DNA from: Gibbula magus
Taxonomy: Eukaryota; Mollusca; Gastropoda; Trochida; Trochidae
Direction: 5' to 3'
DNA: 64,000 nt
NCBI GenBank assembly: GCA_936450465.1
Contig: OW388305.1
Location: 40,314,687-40,378,686, forward strand
Both the position numbers and the translations under genes were made by a program. Shown here one piece after another: positions 1-64,000 of this stretch. A model generated the notes under the pieces. It made no database searches. It worked only from the letters and a program-made list of their open reading frames with translations, and was not told the origin of the DNA. How positions within the stretch are numbered: position 1 is the first letter of the stretch; each line of letters opens with the position of its first letter.

Positions 1-1095
1 ATTTATACATAAAATAGCAGTTTTCAAAATGTTTAAATCGCATTTCTAAGAAACAAAATGAAAACTTTGTTTTTAATATATTTCACTGTTTTATAGAAGT
101 AAGATGCTTGTAAGAGACATCTTAAAAGATTTGATATACGAATGAAGAGGAGGATTTTGCCACATGTCTTGGCAACTTAACAAATAATGATTACCTTCAC
201 TGATTTTACCTTCTTTCTGCATAAACTTTAAACTATATTCGTTATGAATATTGAACGATAATGTTACAATTAACAGTTTATTTATTTTCTCAACGATAAC
301 ATCAAATCACATTTCAGAGGGTAGCGAGATCACGATAAACAAAAGCATATCACTTATTTACTTTGATGTATTTATTATAAGGGTAAACAATAATCGGTTC
401 AGAAAACAAAATATATGGACAAACAAGTTTATAATAAATATAAATGACGCTCAAATTACAGTCAGCAATTTCATTGATTTCAATAAGGTTTGCTGTTACC
501 TAAGAGTTTGGTTGTTGTTTAACTGTCGTCCTTTCAGGATAATTAATGTTTTCATTGAATAATATTTGGTAATCAAATAAAGCATCAAATATTAGGAATT
601 AATGAAAGAAACTTACCTTATCACCGAATCCAACAATATGAATATCCAGATACACAAGAACACAAAATTGTAAACTTATAAATCCATCAATGTTAGAACT
701 TTGAACTATGAACAGGAAGATTACGAAACTTGTCCTACTTCAACAAAAGTCTTTTCGCAACTGGCAAAGTTTGCAAACACATTGTTCTGACGATTTCATA
801 CTTAATTTAATTTCATTGGTTCCTTGGTTTACCCATTAACTGTCATTGGACAACTAGATTGAGAAAAAATAGTGTTCATGTTGTTACAACCAACTCATGA
901 CACCGAGACAGACAATTGTCTTAGTACCACCTGCACTTGTTTAACACTATCTGGTCAGGTGTCTTACCGGGAAGCATATATTTGGTATTACAGTAAATAT
1001 CCTTTGATGCTTGAGAGATGACGGCTTGTGTTGTTATAACGGATTAACTTTCTTGGTTATACTAATGCTGAACTACTTAACGAAATCGGCCGGTC
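1..1095. other. no recognisable gene
   Basis: AT-rich sequence with no motif, terminal repeat or coding pattern I recognise. An open frame of 103 codons at 251-562 on the plus strand has an isoleucine/asparagine-rich composition typical of translated AT-rich noncoding DNA and no recognisable domain, so I do not call it a gene. Confidence 0.6.
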
Positions 1096-1099
1096 ACTA

Positions 1100-2626
1100 C
1101 AGTGCCTTAATTGCATTGTCTTAAAGACAGAGCAACACACAGACAAGTAAACTTAAACTTAGATGCTCGAAAGACCTTAATGTCATGAGAGCAATCTCCG
1201 GCACAGGCTGGGGTGCAAATAGGCAAACCCTTCTCAATCTCTACTCCTCCCTCATAAGGTCCAAACTGGACTATGGCGCACCTATATATAACTCCCTCCA
1301 ACCAACCCAAATTAAAACCCTAAATTCTATTCAATATCAGGCACTAAGGGTAGCTACGCGCACCCAAATGGGTACCTCACTTGAAGCTCTCCAAGCCCTA
1401 ACTGGTGAAATTCCCCTCGAACTGAGAAGGGACCAACTCACCTTAAACTTCTGGGCTGGATCTTCGGAGGACCCCCTTATCAGGGAACTACTTACTAGTG
1501 GTCCCTCTAAACGTAAAACGGCAATTTTTAATAAACACCCCTTAAGGGCTCCAATCTCCCACCGCATAAAAACACCTCTATCTCAAGCTAAGATGGGGCA
1601 TATCAACCTCCCCCCCATAAATACGGTGCATCACCCTATTGCCCCCTTACCCACCCCCAAAATAAATCTCCATCTTAGCAAAATCACTTCTAAACAAAAC
1701 CCCAAACTCGCTCAAACTACCACTCTTAACTACATCCAAGAACACTGGTCCGACTGGTGTCACATATACACAGACGGGTCCCGGGACCCCGATGCACGCA
1801 CAACAGGTGTAGGCTTACACATGCAGCACCCCACCCAACTTTCATATTCCAATAGGCTCCCTAATGACCAATCGGTCTTCACTGCTGAGCTTATGGCTAT
1901 AGCACTCGCTTTATCCCACCCTAATATTAAAGATCAGGGCAAAATTCTCATCCTTTCGGATTCTCTCAGTGCCCTTCAGGCACTTCAAAACAAATCAACA
2001 AAAAACCGCCCTGATCTAATTTCCAAAATTCTAAATTCCATCCATAACTTAAATTTCCAAGGCAAGGCAGTAAAACTCCTATGGGTACCAGCACACGTCG
2101 GCATATTTGGCAACGAAAAAGCCGACAAAGCTGCCAAGGAGGGCCTTAAATTACCAAAAATTCTACCCTTTTTCATTCGAAACAAGAGGCAAAAAGCCTT
2201 TCAAAATCACACGCAAAGCGAGTATGGCATATGCAATATGCAAATTCTAAACAGGCTCATCACACCAAACAAATTATCTCTAAACCCCTAACTAAACAAA
2301 AAATATATTCCAAAAACAAAAATATTGATAGGGCAATAATTAAGCTCCAAACGGGGCATACTAAATTAAACTATCATACCAATAAAATTAAAATTACAAA
2401 CACCCCCGCAACATGCCCACACTGCCCACAGGCAGAAACAATTCACCACATTCTTACTGAATGCCCACAGTATGCGGCCTTCCGCCAAATACTAAACCTT
2501 AAATTAAGGGCAAACAATATCCAAACAAATAACATATACCAAATTCTAAATCCACAAAATAACTACAGTACCTTCCAAGCGGTCGGCACTTACTTAAAGG
2601 ATTCGGGCCTTTTGGACCGAATCTAA
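1100..2626 (+). pseudogene. 3' half of an RNase H-bearing LINE ORF2 (RT thumb, RNase H, zinc knuckle), frameshifted
   Basis: The plus strand encodes the C-terminal part of a non-LTR retrotransposon polyprotein. The frame at 1185-2291 (368 codons, open slightly upstream) starts in the RT thumb region (SLIRSKLDYGAPIYNS). It then carries a complete RNase H domain at about residues 190-325: TDGS with the first Asp, FTAELMAIALAL with the Glu, LSDSLSALQAL with the second Asp, and WVPAHVGIFGNEKAD with the closing His/Asp pair. A second frame at 2231-2626 continues with a Cys-His knuckle (CPHCPQ, IHHILTEC) and ends at 2626, so a frameshift lies between about 2120 and 2290. The fingers, palm and endonuclease are missing, so the copy is 5'-truncated and dead. 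RNase H downstream of RT is typical of the I/LOA/Nimb group; the exact clade is not established. Confidence 0.88.
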
Positions 2627-3025
2627 AAAAACACACTAAAATTATATTTCATCAAAAAATACCCCCCCCCCCCCCCCCCCACCCCCCCCCCCCCCCACCC
2701 CCCCTTTCCCGGGTTAACCTAACCTAGGTAATTTTTATATTCCAAATTTCAAAATTTCCAAATTGCCTCCACCCCCCCCCCCCCCCACCCCCCCCCCCCC
2801 CCCCCCCCCCCCCCCACCCCCCCCCCTTTCCCGGGTTAACCTAACCTAGGTAATTTTTATATTCCAAATTTCAAAATTTCCAAATTGCCTCCACCTTTCG
2901 GCCGTGGCTTCAAAATTATCCATTTTCTCGAACTTTCGGAACTTTATTAAAGGTCCTTGTGACCCGAGTGGGAGAACAGCTCCGCTGAAAACCGCTCGTT
3001 AAATCCCCGTAATCATCATCAAGAC
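2627..3025 (+). mobile_element. 3' UTR and tail of the RNase H LINE
   Basis: Downstream of the LINE stop the sequence runs through poly-C tracts into a C-rich UTR containing CTCGAACTTTCGGAACTTT, and fades out near an ATCATCATCAAG tail at about 3010-3025. I infer the element boundary from this tail. No target duplication was found because the 5' end is truncated in unrecognised sequence. Confidence 0.5.
2661..2896 (+). repeat. poly-C tracts with a 122-bp tandem duplication
   Basis: Two long C homopolymer stretches broken by single A residues are each followed by the same block starting TTTCCCGGGTTAACCTAACC and ending in AATTGCCTCCACC. The block begins at 2705 and again at 2827, a 122-bp period. 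C runs this long are prone to slippage, so the exact lengths may be assembly- or allele-dependent. Confidence 0.9.
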
Positions 3026-3239
3026 AAGTAAAAACATTTCATAGAATGAAAATTACATTTTTATAGCAATACAACATATTCAGATGTAATCAATAAAGCA
3101 TACTCAACCCCTTTTGATAAAATAAGGTATAGGTTTATATTAGATGGACATGAGTGAAATATCTTGTGTACAATATATTAAGGAATATATCACTGTATTA
3201 TATCTACATCACTTGTTCAATGTATTTATTTGCTTGTAT

Positions 3240-3316
3240 ATAGCGGTTCGCCGCTAATGGCTGCAATATTGCCCAAGTGGCGTTAAACAATAACTCACTC
3301 ACTCACTCACTCACTA
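3240..3316 (+). mobile_element. SINE 3' end with (ACTC)n tail
   Basis: The sequence CCCAAGTGGCGTTAAACAAT followed by repeated ACTC is the 3' terminus of the tRNA-derived SINE seen complete at 7371-7611. Only the 3' end is present here, so this copy is 5'-truncated or heavily diverged. Confidence 0.75.
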
Positions 3317-3789
3317 TAGCGGTATTAACATATAAGTCAAACGGGCTTGTTTGCCAATCCTTTTCTGTTTACTGAATAAGATATGTTAAACTCTATCCCA
3401 TAATCATTGACATGGATTTGATTATCCATGAATCGGTAATATGTTTTAAATATATTCATTCATGTTAATTATACATGAATGAGGACATGCAAACAAGCCA
3501 AAGGCTTATCTGAAATTCCTGTCCTCGTCAAGATACAAGTACATACAATATGAATACGGAGGGCATCATGAATACACACACGCACATTTCATACAGTGAT
3601 TACAATGTCAGAACAGTAATGAATTATTAGATCGGTATTATATAGCATAACAGATATCCACTTGTGTAACTACGTCTAACTTTTCATAGAATACATTATA
3701 TACATATATGTATATGACAAACCTAAAGTTGACTTCCCAGATAAACCGTTACCAGATGTTAATTATAGAAACCAAATGCATTAAGTGAA

Positions 3790-4105
3790 TTTGTTTTGAT
3801 CCGAAATGAAGTTAAATAGACGTTTACATAAGTCATTGTGTGGGTATATTTTTCCTTCCATATGGAATGAAGTTTCTGTATATCCTTTGCACAAGAAATG
3901 CAGTGAAAATGAATATCAAAATTATACACCTGAAGTACTTCCTTCCTGTATCGGGAAGATATTTGAACAATGCGTTTTCAAACAGTGTTCAACTTTTTGC
4001 GAGACAACAATGTCAGGGTTTATGCCAGGTGAAAGTACTGCATATCAACTTACATACCTCTATGGCATCATAGCAAAACGCTTTAGACAGTTATTATGTT
4101 AATGG
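3790..4105 (+). pseudogene. LINE reverse transcriptase relic (fingers region)
   Basis: A plus-strand frame at 3806-4102 (98 codons) reads as decayed RT fingers: IWNEVSVYPLHKK, an equivalent of the common W..A.V.PIHKKGD motif, then SCIGKIFEQCVF (usual S.IGK.FE..V) and SGFMPGEST. No palm catalytic motif follows, because the frame stops at 4102. It is a short remnant of a CR1/jockey-like non-LTR element; the clade is uncertain. Confidence 0.75.
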
Positions 4106-4559
4106 ATTTAATTTGAAAACCGTTCTTTATGGTAACATAGACTTATCTGATGAGACTAACTTAAAAAGTGTGGATTCTGTTTGCACATTTATTGACTTAA
4201 GTGAACGTTTCCAAATGTAGAAAGCACGTGAAGTTTAACCAAATGTCATATTTGTTAGCATGCAATAGCATACATTTCTTATTTTCAATTGTTGAATGGC
4301 CATGTATATAGGTTGTGGAAATTGTTGAATTGACATATTTATTTTTTGGTATATGAAATTATTTCTTGTTGTAATGTACGTTTCATGTTATAATGTATAA
4401 ATCCTGTCAATGTCACGGGAGAGATATTTATATAGGAAAACAAGTCACTGAAATAAGGTAGACTTAAAACAAGAAAAAGCCTTTACAATTATTTTCCAAG
4501 TATAAAAAGAAATGTTTCTCTTGTGTTGTTTGGTATGCCTGGTAATGACGGTTGCTGCA

Positions 4560-4870
4560 GCTGTTATTCAGTAATGAAACATATATTATACATGTATATA
4601 CTATTTGTCAGTAACAACAATTATAGGAAATGGTTACTTTTCAAAATGTTTTGATAAATCCGACATGTGAAAAGCTAGTGTACTACGTCTTCGCTATAGT
4701 GACCAAATGAGCACTTCCGACTTTCCGATATGTGTCGATTGTATCTGTCGGCGTTCAGATCACTGCAGCCGAGCTTGAGACGACAATGGATAATTTGACA
4801 GAATCTACTTCCGAAGTTTAAGTCGAAGTAACTAGGCGTTTGTTCTGGTTTAATCATAGTTTTAACATGA
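4560..4870 (-). pseudogene. LINE ORF2 C-terminus relic
   Basis: The minus-strand frame at 4857-4675 (60 codons) contains FGSRFCQIIHCRLKLGCSDL and a later SRKCSFGHYSED segment, the pattern of LINE C-termini that end in a CxC-type knuckle. The same stretch recurs in diverged form at 9278-9450 on the minus strand. Coding continuity is lost on both sides. Confidence 0.65.
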
Positions 4871-4899
4871 TTAAGAGATGCCGCGTTTGTTACCTCGAC

Positions 4900-6140
4900 A
4901 AACTTATATATATATAAAGGGAATATTTTTTAAACAAAAGAACAAATAATTATATCCTCGAATCTGTCTATAATTTTATTCAAGAGTCACTAATATTTAA
5001 ATCATCCTATACAGCATGTGTCTTTGAAGTTATTTCCCAATTAGTGTTTTACCTTTGTGTAACCGTTTGACCACTGATTTTGTACATTGATCTTGGATTA
5101 CAAATTGTACTTTGTTATATTTTGTGGTTTTGTGGAGCGGCACTACATAAGCCAATAAGCCAAAGTATCATCCTTTCAGTGCATTACTATTTTACCTAAA
5201 TACCAAACTAATTTCCTTGTGAAGTAAAATGTTGTAAATTACTGTTATTCTATTTCATGTATTCACCTTTATTCAATGTTGTGCTTTCTCAGTTTTGATG
5301 AATGAATTTGTATTACATGTATTATATACTGAAGAGGTATTTATAAAGGTGTAATGTATGTGGTTTAAACATATTTTTATTTATGAAGAATGTGGTTTAA
5401 GTAAAAAGCAAACTGTTGCTCATATTAGTACCTCACAAGTACATACATACATTAACAAACACACGAGAACTGGACATAAAAACAACCAGCTATAGCATAA
5501 TCATATGGTTAAACGCAATATTATTCAATAAAGAATCTGTGGACATGATTGTTGTTTATGAACATTCTCTTCATGTGCAATGTATGCATTCATTCTGCTT
5601 CGAATCACTACCCGCTCATACGTTTTATGTATCAACATGTATAAATTACTCAGTATGTATGACACAGTAATAAACACTATATCTCTCCTCATTCTGAGTG
5701 ATACGCTCAGGGTTCATTCATCCATAACGAGGCTACTGGTCTCGCAGTTTGCATTCCCGGCTTAGAACCTTTTGATCAAAGGGGATCACAGCAGGAGGGC
5801 TAATTAGTGTCACAGTGTGTATCCACTGCGATGAGTGAACTGTCTTTCCACTTACCTGTCCTAATCGACCTGTGTAATAAGTTACACCTCGCTTGTCTTA
5901 CATCTTTTGTTTGGAGGGGATTTAGCTATATTCTGTTTCTCACTCGAACCACTTAATAAGACAGAGAGAACTTTTGGTTGGAATAAAAACAAAATAAATA
6001 ACATTGCACAGGGTTATATAAATGCCAGAACCAAGACAACAAATTAAGCATAAAAAAAGCAAGATATGCCCCAAAGAACTTCATGCAAAGATAGTGATCA
6101 TAAATAGATATAAACTGTTTGAGAGGTATTCTAGAAGTTG
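4900..6140. other. no recognisable gene
   Basis: No coding pattern, terminal repeats or RNA gene recognised. Two overlapping short frames at 5416-5765 have low-complexity composition and no domain. Scattered phrases resembling LINE 3' tails occur (ATGTGGTTTAAACATATTT near 5355), but no element can be bounded. Confidence 0.5.
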
Positions 6141-6145
6141 GTGTG

Positions 6146-6267
6146 ATGAAGAAGACAAATATTTATGGATGATCAACTTCTTTATTAACAATAGCGACGT
6201 TTCTATACCGAAACGTCGCTATTGTTAAGAAGGAAGTTGATCATCCATAAATATTTGTCTTCTTCAT
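6146..6267. repeat. 122-bp near-perfect palindrome
   Basis: The left arm, starting ATGAAGAAGACAAATATTTA at 6146, is matched by its reverse complement ending at 6267. The arms are about 58-59 bases with only a few mismatches around a very short centre near 6205-6208. Such a structure would extrude or fold as a long hairpin. It contains an ACGTTTC/GAAACGT motif next to the centre. It may be a fold-back MITE or a replication-generated inverted repeat. Confidence 0.95.
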
Positions 6268-7269
6268 AAATAGATATGCAGAGAATATCATTTTATTTCT
6301 AACAAAGGACTGAACTTATTATTTGATGGTGACATTGCAAAGAAGTTTGAAATCAGAAGCATTTAGGTATACACTTCAAAGTGATTGTTCTGGGAAAGTG
6401 CATATTAATTAAAAATTTGTCCATTGATCAATTGTCTGAGGTGATTATGTCCTTGGGGATTTTGTCTGTTCGTCTTTGTAGAGTGACCATTTTTGTTTCA
6501 CAGAGATTAAAATTGTCAAAAAGACTTTAACTATGAACAAAAGTCTTTATAAATTATGAGTTCTTTAATTAAATATCAGTATTTTTTTGTTTTTGAAATC
6601 AATTATGACAGTGAACCGAGTTCTTCTAATAGTGAGAGCTGGTCAAAAGTGGCACTAATTAAAACAGGATACAGTCAAGTAACCATCTAATCCCCTCTTA
6701 ATCCCTAAAACATACAGATGTGTGACAGGGTGAGGTGTCACCATGACACAAGATCAAAGTTAATCTGTTTGTGTTTAAAGATTAAAACGAACCAAATATT
6801 TAAGAATACATTACAACTAACTAAAATATATCATACTCTGCACCAACATAATATATACTAATATATTATATAATTTGTGACTTTTTTCTTGTAACATGTG
6901 TCCCTACATTCAACTGTACACGGCAATATTATAATTGTAAATTAGTTCCTTATTCAAACAGAAAGTAGTTAGCAAACTTTCGAGTCAACTCACATAACTT
7001 TGAAATTGAAAGTTGAAACCGGTAATTGAATTACTTTTCATATTACCAAGTCCTTGTTATAATGATTTCAGGAAAGCTTAAATACAACCTAGATATTAGT
7101 TAATTAGTTGTTTAAGAAGTGAAATAATTGTTAGAAATAAAATTATATTCTCTGCATTGTCCTTAACCTATCTGTTTATGATCACTTTGGTTTAAACATA
7201 TAGCAGACTAGGAGAATTTAACAATAAACTAAAACAAAAAGCTACAAAACTACTTCAATATCTCACATG

Positions 7270-8116
7270 GATCCAGATTCTGCCAGATAATTCATTCTCG
7301 TCTTGGGTGTGGTGGAATGGAGAATGTAGTAAATGGAGATAGATTCACCAGATTTATTTCAAATAACTCTAGGGGCGGGATAGCGCAGCGGTTAGCGCGT
7401 TCGGCTTCGGATCCCGCCAGGGGCACGGCAACTTTGTCTGCAGTAGAGAACTGTTCTACACGCAGTCAGGTTTGGGTTCCAGCCGTTGCTCGCAGGTTCA
7501 CCGCAATGCATAGCCACATGGCGTTGCGGGCTTTCTCCCTGCCATAATACTAGCAGCTGTGATATAAGTGAAATACTCTTGAAAGCGGCGTTAAACCCTA
7601 ACTCACTCACTCAAATAACTCTGCATGTAACTGCAGAAATGACAACGAAGATGTGTTTCACTTTTTCCTTATCTGTCCTATATTCAGTGATATAAGGTTA
7701 AATGCACATTTCTTTTCCAAAGGGTTAAATTCTCTTCAATTATATTTGGCAATTCTAGCTCATCAGAACATGTTAATTTAGAACTGTTAAAATCTGTACA
7801 TATATAGTTTCATGACATTATCCAAAGAGATGTTTGGAATTTACATGAGTATTGATTCTCTTTTTTGTGTTTGTGCCGTGCCTTGCTATATCCTGATATC
7901 TAATCTGCTGACATCATAACACCTAGTTTTCTTTGGTGTTTGTGTTTCTAATAATAGTACTTGCCTTCAACGTTTTATAAATGTATATATTGATGTGTTT
8001 TTGTATTGTGTCCATTAGTACGTCACGTTTTATTGGGGAGAGACATTTATATAGGGGCAACCCCGTTTGTCAATCCCATGTACCATGAGTACCTGAATAA
8101 ATATTGTTTAAACCAC
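7270..8116 (+). pseudogene. LINE 3' portion interrupted by a SINE
   Basis: On the plus strand, coding sequence upstream of the SINE (NVVNGDRFTRFISNNS) continues directly downstream of it with CNCRNDNEDVFHFFLICPIF, a CxC..H...C knuckle typical of LINE ORF2 C-termini. The 3' end near 8010-8110 carries TTTATTGGGGAGAGACATTT and an AATAAA within TGAATAAATATTG. A diverged second copy of that 3' end is at 9951-10030. Stops downstream of the knuckle show decay. Confidence 0.75.
7371..7611 (+). mobile_element. tRNA-derived SINE with 11-bp target duplication
   Basis: The head has an A-box-like segment (ATAGCGCAGCGGTTAGCGCG), the body reads CCCGCCAGGGGCACGGCAAC, and the 3' end reads GGCGTTAAACCC followed by (ACTC)n. 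CAAATAACTCT occurs at 7360-7370 and again at 7612-7622, an exact target-site duplication. Compared with the reverse-strand copy near 31735, the head lacks about 20 bases that would hold the internal B box (GGTTCGAATCC), so this copy is probably a poor pol III template. Confidence 0.93.
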
Positions 8117-8119
8117 GTT

Positions 8120-9270
8120 TTATATGTAACTGCTTATATGTACGGGAGCGGCTTTCACATAAGTGTTTGCTTGTTTGCCAATCCAGATTTCATTTCATGG
8201 AAATAAAAATATGTTTAAACAAAACATATATTTATTTCTTTGCTCTTGCTTGATTTTCTGTAAGGCTAAAAGTAATATCAAATCTGCGGATGAAGATGCA
8301 TATCATTATGGTTTAAACATATTTCATTTCATCAACATGAAAATAGGATCGGCGAACATGTCAAAATGGTTATTTCAATGAATGTATGAAAACAAAGTAA
8401 AGGAAAAAAGTAACAGTTTTTATATAAAGGATAGGGTATTGACTTGAATTATTTGGAAAATCTTGTCATTGAAAAAGTTATGAAAACAACATTGATAGTA
8501 CTTTTAAGGATAAATTAAGTAAAGTAAAACTAAAGTAAACTCGTTATATGTAATAACATAATTAAAACAGGATTATCTTCTTGCTCCTCACCTGATCAGC
8601 TAACTTTACTTTTAGCTTAACCGAGTACACCAATTTACTATAACAACAAACAACATTTGTAACCTTTGACCTCGAAGACTGGTTTGAGTGTTTCTTAACA
8701 ATGCAAGTTAATATAAAGGCTGTCGCTCACAACATGTGTTAAAAGTATTGTTGTTGACTTTTGTAAATTTATGATACATTGTAAAATCCCCATGACACAT
8801 AATTTCCTGTATTCTCAGATAAACTTTAAAAGCGTGTTTACCAATACATTTCATGAATGAAATAAATATGTTTAAACCATATTTAAACGTATATTATTTC
8901 ATAACATGAAACAATTATTGGCTAACAAGTCGCTCCGCTCCGGCTCATATATGTATTTTTAAAAAGCTGGTTACAAGATCAATGAGACAGAAAAATGAAA
9001 ATTAACATTATCATAACATCACACATGAATATTGTTATGTTGTTAGGTGTGCCTTATAAGAAGTAGGCCGCAGCGCAGAATTTAATCATTAACTACAAGA
9101 TACTTTCAAAGAAACCGGTTGCTTTAACTGATAAACTGATGTAATGAGTTCAAAATATTATTGTTAGCGGTGTCCTTCAAGGAGCTGTTACCATATAATA
9201 CTGTTGTTATGTCATAGTTTTTGTTGAAATACGTATTTGATCTCAAATGGTAGTAGCTTCAGCAAGTAAA
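8120..9270. other. repeat-tail-rich sequence without a gene
   Basis: Contains two further LINE-like 3' tails (GTTTGCCAATCC with AAATAAAAATATG near 8170-8215, and ACCAATACATTTCATGAATG near 8840-8875) but no coding segment I can recognise. Confidence 0.45.
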
Positions 9271-9277
9271 TAGATGC

Positions 9278-9850
9278 CGAACTAAGTCTTCGTTGTTGTG
9301 ACCACATGAACATCTGGACGTTTCCGATATATGTCTATTATAAAAGTAGGCGTTTCAATAACTACAACCGACCTTAAGGCGACAATGGATTATTTGATAT
9401 AATCTAGTCCCTAAATTAACAAGAATTCTGAGTTTCTGTTTGGTTTAACATTTAACAGTTTTGAATTGATAAAGGTTGGGAGCGTTGATAACTCCGTCTG
9501 GTAAAGAATTCCACAGCATAATGGTATTTTGCAAGAAAGACTGAGAATACCTCTGAGTTGTACAGTTAATTGCTTAAATGGAAGAACGGTTTCTTAGATT
9601 ATAATTACTTTGTTCAAATACCCTTCTTGGCCAAGATCGCTCAGATAGTCTGGAGTTATAGTCTGGATATGGTACATTGTATAGATATTAATGCACCTCA
9701 TTATCTATAAATGTGTCCAAATTATACAAATATCCGCCATTTAAGCTTCTTTTATTTAAATGGTTACGACCTGAATACTGAACTATTTGGTAACAAGACC
9801 TTGTCAAATCATATCAATACATAAATAATCCGTAATCCAGGCTGTTCATA
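9278..9850 (-). pseudogene. LINE ORF2 C-terminal relic
   Basis: Read on the minus strand, this stretch gives segments such as SERSWPRRVFEQ, then NYNLRNRSSI, then FLQNTIMLWNSLPDGVINAP before a stop near 9445. IxLWNSLP followed by a short acidic segment is the standard ending of many CR1/jockey-type ORF2 proteins. In-frame stops interrupt it. It has no recognisable catalytic region and is a dead 3' fragment. Confidence 0.75.
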
Positions 9851-10029
9851 AGTTTATTTCTCATAGCAAAGTTTCTCATGAAATGTCTTTTAAAATGATG
9901 TTGTGTTTTTCTACATTAATGTATGTATGATTGTATTTATGGTATAATTATCCTGTTTTATTGGGGAGAAACATTTGAATAGGGTAAACCCTGTTTGTTG
10001 ATTCCTCTGAGTACATGAATAAATATTGT

Positions 10030-11975
10030 TAAAACCATATAAAATTTTAATCAGTTTATTTCAACATCTATCAAGAGACATGAGCTTTGCCTCAAGTTGG
10101 TACCCATCTTGACCACACTAATTAATCCCTCGTTAATCCCTCGTCTGGGTGAATCTTGTTTGTTATATAACATTGTGTTCATCTCCTGTGAAGACCGTCT
10201 ATGAAATGCAGACTTCTTTGTTAGTGTCAATTAAGCTACTCAGACTAGCTAATACTAGCTAAGCAGGTGTGAACTTGTCACCTGTAAAAACACATACGGG
10301 TGGCTTATGGGCAGGTGACTAATTGCCTGTCAATAGAATCGCGTCACAGCTAATGGATGATATACTGTTTTGAGTTATCCAATGAGATCAGTTAAGTGAA
10401 ACACCAATGAGATTTGAGCTGAAATCCGGGATAATCAATTGGGCAAGACATTTACCACTTATCCCGAGATACTACACGTGTAAACACCTAAGAGTTGCAT
10501 CAATGGTGGATACACATATGTCGTGTAATACCTGCATTTGATATGGATATTCATATTGTTCTTTCGGATACCCTTTTTCAAAAGGTGAGTTTTAGGTTTT
10601 TCATAAATCTATCACGATCTAGACAACAATTATAAAAGAACCTGTATAAAGAACTTTAATGCAGGCAACTAATGCATTTGATATTGATACATATCATAGG
10701 GAAGCAACAATGACCAAGCTTCAAACGTGATTTTACACATGCATTGTATAATTTTCTCCAAAAAAAGCGTCTACATGAATTTAAGGTCTTCTGACAGAAA
10801 CAACTAATGCCAAAACTGTATGACAGGGGTAAACCGCGTATGTCTGTGTTATAATTTGTAGTGTTATATGTAATATTTTAAAATTTCTAACAATTTCCGA
10901 TAGTTTAATATAGTATCCTGAAGTATCCTGAATCATGAAACCCGGAGTATCCTGAGCAGGATATTTTTGGATACTCCGAGTATCCTATTGTATACTGGTC
11001 CTGAAATTCGGAGTATCCTGGTCAGGATACTTCATGAAATCCCTTATGTTTCTCATGTGGCATTTAAGAATATCAGATGTATCCGTTTGGCAAATGATGC
11101 AGAGACTCCAATCCATAGCACCTGAAAAAGGAATTCAATTTGGATATATTACTCAATTTTAATCAAACATTTATGCACCATATTTCTACCAAATAGAAAT
11201 ATCTGGATGAATTAATTATGCACAAGAGCTGAAACTATTATGCAATGAGTATTTCAAATTTAATCAAATGTTTATAATAGGGATATTCAAATAAAATAAT
11301 AAAATGTGAAAGCTTTTCTTAATTTTCATATTAGATTGAAAAAGAATTATTGTAATAGGTCATTTGAGAGTGTATTTTTTTGTCACAGATAGCCATTCAT
11401 TATTTGATCTACTTTTGTGTATTACCCATCTAGATATATCGGTATGTATGTTTTGCCTTTATTAAATGTTATAATATGTTGTTATGAATGTAGTATATTA
11501 CATATATAACTGTTGCTTTGAAAAGAATATAAATTCATATTTACATTCTTAAATATAGGTATACCAACCAAAAAACCAACAGACGCTTGTTGCTTTCAAA
11601 TGATTTATAACCAGTTGTTAGTCAAGTAGTACTTAACTTGTTAACTTAAAAGTTATATAGGAGGGCCTATTCAATTTCTAAATGTTTTGACTCTATATAA
11701 TTACCTAAAATTCATTGAAATGGCATTTAAATACTATTTTAACAGGAACAACATGATTTTTACAGAGAATGACATTATTATTAATGCAAATTGATGCATT
11801 TGACAGCCCTTGTTTTTGCTTGGTCATTTGGCAAATTCATGAATTATAATTTTGTTTACTTAAAACTCAATGTGTGCAGCAATTGTAATTGCTATAGCTA
11901 CTTAGTACCTTTATCTATAGTGTGCACTCCCTTTTTTTGTTATTTGGGCATATTTGAAGGTGTAGCTATCATCTG
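10030..11975. other. no gene; a short cluster of GTATCCTG repeats
   Basis: Nothing recognisable apart from 10911-11035, where GAGTATCCTG/CAGGATACT words occur repeatedly in both orientations, giving a compact inverted-repeat-rich patch. The remainder is AT-rich and uninformative. Confidence 0.6.
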
Positions 11976-11982
11976 TCTGAGC

Positions 11983-13055
11983 GGGATGCAGAAAACCCGT
12001 ACCCAAAACGAACTCGTCCCCATCGGGAATTCGTACCCATGGATAACTCGTACCCAGAAAAATCGGAGAACTCGTACCCACTTTTTTTCATAGATAAATA
12101 GGAGAGACAGGACAATACTATTGCTTTTGTATGATGTTTATTGCATAGTTTCGTAATTATATATATATATCGCCATGTACCAAACGGCGATATGTTGGTT
12201 GGTCTATTCCTGTATTGCACAATCTATGCTGCCGGTTGATATATCATAAGTGTTTGTATAGTTCGTGGATTAAAATAAATGAGATGTTTTGATTGTACAT
12301 TGCGTTGTCGGCGACTTACCCGTTTCATCTTCAGCGGCACCAGCTAATCTTCTAGTCGTTGCTGATTAGACATACTTACCAGATTACTTTATTTAAAAAC
12401 AACATCACAAAACAAATAAAGACTGCAAATCTTGTACATAATACAATTTAACAATCCTCCTACGAACCGACCGTTGTATCCTCCTACGAACCGACCGTTT
12501 TGTACTCCTACGAACTGGTTCCTTCTACGAAAAGACCTACACCCATGCTGACACTTATCACAAGAATCTCATCGCAGAGCGTGTTGTCTCCTTCTAACTT
12601 CTTTGTTGCATACTACACAGTCTGCCATGTTGACAAATGGTATTTCTAGAAGAAAATACTGGTAACTTATACCCTAACGGTGTTGTTTTAATTAAGTGGA
12701 TATTCTCTAATAGAGTCAATACTGTCACCCCAAAAATGTATTTTGTGTTGTTTAAGTGAAGTGGTTGATCTCTAACGGTGTTGCTGTAATCAGTCAGTGC
12801 AGCTTGGCTTTCCGTCAGGAAAACTGCAGACGTGTTTATTACTTATTATTTATTAAGTAATTTATTCTGAATTTAATTATAGAAAAATACATCACTCTTG
12901 ATTAATAATAAAATAAAACATTAGTTGTATTTATATTATTAATACATATAATACCAAAAATAAAAAGTGGGTACGAGTTCTCCGGCGGATTTGGGTACGA
13001 GTTCTCTGATTTTTGTGGGTACGAGTTCGTTTTGGGTACGGGTTTTCCTACAGCC
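11983..13055. mobile_element. non-autonomous hAT-like element with long TIRs and an 8-bp target duplication
   Basis: The left end, GGGATGCAGAAAACCCGTAC, and the reverse complement of the right end, GGCTGTAGGAAAACCCGTAC, are inverted repeats. The match continues for about 100 bases through repeated GAACTCGTACCCA words. GTCTGAGC is present exactly at 11975-11982 and 13056-13063. An 8-bp duplication fits hAT-type transposition, so that assignment is inference. The interior has no transposase and includes a small tandem repeat with CTCCTACGAACCGACCGTT at about 12455-12540. Confidence 0.9.
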
Positions 13056-13741
13056 GTCTGAGCTAGTGTCCTTCAGTGTTGTCAAGGAGAATGTAAACAA
13101 ACATGGCGGAAAAAAACTACTTACCGTACAACTACTTGAAGTGCCGACTTGTCTAGGGGACCTCAAATGGAAAATGTTTGGACGCTCCTGTCGACCATAA
13201 TTGTTGTAAGAAAAACTGGATCCTAGGCAAAACATCATTCCCATAGCAAAAGCTACCTTTTTACCAATTTTGGTGCTTTAAGCCATTTTTTTTCAATCTT
13301 GACGCTAAGGTACTCCACTATTAAGGGAATGGGCCCAAAAGCTTCGCAGTTCTATTCCACATTAAGGGCTATTAGCATGTGAAATTTGGTTGGTTCACAA
13401 AATTCGTGAAATAATAATAAACACGCCAACAACAATAAGGATTCAGCAAATTGCTGAATCCTTAAAAATATTTTATTTTAGTCTCACACACATGATAGTG
13501 TCCGGCCAAGATGACCTATGAGACACTAAATCATCATGATGCATTTTATATAACATAAAATTGAACAACTGGTTTAAGGTGAACATTGTTGCATTTGGGG
13601 GTGTTTTCCTTATTAAGTGATAATGACTGGTTAATGGACGAGAAACATAAGGGTCGGATCACTGACAATATCGCCATTTAGGTAGTGTCGCCTACACCCC
13701 ATATGCCTACATCTAAAAGAAAGGCTCTACAATCTCAGACG

Positions 13742-14635
13742 TTATTAATATCGGAGCTGGGATAAACAAGGCGAAGTCATGTCACCACTATTATTCTCAT
13801 ATTTTTGGAAGATCTAGAAGAGGAACTTAAGGACAACGCAGCCGATGGAATCATGCTTCATTACGTTAATCTGTTTTTAATCCTTTTTGCTGACGACATT
13901 GTCCTTCTTTCACATTCGGCTGGGGGATTACAAAACCTTATAAACAGTTTGGATATTTATTGTAAAAAATGGGGACTAACAATCGATGTGAAGAAAACAA
14001 AGATCATGGTATTTGAAAAAAACAAAATCAAGAAAAATAGGTGTATGGAATATTGATGGTGTAAACCTGGAATTAGTTACTGAATTTAACTACCTTGGAA
14101 ATGTGATAACATCAAACGGAAACTTTAAGATATGCCAGAAGTCACTTGCTAGGAAAGGATTGAAAGCAATGAACGTGTCGTTTGCCAACATTCGAAAAGG
14201 AGATTTCACACCAAGTACTTGTTGTCAGTTGTTCGATGCCTTCGTTTCAAGTACCATGAACTGTGGTTGTGAAGTTTGGGGAACAACATTCGCTAAAGAA
14301 ATAGAACTTATTCACCTCAAATTCCTAAAACGCATATGACAAGTTCATTCAAAATCTACAAATGCCGCTGTCTACGGGGTATTGGGAAGATATCCTTTAT
14401 AAATTAACCACTGTGTCCGAGTAATAAAGTATTGGTTCAAAGTAAAACAATCATGTTTTAAAAATATGTTTTGATATAATGCTTGAATCTTGTTTGAGAG
14501 GAGTTAAAAACTGGGCGAAGTTTGTTAAATCTGTTCTATTTAAACTTTGTTTTGTTTTGTATAGGTGTTTCCTGATAGTGTAGATGCAAGTTATTTTTGT
14601 AAAATATTTAAACAGCGTTTGATTGATGATTTTTT
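13742..14635 (+). pseudogene. LINE-A reverse transcriptase palm fragment (copy 1)
   Basis: A plus-strand RT relic. It begins with a GEVMSPLLFS-like motif near 13775, followed by the frame 13805-14056, which holds the catalytic box FADDIVLL and DVKKTKIMVF. A frameshift near 14030 leads to the frame 14013-14339, with FNYLGNVITSNG and GCEVWGTTF. After a stop at 14337 the homologous text continues as STNAAVYG. The fragment ends near 14635, where a different LINE family begins. The catalytic Asp pair survives, but frameshifts and missing ends make it nonfunctional. Confidence 0.85.
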
Positions 14636-15392
14636 ACAGAAATGGAACAGTGATACGCTATCTAGGCATATACCTTGATGAACAGCTTTCGTTCTCGGAC
14701 CACATCACCAACAAATGTAAGAAGGCAATGTACATGTATGGTCTTCAAAAAATAAGAAACAGAAGACATCTGACACAAGACGCATTCATACCCTTGTACT
14801 CGGGACAGTTATTTCCCATCTAGACTATGCCAATTTAATCTCCACAGGACTTCCAGATACTCAGATCCGGAAGTTACAACGGGTGCAGAATTTTGCTGTG
14901 AAGTTAGTTCTGCAGACCGACAAATACTCGAGCTTAACGACTGCCTTAAAGACACTACACTGGCTTCCGGTTCGGCTACGCATAAAGCATAAGGTGTTGA
15001 CAATGATATTGAAATGCCTCAATGGACTCTCCCCGTTGTACCTCAGATCAATCTTAACACTGGCTGAGGACAGAAGGGAAAATATGAGATCAAACAGTCA
15101 ATACATGAGGCTTAAGATACCATATGTACGAAGAAAAACCTTTGCCAACCGCTCTTTCAACGTCCAGGTTTCTATTTGGTGGAACAACCTACCAAATGAG
15201 ATCAAGAGAATCGACAAGGTAGACCAATTTGAAAATTACCTGAAACCTCACATGGTTTTACAGTTTTTTACATGTATTTGTGACTTTGTGACTATTTTAA
15301 TGTATGTATATTTGTTGTTTTGTCATGTACAGCACTTTTGAAGATTTTTTTATATCAAAATTAGCGCTATATTAAATAAATAGTTTATAGTT
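14636..15392 (+). pseudogene. LINE-B (L2/CR1-like) ORF C-terminus and 3' end (copy 1)
   Basis: Plus-strand frames 14623-14823 and 14883-15341 carry RYLGIYLDEQLSFSDHI, then TLHWLPVRLRIKHKV and YLRSILTL, then WWNNLPNEIK. These are the conserved C-terminal blocks of L2/CR1-type ORF2 proteins. A stop at 14821-14823 (TAG) separates the two frames. The 3' end, GCGCTATATTAAATAAATAG at about 15363-15382, resembles L2-type 3' tails with an AATAAA. The domain is only the RT tail, so this is a 5'-truncated insertion. Confidence 0.85.
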
Positions 15393-16020
15393 TTAATTAA
15401 TCTGATGTTTTCATATTGGTATCTGATTCTTGAGTATGTTTTGACTGTTTATCAATCATGGATTACTGTTTTTATGTTTTGACTGTTCATACATGATTAA
15501 TGTTATAATCCCCTTTGATCATATCATCGGTGTATCATAGTTGGTGATACTGTTTCATTTTACTTTGATCCACGAAATAGGTGTCACAATGTTTACAGGA
15601 TCATTTCATCTCCAATTAAGGAATAGGTTTATGTTAACAATTTTAAGTTTGTGCCTCAGTCTGAAAATGATACATCTTTAAAAGACTAGTTCGTTAGTTC
15701 ACAAGGGGAAGAAGAACAAAATTAGTTCATTTACAAATACAGTGTCATCATTGTGAAAGTCAAAGTTAATTAAAGTCATTTGTTCTTAAGTTATTCTGTC
15801 TTTGTTATCTTGTTGGAAGAGTTCATTATTATCTTAAGGGATCAGGGTGCCATTGTGATGTGCATTCATCGATAATTTGTTTTGATAGTGGTGTAGGTGA
15901 TACGAGGACAGGCCGTGTGCGCCATCACTTGAAGACATATACAACATTTTAAAACATGATGGCATGATGGCAAGAGAGATTTTTGGAGAGAAATCGGGAA
16001 ACTGGGCATCGGTAACGACA
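15393..16020 (+). other. duplicated spacer without a gene
   Basis: Collinear with about 57556-58140 in the second copy and similarly noncoding there. No terminal repeats or coding pattern visible. Confidence 0.5.
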
Positions 16021-16488
16021 GAAAATATGCATACCCATAGAAGTTCTGAATTCAAATGGTGTCCTCACTACAGACATTGAAGAAGTTCTGCAACAATGGA
16101 AACAGGACTATGGTAATTTGTTTAATGAGAAATTGGACACATACGACTCTGCCCACATTCAGCAGATAAAATCACAACTACGTGCCATGAACATGAAATT
16201 GAGGACGAACCGACATCTCTTAACGGATCAATTACACTTGAAGAAGTGAAAACAGCAGTAAACCATGCTAGAACCAATAAGGCAGTGGGCATCGAAGAAA
16301 TACCAACGAAAGCCCTAAAAACTTGAACTGTGTTAAACTGTTGCATAAAATACTCACTTTCTGTTTCGAAAATAGAACCATTCCAAACCAGTGGCGACAT
16401 TGAATCATACACCCAATCGTCAAACCAGTACAGACTTACGAAAACCATCAACATTTAGAGCTATTACCCTTATATCTGTGCCATGTAA
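16021..16488 (+). pseudogene. LINE-A connector and fingers fragment (copy 1), broken
   Basis: Collinear with the open frame at 58137-58684 but disrupted by small indels: missing bases in the ACATGAAATT segment near 16190, in AAAACTTGAACTG near 16315, and at CATTGAATC near 16400. Readable pieces include LEEVKTAVNHARTNKAVGI and a fingers segment. Because the palm fragment of the same family lies upstream at 13742, the two fragments are in the reverse of protein order and must come from two insertions or a rearrangement. Confidence 0.75.
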
Positions 16489-16935
16489 AATGTGGCAACT
16501 GTTTGCGAACTTTATGAACTGACTCGAACGTACTTAAAAACAGAAGGGTGCTCCAGAACGTTGGACATGGCAAATGTTCTCTCCATTTTGAAATTGGACG
16601 AAATACAAAGATACTAAAAACGGGATTGTCGTACTTCGACCGGAACTTACGTACTTCCAACGAAATTACCATACTTCGATCTTACTAAGGACGAGTGAGG
16701 TCGTTCTGCAGTCGGAAAATCAATTGTAATACGTTCGGGCACAGTTTCCACCCAGTCCACACACAGATGTAACTCGACCACAGTACGCCCATTTCAGTTG
16801 CTTTTTCAGTTGCTTTAAAATTCACAATAGGTCTTCGTTACGTTCTATTCGTTCTTAATACGTTTGAGAAATTCTCACACAGTTTTTACTTCTTTGGCAG
16901 TACGCTATGAAGGGTCGGGTATGAATAAGTGCGTT
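16489..16935 (+). mobile_element. 5' part of a DNA transposon joined to LINE sequence (copy 1)
   Basis: From CAACTGTTTGCGAACTTTAT this matches 45888-46390, the left half of the terminal-inverted-repeat element at 45783-47100, including GGTGCTCCAGAACGTTG and CACAGTTTCCACCCAGTCCA. The first roughly 100 bases with the left terminal repeat are absent, so the junction with the LINE is internal to the element. Confidence 0.8.
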
Positions 16936-18255
16936 TTGATATGATAAGTTCATCATTTGGTATACATGTAGCTAGCAGCTGTAGACATTTTGGGCAATAA
17001 GAAAAAGGGTCATTTGGTTTAAACACGTTTTATTCATGATGAAACGGTTTGGGAACAGGTTATCCCCCTTAGAATGTCCTCGCCAAGGGGAAGACGGTAA
17101 CGGGAACTTTTTGGGAAAAGAAAAAGATTTTCCATGGTCAATCGTTTTCGTCAACACTATTCCATTGAAGATTTAAACTTTTTAACATTGAAACTGAATT
17201 CGGGAATAACAACGGGCAAGAACGTGCTGGATATGTGCAGAAATTGGGCCAGGACATTTGAGTTACTTAATATAGTAATGTTATCAACTGTTTTCATTTT
17301 CTGATATTCACTTTCATTTAGATGTCCATGGCTTGATATTACAATATTAAATGACTCAAGTGATAACAAACCTTTGTTATTTCTAAAAAGTATTAAAGTA
17401 TCCAGTTTTGTTTTCAACTTCATGTTGACAGTTGGTTACTCTTGATATCAGATTTCAGCATATTCATTGTGATTTAGATGCCCATGACTTAATATCATAT
17501 ATCTCAAGTGAGACCAGATTTTGTGATTTCTAAAATGTATATTACTCATGATCAGCTTGTTCATAAGTGACAGCATAGTCAGTACAGTATTATGTTTATT
17601 TATTCTATACCTTTTTATGAAAAAGTTCAAGGTGTTACTCTGTTATGCATAAAAGTTTATTTCATTTAAACATTGTTTTTGTTGTAAGGTTTGTTTATTG
17701 TTGGAATGCAATATCATTGATAAGAAGCAAGCTGTAAGTATCGTGATACATATCCTATCGCCACCCTTGTATCGGGATCCGTATCGTATCGCAACTTAGG
17801 TCAGCAATTTAAAAACAAATATTGTTGGGACTTAACTTTTAGTATCGTGAGTTATCATATCGCAGACTTAATGCCAATGTGCAAATGAACAAATGTGCAA
17901 ATGAACAAATGTTTTTCTTTCAATTTTCTACTAGTACTGTTCTTGTATACGCATCCTCGATTATGGTTGTATGAGATAAACCTTACATAATTCCAGGAAA
18001 TGTTTCCTTTTGTTTAATGTATTTGAATACATTTTCAACACCCTTTAATGGAACTAAAACATAAATTATCTTCCTTCTCAGTTAACCATCTTTTAAACTA
18101 TAAGTATATCGTAGCTTTTAAATTGTATATTGGTCACCCAATATTATATACATCAAACCTAGACTCAAATTGGACTCACAACTTTCTGCAGATATACAGT
18201 TGATACACATACGATAAATCATATCAATACCGTTGACGCGTTCCTGCACATACTG
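16936..18255 (+). other. duplicated noncoding stretch
   Basis: Collinear with about 59205-60600. It contains a patch rich in GTATCGTGATAC/CGTATCGTATCGCAAC words at 17738-17870 that resembles the ends of hAT-like MITEs. Copy 2 has about 115 extra bases after TTAATGCCAATA. Several short minus-strand frames (17157-17423, 17448-17630) are not preserved as coding sequence and have no domain. Confidence 0.55.
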
Positions 18256-18257
18256 AC

Positions 18258-19055
18258 CTACTTTTGCTTAAGGAACTGTGTTAAACGAAATGTTCCCGGT
18301 TTCATCTTAAAAATGACACACATTGTCCCCGTTTGCATGTGTGAAACTAAACATGCACACATATCATAGGAGAATAGATTCTCATGTTTTGGATGACAGT
18401 TTGACGGCAAAAGATTTTTCAAATTTAGGACAAAGTGAAAACACTTATTCACACCCATGTTTCCATTGAGACAATATTAATACACAATTAATGTCTCCGG
18501 TTCCATGGTGTAAATGATACAGACTGTCCCTGTTTGGTTGTGAAAACTTACACATACGCACTTATCATAGTAAAATGCATTCTCACGCTGAGTATGACCG
18601 TCCGATTGCAATCATCTTTTAAACACACAGATATAGCCGTGATTTGTATACAAAAGCGAACCCAAATGTCCCCGTTTCCATAGAGACACTATTAATACAC
18701 AATTAGTGTACCCGCTTCCATGGTGTAAATGATACACACTGTCCCCGTTTGCTTGTGAAAACTTACACATACGCACTTATTGTAGTAAAATGGATTCTCA
18801 CGCTGAGTATGACCGTCCGATTGCAATCATCTCTTAAACACACAGATATAGTCGTGATTTGTATACAAAAGTGAACCCAAATGTCCCCGTTTCCATAGAG
18901 AAATACTTGATAGACACATGTCCCCGCTTCCATGGTGTAAATGATACACACTGTGCCCGTTTGCTTGTGAAAACTTACACTTTAGTACTTATTGCAGTAA
19001 AATGGATTCTCAGGCTGAGTATGACCGTCAGACTGCAAAAATATGTTCACAAGAT
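18258..19055 (+). repeat. tandem array of a roughly 215-bp unit
   Basis: The phrase CTTCCATGGTGTAAATGATA recurs at about 18500, 18715 and 18929, followed each time by CACTGTCCCCGTTTGCTTGT-like text and then GTATGACCGTC. The period is about 215 bp with three units. A related pair of units is at 26290-26720 and a reduced remnant at 60596-60900. Short frames on both strands here are by-products of the repeat. Confidence 0.85.
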
Positions 19056-19061
19056 TTAATA

Positions 19062-19440
19062 AGATTACAGTTTGATCTATTTAGATGATAGTTTGATCTA
19101 ATTAAATGATAGCTTCATCTAATTAGATGCTGGTGTCATCTAATTAAATGATAGTGTCATCTAATTAAATGACAGTTTGATCTTATAAGATGATAGTTTG
19201 ATGTAATAATATAATTGTTTCACCTATTAAGACGATGGTTTCATTTAATTCAATGATAGGTCATCTAAATGAATGATAGTTCCATCTAATTAAGTGACAG
19301 TTCCATCTAATTAGATGATAGTTTCATCTAATTAGATGGTAGTTTCATCTAATTAGATGATAGTTTCATCTTCTTATATGATAGTTCTTTCTAATTAAAT
19401 GACAGTTTCGTTTTATTAAAGATCCATTCATTGTGTTGTT
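19062..19440 (+). repeat. 21-bp palindrome-bearing satellite
   Basis: Degenerate tandem units of about 21 bp with consensus GATGATAGTTTCATCTAATTA. Joined units contain CATCTAATTAGATG, which is its own reverse complement. The same satellite appears at 19930-20000, 20530-20600, 60930-61130 and 62900-63230. Confidence 0.92.
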
Positions 19441-20537
19441 GGGGGTCACATATATCAAATGTTATAAATGGTGTTACTTTATCGAGAAGTACCGACTGTT
19501 ACCGAAAACTACCATTTTGATGATAGTCGACTTAGTATATTGACGATATGAAGGTAAAAGTAGTGATTTATGATCGAAAACCGGACAATGCACCACGTGT
19601 GGCGCGCGCCAATGAGTCAAACGTAATTTTGGAATCTTTTTTTAAAACAGACGAAATAACAAATTTGGGTTGATAATGTTGAATATGTTATATAACTACA
19701 GTTCATATAAATGGAACGTGCAGTTTCGGTTTCTGCACATGCAAAATGATGTTACTCGATTTTTATTGGAAACTAGTAATTATGATATATTAGGCGATTG
19801 GGGAAGAATATGCAAGCTGAGTAAATTTGTTTGTATTATAAACAGCACATATGGTGAGTTGGAGCGTATTAAAGCCAAATATATTTTTATGAAACAAAAT
19901 GGATGTACCTTTTATCAAATTTCATGATAGTTTCATCTAATTAGATGGTAGTTTCATCTAATTAGATGATAGTTTCATCTTCTTATATGATAGTTCTTTC
20001 TAATTAAATGACAGTTTCGTTTTATTAAAGATCCATTCATTGTGTTGTTGGGGGTCACATATATCAAATGTTATAAATGGTGTTACTTTATCGAGAAGTA
20101 CCGACTGTTACCGAAAACTACCATTTTGATGATAGTCGACTTAGTATATTGACGATATGAAGGTAAAAGTAGTGATTTATGATCGAAAACCGGACAATGC
20201 ACCACGTGTGGCGCGCGCCAATGAGTCAAACGTAATTTTGGAATCTTTTTTAAAACAGACAAAATAACAAATTTGGGTTGATAATGTTGAATAGGTTATA
20301 TAACTACAGTTCATATAAATGGAACGTGCAGTTTCGGTTTCTGCACATGCAAAATGATGTTACTCGATTTTTATTGGAAACTAGTAATTATGATATATTA
20401 GGCGATTGGGGAAGAATATGCAAGCTGAGTAAATTTGTTTGTATTATAAACAGCACATATGGTGAGTTGGAGCGTATTAAAGCCAAATATATTTTTATGA
20501 AACAAAATGGATGTACCTTTTATCAAATTTCATGATA
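19321..20537 (+). repeat. 608/609-bp tandem duplication
   Basis: Unit 1 (19321-19929) and unit 2 (19930-20537) are nearly identical. The period is 609 bp before a T run and 608 after it, because unit 2 has one T fewer in the run following GGAATC. Both units begin and end within the 21-bp satellite, which fits unequal exchange between satellite repeats. Each contains an 85-codon frame (19670-19927, 20278-20535) that is interrupted in the second segmental copy near 63600 and has no recognisable domain, so I do not call it a gene. Confidence 0.95.
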
Positions 20538-20937
20538 GTTTCATCTAACTAAATGATCGTTTCATCTAATTAGATGATACACTCTTTTAATTATATGATA
20601 ATTAACTCAAGTCTGAGGCTGAGGCTGAGGTATTCAGTTCTGGCGAGGTTGGAAGGGTTCTTTAGTTTTACTTTGTTATTGGACTTGAGAATTATGATAC
20701 CTCCAAAACATAAAACACGTAACATAAAACAAAACAAAGAAAACACAAACAAACAATGTCTTCTGTACTCTTGTAAAACAAATACTGTTTCACTAGCCAG
20801 ATGTTTCAAACTTTTTAGTTCCAAGTTTGTCCACTTGTGTCTCTGAGCACACAAATCATAACAACATTTGCAAGTGACCGAGTCCTCTAAATGTGACACA
20901 TTCAATATGCAATCACAAAAGCATATACTATACTTAC

Positions 20938-21680
20938 TGAAACAAAACGCCCCTTGTCATACAAAGGAAAATTCCGTCAACAAAATTCAATCTTCAGTTC
21001 CACGTTCATCTTCCCACGGCAAGGTGAAAACGTATCAAAATACATTCTATCCATTTTGCCCTCAACAGCACAGAAAACTGTGCAACGAAGCAGCGACATC
21101 TATTGTGATCATGAGTTACGCCCCTTACCAGCTGCTTACACACAGCCAATGAAATCACCGTTTACATTCGGTACTGCAGAAGCGATAATTCTAAAATAAA
21201 TATTTTTAGAAACATACGTTGGGTAAACGTTTCTCCTTCTACAGTGGAATACTCGTCGTATAGCATTTAAATCCATGAAACTATATTATCATAAACATGC
21301 TAATTAAGAAATAAGACCAAATGCTAGCCAGGAAGCGTTATTAGTTGATTGTTAAATTTATAACAGAGACATATGTAGTTTATATGCAAATGAGAAATAC
21401 CCAAGTTCAAACAAAGATAAAAAGATTTGAATACAAATCGTCGCATTGAATAAGAATATTTCAATTAGTATAACTTGCTCATTTAAAAATTGGAACATTA
21501 ATAAAAGTAAGAGTTAGGCAAAGTTTATCAAACAAGAAATCAAATCACAGTTTTTTTAAAATACGTTTTACAGCTTGTATTTCGATATGTAGATCAGTAT
21601 TAAACAATAAAATACAATGATGCCACACGCGTTATTTGGTATTTTGTAAAAAGAAATAGAGTGAAATCATTTATGATAGT
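20938..21680. other. no recognisable gene
   Basis: Overlapping plus-strand frames at 20868-21152 and 20954-21199 have no domain and lie partly in the duplicated segment. No splice-supported exon or element boundary was found. Confidence 0.5.
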
Positions 21681-21683
21681 TTC

Positions 21684-22156
21684 TAGGGGTGACTATTGAC
21701 CCAAAGAGACTATTGCGATAGCGATAGTCTATTGCCACTTACTATTGCGATAGCGATAGACTATCGTAACTCACTATTGCAATAACTATTGCGATAGGGT
21801 TGTTTGTACAAATATGCAATAATCAGCTAGATTTCTAATAGGTTTTAGTAGAAATGTTTAATTGATGTAAGGACTATGGAACCAAAATCATAAATGAAAA
21901 GACTTTTTGTCATTTTGCTATTCCTATCTCTAGTTCTTCCCTTTTAACATTCTAAAATGAAAATCTTGAATTGAATGCAGTTAGGCTTGTGTAAATCATT
22001 CATAATTAAGGGAAATTTAATAGTTTCGATAGTATCGATAGTTAACCTTACTATTGCGATGGCGATAGTGTTTTTGTATGTACTATCGATATAGTACTAT
22101 TGCCAAGCCAACTATTGCGATGCATCGATAGTTCGATGTATTGTTACACCCTATTA
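21684..22156. mobile_element. MITE with TAGGGGTG-like ends and CGATAG-rich subterminal repeats
   Basis: The left end TAGGGGTGACTATTG and the reverse complement of the right end TAGGGTGTAACAATA are imperfect terminal inverted repeats. Subterminal zones are packed with CTATTGCGATAGCGATAG words on both sides. About 470 bp with no coding capacity. Similar TAGGGGTGTAACGATAC-type ends are common in animal hAT-like MITEs, but that assignment is inference and I could not fix a target duplication. Confidence 0.65.
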
Positions 22157-22945
22157 GTTTCATTCAAACTCAACACTTGATTTCTTCGATTTCGGAGTGA
22201 ATAACATGTGCTAGTTATTTTTCAGCTTATATGATTTTTTAAAAACTATGACAACCAACTAAATTGAATCACTCAACGTACTTCCAGGTGCAACATTGTG
22301 AAATAAACAATGGATACCTGATAAGATGCGCAAAATCATATGGAAATTTATGAGTGTATCCGGTTTGGCAGTCATCATAACAGTGCGGCAACTCATATGT
22401 GCCAACTTTATGGCTTTTGAAGCTACCGCTTAGACGTTTTGATTATCGATTACTGGTTTATGAAAGCGAATTGTTAATATTTTATTGCATCAATTGAAAG
22501 CTTGCACAAGTCCTGGACTGACCAAAATATTGTCAAAAAGTGTGCTACAGTTTGCGACCCAAAATTAGCGGAGAACTTGCACGAATTAGAAAATGTGTTT
22601 TCCAGTCTAAATATAGATCAAGTCTATTACATTCAAGCGTAAAACTTTGATTTTGTGGTCTACTCGGACTATTTCATTATGATTGGGATTTTAGCACACA
22701 ATTTGAGACTGTAAAATAAGTGCTTGAAACTATTTAAAATATGTCTTCGCTTAGTAGGCCTAGCGGCAATGTATCACTGCAAACACCTTTGCTGTTGACA
22801 TCAGAAGTTCATATTGCAAGCTTTCTTCTGATTGGCCTATCTGATCAGCCTGCAGTACGCTAAAATCTTAGCGCATAAAAAGCGGCCGTGAAGTCAAGGG
22901 CTGAGATATGATTTGATTTTTTTTTCGTTACGCCCGTGACGTTGT
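22157..22945. other. no recognisable gene
   Basis: AT-rich sequence without coding pattern or terminal repeats that I can support. Confidence 0.45.
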
Positions 22946-23040
22946 GAAGATGTTTTACATTTGACTATCTTTGTTTCATCACAATCCTCAATTCGTAATA
23001 TTAGTTTTCTTATAACATTTACAAACAATTTTAGTTGAAT

Positions 23041-25640
23041 ACAAGTCAAGTCTTTTATTCGCACGAGGGCCATCGGCCCATATACAAGGATACATATATA
23101 CAGTAGTAGATACATAGCATATAGATATATAATAATATAACTATAGACATATAGGGCATGATAAGACACATAGTAACTATCTATTAAGATGATTATGTCT
23201 TATTTCAAAACTTAGACATAAATATTGGCATACATTGTTCTTTATAGATGTCGAGAACATTAATTGATTGAATTTACAGATTGATGGGTTATCATAATAG
23301 AAATGTGGTATATAATAGGATCTTAAATTGTCATAAAAATTACATTTCAATATAAAATGGAACTCATCTTCGATTCCTGTGTTACACATAGGTCATATGC
23401 GTTCTTGATAGTCAATTCCTAGCCATCTCCCCTCATTTACCTTTAACTTTAAAATACCCGCTCTTATCCTAACAAAAATATTGCTATGTTTTTTATTAGT
23501 AAGCAATGTAAGATATTTCTCTGGTACAACTAGGCTTTTATATTGTCTATACAATCTATATCTTGAACTGTCTTGAATTGTACCATTCCATGTCTTTATA
23601 TACATATCAACTGTTTAAACCTCTGAAGAAACAACGATTCACTCCCGACACCATGAAATAACCAAACATAACCAAAACCATATGAAAACAATAAATTACG
23701 TACAGATTAAGCATAGTTGTCATAACCACAATTATCATAATACATTAACATATCATAAGCTTTTTTGGTATTCTTTGCTGGAACATATTTACAAGTTTAA
23801 GCCAGTATTTAATAAAACGACATTGTGCATTTATGTACAGTGGGTAACGTCCGCATTCACCATAAACAATTGCATTTGGTGTTTGAGGACCAACATTAAA
23901 CAATTTCTTACAAGCTATCATATGTACATGTTCAATTTTATGAAAGATAAAACAACCCCACACTTCAGTCCCATACAAAGGAATAGGTTGGATTTGGGCA
24001 TCAAAGATCTTGAAAAAAAACGGAAGAATCTTCGGTGCTAAATGGATATAAATGGTGAATTACTTCTGATAGTGCCCTTTTACCCCGAGATGATAACTCC
24101 AAGACATATTTAGTAAATTTACAAGAAGTTGAAAAAGGTATACCAAGATATCTATATGAATCGACTGTCAAAACACGTTCTTCTTTATAAAACCATTTTT
24201 CATTCTGAGATAAAGGTCCACCTCCACCTCTTCTAAAAACAACAATATTTTTTTTTTTCTAGATTCACCGTTATCCCCCATTGGTCTGCATACATTTCTA
24301 AAAAGGATAGCTGTCTTTGGAGAACAGATATTACATCGGAAACTAAAATCACATCATCGAGCATGTCAGGAAATAACTGAACTCCAAACCTCCCATGTTT
24401 TGTTATTTCAAATGATAGTTCGTTTATAAAAAAAAACGAGAATAATAAGGGACTAAAAAAACAGCCCTATCGTAATCCCAAAGGACAATCAAAATAATCT
24501 GTTAAAATATTATTACTTTTCACACAAGCTTTAACAGAACTGTAAATACTTTTAAGAGCTCTAAGCATCTTACCATTCATACAAGATGCATGTAGACACT
24601 GCCATAGTTTATTACGGTCTATAGAGTCAAATGCCTTGCGGAAGTCCACAAAGGCAACATACAATTTCTATTTTTTCTTCATTAAAGTTTTTTGAATAAT
24701 AGCATATATTGTAAAAATATGATCTATTGCGGGGAATACCCGCTTCTAAATCCAGCTTGGGTTTCTGAAAATTTGTCTCGTATATTAGCCCATTTTGTGA
24801 GTCTTCTATTTAGTATACTAGTATAAACTTTGCTCAAAGTGCATAGTATAGATATTCCTCTATAATTGTCAGGATTATCTGTATTTCCCTTCTTATGTAA
24901 AGGTATAATAATTGCCTTTGACCATTGGTCTTGGAATATAGCATCATTAAACAATTTATTAAATAATACTCTCAGAAACGGAGCTATGACAGCTTCTGAA
25001 CATTTTACCATTTCAATTATTATATGATCATTTCCCGGCGGATTTTCCATTCTTCAAATGGCTAATGGCATCATGAATTTCACCATTGGTAATCGGCCAT
25101 TCCAAAATATATGCATCAAAATCATCAAATATATAGTTTATCATCTTGAAAAGAATCATCACTGTTGTTAGGCTTTAAGTCTATGCTTTTAAAAACATTT
25201 TTGAGTGGCTCTACCAGCAATCAGGTTGTATATTGCAACTTCTTTTTTCTTGATATGAAATTTTCCTCAACTCTTTCCATAATTTAGAAGAATTATTGAT
25301 ATTATCTCTAAGAATTTTTCTTTTCCTATTGTGGTAGTCACATTTTGATTTTTGACGAACACTTTTATATTTATTTCTCATCATGCAGTATGTAGGTTTA
25401 TTTGCATTTGATTTATTCAGTCTAAATCGTCTCAATCCTGACGTGCTTCTTGTTTGGCTTTTTTACATTTAAAATAATAAAATCCTCTTTAAGGACCTAC
25501 TGATCCTGTTTTGAACGTTTTTTTCATACAGTGACATGCAGAAAGAATAGTATCTACAAACAAATGTAGACTGTTATTGACGTTCTCCTCGACTCCATCA
25601 ATCATATCCTGGAAGATACGGTAGGAACTGTTTAGAGATA
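23041..25640 (-). pseudogene. LINE-C, 5'-truncated non-LTR retrotransposon with multiple frameshifts
   Basis: A minus-strand ORF2 relic about 2.6 kb long, read from high to low coordinates. A linker segment lies at 25435-25211 (SSKLWKELRKISYQ). Fingers are at 25050-24724, with WSKAIIIPLHKKGN, NYRGISILCTLSKVY and SETQAGFRSGYS. Palm motif A is at 24664-24467, with FVDFRKAFDSIDRNKLW. A decayed catalytic box reads MLDDVILVSD near 24345. Then come VYGECGRYPLYI and FIKYWLKLVNM at 23978-23745. The C-terminal region is at 23605-23177, with GRWLGID then CNTGIEDEFHFILKC, a knuckle. Stops and shifts between frames make it dead. The 3' end near 23041 reads AAAGACTTGACTTGTATTC on the element strand. Endonuclease sequence was not recognised. 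Confidence 0.88.
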
Positions 25641-26285
25641 TTAAAAGTTAGTTCAAACCATAATCAATATTTTTCATTAAACCGAACATCTGTTGTTTGA
25701 TGAAATGGAGCCAGCCTCAATTTGAGTATCAACAAATTGTTTGTAAAATTGTGCATAATCTACATTTTTCATTAAACCTAATAGACGTTTTAGGACTGTT
25801 TCCCTTGAGTCAATATTGACACAGTATTAACATAGCGTGATATGTGTCAACATTTTGCAAAACATGTATAATATTGTGATCATTCAATATCTCAACTCTT
25901 AAATCAAATACACTAAACGCCAACAGAAACGGTACCCCTATTTGAATTTAAATGTCATAAAACGTTATGTGCTCAGGGGAAGTTGGTTTGTTGTGACTAA
26001 ACATCCCATAAGTTGAGCCCATGTGCTAAAATTACAGACTTGAAAATGTTCTGAAAATTACGTTATCGTCATATTGTTTCATGGATGGGGTCAATTGTCC
26101 TATTTTCGAGCATAGAAAAATGGAAGGGAAAATTGTAAAACAAAATCATACAGTGAACCAAAATGTTATTGTCTGCTTTGATTATGCATGCACATTTATA
26201 AACAATGATGTTTTTGGGGTGATTTGTTCTTAAAACATAGACTTAATACTGAGATTTGTAATGTTCTCTTCTAAAGATAATTTCA
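25641..26285. other. no recognisable gene
   Basis: No coding pattern. A small inverted repeat (TTGACACA ... TGTGTCAA) spans about 25816-25851. It may include unrecognised 5' sequence of the neighbouring LINE. Confidence 0.4.
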
Positions 26286-26289
26286 GGGT

Positions 26290-26720
26290 TCTAAGATAAT
26301 CTTTTGGATGACAGTTTGACAGCAAAATATACACACCAACGCATATTTCCTCAAATGTAGGCCAAAGTATCACATTTATTTACACCCAGTTTGTTTCAAT
26401 AGAGACACTATTAATACACAATTAGTGTCCCCGGTTCCATGGTGAAAATGATTCACACTGTCCCAGTTTGCTTGGGAAAACTTACACATAAGCACTTATT
26501 GTAGTAAAATTAATTCTCACGCCGATTATGACCGTCAGATTGCAATAACCTCATAAACGAACACATATAACCGTGATTTGAATACAAAAGTGAACCCAAA
26601 TATCCCCGTTTACAAAGAGAAATACCTGATAGACTTATGTCCCCGCTTCCATGGTGTAAATGATACACACTGTCCCCGTTTGCATACAGAAAAGCACACA
26701 CACACATTCGGTGTGTGTCC
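26290..26720 (+). repeat. dispersed copy of the 215-bp repeat family
   Basis: It starts with TTTGGATGACAGTTTGACAG, as in copy 2 of the segmental duplication at about 60726, and then has two units of the CTTCCATGGTGTAAATGATA repeat (about 26433 and 26645). This shows the repeat family exists outside the large duplication. Short frames on both strands here are repeat by-products. Confidence 0.8.
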
Positions 26721-27029
26721 CCGGCTCCTACATGAAAGTTCATACTCATTCAAATCTATCCTGGAGAGCCAGTCAATGTTTAGAACTAACACATATGACA
26801 ACGGAAGTTAGCCATGCAACTAGTACACCTGTAGAACAGCTAGAAAAAATGTGCCCGGTTTCATGTGTTTTTTTAGTGTCCCCGTTTGCCACCTTTAACA
26901 TAAAATGAGTATGTATGAATGTGTATGCATGTGTGAATGTATGTTTATGACTTGTTCGTTTAAAGCAACGCATGTATGCGTATTTATATACATATGATCA
27001 GAATGATTGAGCACCTTGAAATGTAAATT

Positions 27030-27200
27030 TATATGTTAGCGGCAATAGTGAAAATCCGGCAATAGCTTTAATGCCCAGGCAATAATGTAGTTCCTAGTCA
27101 AGAGCATTATTGCCGAAAGTTGGCAGGAAGTAGCACTATTGCCTGAGAAAAAGAGGCTTGTTTTTCCTTATTGCCAGTGGCATAAGTGCTAAAGCCGTTA
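27030..27200. repeat. cluster of GGCAATA words in both orientations
   Basis: GGCAATAGTG, GGCAATAGC and GGCAATAATG on the plus strand are followed by ATTATTGCCG, CTATTGCCTG and TTATTGCCAG. The patch could be a small fold-back element. No clean terminal repeat or target duplication can be defined. Confidence 0.6.
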
Positions 27201-27347
27201 TTACAACTCAACAATCATGATGTAAACATGAACTCACCTCAATCAAAGTAATAATTTAATGTCTTCTAAGCATTGCACAAGCTTGTTGATTACTGTGATT
27301 GTCAAGCCTTTTCAATCACCACATACAGGAAGTTACTTGTTTGTTAA

Positions 27348-27540
27348 AGGGGCAGTAGCACGTTTTTTGCAAATTTTTTTTCTTCAAATTTGCCATTTAT
27401 AATGATAGTTTATGTCATTTATATTAACTTTAGAGGGTAAAACATATTATTACACAAACCAATTATCCGTAGTGGCAATAACGGTGTTGCGTATAAAGCA
27501 AATATTGCATGGCGGCCACTTTAATGTGAATGCCAGTGAA
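27348..27540 (+). mobile_element. TTAA-flanked MITE, truncated copy
   Basis: It starts AGGGGCAGTAGCACGTTTTT directly after TTAA (27344-27347) and matches the first half of the complete copy at 28599-28954 up to GCATGGCGGCCA, then diverges. The right end is missing. Confidence 0.8.
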
Positions 27541-27640
27541 ACAAATAAAATATCATGGAAAGCTGATTCTGCATATTTAAAGTGATCACGTTCGGTCAAG
27601 AATTACAATCCTAAATGGTTCAACTAATTTCCATTTCCAG

Positions 27641-27969
27641 AGTCTCCGAAAGGCTTACGTCGGGTGATATACTACATTCTAGGACTTACCAACATGCATG
27701 ACCAAGCAACCAACCAACAGCAGCAGCAACTGAAAGAACACATCGCCATAATGGCTGCCTTAAAAAAGACGAAATTCCAATCCGTAATTCTAACCATTGG
27801 TTTGGTCACCATAATATCCATTGGCACTGCGTCTTATATATTCTGGTCTGTGTACCGCTTCGATCATGCGCCCTTCTACCCTTCCGGTGCATCAAATCTA
27901 CTTCCGGGAGATGAACAATTTCTACCTGGCTTCACACATATGAATACCTCTGATGCTCCGAACGTGTAA
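27641..27969 (+). CDS. candidate coding exon of a type II membrane protein
   Basis: A plus-strand open stretch directly follows a good acceptor (TTTCCATTTCCAG, ending 27640) and stays open to a TAA at 27967. Two Met codons are available: 27694 (MHDQATNQQQQQLKEH) and 27751 (MAALKKTKFQ). The second is followed by a strongly hydrophobic segment (SVILTIGLVTIISIGTASYI) and then a polar Pro/Gly/Ser-rich tail. Lys-rich N-terminus, single anchor and stem is the layout of many Golgi enzymes, but no catalytic domain is present. The stop could be bypassed if splicing uses the weak donor GAAC|GTGTAAAGT at about 27960. No partner exon was found, and its strand is opposite to the large gene downstream. It could also be a chance frame. 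Confidence 0.4.
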
Positions 27970-28590
27970 AGTGTCACATTTCTCAACTGTTTAATCTATA
28001 TTTCAAGTTTGATTTTTAAAAGATTTTAGTTCTATCGATAATACGACTTATTCAACGATAAAAGTTATATGTGTCAGTAGCATCATGTTTAATAGAAGCA
28101 GCAACATCCTTTTAAGATATTACAGAAATACATTCAGTGAAGTTAAATCATAAAAAAAATGATATTTGCATCACAGTTACTACTTTACAACAACAAAAAG
28201 TGTTATATATATAAATGTTTTGCACATGTCAATTTTACCTTATAAAACGCGCCATATTTAACCTCTGTTAAAATTCAATTTGTGTTTTAATCTCGATTTT
28301 GCTCGATGCTCTATTATCGTTACGGGAAAAGGGATTTCAAAGTACAGCAATTCCGACCGTAATTGAACTTCCCTCGCAATTCATAACTCATGCTTTGCTG
28401 CATATCATTAACTTTTTCCTAGCATAGCAGCGCGTATATGGAGCCTAGGTACTGCACGCTGATACGATAATACAAGGAAATCCAGCAAGGTTTAAATCAC
28501 CCATTGATGGAGCCCTGTTGCCATGTTGAATCTTGGATATGTTCAATGTTTTTGATATCCATTACGTCACATGTCCGTCCAAATATACCC
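27970..28590. other. no recognisable gene
   Basis: AT-rich sequence without coding pattern or repeat structure that I can support. Confidence 0.4.
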
Positions 28591-28598
28591 AATCTTAA

Positions 28599-28954
28599 AG
28601 GGGCAGTAGCACGTTTTTTTGCAAATTTTATTTTTTCAAATTTCCCACTTATAATGATAGTTTATGACATTTTTATTTACTTTAGAGGGTAAACCATCTT
28701 ATTACACAAACCAATTACCCGTAGTGGTTATAGCGGTGTTGCGTATGAAGCAAAAATTGCAAGGCGGCCATTTTATTGTGAACACAATTTATTATATTTC
28801 AAATGACGAAAACGATCTCCATGGCTTTACGAAGCCATGTATACTTATTTTTAACTCGATTTTCTGAAGAGAGAAATGTGGTTTACTATTAGTGACATTA
28901 TTTTTCAAATACAGTTTATCAACTTATTTCAGCGAAAAAACGTGCTACTGCCCC
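28599..28954. mobile_element. complete TTAA-flanked MITE
   Basis: The ends are inverted repeats: AGGGGCAGTAGCACGTTTTT on the left and CGTGCTACTGCCCC on the right. TTAA flanks both sides (28595-28598 and 28955-28958). The TTAA flanks suggest a piggyBac-like source, although a 3-bp TAA duplication of Harbinger type would also fit this copy. The interior has no coding capacity. Confidence 0.85.
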
Positions 28955-29076
28955 TTAATTATATAATTTGGAGCGAGATACTCAGTTCTACCAGTGAAAT
29001 AAACCTCCTATCAAGGTACAGTGGTAACCATCGTCGTCACTCTACTGAGTGGTGATTAAATTTATCGCCACTCGCG

Positions 29077-29084
29077 TGACGTCA
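29077..29084. promoter_or_regulatory. CRE-like palindrome TGACGTCA
   Basis: Exact consensus CREB/ATF octamer in sequence with no adjacent gene. The same octamer recurs in the duplicated exon regions at 32026, 33104, 39516 and 40436. Function is not shown by sequence alone. Confidence 0.3.
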
Positions 29085-29184
29085 TTAGATCTATGTTATG
29101 CCGTCATATTGACGGCAGTAAGTTCAACGTTGAAATCACTCCATTGCAACCCATAAATAAATACATGATAATAAGAACATGTGT

Positions 29185-29280
29185 TTTCCCCTGACAAACA
29201 CCATGTTTATTTCACTCTGCGCTACTCGTGAAATATCTACTTATCTACCTCGCTCGACGAGATAAACATGGTTTTTGTCT
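29185..29280. repeat. short inverted repeat
   Basis: GACAAACACCATGTTTAT on the left is mirrored by ATAAACATGGTTTTTGTC on the right with one mismatch, enclosing about 60 bases. Likely part of a small fold-back element. Confidence 0.6.
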
Positions 29281-29447
29281 AGGAAGGTGATATATCTTCT
29301 ATTTATCAACATAGATTATAGTTTTATGCTCCACACACATGTGTAAAACTATGTTATCCAATGTATTTTTTACGATATTTTCAATTAATTAAAGATATGG
29401 ATCTGAAATGAAAATATTTTCCTTATATTCCGAGAGTTCGTCTTTCA

Positions 29448-29565
29448 CACAGGACAAAAAGTAGCGGAATCCGCTCCGGATTCTTCCACATTCTTCCGGA
29501 TCCGCAAATATTTTGGAGAATCCACAAGGATCCGGCAAATGTATTCCTACACTCTTTGTCCAGTG
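29448..29565. mobile_element. palindromic MITE (GGATCC type)
   Basis: An almost self-complementary element of about 118 bp. The left end, CAGGACAAAAAGTAGCGGAA, pairs with the right end CCTACACTCTTTGTCCAGTG. The centre is rich in GGATTCTTCC/GGATCCG words. A second copy is at 43503-43622 and a half copy at 31166-31235. The minus-strand frames over these copies give similar peptides only because of the shared repeat. Confidence 0.85.
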
Positions 29566-30039
29566 AATTAGTTTGGTATATGATGGCAAGGCAAATCTTC
29601 TTTGTATATTACTTATTGTAGTATATGCGATGTACAAACAAAACAAAATAAGGGCCTATATGTGTTTGTTGTATATATTAAACTTCTCTGAGTGGCATTT
29701 CAGAAGTTGGTAGTTTAATAAGAGCAATCATTTATGGATGAACATCTTCTTTATTCTTAGGCACTCCCTATAATAAAGTGGATGTTTATCCTTAAATGAG
29801 CGTTCGTATATATCAAAATCACACATTAGCAAATGAGACATTAATATGATCAATTTGTATTCCCTTTAATAATGTTTGTACCAATATCAGTGTATACCTC
29901 AGGTACAGGAGACTACATCTTTTATTAAAATAAATGACGTTTCGCATCGGTTGTGTTGTTCCAATTTGTTTATTTATTGAAGGTCATTAGATTGTGATAT
30001 AGGAGCTCTTGAAATAAAAGTGCAAGTTGCCTTTCAGGG

Positions 30040-30350
30040 TTTTATATATGCTCCGTTACTCTCCACTATATCAACCCTAGGACACTCTATCAGATAAACC
30101 TGTATTCAAATTACCCACCCTTGGCCGGCGTGACGAATTTAGTAACCAATGAAAATGCTCGATAGGATAAGACGAACATCGTCAAGGGAGATAACCGGTG
30201 ACAGGTAACTAACAAAATTACCTTACCCAGTAGGTGCGTGCTTTGTAACGAAGTGATAGGAATAATCATTGCCTCCCAGGTCCAGGCTGCGTAGCAGTTT
30301 CATTGGGCTATGCCGGCCAAGGGCGGGTACAGATTTCTCTGATGGAGTTA
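30040..30350. mobile_element. fold-back MITE, copy 1
   Basis: It opens with TATATATGCTCCGTTACTCT and contains CAAATTACCCACCCTTGGCC. The right half has the inverted counterpart GGCCAAGGGCGGGTACAGAT. The same element is at 52855-53205 with cleaner arms. Both copies carry the internal words TAACCGGTGAC and CTGCGTAGCAG. Confidence 0.8.
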
Positions 30351-30411
30351 ATGTCTGCTCTGATTCGTCTACTTCGTTGATTTACCAGTGAGAGAATGAA
30401 TGTGCAAGTTC

Positions 30412-30523
30412 CACATCACTTTTGCCAGTGGTAAGCTTATGATTGTTCACTTAACCGAGCAATTCCTTCATGAACTTGTGAGAAAGTGTTGGGTTCTTAG
30501 CACTGGGCGAAAGTGATGTGGTA
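30412..30523. repeat. short inverted repeat
   Basis: CCACATCACTTTTGCCAGTG and its near reverse complement CACTGGGCGAAAGTGATGTG enclose about 70 bases. No coding content. Possible small fold-back element. Confidence 0.6.
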
Positions 30524-31165
30524 CAAAACCGCGATTTAGCATGACAAAGAACTTTGGAGCAGGAGGTCAAAATCTCATCATTATTTATATTCTTATGTTG
30601 ACTTTATTCTATCTCTAGTGGAAAATTTGAACATCTGCATTTGGGGAGAATTCGACATAATTAAACAAGGCATATCAAGTGTTAAGATAGGTTTCGAAGT
30701 TTAGCATTGATTTCAAATGTCTGTTGGTAGAACACTCAAACCTCGTTCGTCAATCTCAGTCAATCTCAGTACTACACCGTAAAGGTAATGTCAATGTAAA
30801 TATTCAATATATTCAGCCAATCAGAGAATTCATCGATATGGCATTGGCGTTTTGTATGCCAAATCAAGTCCAATAGCTGTTTAGCCTCATTACTGATTGA
30901 CATGACCTCTATGGCGGATTACTTATGTGTAGGTCAGAAACGCAGCGAGTGGTACATTTGATTTAAATGAGATTGTAAATAATATCAATAAACCGACTTC
31001 ACTCTCGAGTTCATTACCAGGAGATTGGTCTAGTCTACAAATTGGAAACCATTTAGAATTGTACCGCTTGTTTTGTTGTGTGTAAGGCTCTTGACAATAC
31101 CAAATATGCCTATAATACTCAACTCAATATAATAAGACAGTACTAGTTTATTGGTTGACAAACCA

Positions 31166-31235
31166 CGGGGAAAAATGTGGTGGAATCCGCTTGCCGTATC
31201 CTTTCGGATTCTTCCGGACCCACCTCAAATTTATG
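31166..31235. mobile_element. half copy of the palindromic GGATCC-type MITE
   Basis: AATGTGGTGGAATCCGCTTG and CCTTTCGGATTCTTCCGGA match the left half of the element at 43503-43622. The right half is absent. Confidence 0.7.
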
Positions 31236-31324
31236 TGTGTTTACATGTTAGAACACTTTGGTGTTGAAATTGCTTTTCAAAATCTTTGACCGTAATGTCT
31301 GACATTTAACTTAAAAAGTAATAA

Positions 31325-31605
31325 AATGTTGAAATCTCAATTAATAAATAATATTATTGACATAAATAACCTCTTTGGAATTTGTTAACGGGTCTTTACT
31401 GTCGGACATCATAAAACAAGCTAAAAACGCTCTTTTTGACTCCCGTATCTCGCCTAGTTAAGGAGATTCAAAACGACGATTTCTTAAAACGTGCGTTTCT
31501 CAGAAATATGAAGAGACAATGTTTTGAAATGTCAAATCTAGTTTAAATGGCTTTATTACATATGGATTGAATTATCTTGTAATTTGTATGGTGATCCTTC
31601 CTTGG
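31325..31605. mobile_element. partial copy of the TA-flanked element of 55325-55884
   Basis: ACATAAATAACC followed by AAAACAAGC, CTCGCCTAGTTAAGGAGATT and TTTCTTAAAACGTGCGTTT match the interior of the complete element in the same order. Terminal repeats are missing. Confidence 0.75.
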
Positions 31606-31614
31606 CGATGAGTG

Positions 31615-31735
31615 TAAGATAAGTTCTCTACTGCAGACAAAGTTGCCGTGCCCCTGGCGGGATTCGAACCCTGGACCTCTTGATCCAAAGCCGAACGCGC
31701 TAACCACTGCGCTATACCACCCCCACTAGAGGTGT
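31615..31735 (-). mobile_element. tRNA-derived SINE head
   Basis: Read on the minus strand, the 5' end is GGTATAGCGCAGTGGTTAGC (A box), followed 30-40 bases later by GGTTCGAATCCC (B box) and CCAGGGGCACGGCAAC, the same body as the SINE at 7371. A tRNA-like cloverleaf is only partly possible and the SINE body follows directly, so this is not a free tRNA gene. Confidence 0.88.
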
Positions 31736-32249
31736 GTAAGTGCTGACTACTGTAAACACACTACTAGGATGTATCTGCCTTGTATTAGTCACTAAGAAAG
31801 CTGTTACGCTTCAAGCTACAATAAACCATGCTCAGAGACTTTGCACATGAATAAGATACAATAATTAGCTCTTATAGCACAATCATTTAAACAAAATATT
31901 TTACGAAACAAAACTCTTTTAGAGCTAATATCTCCTAAACCAGAAACGATCACGTGGTCCCTTGTCCGGTAGCCTTCACCAAATGTTGCCATGCGTAAGG
32001 AATCCTTGATCAGGGCCACTTCATGTGACGTCATGACAGTATATGACGCCATACATACCTTCGATGTTGGCCGAAAAACTAATTGGAATTATTTTAGTAA
32101 ACTAAAAATTTATATTCAAATAGCAGTCAGTTTCCAGGTAAATGTAATAAATTGCAACTTTCATTTCTCGGAAGAGGGTCAATTCTAACTGAAGTGGCTG
32201 GCACATGACAGAATGTTTACACAAAACATTACGAAACATTCTTTCATGA

Positions 32250-32762
32250 CTAATGCTTCTTGCCTTTTGCTAAATCCCTTAGAAAATTAGAACCTCTCCC
32301 TTTTATCACAGTGTGCATCGGGTTTTGTATAAGAACCGAAGCAACATTTTGTCTGAAAACTTTTGCCAGAAGTATTCCGATTGCAGATTGGTCGTATCTG
32401 TGACACTTTGAATATCTGCGAAAATTTTGTGAGCATGTCAACATTTTCCTGGATTCTGGTGGACACATACAGTCTGGATCTAAGGCACAAGCGGCCCAAG
32501 GTTCTAAGAGAACACGTTGAGTAAAGGGTTCATTATGGAGCACCACATGACCCCCCTCCACTTCATCATACACAGAGAACTGACAAGCCTCGTCCCCGAA
32601 ATAACTGAAGAACTTGCTGGAGGTGTGCTGAGCTATTTGGTAGCCATTTCTTATGGACAAAAAACCGGTAGTTGCAACAGTCTCGAAATAGGATGTCATA
32701 GGCTTCCAGTATCTAACAGACGCATCCAACCACACAAGGAATTCTGTATTCTGAAGATGCGC
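32250..32762 (-). CDS. exon 7 (last) of the DUF1647-like gene, intact copy
   Basis: 513 bases from the acceptor TATATCTTACAG to the stop at 32250. 170 codons carrying WLDASVRY, VATTGFLS, LEPWAACALDPDCMCPPES and CHRYDQSAIGILLAK, and ending DLAKGKKH. Fully open, unlike its duplicate at 39763-40274. No AATAAA was seen immediately downstream. Confidence 0.88.
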   Translation of the reverse strand, partial: AHLQNTEFLVWLDASVRYWKPMTSYFETVATTGFLSIRNGYQIAQHTSSKFFSYFGDEACQFSVYDEVEGGHVVLHNEPFTQRVLLEPWAACALDPDCMCPPESRKMLTCSQNFRRYSKCHRYDQSAIGILLAKVFRQNVASVLIQNPMHTVIKGRGSNFLRDLAKGKKH

Positions 32763-35700
32763 CTGTAAGATATAGCATTCATCGATTAGCCTGAATCCTC
32801 ATGTGTTTTGCAAAAAGATACACTTTTGTCCTGAATTATTAAAGTTAAAGCAGTAGTTTATGACAGAGCAGGACAAAACTGTATTTTGTTTTCAGAAAGA
32901 TGATGGCCGAGGCTGAGCTTCTTTTTACGTGTTTTTAAAAATAATGATATTTCTTTTTCAGATACATAGACATATATATGATATTACATTCATAGTCCAA
33001 AGTATTCAATATAAGTACACACACACACATATTGGTACGTGTTTTGGTTTTAATATTACAAAATAAACTTAATCAAATGTGACCATTGAATCAGAGCTTC
33101 AAGTGACGTCACAACAGTATTGGTTTTGGTCTTTTTAAGTCAGGGACATCTTTGATCTACATTCAAGACATCTTGGACGTAAAAATTAAAACTATATATT
33201 CATCGTCAACTTTCTAACGATACATTATTTTTGATTATCCGTTATCCTTTGCTGTGACTGTATCCATACGATATACTTGCATTTTAAACAATATTCAATA
33301 AATCAAGCAATTGCTATGAAATGTAACTTGATATAATAATCTGCTATCTATTGTACATACCAATATAATCAGTGGTTTCCAAAGGTAGCACTTAAGATAT
33401 CGTGTCGAGGGAGAGAATTTACTGAAGGGAAAATTCCTTAGTTCTGCTCCAGAAAAATTGCGCACCTGTGAACATTAAATGAATAATATACATATGGAAA
33501 AAAGTTAAGCAGCTCATGTTGTAGGAGCAAAATAAAGATTTTGTGACAGATGTCTTAAAAGAAAAATGACCCAAGTTGAGATTTTAGAATATTAGGACTA
33601 TAAACTAACTGTCCTTGTGCCTAAACATTAAACATTTAAGATTTCAGATATCAAATGAAATAAAAGGAAATAACAAAATTCGATACATTTATATAGCAAA
33701 CAAAACAATGGTGAGGAAAATCAGGAAGATAAAAAAGAATGAGAATGGTGTACAATGGGATCTTTGTAATACAAACATGAGGAGGTGATGCTTGAGATGT
33801 TTTACATTGAGGATTTGCAATACAAATATTAGGGGAGCAAATACTTGATTGGTGAATAAACAGTCACATTTTATTAAAGATATAAGTAATACAAATTGAT
33901 AAAATGAGGGAAGTCAATGGGATGTATTGACATTATAAACGCACAATAATTACAGTTGATTAATTACAAAGCCACTTACTCACCACTCATTGGCCTCTCC
34001 TCCAATGAACTGTAATTACTCTCTGTTTACAATTTCAATATTAAAACAACACAATACTGACCGAAGACGAGATACGAGGTCAATACTTTATTCTCAATAG
34101 TCTCTTAAAACAGGTACTGACCGAATTCGCCAGACCATAAGTGTTGTATTATGTAATTACTAGGGGTGGGACATAGAGACAATTATTCCAGAACATGAAT
34201 TCTATTTCATTTAATCATCGTGTCTCCAAAATTAAAAAAAAAAAAATTAAAAGAAGAAGGGGATTTAGAAACGATTTGGCCCCTCCCTCTGGGTCCGCCA
34301 CTCCATTACACCCTGATAATGACCCAGCCAATACCTACGTGTTTTATGTTCGTGACCCAGAAGATGTCACACATAGAACTTAAACTAAATATCAGGATCT
34401 CCCATAAACCCAACCTTCGTACTCGTCTTGTGTGATGGAACAGGCAAAGCTGGTCAACGAGGCTCTGGTAGAGCTATATGGACCAATCACCTTTACAGTG
34501 GATCAATTACAGAAAGACGAACAACTCTAAGAAAGACAAGTAACGTCATTATACATGAACAAGAGGATATGCAGCCAAACAGGGAAAGTCCAAGGGATCC
34601 TTCTTGGCTGATTCTGTAGAAGACATACATCTAACATCGGGTCCTGGAATGTCAGGACCATGTACATAAGAGGAAAAACACAAATCATAGCCAGAGAGAT
34701 GAATACATACAGCATCAATCTTCTAAAAATATCAGATGCAAGATGGGTACAATTCTGAAAAAACAAACTGACAACAGATAAACAGACCCTGTACTCAGGG
34801 CATGATGCAGACAAGGCTGCACACATAGAAGGCGGAGGCTTCATGCTGTCAACAGGAGATCAACGAGCATTGATTGGGAACCAGTCAGCTCAAAACTCAT
34901 CAGAGCCACCTTCAGAACCAACCAGAGAAGGATTACCCTCAGATTCATAATGGCTTATGCCCTCACAAACGATGCTGATGAATAAGTGAAAACCACTAAC
35001 AGCAGAGAGTGAGAGGCTCAGAAAGACCACAGAGAGAAATCAAAATGCTCAATGGAGCTCTAAATGTAAAGATCGAATTTGATAACACAGGAAATCATGG
35101 GACAACATAGACTCAGCAATGTCAACAACAACGGAGAATTGTTCCTTGATTTCTGTGCAGAAAACAATTTCATGGTTGGCGGATTCATCTTCCCTAATAA
35201 GGCAATACACAAGGCAACTTTGGTATCTACGGACAATAACAAGGAAAATCAGATTGACCATATCACACGATCACTGGAGGAGCAGATGCAAACTCAGCCA
35301 ATCACCTACTGCTAGCCAATGTCAAGTTGAACCTCAAAGCAATCAGCCAATCCCGACAAAAGAGGGTTGAATACAACACTCAAAAGCTAATGGAGGAAAC
35401 CAAATCCATAATTACCTTAAAGGACCAAAGAAAATGTCATGTCATGGACAAACCATCACAAACCATGAGTGTCCAAGAATACTCTAAGGAAGATCGACCC
35501 CATACAGAAAAGAAAAGATACAATGAACGGCACAAACGGAGGATCAGAAAGACAATCCAGAGGTGAGCAAGAAGGTAAAGGCCAATGTGAGGCAGGACAA
35601 GCGGCAATACACTGAGGATCTCGCCAAACAAGCACAGGAAGCAGCACAGCAACAAAATATGAAGAGGCTCTATGAGACAACCAGTCAACTGCAAGAAAGA

Positions 35701-38700
35701 AAACCGAGAGTCACCCCTTAAATCTAGGATATTGAAAGAAATGTTCTTACTACCAACTACTTAGAGCAGTTACCCTGTCTGGACATCTATGAACTGTGAG
35801 CTGTGAACTACCAAGCAGGCAGCAATACAAACCTTGAAATTGGGAAAAGCTGCAGGCCCAGACAATATTCCAGCTGACTTCCTTAAAACAGACATTGTTA
35901 CATCTACATGCTGGAGAGACTGCTACAGAAGATCTGGGAAGAACCAGAGATACTACCAGAATGGAAAAAAGGGTACACAGTGACACAGCTACAGAAGAGA
36001 GAAGATCTAATACTATGCATGAACTATAGAGACAGGCAAGGTCCTTAACCGTATCATCTTGGAGAGCATGAAAAACTGTAAACAAGCTCCTCAGAGACAA
36101 TCAGAGTCTACATCAACTTCATCGATTACGAAAAGGCATTCAACAGTATTGACAGGCCAACGCTCTGGAAACTGATGGCTCAGTGTGGTATTCCCTACAA
36201 GATCATCTCCCTACTAAAGAACACCTACAAAGAAATACAAAGTCAAGTCATCCAAGAAAGAAAGAGTAACATTGGACATGTTCCAAGTCAACACCGAGGT
36301 GTGACAGGGATGTCTTCTATCTTCATTCGTGTTCCTCCTGGCCATCGACAGGATAATGAAGCAGACAACTGACGGCAAAAAGAGAGGAATCAGTGGATCT
36401 TCACAGAACACCTGGATTTTGACGACCTTGCAGCCCTCTCAGCCACACAGCCTTGCAGTCACACCATCAAATGCAAGAGAATACCAACGAACTTCAAAGA
36501 TACTGGGTCTCCTCATAAACCATAGCAAAACCAAGATCATGAAAATAACAACAAAAAGTATGCCCCCTTTACAGTAAACAACACAGCCTTTCAGGAAGTT
36601 TCATCATTCACCTACTTGGGAAGTATTGTCACCAGCAAAGGAGGTTCAGATGAAGACATCAAAACAAGAATAGGAAAGACTAGGACTGTTTTCTGCTTGC
36701 TGAGAAAGATCTGGAGCTGAAGAGCAATCACAACCAGAACCAAAATAAGAATCGTCAACTCAAATGTGAAGTCAGTGCTCCTCTACGGCTCTGAAACATG
36801 GAGGACAACATAAACATCTACCAGAGAAATCCAGCCCTTCATCAACAGATGCCTTTAGACAAGCATCGACTTACCATCTGATGTACACACACAATGTGCC
36901 AATGCTACAGGTTTATACTGCGAGTTGTAAGAATTAATCACATTGTTTAACAGGTCTAAACTCACATTACCTATGTTTCAATTCAGTTGGATTACAAAGT
37001 CAATGCTGCTGAAAGACTGTAGGCACACTGGCGAAATGATCGTGTGGTAAGCTGTTGGTACAGTCAATGCTGGCGATAGTTGCCTTACTCTGAAGGCGTG
37101 GGTTCGAATCCCGCATAGGACTCGGCTCGAAAAAAGTACAAGAATTTGAAGGTAGTGTTATCCCAAATATAACCATGTTATATTTCTTCACTATCTAAAT
37201 GGCATGTATTTCTAAAGCTAAAGGTGTTTTTTTTTCATGTATAACCATGAAGATAAGTTCATTAGCTCTATGATAATGTGTATTTCTGTGCATGACAATA
37301 AGAATTTCGATTTAAGCATGGATTGGGACAGTACATATATCAACTGGGGAACTTTAGAGTGGACTTTTGTTTCTCGTTATGTATTGTATTTAAAGAGGTT
37401 ATTTATATTTATTATATTTTATCTAGTATTTATATATTATTGATTTATCTTAAAGGCGCTGTTTTTTGCATAATTATTATGTTTTCTCAAATTTGCCATT
37501 CATTATTAACGTTTATAGAATGTATTGATACGTTAATGGGTAAAAGTCCTCATTAGACGACCAGATATCCAAAGAAAACGGCTGTCCATATTAGAAGAAA
37601 ATGATGAGACGTAAGCGACAGTGGTGTGGAACTCTTCAGTGTAAGAGGTAGATTTGTAGGTCTCATGAGAATTTGAGAGATTTGACAGCAAGGATGGTTG
37701 TACCATATTTGAAACTTTATCCTGAGTGTTTAGGTATTGCTACATCAGTCAGATCACATGAACTACCTCCGAGCGTGCATTAGTTTTAGAACTCTTTTTT
37801 TTTTATTGATTTAGAAGTATTATTTAGTCATTGGTAACACTTATTTATATGTTTGTGAGAGCACCTACTTCTAAGTATATATTGGGATTTGATCCCATAC
37901 ATTAACCAGTGGGAAACCAAATGGGATTTCTATCCCATGGGACAGCTATTGGGAGAGGGTACCCGTATCGTGTTAAAGATACAGGGTACAAAGTAGGAGT
38001 TTTATTCCAAAGTCTTAAGTTTGAAGAACCTGCAATGATAAGTTTGCAAAACTGTAACTAATGTGTATGGTCTGTGCTGATGATATTTGCCATTCTCAGG
38101 GTATGGGGTCGAAACCAGCAAGGCACTCGGCCTGACAAAAATACTAGAATTAATAGTAGTGTTATCCCAAATGTAAAAATGTTCGATTTGTTCACTAGGT
38201 AAATGGCACGTTTTTTTCTTATGTGTACTTGTTCTATTATTTAATCTCGGGTTTCCAGATTAAGTTTGGTCCAAGGGTCAGGAAGTTTGAAATATCGTTT
38301 ATCTGATAAACTCTGAATGCCTCAAATACATTTTTAACACTTTTTTAAAATTACTGTATGGGTAAACTGTATGATGGAACAAACTATGACACTGCAACAT
38401 CTGCATTTATATCCATTAAGAACTGAATACCAGGCCCTTTACAATCAATCAGAGGTATGTATAATATTTACAATTCATATGAGCATTAATTCATTTTCAG
38501 GTTCTTTTCTTCAAACGCCACAGCGAAATATATGTACATTGCAAAATCTACAATGTAGACGCATTTAGAGATACATACGAAGTGCCCGTCAATCAATCTT
38601 TATTCTCAGTACTGAAAAGGCCACAGGCTTGGAGTACATTTACAGTTTATATGAGCAGTAAATCATTTTCAGATCTTTTTCTTTAAATGCCTTAGCGAAA

Positions 38701-41700
38701 TATATGTACATCGTAAGTTTCTGTATTAAAATTGTCTTAGTATATGCTATAAATGATATAAATGTTATTGTTATTGTAAATTAATTGTTATTATGATTCT
38801 AATGTTTTTAGTACTAATGCTAGGCGTAGTATATGTACTTTGCAAGATCTAGACACATTTAGTGGTATAAACGAAGTGCCCATCAATCAATCTTTATTCT
38901 CAGTACTGAAAAGATCACAGACTTGGAGTACTTTTACAGTTTATATGAGCACTAAAATCATGTTCAGGTTATTTTCTTTTTAGGCCTTAGCGAAATATAT
39001 GTACATTGTAAGATTTTGTTTTAAAATGGTTTTAGTAAATGCTATACATGCTATTGTTATTCTTAATTAATTGTTATTATGATGCTAATGTTATTAATAC
39101 TAATGCTAAGCGACATATATGACGTACATTGCAATATTCTGAAGTAAAAACGTGTAAGTATATGCTATAAATGATATTTATTTTAATGTTATTGTTAATT
39201 AATTGTTATTATGATAGCAATGTTAAGAATACTAATACTAGCTTTAGGACTGACACTTAAAGTATTATAAATTTACAAAAGGAAGATGATGAGGAAAAGT
39301 TAACCATTCTCCATAGCATTATGGTCACTGAAAAGTGCAGGCGTTTAGTCATCAGCCAAGGACTAATTCCATTTGGTCTTAATTATTTTTTGGAAAAAAT
39401 GAAATTTTAAATTCATAAATTCATAGAATATATTTATATAACTCACGACTTTCTTCAATTTTAACCATACAAATGTTGCCATGAGTTGAGAATCTTTGAT
39501 CAGGGCTACTCCAAGTGACGTCATGACAATATTGTCTTTGACGTTATGGATACCTTCGATCTTGGCCGAAACTAATGATGAAATGAATTTTAATAAACTA
39601 AATATCAAATGTCAGCATATATCAAATCAGTCAGTTTTCAGGTAGATTCAATAATTTGCAACTCCTCGGAACAGGGTCAATTCTAACTGGGTGAGCTATG
39701 AGTTGTAGTGGATGACCGATGACAGAGTGTTCACAGTAACATTATGAAACATGCTTTCATGACTAATGCTTCTTGCCTTTTGCTAAATCCCTCAGAAAAT
39801 TGGAAGTTTTACCGGGGCCCGCAATGTGAATCGGGTTTTGTATATGAACCGAAGCAACATTTTGTCTGAACACTTTTGCCAGAAGTACTCCGATTGCAGA
39901 TTGGTCGTATCTGTGACACTTTGAATATCTACGAAACTTTTGTGAGCAGGTCAGCATTTTCCTGGATTCTGGTGGACACATACAGTCCGGATCCAAGGCA
40001 CAAGCGGCCCAAGGTTCTAAGAGAACACGTTGAGTAAAGGCTTCATTATGGAGGAACACATGACCCCCTCCACTTCATCATACACAGAGAACTGACAAGC
40101 CTGGTCCCCAAAATAACTGAATTAATTGCTTGAAGTGTGCTGAGCCATTTGGAAGCCGCTGCTTTTGGACAGAAAACCGGTAGTTGCAACAGTCTCGAAA
40201 TAAAATTTCATGGGCTTATTGTATCTGACAGACGCATCCAACCACACAAGGAATTCTGTATTCTGTATATGCGCCTGTAAGAAATAGGATTCAATAACGG
40301 ACATCGATTAGCCATGTGTTGTGTAAGAATTCTTAGAGATTCAGTAGAGCAAAATTGCCACAAAGAAGTTTGATTTATGTTTTACAAATAATTTGTTTCA
40401 AAATAAACTTGGCCGTTAATCAGAGTCACTTTACATGACGTCACTATAGTATTGTTTTTGTTCTTTTTTAGTCAAGGAGATCTTTGATCTACAGTCAAGA
40501 CATCTTGGAGTAAAAATTAAAACTTAATATTCACTGTTAGCATCGAAACGTTTCAGGACTTTTCATTTTCAAATATTTAGCAAATCAAGCAATTGTAATA
40601 AAATGCAACTTTATTATAATAATCTGTTATCGATGGTACCTACCAAAATAACCAGTGGTTTCCACAGGTAGCACTTATATACTGAAGGGAAAATTTCTAA
40701 GTTCTGCTCCCGAAAAATTACGCACCTGTGGACATTAAATGTTATTTCAATTTGTTTGGACACTTTGTTCAGAAATTAGAAAAAGAAATAGAAATGTTAT
40801 GCTATCAGGCATTGTTATGCAAGTCTTTGAAGGGCATTTAGAAATGGCATACATAAAAACAGGAATATTTTCTGGATAACAAATGTGAATGTGAAATGTG
40901 AAAATACTCGACGTTTCGGAGTATATAATCACTCCTTTATCAGGTAGAATGTAGGGAAATAAGAAAATGTGATACATTTATATAGCAAACAAAACAATGG
41001 TGAGGAAACTCAATCAGGGACAACAACACTTGTTACAACTACTATTCGCACAGTATGAACAGGTAACACTCATACCTTTTCCTTAAATTCACAATTGATT
41101 TTTGTCTCACCAACATCCGCTCTTGTTCATTCAGTCCCAGATCGTAGAAGTAGAAGGAGAAGTTGCTCAAATGAGGGAAGACGTTCTTATGTAGGAGACG
41201 AATAGCTTCTTGAGCCTCACCGAAATGATTCGATGAAGCCCCTGTCACAATCGTGTAATTTTTACCGGTTGGCTTCAACGAAAATGCGTCGATAACCTCC
41301 CTTAGTTTCTTCATCCCGACCTTTCTAACTGGAGTTAGTATGCTTCGGACGTTTTCCTTAGATGAATTTTCATGGAGGGGTTTTGTGCAGTTCTTATCCA
41401 CACACCTGCCTGTTAAGAGTGTAAATATCTCTGCATAAATATAAGTTACCATGAGAGTGTGTTTTGGGATGGTCAGTATCCTGCATTAGGAATAAACATT
41501 GTATTTAGCGAGCCATGGCGAGATTTTAGACTTTTGTGTAATGTATAAAACTGTAAGCCCCACTCTACATCTAGTAGTTTCCCCAGGCATTAGTTTCAAT
41601 GTAAAGTGATGTAAGTTCAACTTGAAATCTAGCAGGCTATTGAGACCTAACGTTTGATGTAAAGTACAAAAAGTCACACTTTACATCTAGAAGACTACTC

Positions 41701-44700
41701 AGACCTTAGTTTTAATGTAAAGTGATGTAAGTCTCAATTTAGATCTAGCAGGTTGTTCAGGCTTTAGATAGATATCTAGCAATACACTCAGACCTTAGAT
41801 TTTATATACATCCGACTTTACATTTAGTAGTCTACGGTGTACTTAGCTGCAATGTAAGGACTTGTAAGTCCGAGTTTACATTTACCAGTCTTATGAGACA
41901 TTGCTTCATTGGTTGATGGATAAGCAGGCAACAGGCAATATAGTTCGTGGCAGGAGAAGAACGTTTGTTCCCCTATATTCTTACACTGTCGGCCAAAAGA
42001 AACGCCTACCAAATATATTATCAGATTTCGTAAAAACTATAATTAACAGTTTAGCAATATTATACCATTATGCAGTTGCACCATTTCTCCATAATAGATT
42101 TAAATTTTCGAAGTTTTCATGTCACAAAAGAATGGCGATTGTTGAAATTAGACAACATAATTGTTCAATTTTCGATCAGTACTTGATCAGAAAAACATTT
42201 GAAACATATTTTCATACAACGACGAGCAACAATACAGACACGCTTTCGCATTAAAGTGGGTATGGTGTGCAAGTGAATCAACAGGAAATATCGGTCTTCA
42301 TTGGGCGTGGTTTTCATGAATGTTATTGACTCGAATCACAGTTTTCCCACGATTTCAACGGACTTTCATATTAGTTATTGTTTCAGCATAACATGGAGAC
42401 CACCATTAATTATATTTCAGAAATTATTTCATCTTTCATTTTAAGGAAAATCAAGTAGGCGTTTCTTTTGGCTGACAGTGTATACTAACCATCGGACGTT
42501 CCTAGAAACAGTAATACTTACTATTGAGTGCCTGGTGTGGCGTGCAGTTTCTCATCGTTATTTTTCGTAACATGCCTGCATCTTTTAAGTCTGAAAAAAA
42601 CATCCAGTGATCCAGTTCCCAGAAGCATTCATTATAAACATTGACTACATTCAACATAAGAAAGGATGAATCAATTGAAGCATACACTCTTCACCTGTAT
42701 TGAAGACAACACAGTGTGATAGTGAATCGCACTGGTATTCAATTATACATTATATACTGAAGTACAAAAGAAAGTATGCACATCAGTTGGTTTCGATTAA
42801 ATCAATAGTGTTAATGAAAGTAGATGCATTTGATTAAGGCATGATACAATAATGCTTTTCAGCAGTAGTTTGAATGAATTACATTGATGATTGGTTACTT
42901 TTTAGTTAGAATACCTTTGTTTAATGTAGAAAAGGACAAGAAATGAAATTTACACCAACATTATCCCTACCAGGTTTATAATGTTGTAAATATGTGCATA
43001 AAGAGGCACATTTATTTATTTTCACATGTAAGATGTCTTCAATGTTGTGTTTTATCTAAATTAATTTCGAAAGATATTATGAATTTTTTTTTAAATTCCA
43101 AAAATTAAACACCACATATAAGTATTCCTTGGCTAATGACTAAATGCCTGCACATTACAGTTATAGAGTACGACGTCGAAAACATAAGATATTTGAAATA
43201 GAAAATCAAACATGATAAAACCAACTGAGGTGTAAACTTTCTTTTGTACTTCAGTTTATCATTCATTAGTCACACAACTCAACGTCAACAGGCCTAAAAT
43301 GCATCCCTAGGCGTATATATTACAATATTAGCTTGTTGGAATCTTCAAACCGCTTTTACATAAAAATTGCCATCAAGTTCCTGTCACACAATAGCATACT
43401 TGCAGGTGAGGTGAACAAATTTAAAAGTTGTAACCAAGGGCAAATTTAACACTTACCATTGATGGGGATTGTGTGCAAATAGGCCAGGGACCAGTCTCTA
43501 TCTCAGGATAAAAAGTGGTGAAATCTGCTTGCCGGATCCTTCGGAATTTGTCCGATTCCTCCACTATTTGGGAGAATCCGAAAAGATCCGGCAAATGGAT
43601 TCCACCACTTTTTGGCCAGTGTATAAGAACAATCAAAAGTAAAGACCCTTTCAAGAAGGACATCAAAACCCAACTATTCACACTAAATCAATGATTCTCT
43701 TATAGACTCACATTTTCGTCTTTTAAGTGCCCCTATGAAAATTGTTTGGTTTTTATGTGGAAACATGCGCTTTAAAAATTCATTATGAATATGAACAGAC
43801 TTCAGATTACCGGGGAACAAACCTTTTATTTTCTGATGAATTAATTCAACCACTTCTTCTTCATGTAGAGTTACTTCGTCAACCCCCTGCGAGGATCCGT
43901 CTGTGAACAAGAACAATTCTAAACAAAATCTCTCCCCATATATACATGGCAAAACAATTTTTTACCGGTAAAAGTTTTCTAATAAGAAAGTAGACAATGT
44001 ATCAGGAAAATCAATTGAGTGATATGACAGAAGCATTATCTACCAGTTTAACAAAGCAAATTTTATACAGATATAACGTTTCACAAATATGTGATATATG
44101 CATTCATAAAATTGTGTTATATTGGTATCCAGGAATAAATATTGTTATACTGAAAATTAAAAGTCAGTATTGGCTGTTGTACTGTGAGTAAATCTATTCT
44201 ATCAAGTGAACTGATTAACCATTAGTTACTTACGTTTAACAAAAATAAAGTAAATTAGTAGGAACCTTCCAAATCAGATTGTTTGGAAAAAGACAAATTT
44301 GAACAAAGTTGCTTACTGACGGTATTACTGTAATGACACCTCTAAATCACAGCGATGTGTCAGAGTAACACATCGAACTCATTAAGATCTCAGAATAATT
44401 CCAAAATCGATTAATTACAATCTTATTATAACTAATTGTTGGAAAACCGCTATAGACCTAATAGATGGGGAATGTTGTTGCCCACCTTTTTGTGAAAAAT
44501 TTGTGAAATTATCTTCATTAGTTTTCGATAAATTGAGGTTTGAAGTAGGGATTTCAAGGGGAGATAACTCAAGAAAAAATTGGTTACTAAAAATCTAACA
44601 TTCGAGTTTTATTTCAACTAAAATAGTTTGTTTTAATACCAGACATGAATTTGACCTAGATAAATATACCAGCCCGACCATCGGGCTGGTAGGATTAATA

Positions 44701-47700
44701 TTTTACCAGTACCTAACGAAATTAGCCCGTCTCGGGCGTTTGGGCGGGCAGCAGTTTCCTACACTGTATAATCTTATTTCTGAATGACATTGTATAAGAA
44801 GTATACATTGCAAGGCTCTGTGATAATTGAGTGTTGGTTTCTGTTAACAGTGACACTAGTTTGTTACATTTGAGTAATTATAAATAGCACGGTTTAAAGG
44901 CGCTGTAGCTCATTTTTCTTTCATATTTGGTTTTCTCAAATTTACTATTTATCATCAAAGTTTACACAATATACTGTTATGTTAGAGGGCAAAACATCTC
45001 ATTACACGACTCCATAAGCCGCATCCATAGAAAATGGTTGTCGGCATTGGACAAAAATGACACGACATATAAAGAGACAGTGGTGTGGAACTCTTCAGTG
45101 TGAGAGGTAGATTTGTAGGTCTCATGCGAATTTGAATTCAGAATTCGAGATGGTTGACAATTCTTTCATGGTTCGATCTTTATTACTCTATTTTCAGTGT
45201 TTAGGTATTGCTACATCAGTCAGATCACTTGAACTACCTTCGACCATCTATTTTAATGTGAACAACTTAAATGGCCGCTCGAAGAGGGTTAACAAACAAC
45301 GTACATTCGTTTTAGAACTCCTTTTATTGCTTGATGAGTATTATTGGTAACACGTATAACTTTTCGTGAGATCACTTTATTTCAGTAAGAAAAACGTGCT
45401 ACAGCGTCTTTAAAGGCGCTGTAGCACGTTTTTTGCAAATTTTATTTTTTCAAATTTCTCATTTATAATGATTGTTTATGTCATTTAAAGTAACTTTAGA
45501 GGGTAAAACATCTTATTACACAAACCAATGATCCGTAGTGGTAATAACGGTGTTGCGTATAAAGCCAAAATTGCATGGCGGCCATTTTATTGTGAACACA
45601 TTTTATTATATTCGAATGACAAAAACAATTCCCATGGCTTTACGGAACCATGTACACTCATTTGCAACTTGATTTTCCGAAGAGAGAAGGGTGGTTTACT
45701 ATTGTTGACATTATTTTTCAAATACATTTCATCGACTTATTTCAGCAAAAAAACGTGCTACAGCGCCTTTAAGGTATTTGTTCTTATACCCCCATCACAC
45801 CAAACCCGTTCTCACAACGTTCTTGTTTTTTTTGGAAAACGGGCTTGAACTGTGCTCGAACTGTGCACAAACGGAGTGGACGTAATGGCAACTGTTTACA
45901 AACTTTATGGACGGGCTCGAACTGGGTAAGAACGGAATGGTGCTCCAGAACGTTGAACATGTCCAACGTTCTCCCCGTTCTAAATTTGGACGGAGTAGGA
46001 ACGTAGTAAAAACGGGATTGCCGTACTAAGAACGGAATTGCCGTATTGCGAACCTACTAAGGACGAGTAAGAACGTTGTGCAGTCGGGACGCGATTGCAA
46101 TACGTTTGTGCACAGTTTCCACCCAGTCCATGACGTCCTCAGTCAGATCGAACTCGACCGCAGTACGACCATAGTCAGGTGCTCTAACGTCCAAATATGT
46201 GTAAATAAATTAAATTGTTTCGATTGAGTTCTTAGTACGTTCCTACACAGTTATAAAAGTTCGCATTAGGTTGTCATTGCGTTCTACTCGTTGTTAGTAC
46301 GTTTGCGAAATCTCTACACAGTTCTTACGACGTTGGCAGTACGATGCGAATGAACTGGTATAAATACAGGCGTGTTAATACGTTTATCACTTTGGTTATA
46401 TTAATGACCAGAGAACCATGAACAGAGTTACTGCTCTCAGTATGTTGAATGTAGGGTTTCTACAGTGGAATTTGGTCTTTGCGCAAGAACAAAGAAAAAG
46501 AACAAGAACTTGCTGGGTGAGGCTTAAACCTGAGAGGCGAATAGCTGTCGGACATTCTACAGGGGTTGAAGATATTGTATTTGGTTTTCTTTGAACCATC
46601 TTCTTCTGAATACACTTCTTGTTCTTCCTGGGAGGCATGATGTTTTCACCTTGAAGTTCAGGACGGCAATGAGAACGGACAAGAACTTTCTGGGTATTTA
46701 TAAAAAACGAGGCAGGACGTGACGAGCACGCACAGAGAACGGAGGACGGAGTGAAAACGGAGAGAACTGTCTTAAAACGAGTTAGAACGGTATTGTGCGT
46801 ATTAAGAACGAGATAGGTCTAGTCAAGAACGACTTAGGACGGAATTGGACTGGCTGAGAACGTTGTGAAATCGAGGTGAACGGTCAATATTATGCAATCT
46901 AAACGTGGTACCAACTGTCTGAGAACGGCGTAAAGACTAGATGGACGTTCTGAGAACTGTTTGTGAAGGTACTTGGGTCGTTGTTTGATATACAGGAAAC
47001 AAAAGTTGCTCGTTTCTATCCCGTTCGAGGCCGTTCTACAATATTTTTTGGACGGAGTAGAACGTAGTGAGAACTACCTTGGTGTGACTCAGGCATAAGG
47101 ACTTTTGTAAACCGGACAGGTAAACAAGACATGTAGCTCAACTTCAACATAGTGTTGTAACAAACTGGACATGTTCTGTTTTCTCTTTCAACGCCGACAT
47201 ACCTGCCAGTTTCAACAAATAGTTCACGAAATGACCAACGGAAACGAGATAAAGCAATCCGAATTTGATGACATTGATTTATAAAATTTCAGATTTCCAG
47301 TGTCTGTAAAATATACATTTAATTGATAATGATATGAATTCTAACCAGGATTGAAAATAAATATATTTCATTCTTTATTAATGGCCTGATAAATTCCGAT
47401 TGTATAACATAACCATAATATCCTGTTTTTATACAGCGTATCACTCTGATATCAGTTACCCAATATCTCTTACCAGTTTCATCAATCAGTTTCATCAAAA
47501 CATAGAGATTTTTCGGGAATCTGTGCATATTTACCAGTCGTGCCCAATATTTCATAGCTCTAATTGCAGAATATGTAAATAATGGGAATCTGCTAACTCA
47601 CTGTAGACCATCGTGATACATGTGTTTGGCTAGACGCCACGAAAGTTTTTGCTTGCATATATTGAACTTGTTCACTGTTGTAATATCGCAGATTCATAAA

Positions 47701-50700
47701 ACAATTTTGAGTTTATCCTTATATCAAATACTTTATTCATACACACACAATAAAACGTTCAAGGTTTGTGAACGAACGGAATCAATATATTTATGCCCTC
47801 AAGCCACACACCAAATTCGGTAATCATGTCTTAAAAGTTTCTGAGAAAAACTGTCCCCTATTCCCTAGTCCAAAAAAAAACCAAACACGGGCAATTACTA
47901 CAGAAAAATAATCGTGCGCTTCTTATTTTTGAACTCCATTAAGGTATTGATAGGGACGTATGCTTTTTATCTCTTACATTTTGACAGTACAGGAATAACA
48001 TCAGCTTTAACAGTAAAGGAAGTGACATGGCCTTCCAAATATGCTGTGCTAGGATTCCAGAGGCCAGGCTCAAATGAGTCTAGTGTTATCTGAGGCCAGG
48101 CTCAAATAACCCTAGAGTCATTTTCGTACTAGAGTTATCTGAGGCTGATACACCGGGAATAACCCTTCAAATTCTCAGTTAATTCATCAATGAAGTGGCC
48201 GTGCCCATTGTTGCTGACATCCACTGATAGAGGTCGACTGAGGACCACGTACCACCAATTGGGCGATGCGCATAGAATATTACAATACAGAAGTTCATCG
48301 GAGATGGAATAACATTAGTTATTGGATGGTAATAAGGTATCCCAGTTTCAAACGTTCGCAGCTATGGGAATTTGTTAGACGAATTACAGCCATTTTGTAA
48401 CAGGGGTTACATTGGAAGAAACTTACTTGAGTAAACTCTCTTTGGGGAGTGAATATAAAAATCAAATAATTAGTCGACTGGTAGATGTATAAGCTATTCC
48501 TTTTCTGTTTGTCGAAGCGTTCCGTGCATTTTACAAAAATATGTTAATGTATTTCAACACAGTTTATGTTAATACTCATATGCGTAGCAGATTCCCGTGA
48601 CTAAATTGCTATACAAAATACGCAATCCTTCAGTTTCTAACATGTCGACAAACACTTTTTATAACTTTGAATCTATTGACACTATTTGATGATTAAAAAT
48701 TAAATTAAATTAAAATTACAAAAATCTGAGATCTGAGAACTTCCCCGCAAAGTATAACTCGCTCCTCTCTATCACTGGTTACTTTAGCGTTGCTGCATTT
48801 TGTCGTCTTTTCTGTGCCAGAAAGAGACTGGAGCAAGATATGCCTTGCGGGCCAAGTTGAGATTTGGTTTGTGCATAACTTGAAAATCAACTTACTGTGT
48901 TTGCCTGGTACGGAGTGTTTTTCTTCTTGGTGACGACCAACCTCCTGGCGCCATAGGAGGAAGCCGGTTAAAGCTATACAAATGAAATAAAAACATTAAT
49001 TCTTTTTTTACACATACGTCTATGAAGAAATGAAGAACTATACTAAAGCCCTGTTTACACGGCGAGCGTTTGCATATGTGTAAAGCATTACACATGTGCA
49101 AATTTGCTCATACGAGCAAACTTCGCTGTATGAACGCCTTTGCACATATGTATATTTTATTACCGTAAGCAATTTTTTTTCTGGCAACCAGAATTTAGAC
49201 TTAAAGGCATAGACTTTTTGATTCAAATTATGTTCTGAGTTTTTCAATTCTAGGGGGAAGTCTTCCCAATAATTCAGATTGCACCCAAAGCAAATCCCCA
49301 GGTTATGACTCGTGATAAAATAAAATATTATCTTAAAATATTTAATTATTAGGCATGAAACTGGTAAAAAGCAAGAGAAATGTATGGAACTTTCCTCATT
49401 TACCTAAGAGCATAATGAGTTTGAATGGCAAATGATGAATGACGAATGACGAAAAGCGACAAAAATAATTACTTTTCATCATTCAAAGGTGAAAGGCGAA
49501 AAAAACTTTGCAAAGGCAAACAGAGATAACTTTTTGCTATTTTATTTTCTCATTATTAAAACTAAGTGCTATTTAGATCAAAGTGTGATTTATAGGAAAA
49601 TAATTTGCACACACATTTTGTTATGTCCTATTTGTTCTGAGTTTTCTCAATTCTATGGCGAAAGTTTTCCCACTAATTCAGATTGCTCCCAGAGCAAATC
49701 CTCGGTCCTAAATTGGTGATAAAATAAAAAGTTTGCAAAAATAATTTAATAATTAGGCATCAAACTGGTAAAACGCTTAGAGAAATGTATGGAACCTTCC
49801 TCATTTTAAGTGCATAATGAGTTGCAATGGCGAATGCAGCATATTATGAAAGACGAATATCAAAATAAATTTGATTTTCATTCATTTTTCCCTACAGTTC
49901 GAAAGACGAATAGCAAATAAATTTGTTTTTCGTCATTCAAATGTGTGAACAATATGAAAAACGAATAGCAAAACAATTGCTATTCGTCATTTAAATGACG
50001 AATAACGAATAGCGAATAGCGAATAACAGTCTAAATTATGGTTGCTTGGAATTTTCACTACCGTACAATGTAAGCAATTTTGCACCTAGTCAAGGGCAGG
50101 TGCAAATGTCTACTACCATAAGTAAATATGTCTTTTTCATTAGTCTAGTAAAAGTTCGTCGTTTACAGATACAGTGACTTCACACAGGTTTAGAAAATAT
50201 ATTAGAAGACTTTAGAAACTCATAATTTTGTTTTTAAAATTTTCTCTATAGGATTTTCTCCTTCTTGCACGCGATGATCTTCGAAATCAATCTGACTATC
50301 CGATTTTCATTATAATTTGGGCGATATAGTCAAACCAATGTTGACAGATATATATTCATGTCATTTATTTAGTTTACATCTACGATAATAACTATTAATT
50401 GGCATTTTTTAGGAATTCTTTATTCATAGAGCCTATTTGCTTAGGCAGAAATTAAACACGTATGAACGCATAATAAATTTACTTTTACTCTCGTGTGTAT
50501 ATTGCTACCATAAGCATATGTGCAAAGTTCGCCGTATCAACAAGGCTTATGATTTTATAATACATTATCTCAAGTTAACAATAATTACACTGGCCAGTAA
50601 ATATGAAATATAAAACCTAACAAGGGGCTAATATAACGCCGTGACACATGACGGATTGTTATAATCTTACATTATTTGAATTAACAAAATATACAAACAT

Positions 50701-52296
50701 ATGTTAAGAGCGATAAAAACGCATAACAAGAAAAGGAATGATTAAGCACGCAGCTAAACTAGCACAGAACAGTTACTGAAGTGCGACTTGAATGTGTACT
50801 TGAATAGTCACGAAAACGACTGCTATGGATATTGGGCAGGTTGAACATAAGGGTATGTTTGTACTTGAATAGTCACGAACACGACTGCTATGGCTATTTG
50901 GCAGGTTGAACATAAGGATTTGTTTGTACTTGAACAGTCACAGAAACGATTGCTATGGATATTGGGTATGTGGAACATAAGGATATGTTTGTACTTGAAT
51001 AGTCACAGAAACGATTGCTATGGATATTGGGTAGGTGGAACATAAGGATTTGTTTGTACTTGAATAGTCACAGAAACAATTGCTATGGGTATTGAGTAGG
51101 TGGAACATAAGGATTTGTTTGTACTTGAATAGTCACATAAACGATTGCTATGGATATTGGGTAGGTGGAACATAAGGATTTGTTTGTACTTGAATAGTCA
51201 CAAAAACGATTGCTATGGATATTGGGTAGGTGGAACATAAGGATTTGTTTGTACTTGAATAGTCACAAAAACGATTGCTATGGATATTGGGCAGGTTGAA
51301 CATAAGGGTATGTTTGTACTTGAATAGTCACGAACGCGACTGCTATGGCTATTTGGCAGGTTGAACATAAGGATTTGTTTGTACTTGAACAGTCACAGAA
51401 ACGATTGCTATGGATATTGGGTAGGTGGAACATAAGGATTTGTTTGTACTTGAATAGTCACAGAAACGATTGCTATGGATATTGGGTAGGTGGAACATAA
51501 GGATTTGTTTGTACTTGAATAGTCACAGAAACAATTGCTATGGGTATTGAGTAGGTGGAACATAAGGATTTGTTTGTACTTGAATAGTCACAGAAACGAT
51601 TGCTAAGGGTATTGAGTAGGTGGAACATAAGGATATGTTTGTACTTGAATAGTCACGAAAACGACTGCTATGGATATTGGGCAGGTGGAACATAAGGATT
51701 TGTTTGTACTTGAATAGTCACAGAAACAATTGCTATGGGTATTGAGTAGGTGGAACATAAGGATATGTTTGTACTTGAATAGTCACGAAAACGACTGCTA
51801 TGGATATTGGGCAGGTGGAACATAAGGATTTGTTTGTACTTGAATAGTCAAAGAAACAATTGCTATGGGTATTGAGTAGGTGGAACATAAGGATTTGTTT
51901 GTACTTGAACAGTCACAGAAACAATTGCTATGGATATGGAGGAGGTGGAACATAAGGACATGTTTGTACTTGAACATTCACAGAAACGATTGCTATGGAT
52001 ATGGAGCAGGTGGAACATAAGGACATGTTTGTACTTGAACAGTAACACAAACGATTGCTATTGGTATTGAGCGGGTGGAACATAAGGATCTGTTTGTACT
52101 GGATTATATTAAAACTATGAGACACAGAAAATGCCACATTGCCCACATTCAACAAATATCGTAACAAAAACCTTTCAATAATTATGTAACTAATTATAAA
52201 ACATATTTAACTTTACAACGAATATCACCTGTAAGAATATGTGTAGTGTAGCTCACCTAAAACAAACAATAGAACGTTCCTGTATTTATGCTTCAT
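32250..52296 (-). CDS. DUF1647-like type II membrane protein, probable Golgi glycosyltransferase-like enzyme (7 coding exons)
   Basis: Minus-strand gene assembled from seven exons: 52296-52257, 48973-48896, 43900-43712, 42590-42522, 41409-41076, 33436-33361 and 32762-32250. Every intron is GT-AG and all phases fit, giving 1299 bases and 432 residues. Residues 1-6 are basic (MKHKYR), 7-21 are a short membrane anchor (NVLLFVLALTGFLLW), and about 22-150 form a stem with several N-glycosylation sequons. The catalytic-like part has TGASSNHFGE (181-190), YDLGL (214-218), YLWKPLII (254-261), WLDAS (273-277, a possible metal or nucleotide-sugar motif), EPWAACAL (349-356) and HRYDQS (383-388). SSNHF, YDLG, WKPLI and DQS recall the DUF1647-type family of nematodes and molluscs; the transferase role is inference. 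An in-frame TAA lies 15 bases upstream of the ATG. The reaction and substrate are unknown. Confidence 0.85.
33361..33436 (-). CDS. exon 6 of the DUF1647-like gene (intact copy)
   Basis: 76 bases from GAACTAAG| to ATATTG|GTATGT. Encodes NFPFSKFSPSTRYLKCYLWK followed by PLIIL. The WKPLII block is the expected link between the YDLGL strand and the WLDAS motif. The AAG acceptor is less usual than CAG. The alternative CAG 29 bases upstream would put a stop in the required frame. Confidence 0.78.
33726..34429. other. intronic sequence without recognised coding exon
   Basis: Within intron 5. A patch near 34165 reads TAGGGGTGGGACATAGAG and resembles a MITE end. Frames at 34195-34435 have no domain. 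Nothing else supported. Confidence 0.45.
34430..36960 (+). pseudogene. RTE-type LINE relic (endonuclease plus reverse transcriptase) in intron 5
   Basis: A plus-strand relic. Endonuclease starts near 34635 with GSWNVRTMYIRGKTQIIARE, then ALIG and RITLRFIMAYALTNDADE. The end of the domain reads NNKENQIDHIT, then LLLANVKLNLKAISQSR near 35310, the usual RTE transition. RT motif A is at about 36100-36230 (FIDYEKAFNSIDRPTLWKLM), followed by a decayed palm and then SSFTYLGSIVTSKGGSDED and LLYGSETWR at 36600-36810. Many stops and frameshifts. The order and motifs are those of RTE-clade elements. It lies antisense to the host gene. Confidence 0.85.
37035..37215 (+). mobile_element. second tRNA-derived SINE family, copy 1
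   Basis: Contains a B-box GGTTCGAATCCCGC, then AGGACTCGGC and GGTAGTGTTATCCCAAAT, ending in CTAAATGGCA. The same order recurs at 38080-38215, defining a family distinct from the (ACTC)n SINE. Confidence 0.7.
37454..37800 (+). mobile_element. diverged TTAA-type MITE
   Basis: AGGCGCTG follows TTAA (37450-37453). The interior, with GGTGTGGAACTCTTCAGTGT and TGTTTAGGTATTGCTACATC, matches the element at 44898-45409. The right terminal repeat has been lost or is too diverged to mark. Confidence 0.7.
38080..38215 (+). mobile_element. second tRNA-derived SINE family, copy 2
   Basis: GGGTATGGGGTCGAAACCAGC (diverged B box region), GCACTCGGCCTGAC, and TAGTGTTATCCCAAATGTAA parallel the copy at 37035 in the same order. 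Confidence 0.65.
38465..39235 (+). repeat. tandem array of a roughly 295-bp unit
   Basis: CGAAGTGCCC followed by TCAATCAATCTTTATTCTCA starts units at about 38578 and 38873. A partial unit precedes them from about 38465 with the shared phrase GCGAAATATATGTACATTGC. About 2.5 units, noncoding, within intron 5. Confidence 0.85.
39763..40274 (-). pseudogene. decayed duplicate of the last exon (exon 7')
   Basis: Homologous to 32762-32250 along its whole length, with the acceptor TTTCTTACAG retained. It has an in-frame stop at 40122-40124 in the segment corresponding to HTSSKFF, and a 1-base deletion in the C run near 40065-40070 (five C where the intact copy has six). The C-terminal half (EPWAACAL, CHRYDQSAIG) is otherwise well preserved in a shifted frame. 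Confidence 0.92.
40644..40696 (-). pseudogene. decayed duplicate of exon 6 (exon 6')
   Basis: Homologous to 33436-33361. Splice-site positions are kept (CTTAG acceptor, GTAGGT donor), but 23 internal bases are lost, leaving 53. Read in the frame supplied by exon 5 it reaches TAA after six codons, so its inclusion would truncate the protein before the WLDAS motif. Confidence 0.88.
41076..41409 (-). CDS. exon 5 of the DUF1647-like gene (N-terminal catalytic region)
   Basis: 334 bases from the acceptor ACACTCTTAACAG to the donor GAAAAG|GTATGAGT. Carries YTIVTGASSNHFGEAQEAIR and FSFYFYDLGLNEQE, the clearest family signature in the gene. It starts in phase 1 and ends in phase 2, so it can join only an exon opening with a single completing base. 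Both 33436 (intact) and 40696 (broken) satisfy that. Confidence 0.88.
41540..41890. repeat. degenerate tandem repeat in intron 4
   Basis: Diverged units of roughly 75-80 bp share TTACATCTAGTAG-like and TTTTAATGTAAAGTGATGTAAGTC-like phrases (no single consensus assumed). At least four can be seen. Noncoding. Confidence 0.7.
41984..42480. mobile_element. mariner/Tc1-like MITE with TA flanks (intron 4)
   Basis: The left end CACTGTCGGCCAAAAGAAAC and the reverse complement of the right end CACTGTCAGCCAAAAGAAAC match with one difference, continuing into GCCTAC. TA flanks both sides (41982-41983, 42481-42482). 497 bp with no transposase. The plus-strand frame 41901-42254 crosses the boundary and is not a gene. 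Confidence 0.92.
42522..42590 (-). CDS. exon 4 of the DUF1647-like gene
   Basis: 69 bases from the acceptor GTTTTTTCAG to the strong donor CAATA|GTAAGTAT. Encodes LKDAGMLRKITMRNCTPHQA with a sequon at NCT. Phase 1 at both ends, so the exon could be skipped without a frame change. Confidence 0.8.
42700..43500. other. intron 3 sequence, nothing recognised
   Basis: AT-rich, with no coding pattern or bounded repeat. Confidence 0.4.
43503..43622. mobile_element. palindromic GGATCC-type MITE (intron 3)
   Basis: AAAAAGTGGTGAAATCTGCT pairs with GGATTCCACCACTTTTTGGC across a GGATCC-rich centre of about 120 bp. Same family as 29448-29565. Confidence 0.88.
43712..43900 (-). CDS. exon 3 of the DUF1647-like gene (stem)
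   Basis: 189 bases from the acceptor TTGTTCTTGTTCACAG to the donor GAAAAT|GTGAGTCT. It encodes an acidic segment (VDEVTLHEEEVVELIHQKIK), then FPHKNQTIFIGALKRRK with an N-Q-T sequon. Phase 1 at both ends. Confidence 0.82.
44668..44690. repeat. perfect 10-bp stem hairpin
   Basis: ACCAGCCCGA, loop CCA, TCGGGCTGGT. A second GCCCGTCTCGGGC palindrome lies about 40 bases downstream. GC-rich hairpins in an AT-rich intron suggest a small fold-back element. No run of T follows, and a bacterial-type terminator is not applicable in this genome. Confidence 0.8.
44898..45409. mobile_element. TTAA-flanked MITE, subfamily 2
   Basis: Left end AGGCGCTGTAGCTC, right end ACGTGCTACAGCGTCT as inverted counterpart. 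TTAA at 44894-44897 and 45410-45413. The interior, containing GGTGTGGAACTCTTCAGTGT, matches 37454-37800. Confidence 0.88.
45414..45768. mobile_element. TTAA-flanked MITE, subfamily 1, abutting the previous one
   Basis: Left end AGGCGCTGTAGCACGTTTTT, right end CGTGCTACAGCGCCT. TTAA at 45410-45413 is shared with the preceding element and recurs at 45769-45772. The interior is homologous to 28599-28954. Confidence 0.9.
45783..47100. mobile_element. 1.3 kb DNA transposon with about 45-bp TIRs (intron 2)
   Basis: The left end, containing CATCACACCAAACCCGTTCT, and the reverse complement of the right end, containing AGTCACACCAAGGTAGTTCT, match over about 45 bases, including GTTCTCA.ACGTTCT. The interior is dense in GAACG/CGTTC words. 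A minus-strand frame at 46638-46396 starts MPPRKNKKCIQKK and has no recognisable transposase. Superfamily unknown: flanking TTATA and ATAAG leave the target duplication ambiguous. Truncated relatives are at 16489-16935 and 58685-59205. Confidence 0.82.
47140..47640 (-). pseudogene. LINE C-terminal relic related to LINE-C and LINE-D
   Basis: The minus-strand frame 47555-47319 opens MKYWARLVNMHRFPKNLYVL, equivalent to FIKYWLKLVNM in the LINE at 23041-25640. Further along the same strand, near 47170-47210, is a GRYVGVERENRTC segment equivalent to GRWEGITRENRTC of the LINE at 61131. The central part has decayed. Confidence 0.75.
47650..48890. other. intron 2 sequence without a recognised element
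   Basis: A local repeat, AGGCCAGGCTCAAAT, occurs twice at 48060-48110 with ATCTGAGGC between. Otherwise nothing recognised. The short minus-strand frame at 48890-48705 is intron read-through next to exon 2. Confidence 0.45.
48896..48973 (-). CDS. exon 2 of the DUF1647-like gene (anchor end and stem)
   Basis: 78 bases between the acceptor TTTCATTTGTATAG and donor ACACA|GTAAGTTG. Frame LTGFLLWRQEVGRHQEEKHS completes the membrane anchor and begins a charged stem. It needs phase 1 at both ends, and both neighbours supply it. Confidence 0.82.
49046..50548. mobile_element. 1.5 kb TIR element in intron 1
   Basis: The left end, AAGCCCTGTTTACACGGCGA followed by GCATATGTG, is matched by the reverse complement of the right end, AAGCCTTGTTGATACGGCGA followed by TTTGCACATATGC. 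The interior contains a roughly 400-bp diverged tandem duplication (49228-49480 against 49628-49860, both with TTCTGAGTTTT.TCAATTCTA) and GACGAATAGCGAATA-type short repeats near 49990-50030. No transposase. Superfamily undetermined. Confidence 0.8.
50783..52100 (+). repeat. 65-bp satellite, about 20 units, in intron 1
   Basis: Consensus unit of exactly 65 bases, beginning GGATTTGTTTGTACTTGAAT and ending GGTAGGTGGAACATAA. Variants (GGGCAGGTTGAACATAAGGG with a mutated neighbour GGCTATTTGGCAGG) at 50834 recur at 51289, 455 bases or exactly 7 units later, indicating a 7-mer higher-order period in the proximal part. Distal units diverge. Since 65 is not a multiple of three and frames shift from unit to unit, it is noncoding. 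The array ends about 160 bases from exon 1. Confidence 0.97.
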
Positions 52297-52368
52297 CGTG
52301 GCTGTTCTTTACTATTTCAAAGCGTTGATTCGGAGGACCTCGAGATCTTCATCAAGACTGTGACAGAA
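52257..52368 (-). CDS. exon 1 of the DUF1647-like gene (5' UTR plus start)
   Basis: The exon begins after the acceptor TATTTTGTTTCAG, so at least one upstream noncoding exon exists, possibly beyond 52370. The ATG is at 52296 and encodes MKHKYRNVLLFVL. The donor is TTTTAG|GTGAGC, phase 1. The split codon GCT (Ala) forms with exon 2. Confidence 0.82.
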
Positions 52369-52854
52369 CTGAAACAAAATATGAAATGACAAACTCCTTA
52401 TTGAATCTTTATCTATAGGTGTCTATAGTTGTATTAAATGTACAGAACTCAATTTCGTAAAATACAATTAAAAATAAATTCATAAACGTAGTATATTTTT
52501 CTTGGCAAATGTTCTCATAAACTGAATATGTTTTTCTCACTATAAAATGTCACGTTTAACTAGCAATATCAGAATAATCAACTCCTTTCTCGGAAACTAT
52601 CGACATTACACAGGATGTTGGTAATAGTCATTTGTTTATTAAAACTTATGTACAAAGACTAAGAGATTGTAATCAACAAGATTAGTATACTAGAATTTAG
52701 GTACATTATGTAACTATAAGGTGTATAAATCATCGCTTTCAGTAGAATCTATTAATTTTGTGTATCCCATTTCGGGAATAAAGAAGACTTTTGTGTGTGT
52801 TACGTATTGGACAGCTTCCCTTGATGATCAATATCGACCATCCTCGGTTACCCA

Positions 52855-53205
52855 TGGTTTTATATATGCTCCGTTACTCTCCACTATATCACCCATCGGA
52901 AATCTTATCAGGAGAATCTGTACTCAAATTACCCGCCCTTGCCGGCGTGAGCCAATCAAACTGCTACGCAGCTTGGACCTGCGAACCAATGACAATTCAT
53001 ATCACTTCGTTTCAAAGCAAGCAAGGTCATTGTGTTAGCTATCCGTCACCGGTTATCTCCCTTGACCATTTCTGTCTTATCCCATTGAGCATATTTTCTT
53101 TAGTTAATGACTTCGTCACGCTGGCCAAAGGCGGGTAATTTGAGAACAGATTCCCCTGATAAGGTTTCCCATGGGTGATAAAGTGGAGCGACATATAAAT
53201 TGTCG
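52855..53205. mobile_element. fold-back MITE, copy 2
   Basis: Left arm TATATATGCTCCGTTACTCT through CAAATTACCCGCCCTTGCCG. The right arm is the reverse complement: GGCCAAAGGCGGGTAATTTG through GTGGAGCGACATATA. Arms are about 90 bases each. The overlapping plus frames 52721-53138 are by-products. Confidence 0.9.
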
Positions 53206-53329
53206 ATCTCACGTGTATCCACCCTCGGTGTTTATTGTGTATATTAATTAAAAAAATGATATTGTATATGGCTAAGGTGGTTTTAAGCTTTTTAGAACTG
53301 TTCTTGTATGTATATTTCACGACATACAC

Positions 53330-53515
53330 TGTATATTTTATCTTTTATCATGTATTTGTGTATTTATATAAGATTATATTGTCTCTCGTAAGTCGCTGAG
53401 CGACTGGCTGTAGGACATCTTATGATTTTTTATGTTTTATATTTACACTTATTATTTCATTTTATGTAACTACGTATACAAGTGAAACATTAATAAAATT
53501 ATCTGTCTGTCTGTC
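53330..53515 (+). mobile_element. LINE-like 3' tail with (TCTG)n
   Basis: CTCTCGTAAGTCGCTGAGCG, then GTGAAACATTAATAAAATTA and a TCTGTCTGTCTG run: a polyadenylation-like signal followed by a short tandem tail, as in many LINE 3' ends. A related diverged tail is at about 54365-54420 (CCTCTCATAAATCACTAAGT). No coding sequence is attached. Confidence 0.6.
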
Positions 53516-53825
53516 TACACACGTGAATGAATGCAAGAATGATCTTGAATTTCAAACAGTGTTCAATGCCCAATCGATGATAGCGTGTTAGAGTTAATAG
53601 TAAGGAAGACAGCAGGAAATGTTTCTATTTATTAATAAATAAAACAGTGCTCAAGATGTCGACAATGATAACTGCGTACGTTTCTTTGTGAAACGATGAG
53701 TCGCATCCTTCTCAAATTCTATTCAATGTATTTTATTTAACGACCTTGATACATGTGCAGCACATATAATGATGTGTTCACCTACGCCATTGTCCTTTGA
53801 ATCATTGCGGTAGGTGTATTTTTAA

Positions 53826-54115
53826 AGGGGCAGTTGCACGTTCTTTTCCGCTCAAATAAGTCGATGAAATTGATTTGAAAAATAATGTCACCAATAGTAA
53901 AACGCCCTTCTCTTTTCGGGAAATGAAGTTAAAACATTAGTGTATATGGTTCGGTAAAGTCATTGGAATCGTTTTTGTAATTCGAAATAATAAAATGTGT
54001 TCACATTTAAATGGCCGCCATGCATTATACACAACATTACGACGACGGATTATTGGTTTGAGTAAAAAGGTGTTTTACCCTCTAAAGTAAATTTAAATGA
54101 CATAAACTATCATTT
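53826..54115 (-). mobile_element. TTAA-flanked MITE, truncated, inverted
   Basis: AGGGGCAGTTGCACGTTCTT follows TTAA (53822-53825). The interior is the reverse complement of the 28599-28954 element (TTTTACCCTCTAAAGT, CATAAACTATCATTT). The far end is lost. Confidence 0.82.
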
Positions 54116-54499
54116 AAACTAATGTACATTTAAATGATACTTTCAGACAATTCCCTATGAGAAGGTACCATCAGATTGAATATTGCGTGTTAATTCACTG
54201 AAACTGAAGATGAATTTCACGTAATGCTCAAATATATTATATATATACATATGAAATGTATTAAATGAACTTTTGAGAAAAAGTGCCTAGTTATTTCAAG
54301 ATTATACAAACCAGATATATATAATTATATATTTATATACACCTAGAAATGTATGTGTTGCTCTTTTAGCCTCTCATAAATCACTAAGTAATTGGTTGTG
54401 TGCTTTTACTACATACATTTATATTATTATCTACTATTATCATACTAAGTATCTATCTACTGTATGTTCACACGTTAGACTGTAATAACACCCTTCTGC

Positions 54500-55320
54500 C
54501 TGTTACATTCTATTAAATAAGCCATATGTATAAAACGGAAACTGTAAATGCACACTTTGATATGTTTCACTCTCTATCTCGTGGTGGTAAATACATTTGT
54601 GTCGACGGTCATTCACAAAATAAGCAAAATCAAACGTGACTAGATCGTTTGACAGAGCCGTTACAAGAACCCAACCGCCTCCAACGTCAACGACATCGGC
54701 ATAACTGAGAGGAACCGCTATAAATAGTGGAAGATCACTGACAGGACACTTTCATAGGAATAAAAGAATTTCGGAGGACAATCTGTGGACACGGATCTCA
54801 AAGGGATTCCGTCAGACCATAGATGGGTGACAACCCAATTTAGCAACTAAGTCTAGGGAACGAATCGATAATTTGAATTTGATCAGATTGTTCGGAGGAT
54901 TACCGGAGAACCACTGAATGACTGAAACAGACCATTAGCTCGCAAAGGATCTTCACATCGGTCATTTTAGTTTAACCGACAATTATTAGAGATCCAGACA
55001 CATACACCTGTCGCGCAAAACTAAATTTATGTATTTATGAAAATGTCAATGAAATGTGATTACATGTGAACATAAAAACCCTTCTCTGCTGAAAGTATAC
55101 TTACCTCATACGTCTCTATATATGAACATGTGCACAGATGAACTATCTGATATACCTCGATGCTTCAGTACAACATGTACATGTTGCAGGGAAGAGATTC
55201 CGTTTCAGGAAGCGGGGCTTCTGTTTCTCCAGGTATTGTTTAACTACCGAGTACACTACACTGAAGCTAGAAATGATGTCCACGGTTTAAAGAAGATATC
55301 GCATATCATTCGGAAAGTAA
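54500..55320 (+). promoter_or_regulatory. possible TATA-type core promoter at about 54719
   Basis: CTATAAATAG at 54718-54727 is a consensus TATA box in a less AT-rich stretch, followed 20-25 bases later by ATCACTGACAGGACAC, which could act as an initiator. No convincing coding exon follows. The frame 55056-55325 has two Cys pairs (CTCC) but no known domain. A donor-like CTCCAG|GTATTG is near 55230. Chance occurrence cannot be excluded. Confidence 0.25.
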
Positions 55321-55324
55321 CATA

Positions 55325-55884
55325 AACTCACGTGCAAAAGAAACGTCGCCACATTTTGAAAACAGTATAAAATGACATATTGATGTCGGAGACAGTAGAT
55401 TTTGAATGTATTTGGTAGCCACATGTTTTGTAAAGAAGTATTCACAATTTCATACATCAGAGTATGCAATTTTTATTTTTAAATCTGTTCAAATAACCAT
55501 GGGGTGCTAAATCGTTTTTTAAAGATGTTTGTTATTTAAGTTTAAAACATTGAAAAAGTAGAAATTTAATTAAATAAAGATATCCTCGACATAAATAACC
55601 TTTTTTGATTTAAAATTGTTGACGCGTCATTACTGTAGGTCGTCACAAAACAAGCCAAAACTGGCTTTTTGAGGCTTCTATCTCGTCTAGTTAGGGAGAT
55701 TCCAAAACGACCATTTCTTAAAACTTGTGTTTGTCAGAGTTATGAATAGATAATGTTTTGAAAATTCATATTTAGTATTGTTGGGTTCTGAAGACCTGAT
55801 GTAATGCTGTTTCAGTCGCATTTATCGCCCGTCGATTGAAATATCTTGTTTTTTGTATCGGGACGTTTCTTTTGCACGTGAGTT
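55325..55884. mobile_element. mariner/Tc1-like MITE with TA flanks
   Basis: Left end AACTCACGTGCAAAAGAAAC, right end GTTTCTTTTGCACGTGAGTT, exact inverted repeats continuing into GTC. TA flanks at 55323-55324 and 55885-55886. 560 bp, no transposase. A partial relative is at 31325-31605. Confidence 0.93.
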
Positions 55885-56214
55885 TAGAAGAAAGAAGAAG
55901 GAAAATATTTTATTTCAGTCTCACACACATAAAAGTGTCCGGCCAAGATGACCTATGAGACACTAAAAATCATCATGATGCATATTATATAACATAAAAC
56001 TGAACAACTGGTTTAAGGTGAACATTGTTGCATTAGGGGGTGTTTTCCTTATTTCGTGGGTATCAAGTGATAATAACACATGACTGGTTAATGGACGGGA
56101 AACATAAGGGTCGGATCACTGGCAAGATCGCCATTTAGGTAGTGTCGCCTACACCCCATATGCCTACATCTAAAAGAAAGGCTCTACAATCTCAGACGTT
56201 ATTAATATCGGAGC

Positions 56215-56810
56215 TGGGATAAAACTAGGCGAAGTCATGTCACCACTATTATTCTCATTATTTTTGGAAGATCTAGAAGAGGAACTTAAGGAAAACACAG
56301 CCGATGGAATCATGCTTCATTACGTTAATCTGTTTTTAATCCTTTTGCTGACGACATTCGAAAAGGAGAATGCACACCAAGTACTTGCTGACAGTTGTTC
56401 CATGCCTTCGTTTCAAGTACCATGAACTATGGTTGTGAAGTTTGGGGAACAACATTCACTAATGAAATAGAACGTATTCACCTCAAATTCCTAAAACGAA
56501 TATTTAAAGTTCATTCAAAATCTACAAATGCCGCTGTCTACGGGGAATTGGGAACATATCCTTTATATATTAACCGCTGTGTCCGAGTAATAAAGTATTG
56601 GTTCAAAGTAAAATAATCATGTTTAAAATATGTTTTGATATTATGCTTGAATCTTGTTTGAGAGGAGTTAAAAACTGGGCGAAGTTTGTTAAATCTGTTC
56701 TATTTAAACATGGTTTTGGTTTCGTATAGATGTTTCCTGATAGTGTAGATGCCAGTTATTTTTGTAAAATATTTAAACAACGTTTGATTGATGAATTTGT
56801 ACAGAAATGG
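56215..56810 (+). pseudogene. LINE-A reverse transcriptase fragment (copy 2), catalytic box deleted
   Basis: The plus frame 56237-56425 begins MSPLLFSLFLEDLEEELKEN. Immediately after GCTGACGACATT it jumps to CGAAAAGGAGA, losing the segment that in copy 1 encodes the rest of FADDIVLL and the following 90 or so residues. The frame 56395-56616 then carries NYGCEVWGTTF and STNAAVYGELGTYPLYI. Confidence 0.88.
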
Positions 56811-57558
56811 AACAGTGATACGCTATCTAGGCATATAACTTGATGAACAGCTTTCGTTCTCGGACCACATCACCAACAAATGTAAGAAGGCAATGTACAT
56901 GTATGGTCTTCAAAAAATAAGAAACATAAGACATCTGACACAAGACGCATGTCATACCCTTGTACTCGGGACAGTTATTTCCCATCTAGACTATGCCAAT
57001 GCAATCTCCACAGGACTTCCAGATACTCAGATCCGGAAGTTACAACGGGTGCAGAATTTTGCTGCGAAGTTAGTTCTGCAGACCGACAAATACTCGAGCT
57101 TTACGACTGCCTTAAAGACACTACACTGGCTTCCGGTTCGGCTACGCATAAAGCATAAGGTGTTGACAATGATATTGAAATGCCTCAATGGACTCTCCCC
57201 GTTGTACCTCAGATCAATCTTAACACTGGCTGGGGACAGAAGGGAAAATATGAGATCAAACAGTCAATACATGAGGCTTAAGATACCATATGTACTAAGA
57301 AAAACCTTTGCGACCGCTCTTTCAACGTCCAGGGTTCTATTTGGTGGAACAACCTACCAAATGAGATCAAGAGAATCGACAAAGTAGACCAATTTAAAAC
57401 CTACCTGAAATCTCACCTGTTCTTACAGTTTTTACATGTATTTGTGACTTTGTGACTATTTTAATGTATGTACGTGTATATTTGTTGTTTTGTCATGTAC
57501 AGCGCTATTGAAGATTTTTTAAATATCAAAATTAGCGCTATATTAAATAAATAGTTTA
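56811..57558 (+). pseudogene. LINE-B (L2/CR1-like) ORF C-terminus and 3' end (copy 2)
   Basis: Frame 56893-57387 (164 codons) is better preserved than copy 1, lacking its internal stop: LVLGTVISHLDYANAIST, TLHWLPVRLRIKHKV, LNGLSPLYLRSILTL. It shifts frame near 57312 (GCGACCGC against GCCAACCGC). 3' end GCGCTATATTAAATAAATAG. Confidence 0.87.
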
Positions 57559-58136
57559 TAGTTTATAGTTTTAATTAATCTGATGTTTTCATATTGGTAT
57601 CTGATTATTGAGTTTGTTTTGACTGTTTATCATGGATTACTGTTTTTATGTTTTGACTGTTCATACATGATTAATGTTATAATCCCCTTTGATCATATCA
57701 TCGGTGTATCATAGTTGGTGATACTGTTTCATTTTACTTTGATCCACGAAATAGGTGTCACAATGTTTACAGGATCATCTCATCTCAAATTAAGGAATAG
57801 GTTTATGTTAACAATTTTAAGTTTGTGCCTCAGTCTGAAAATGATACATCTTCAAAAGACTAGTTCGCTAGTTCACAAGGGGAAGAAGAACAAAATTAGT
57901 TCATTAACAAATACATTGTCATCATTGTGAAAATCAAAGTTAATTAAAGTCATTTGTTCTTAAGTTATTCTGTCTTTGTTATCTTGTTGGAAGAGTTCAT
58001 TATTATCTTAAGGGATCAGGGTGCCAGTGTGATGTGCATTCATCGATAATTTGTTTTGATAGTGGTGTAGACGATACGAGGACAGGCCGTGTGCGCCATC
58101 TCTTGAAGACATTTAACACATTTTAAAACATGATGG

Positions 58137-58808
58137 CATGATGGCAAGAGAGATTTTTGGAGAGAAATCGGGAAACTGGGCATCGGTAACGACAGAAAAA
58201 CATGCATACCCATGGAAGTTCTGAATTCAAATGGTGTCCTCACTACAGACATTGAAGAAGTTCTGCAACAATGGAAACAGGACTATGATAATTTGTTTAA
58301 TGAGAAATTGGACACAGACGACTCTGCCAACATTCAGCAGATACAATCACGTGCCATGGAAAACAGTGTAAGTGAACGTGAAATTGAGGACGAACCGTCA
58401 TCTCTTAACGGATCAATCACACTTGAAGAAGTGAGAACAGCAGTAAACCATGCTAGAACCAATAAGGCAGTGGGCATCGAAGAGATACCAACGGAAGCCC
58501 TAAAAAACCCGAACTGTGTTAAACTGTTGCATAACATATTCACTTTCTGTTTCGAAAATAGAACCATCCCAAACCAGTGGAGACATGGAATCATACACCC
58601 AATCGTCAAACCAGGCAGTACAGACTTACGAAAACCATCAACATTTAGAGATATTACCCTTATATCTGTGCCATGTAAACTGTGGCAACTGTTTGCGAAC
58701 TTTATGAACTGGCTCGAACGTACTAAAAAAACAGAAGGGTGCTCCAGAACGTTGGACATGTCAAATGTTCTCTCCGTTTTGAAATTGGACGAAGTACAAA
58801 GATACTAA
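58137..58808 (+). pseudogene. chimeric frame: LINE-A linker and fingers fused to DNA-transposon sequence
   Basis: Open from about 58137, with a Met at 58212. It reads RDFWREIGKLGIGNDRK, then ITLEEVRTAVNHARTNKAVG, then NQWRHGIIHPIVKPGSTDL and ITLISVPCKLW, the linker and fingers of a LINE RT. From about residue 158 (base 58684) the remaining 40 or so residues come from the terminal-inverted-repeat transposon of 45783-47100. No palm or catalytic motif is present, so it cannot polymerise. The homologous region in copy 1 is broken by indels. Confidence 0.82.
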
Positions 58809-59205
58809 AAACGGGATTGTCGTACTTCGACCGGAACTGACGTACTTCCAACGAAATTACTATACTTCGATCTTACTAAGGACGAGTGAGGACGTTCTGC
58901 AGTCGGAAAATCAATTGTAATACGTTCGGGCACAGTTTCCACCCCGTCCACACACAGATGTAACTCGACCACAGTTCGCCCATTTCAGTTGCTATTTCAT
59001 GCAAATTTGTTTGAAATAAAATTAATTGTTCATAAGAAGTTGCTATTACGTTCCTACACAGTTCTTAAAATTCAAAATAGGTCTTCGTTACGTTCTATTC
59101 GTTCTTAGTACGTTTGAGAAATTCTCACACAGTTTTCACTTCTTTTGCAGTACGCTATGAAGGGTCGGGTATGAATAAGTGCGTTTTGATACGTTCATCA
59201 TTTGG
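58685..59205 (+). mobile_element. 5' part of the DNA transposon (copy 2)
   Basis: Matches 45888-46395, from CAACTGTTTGCGAACTTTAT through CACAGTTTCCACC to the TTTGG near 59205. It lacks both terminal inverted repeats. Confidence 0.8.
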
Positions 59206-60595
59206 TATACATGTAGCTAGCAACTGTAAACATTTTGGGCAATAAGAAAAGGGGTCATTTGGTTTAAACACGTTTCATTCATGATGAAACGGTTTGGGAA
59301 CACGTTATCCCCCTTAGAATTTCCTCTCCAAGGGGAAGACGGTAACGGCAACTTTTTGGGAAAAGAAATAGATTTTCCATGGTCAATCGTTTTCGTCAAC
59401 ACTATTCCATTGATGATTTAAACTTTTAACATTGAAACGGAATTCGGAAATAACAACGGGAAAGAACGTGCTGGATATGTGCAGAAATTGGGGCAGGACA
59501 TTTGAGTTACTTAATGTAGTAATGTTATCAACTGTTTTCATTTTCTGATATTCACTTTCATTTAGATGTCCATGGCTTGATATTACAATATTAAATGACT
59601 CAAGTGATAACAAACCTTTGTTATTTCTAAAAAGTATTAAAGTATCCAGTTTTGTTTTCAACTTCATGTTGACAGTTGGTTACTCTTGATATCAGCTTTC
59701 AGCATATTCATTGTGATTTAGATGTCCATGACTTAATATCATATATCTCAAGTGAGACCAGATTTTGTGATTTCTAAAATGTATATAACTCATGATCAGC
59801 TTGTTCATAAGTGACAGCATAGTCAGTACAGTATTATCATTATTTATTCTGTACCTTTTTATGAAAAAGGTTCAAGGTATTACTTTTGTTATGCATACAA
59901 GTTTATTTCATTTAAACATTGTTTTTGTTGTAAGGTTTGTTTATTGTTGGAATGCAATATCATTGATTAGAATCAAGCTATAAGTATCGTGATACATATC
60001 CTATCGCCACCCTTGTATCGGGATCCGTATCGTATCGCAACTTAGGTAAGCAATTTAAAAAAAAATATTGTTGGGACCAAACTTTTAGTATCGTGAGTTA
60101 TCATATCGCAGACTTAATGCCAATACCATCCCTAGTAATAATAGTTTTTTTATTTATTTTATTAATTCATTAAAATTATCCATCTCATTTACAGTTGGCA
60201 AAGTATAATTTGACATTAATTAGTTGTTAAATGAACAAATGTTTTTCTTTCAAATTTCTGCTTGTGCTCGTCTTGTATACGCATCCTCGATTATGGTTGT
60301 ATAAGATAAACCTTACATAATTCCAGGAAATGTTTCCTTTTGTTTAATGTATTTGAATAAATTTTCAACACCCTTTAATGGAAATAAAACATAAATTATC
60401 TTCCTTCTCAGTTAACCATCTTTTAAACTATAAGTATATCGTAACTCTTTAATTGCATATTTGTCACCCAAAACTATAAACATCAACACTAGACTCAAAT
60501 TGGACTCACAACTATCTGCAGATATACAGTTGATAAACATATGGTAAATCATATCATTACTGTTGACGCGTTTATGATAAACTTCACATAATGAC
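59206..60595 (+). other. duplicated noncoding stretch
   Basis: Collinear with 16936-18255. Includes the GTATCGTGATAC-rich patch at 59984-60122. Short frames are not conserved as coding sequence between copies. Confidence 0.55.
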
Positions 60596-60929
60596 CTACT
60601 TTTGCTTAAGGAACTGTGTTAAACGAAATGTCTCCGGTTTCATCTTAAAAATGACACACATTGTCCCCGTTTGCATTTGTGAAACTAAACATGCACACAT
60701 ATCATAGGAGAATAGATTCTCATGTTTTGGATGACAGTTCGACGGCAAAAGATACACACCAACGCATATTTCCTCAAATTTAGGCCAAAGTGAAAACACT
60801 TATTCACACCCAGTTTGTTTCCATATAGACAATATTAATACACAATTAGTGTACACATACGTACTTATCGTAGTCAATGGATTTTCAGGCTCAGTATGAC
60901 CGTCAGATTGCAAATATATATTCACAAGA

Positions 60930-61130
60930 TTTAATTAGATTACAGTTCCATCTAATAAGATGATAGTTTGATCTAATTAAATGATAGTTTCATATATAAT
61001 GAGATGATAGTTTCATCCAATTAGATGATAGTTTGATCTAATAAATGATCGTTTGAACTAATAAGATGATAGTTTGATCTAAGTATATGATAGTTTGATG
61101 AAATTAGATGATAGTTTCATCTAATAAGAC
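60930..61130 (+). repeat. 21-bp satellite, left part, copy 2
   Basis: Units of the GATGATAGTTTCATCTAATTA satellite, interrupted at 61130 by the LINE-D insertion and resuming at 62898. Confidence 0.9.
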
Positions 61131-62897
61131 AACTTCAACTTTCAACTTTCTTTATTTCTCCATCAACCACCCAGCGGTGGTACAAGAGTACACATTCATC
61201 AAATTACATATATACGTATACAATCACAAGATGGGGCATAATTAACATTTAAAGTGTGTAAGTATACACTTAATAAAAACTGATAATTTTTTCAATACTG
61301 ATGTTTTCTTTGAGCACATTAAAGTTTTAAAGGTAATAAGATTTCTCCATTTAAGATATTCTGCAGGAATATATTTTTGTCTAGCATCATCAAAGTAATT
61401 ACATCTCAATAAGTAATGTAGTTCATCCGCTATTGCTGGAGTGTCGCACAACTTACATGTTCTGTTTTCCCTTGTAATGCCCTCCCAGCGGCCAGTCGCA
61501 ATAGGTAGAAAGTGATTGGTAGTTCTAAATTTCATTATTGGAATATAAACATTTGTTGGAAGAAAGAAATAACGTTCAAATATTATGGAATCTTTTATGA
61601 TCTTATAATATAGTGCTTTTGGGCTATTATTTATAGATGAAAACCAACTCTGAATAAAGTGATCTTTTAAGACAAATTCTACCTTTGAGGCCAGCCATTC
61701 GGTGTTAAAAGATTGTTGAAAACATTGCTTAAGCCTAGGTGGTTTAACGTGTCTTCGACAAAGTTTAGCCACTTGTCATTATAATCATAGAGTTGCTTTT
61801 TGACAGAAACAAAGTTGTACAAGATGTGGGAAAGTTTAACATTTGTTATTTTAGGTACAGCTAGAGTGTGCCAATATTTAACCAATCGCTTTATGATTTT
61901 GATTCGGAGAGGGTACCTTCCCAACTCTCCATATACCATGTAGTTTGGCGTAGATACTTTAAGATTACAAATCAGCTTTAAAAACTTCAAATTAACTTTT
62001 TCAACGATTTCCAATTATTCATGACCCCATGTCTCACAACCATAACATAGAATAGGGACAATCATAGTATCAACTGCCCGGACTAAACAGTCAATAGGAA
62101 GGTTAATGTTTCTAGCTCGTTTCAAAAGAGAAAACATAGCCTTAGTTCCTGATTCAATTAAAGTTTTGATGGCGTCTACAAATCTTCCAGATCTATGTAG
62201 TTTTAAACCAAGATATATTTAATAATCGACAATTTCAAGAGGTTGATTTCCAAAGTAGAATATATGTTTACTTTTAGAAGGTATCCCCCGCCAAATATAA
62301 TAATTTTGGTTTTAGATAATATTAACAGCAAGGTTCCATTGCAAACAATACAAACGAAAATAATTCAATGATTTCTGTAGCCCATTTGGACTTTCGCTAA
62401 TAGGTACTGCGTCGTCTGCATACAAAAGAAAAACAAAGTGTAAAACAACGTTTTACATCAAAACAATCGACATGAACACCCTCACAGTTATCGTTCGACA
62501 TGTGTGACTCAAGATCATTTAAAAACAATGAAAACAATAGTGGAGAAAGGTTTTCACCTTGTCTAACACCGCACTCACTCGAAAAGTAATCTGAGTAATT
62601 ATTATTTACATACACGCATGTTTTTATATTCTTTGTATTAAGTTGAAGAAGCGACCATGTACACCTTTCTTCAAAAGCTTATGCCACAAGCCAAGTCTCC
62701 AGACATTGTCAAAGGCTTTAGAGAAGTCGATGAAAGCACAGTACAGTTGTTTGTTACATTTCTTGAGTAAATTCGTCAACAAAACAAAATATTATCGATT
62801 GTAGAAAACCCTTTGCGGAATCAAGCCTGTACATTACTTAGTATACTGTTATTGACTATAAATTTCGTCAATCTTGTATGCAGTATAGCAGTGAACA
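61131..62897 (-). pseudogene. LINE-D, 1767-bp 5'-truncated insertion in the satellite
   Basis: A minus-strand ORF2 3' part. Frame 62615-62397 has CGVRQGENLSPLLFSLFLND, then a frameshift just before the catalytic box. YADD is encoded at 62422-62411 in the neighbouring frame. Frame 62014-61679 has VYGELGRYPLRI. Frame 61772-61242 (176 codons) has GRWEGITRENRTC, then a knuckle with CKLCDTPAIADELHYLLRC. The element 3' end at 61131 reads AAGAAAGTTGAAAGTTGAAG, a short tandem tail. The first segmental copy has the uninterrupted site (AAGACGATGG), which fixes both ends. No target duplication is evident beyond 0-2 bases. Confidence 0.92.
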
Positions 62898-63235
62898 GAT
62901 GGTTTCATTTAATTCAATGATAGGTCATCTATATAAATGATAGTTCCATCTAATTAAGTGACAGTTCCATCTAATTAAATGATAGTTTCATCTAATTAGA
63001 TGATAGTTTCATCTTCTGATATGATAGTTTCATCTTCTGATATGATAGTTTCATCTTCTGATATGATAGTTTCATCTTCTGATGTGATAGTTCTTTCTAA
63101 TTAAATGACAGTTTCATCTTATTAAATGATAATTTTATCAAATTATATGATAGTTTCATGTTACTAAATGATCGTTTCATCAAATTAGATGATACTTTCT
63201 TTTAATTAGATGATAATTCATTCAGGTCTGAGGCC
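62898..63235 (+). repeat. 21-bp satellite, right part, copy 2
   Basis: Contains four consecutive near-identical units of GATAGTTTCATCTTCTGATAT (63000-63080), a local homogenisation absent from copy 1. Confidence 0.92.
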
Positions 63236-64000
63236 GAGGTCTTCAGTCCAGGCGAGGTTGGAGATATATACATTATGTTGTTTGGGGTCACATATTGCAA
63301 ACGTTATAAATGGTGTTACTTTATCGAGAAGAACCGACTGTTACCGAAAACTACGTATACCATTTTGATGATAGTAGACTTAACATATTGAAGGTAAAAG
63401 TAGTGATTTCTGATCGAAAACCGGACAATGCACAGCGTGTGGCGCGCGTCAATGAGTCAAACGTTATTTTGAAATCTTATTTATAACAGACAATAAGACA
63501 AATTTGAATTGATAATGTTTAATAGGTCATATAACTACTGTGCATGTAAATGGGACCTGCAGTTTCGGATTCTGCACATGCATACTAATGTTACTCAATT
63601 TTAATTGGAAACTAGTAATTATGATATATTTGGCGATTGGGGATAAATATGCAAGCTGAGTGATGTATTTGTATTGTAGACAGCACATGTGGTGAGTTGA
63701 AACATATTAAAGCCAAATAACAGTTTATGAAACACAATGGATGCACCTTTAAGTTTTACTTTGTTATAGGACTTGAGAATTATGATACCTCCAAAACATA
63801 AAACACGTAACATAAAACTAAACATAAAAAACACAAACAAACAATATCTTCTGTACTCTTGTGAAACAAATACAGTTTCACTAGCCAGATGTAAGTTTGT
63901 TCAGTTGTAGCTCTGAGCACAAAAATCATAACAACATTTGCAAGAGACCGAGTCCTCTAAATGTGACAAATTCAATATACAATCACAAAGGCATATACTA
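63236..64000 (+). other. terminal unit of the segmental duplication (copy 2), no gene
   Basis: Homologous to the 608-bp unit and to 20600-20930 of copy 1. The 85-codon frame seen in copy 1 is broken here by an early stop near 63600. Confidence 0.7.

What the first reader, a model, noticed from the sequence alone, without database searches (positions are those of the whole stretch)
32250..52368. A seven-exon DUF1647-like gene recoverable from raw sequence
Seven separated minus-strand pieces join with GT-AG borders, matching phases (1,1,1,1,2,0) and a conserved order of motifs (short N-terminal anchor, SSNHF, YDLGL, WKPLII, WLDAS, HRYDQS). Chance agreement of all phases and a clean 1299-base frame is very unlikely. 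It is the only confident host protein-coding gene in the window and belongs to a family with little functional annotation. The glycosyltransferase-like role rests on topology and motif style, not on a shown activity.
Basis: partly seen in the sequence, partly recalled or inferred. Interest (0 to 1): 0.8.

Follow-up and report, generated by a model that had tools for sequence, protein, structure and literature searches.

The report
Mollusc DUF1647 gene, one junction corrected
A real seven-exon gene, probably from a mollusc and probably for a sugar-attaching Golgi enzyme, lies here, but one of the six proposed splice joins is wrong, and a broken spare copy of its last two exons sits inside the gene.

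Summary
The gene is real, but the model as written contains an error. Five of the six proposed junctions were not contradicted. The fifth (41076/33436) is wrong: the better-supported border is 41111/33465, giving 1293 nt, 430 aa and phases 1,1,1,1,0,0. This removes a 2-residue insert that homologues lack and raises the family score from 351.3 to 360.1 bits and PF07801 from 26.5 to 30.0 bits. Exon 6 becomes exactly 105 nt, the same 35-codon block, at the same place, that separates two annotated abalone isoforms. The wrong join was in frame too, so a clean frame did not prove the model.

The product belongs to DUF1647. A confident AlphaFold model of its best-scoring homologue (42% identical over 78%) has a GT-A glycosyltransferase fold. 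The DXD triplet is replaced by D-x-S: of 114 proteins with letters there, 113 have the first D, 103 have S third, none has D third. Most likely: a Golgi type II glycosyltransferase with weakened or absent metal dependence. No activity is shown.

The parts
52257..52296 (-). exon 1, coding part (ATG at 52296; start of the membrane anchor)
   Evidence: N-terminus resembles P0003 and P0004
48896..48973 (-). exon 2 (78 nt; end of the anchor and start of the stem)
43712..43900 (-). exon 3 (189 nt; stem); the least certain exon, with an in-phase alternative donor after 90 nt
   Evidence: that the alternative is in phase is arithmetic
42522..42590 (-). exon 4 (69 nt; stem); Gigantopelta isoforms P0105/P0112 differ by a net 23 codons (69 nt) near the same place
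41111..41409 (-). exon 5, corrected (299 nt; SSNHF and YDLGL motifs)
41076..41110 (-).
   Evidence: family HMM 360.1 against 351.3 bits
32250..32762 (-). exon 7 (513 nt with stop; WLDAS and CHRYDQS motifs)
40644..40725 (-). decayed copy of exon 6 (23-bp deletion; stop at codon 17 of the exon as printed)
39763..40274 (-). decayed copy of exon 7 (89.9% identical; 1-bp deletion and an in-frame stop)
39470..41012 (-). duplicated segment B (the broken copy), inside intron 5; three collinear matching pieces
31980..33723 (-). duplicated segment A, holding the intact exons 6 and 7

Best explanation
This is a seven-exon gene, probably of a mollusc, of the DUF1647 family. It codes a 430-residue type II membrane protein: an N-terminal anchor, a luminal stem with glycosylation sites and cysteines, and a GT-A glycosyltransferase domain. 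Inferred action: in the Golgi it binds a nucleotide sugar and transfers the sugar to a glycan on a secreted or surface molecule. The best-scoring folds by VIA-align (GT6, GT8, GT24) are retaining enzymes (GT6; GT8 and GT24 recalled), so retention is the more likely stereochemistry. The place of the metal-binding DXD is taken by D-x-S, so metal binding is probably weakened or absent, with a conserved basic residue near the C-terminus as a candidate helper for the diphosphate. A partial tandem duplication once doubled exons 6-7; the proximal pair has decayed and the distal pair is used. Shown by computation: the exon structure, family membership, the fold of a homologue, the motif change, the broken duplicate. 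Inferred: Golgi location, activity, stereochemistry, metal behaviour.
Against: The fold was computed for a homologue, not for the window's own spliced protein. Foldseek TM-scores to PDB chains are modest (0.22-0.35 by query in the 50 rows listed), and that list also holds enzymes that I recall as inverting (B3GNT2, B3GalT5), so the fold does not settle stereochemistry. Profile comparison with two E. coli GT8 enzymes is not significant (probability 1%, E 0.055). A profile search of PDB sequences found no glycosyltransferase. Among the 25 of 48 Pfam families shown, the glycosyltransferase ones were matched weakly by 1 to 3 of 98 members each. Exons 1-4 are poorly conserved. The old exon 5 donor fits a simple consensus slightly better than the corrected one (7 against 6 of 9). 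Of the 114 proteins at the motif, one (P0120, 198 aa) reads C-G-S and another (P0119) bears a different Pfam label. No expression data.
Confidence: 0.72

Rival explanations
1. The first reader's junction (41076/33436) is right, or both junctions are used as alternative splice forms.
For: The join is GT-AG and in frame, and its donor scores 7 of 9 against 6 of 9.
Against: It adds a two-residue insert absent from the homologues aligned and scores 8.8 bits less. Its acceptor has A at -3, while the corrected one has C and 11 pyrimidines of 17 against 9. The 29 nt it treats as intron differ between the copies at 3 sites, all synonymous. Abalone isoforms mark the corrected borders.
Confidence: 0.06
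2. The family has the GT-A fold but is not an active transferase. It lost the DXD and acts as a chaperone or lectin, as COSMC does in GT31.
For: No D at the third motif position in any of the 114 proteins with letters there. COSMC has lost DxD and xED and acts as a chaperone (PMC7185993, passage).
Against: The first D (113 of 114) and S third (103 of 114) are kept, and the S..H..E, W-K, D-x-S and H-R positions are invariant in the 27-row alignment that spans molluscs, a coral and a nematode, which looks like a constrained active site. GT14 and bacterial GT6 are active without DXD.
Confidence: 0.15
3. The exon 6-7 copy in intron 5 is not dead but serves as an alternative terminal exon set, giving a short isoform that stops in the exon-6 copy.
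For: AG acceptors and a GT donor survive in the copy. dN/dS between the copies is 0.30 (95% bootstrap 0.17-0.54), so the copy was probably constrained for part of its life.
Against: A 23-bp deletion, a 1-bp deletion and an in-frame stop. Such a product would lack the whole catalytic half.
Confidence: 0.12
4. The locus is a mosaic of two tandem gene copies: exons 1-5 from the first copy, exons 6-7 from the second, whose own exon 5 has decayed beyond recognition.
For: The duplicate starts about 100 bp past the corrected exon 5 end and is collinear. A weak exon-5-like stretch lies upstream of segment A at 33893-33913.
Against: That stretch is inconclusive: 9 of 200 shuffles reach its score, and 1 of 60 in an anchored test, with another equal to the printed decimal. 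In the blastn comparison of 40952-54000 with 33601-39480, no hit better than E 0.79 touches exons 1-4.
Confidence: 0.2

Closest known systems
DUF1647 (PF07801), uncharacterised, for example Haliotis cracherodii P0001 and Gigantopelta aegis P0004
   Same: Pfam score above cut-off, homology over up to 98% of the length, same motif order, shared exon-6 borders with abalone isoforms
   Different: At most 42% identical to the homologues; carries a broken exon 6-7 duplicate
GT6, bacterial BoGT6a (metal-independent, retaining)
   Different: 8% identity; D-x-S here against N-A-N; no significant sequence relation shown
GT8, glycogenin and E. coli WaaO/WaaJ (family numbers recalled)
   Different: Profile relation not significant; third residue of DXD never D here

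Membership tests
DUF1647 (PF07801) | Score above Pfam's curated cut-off | tested here: met
DUF1647 (PF07801) | Homology and conserved motifs with family members | tested here: met
   26 homologues, best E 6.6e-79; 14 invariant columns in the 27-row alignment
GT-A fold glycosyltransferases | GT-A fold | tested here: met
GT-A fold glycosyltransferases | DXD metal-binding motif (majority feature, not universal) | tested here: not met
   D-x-S; third residue never D in 114 proteins with a letter there
GT8 | Significant sequence or profile similarity | tested here: inconclusive
   hhalign probability 1%, E 0.055, against WaaO and WaaJ only
GT6 | Significant sequence similarity | tested here: inconclusive
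   Fold match only, 8% identity; no sequence profile of GT6 was compared on its own
Any glycosyltransferase | Measured sugar transfer | not testable with these tools
   none

The most novel reading that the evidence does not exclude
DUF1647 is a separate animal lineage of GT-A glycosyltransferases that works without a divalent metal, its D-x-S triplet and a C-terminal basic residue replacing DXD-metal binding, as a further independent loss besides GT14 and bacterial GT6.
Probability: 0.25. Interest if true: 0.6.

Novelty: new member of a known kind. Interest (0 to 1): 0.38.

Why it matters
The correction shows that a clean reading frame alone cannot prove a splice junction. The D-x-S finding turns a 'domain of unknown function' into a concrete enzyme hypothesis with a simple test: is sugar transfer insensitive to EDTA? 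The family has many members in C. elegans (14 genes in a table of PMC3534327, one passage) and several per abalone species.

Tried and rejected
Exon 5 relic upstream of segment A: inconclusive, so the mosaic-gene story is kept only as a rival. Shorter exon 3 using the donor after 90 nt: in phase by arithmetic, but the full exon 3 is reached by only 3 of 500 shuffles against P0003; P0001, P0002, P0004 and P0105 give no support (394, 262, 58 and 307 of 500), so exon 3 stays the least certain part. Exons 1-2 alone: 2, 27, 6, 173 and 4 of 500 shuffles against P0003, P0002, P0004, P0001 and P0105; exon 4 alone: 134, 3, 328, 12 and 123 in the same order. Bacterial-type promoter scan of 52200-53000: not informative for an animal gene. 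Rfam: no match at gathering score. A family not listed by Foldseek or VIA is not excluded. The viral fold library listed many proteins named glycosyltransferase, many uncharacterised and a few of other names; it was not pursued. ORF 27628-27969 (+) was scanned against Pfam only. Papers: 'DUF1647' gave 3 papers, two read as one passage each, the third seen in the listing only; 'PF07801' gave none; an abalone/glycosyltransferase query gave 1 irrelevant listing; a DUF23/GT92 query was seen as a listing with abstract starts only; a DXD/metal query as a listing, two of its papers read as passages. Nothing is claimed to be absent from print.

Full report
The translated product matches PF07801 at 26.5 bits, just above the cut-off of 25.7, and 26 homologues with best E 6.6e-79, led by abalones at up to 42% identity. 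The host is therefore most likely a mollusc, probably a gastropod; the species was not established.

One junction is wrong. Moving the donor to 41111 (ATGTTG|GTGAGA) and the acceptor to 33465 (GTTCACAG|GTGCGC) gives 1293 nt, 430 aa, phases 1,1,1,1,0,0 and exon lengths 40, 78, 189, 69, 299, 105, 513. The family HMM score rises from 351.3 to 360.1 and PF07801 from 26.5 to 30.0 bits. The new exon 6 reads VRNFSGAELRNFPF, close to the abalone LRNFSKAVVKKFPF of P0003. Two annotated abalone isoforms (P0035, P0057) differ by exactly 35 residues, and the borders of that block coincide with the corrected exon 6 of 105 nt. The two copies of this exon in the window differ at 7 of the 26 codons compared, 6 of them synonymously. 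Against the change: by a simple consensus count the old donor is slightly better (7 against 6 of 9), while the new acceptor is better.

Other junctions. Gigantopelta isoforms P0105 and P0112 differ by a net 23 codons (69 nt) at a place close to the window's exon 4 borders. Exons 1-4 are weakly conserved. Together they are reached by 1, 1 and 9 of 500 shuffles against P0003, P0004 and P0105, but by 50 and 98 against P0001 and P0002. Exon 3 is the least certain.

Intron 5 holds a broken copy of the gene's end. Segment 41012-39470 repeats 33723-31980 in three collinear pieces (93%, 70% and 84% identical), with exon 7 itself at 89.9%. The copy of exon 6 has a 23-bp deletion that brings a stop at codon 17; the copy of exon 7 has a 1-bp deletion and a stop. 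dN/dS between copies is 0.30, bootstrap 95% 0.17-0.54, with 4.4% of replicates at or above 0.5, so the copy probably stayed useful for a while before it decayed. This is suggestive, not proven. Whether the duplicate once included exon 5 is unresolved.

Motif. In alignment A3 (98 of 120 proteins) the first D is present in 98 of 98; the third residue is S in 89, G in 6, C in 2, E in 1. With all 120 laid on it, 114 have letters at the site: first D in 113, third S in 103, G 7, C 2, E 1, A 1, never D; six have no letters there, and the one without the first D (P0120) is a 198-residue protein reading C-G-S. In print, GT14 and bacterial GT6 lost DXD and need no metal, and COSMC lost it and became a chaperone (PMC7185993 and PMC3961637, passages). 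A basic residue near the C-terminus (R or K in 79 of 93 rows with a letter) recalls the BoGT6a cationic residues that touch the diphosphate.

Verdict: a real, ordinary-looking DUF1647 gene, with one splice junction corrected, an overlooked dying exon pair, and a family-level motif change that makes a testable enzyme hypothesis. The most likely function is a Golgi type II GT-A glycosyltransferase; activity, donor, acceptor, stereochemistry and metal behaviour are all inferred.

Noticed in passing
window 13465-20603 and 55902-63750: Two copies of what looks like a large mobile element, matching in pieces, 93% identical over 3.8 kb, with reverse-transcriptase-like ORFs and 21-bp tandem repeats. 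The reverse-transcriptase label is recalled from how the ORFs read, not from a search.
   Followed up: no
window 50795-52100: A 65-bp minisatellite of about 20 copies (91% matches) in intron 1, just downstream of exon 1.
   Followed up: no
window 27628-27969 (+): A 113-aa ORF with a hydrophobic segment and an acceptor-like sequence before it could be an exon of a second host gene; Pfam gave nothing above cut-off.
   Followed up: partly
window 28595-28956, 45410-45769, 44894-45243, 37450-37772: Dispersed copies of short repeats in and near the gene's introns.
   Followed up: no
   Followed up: partly
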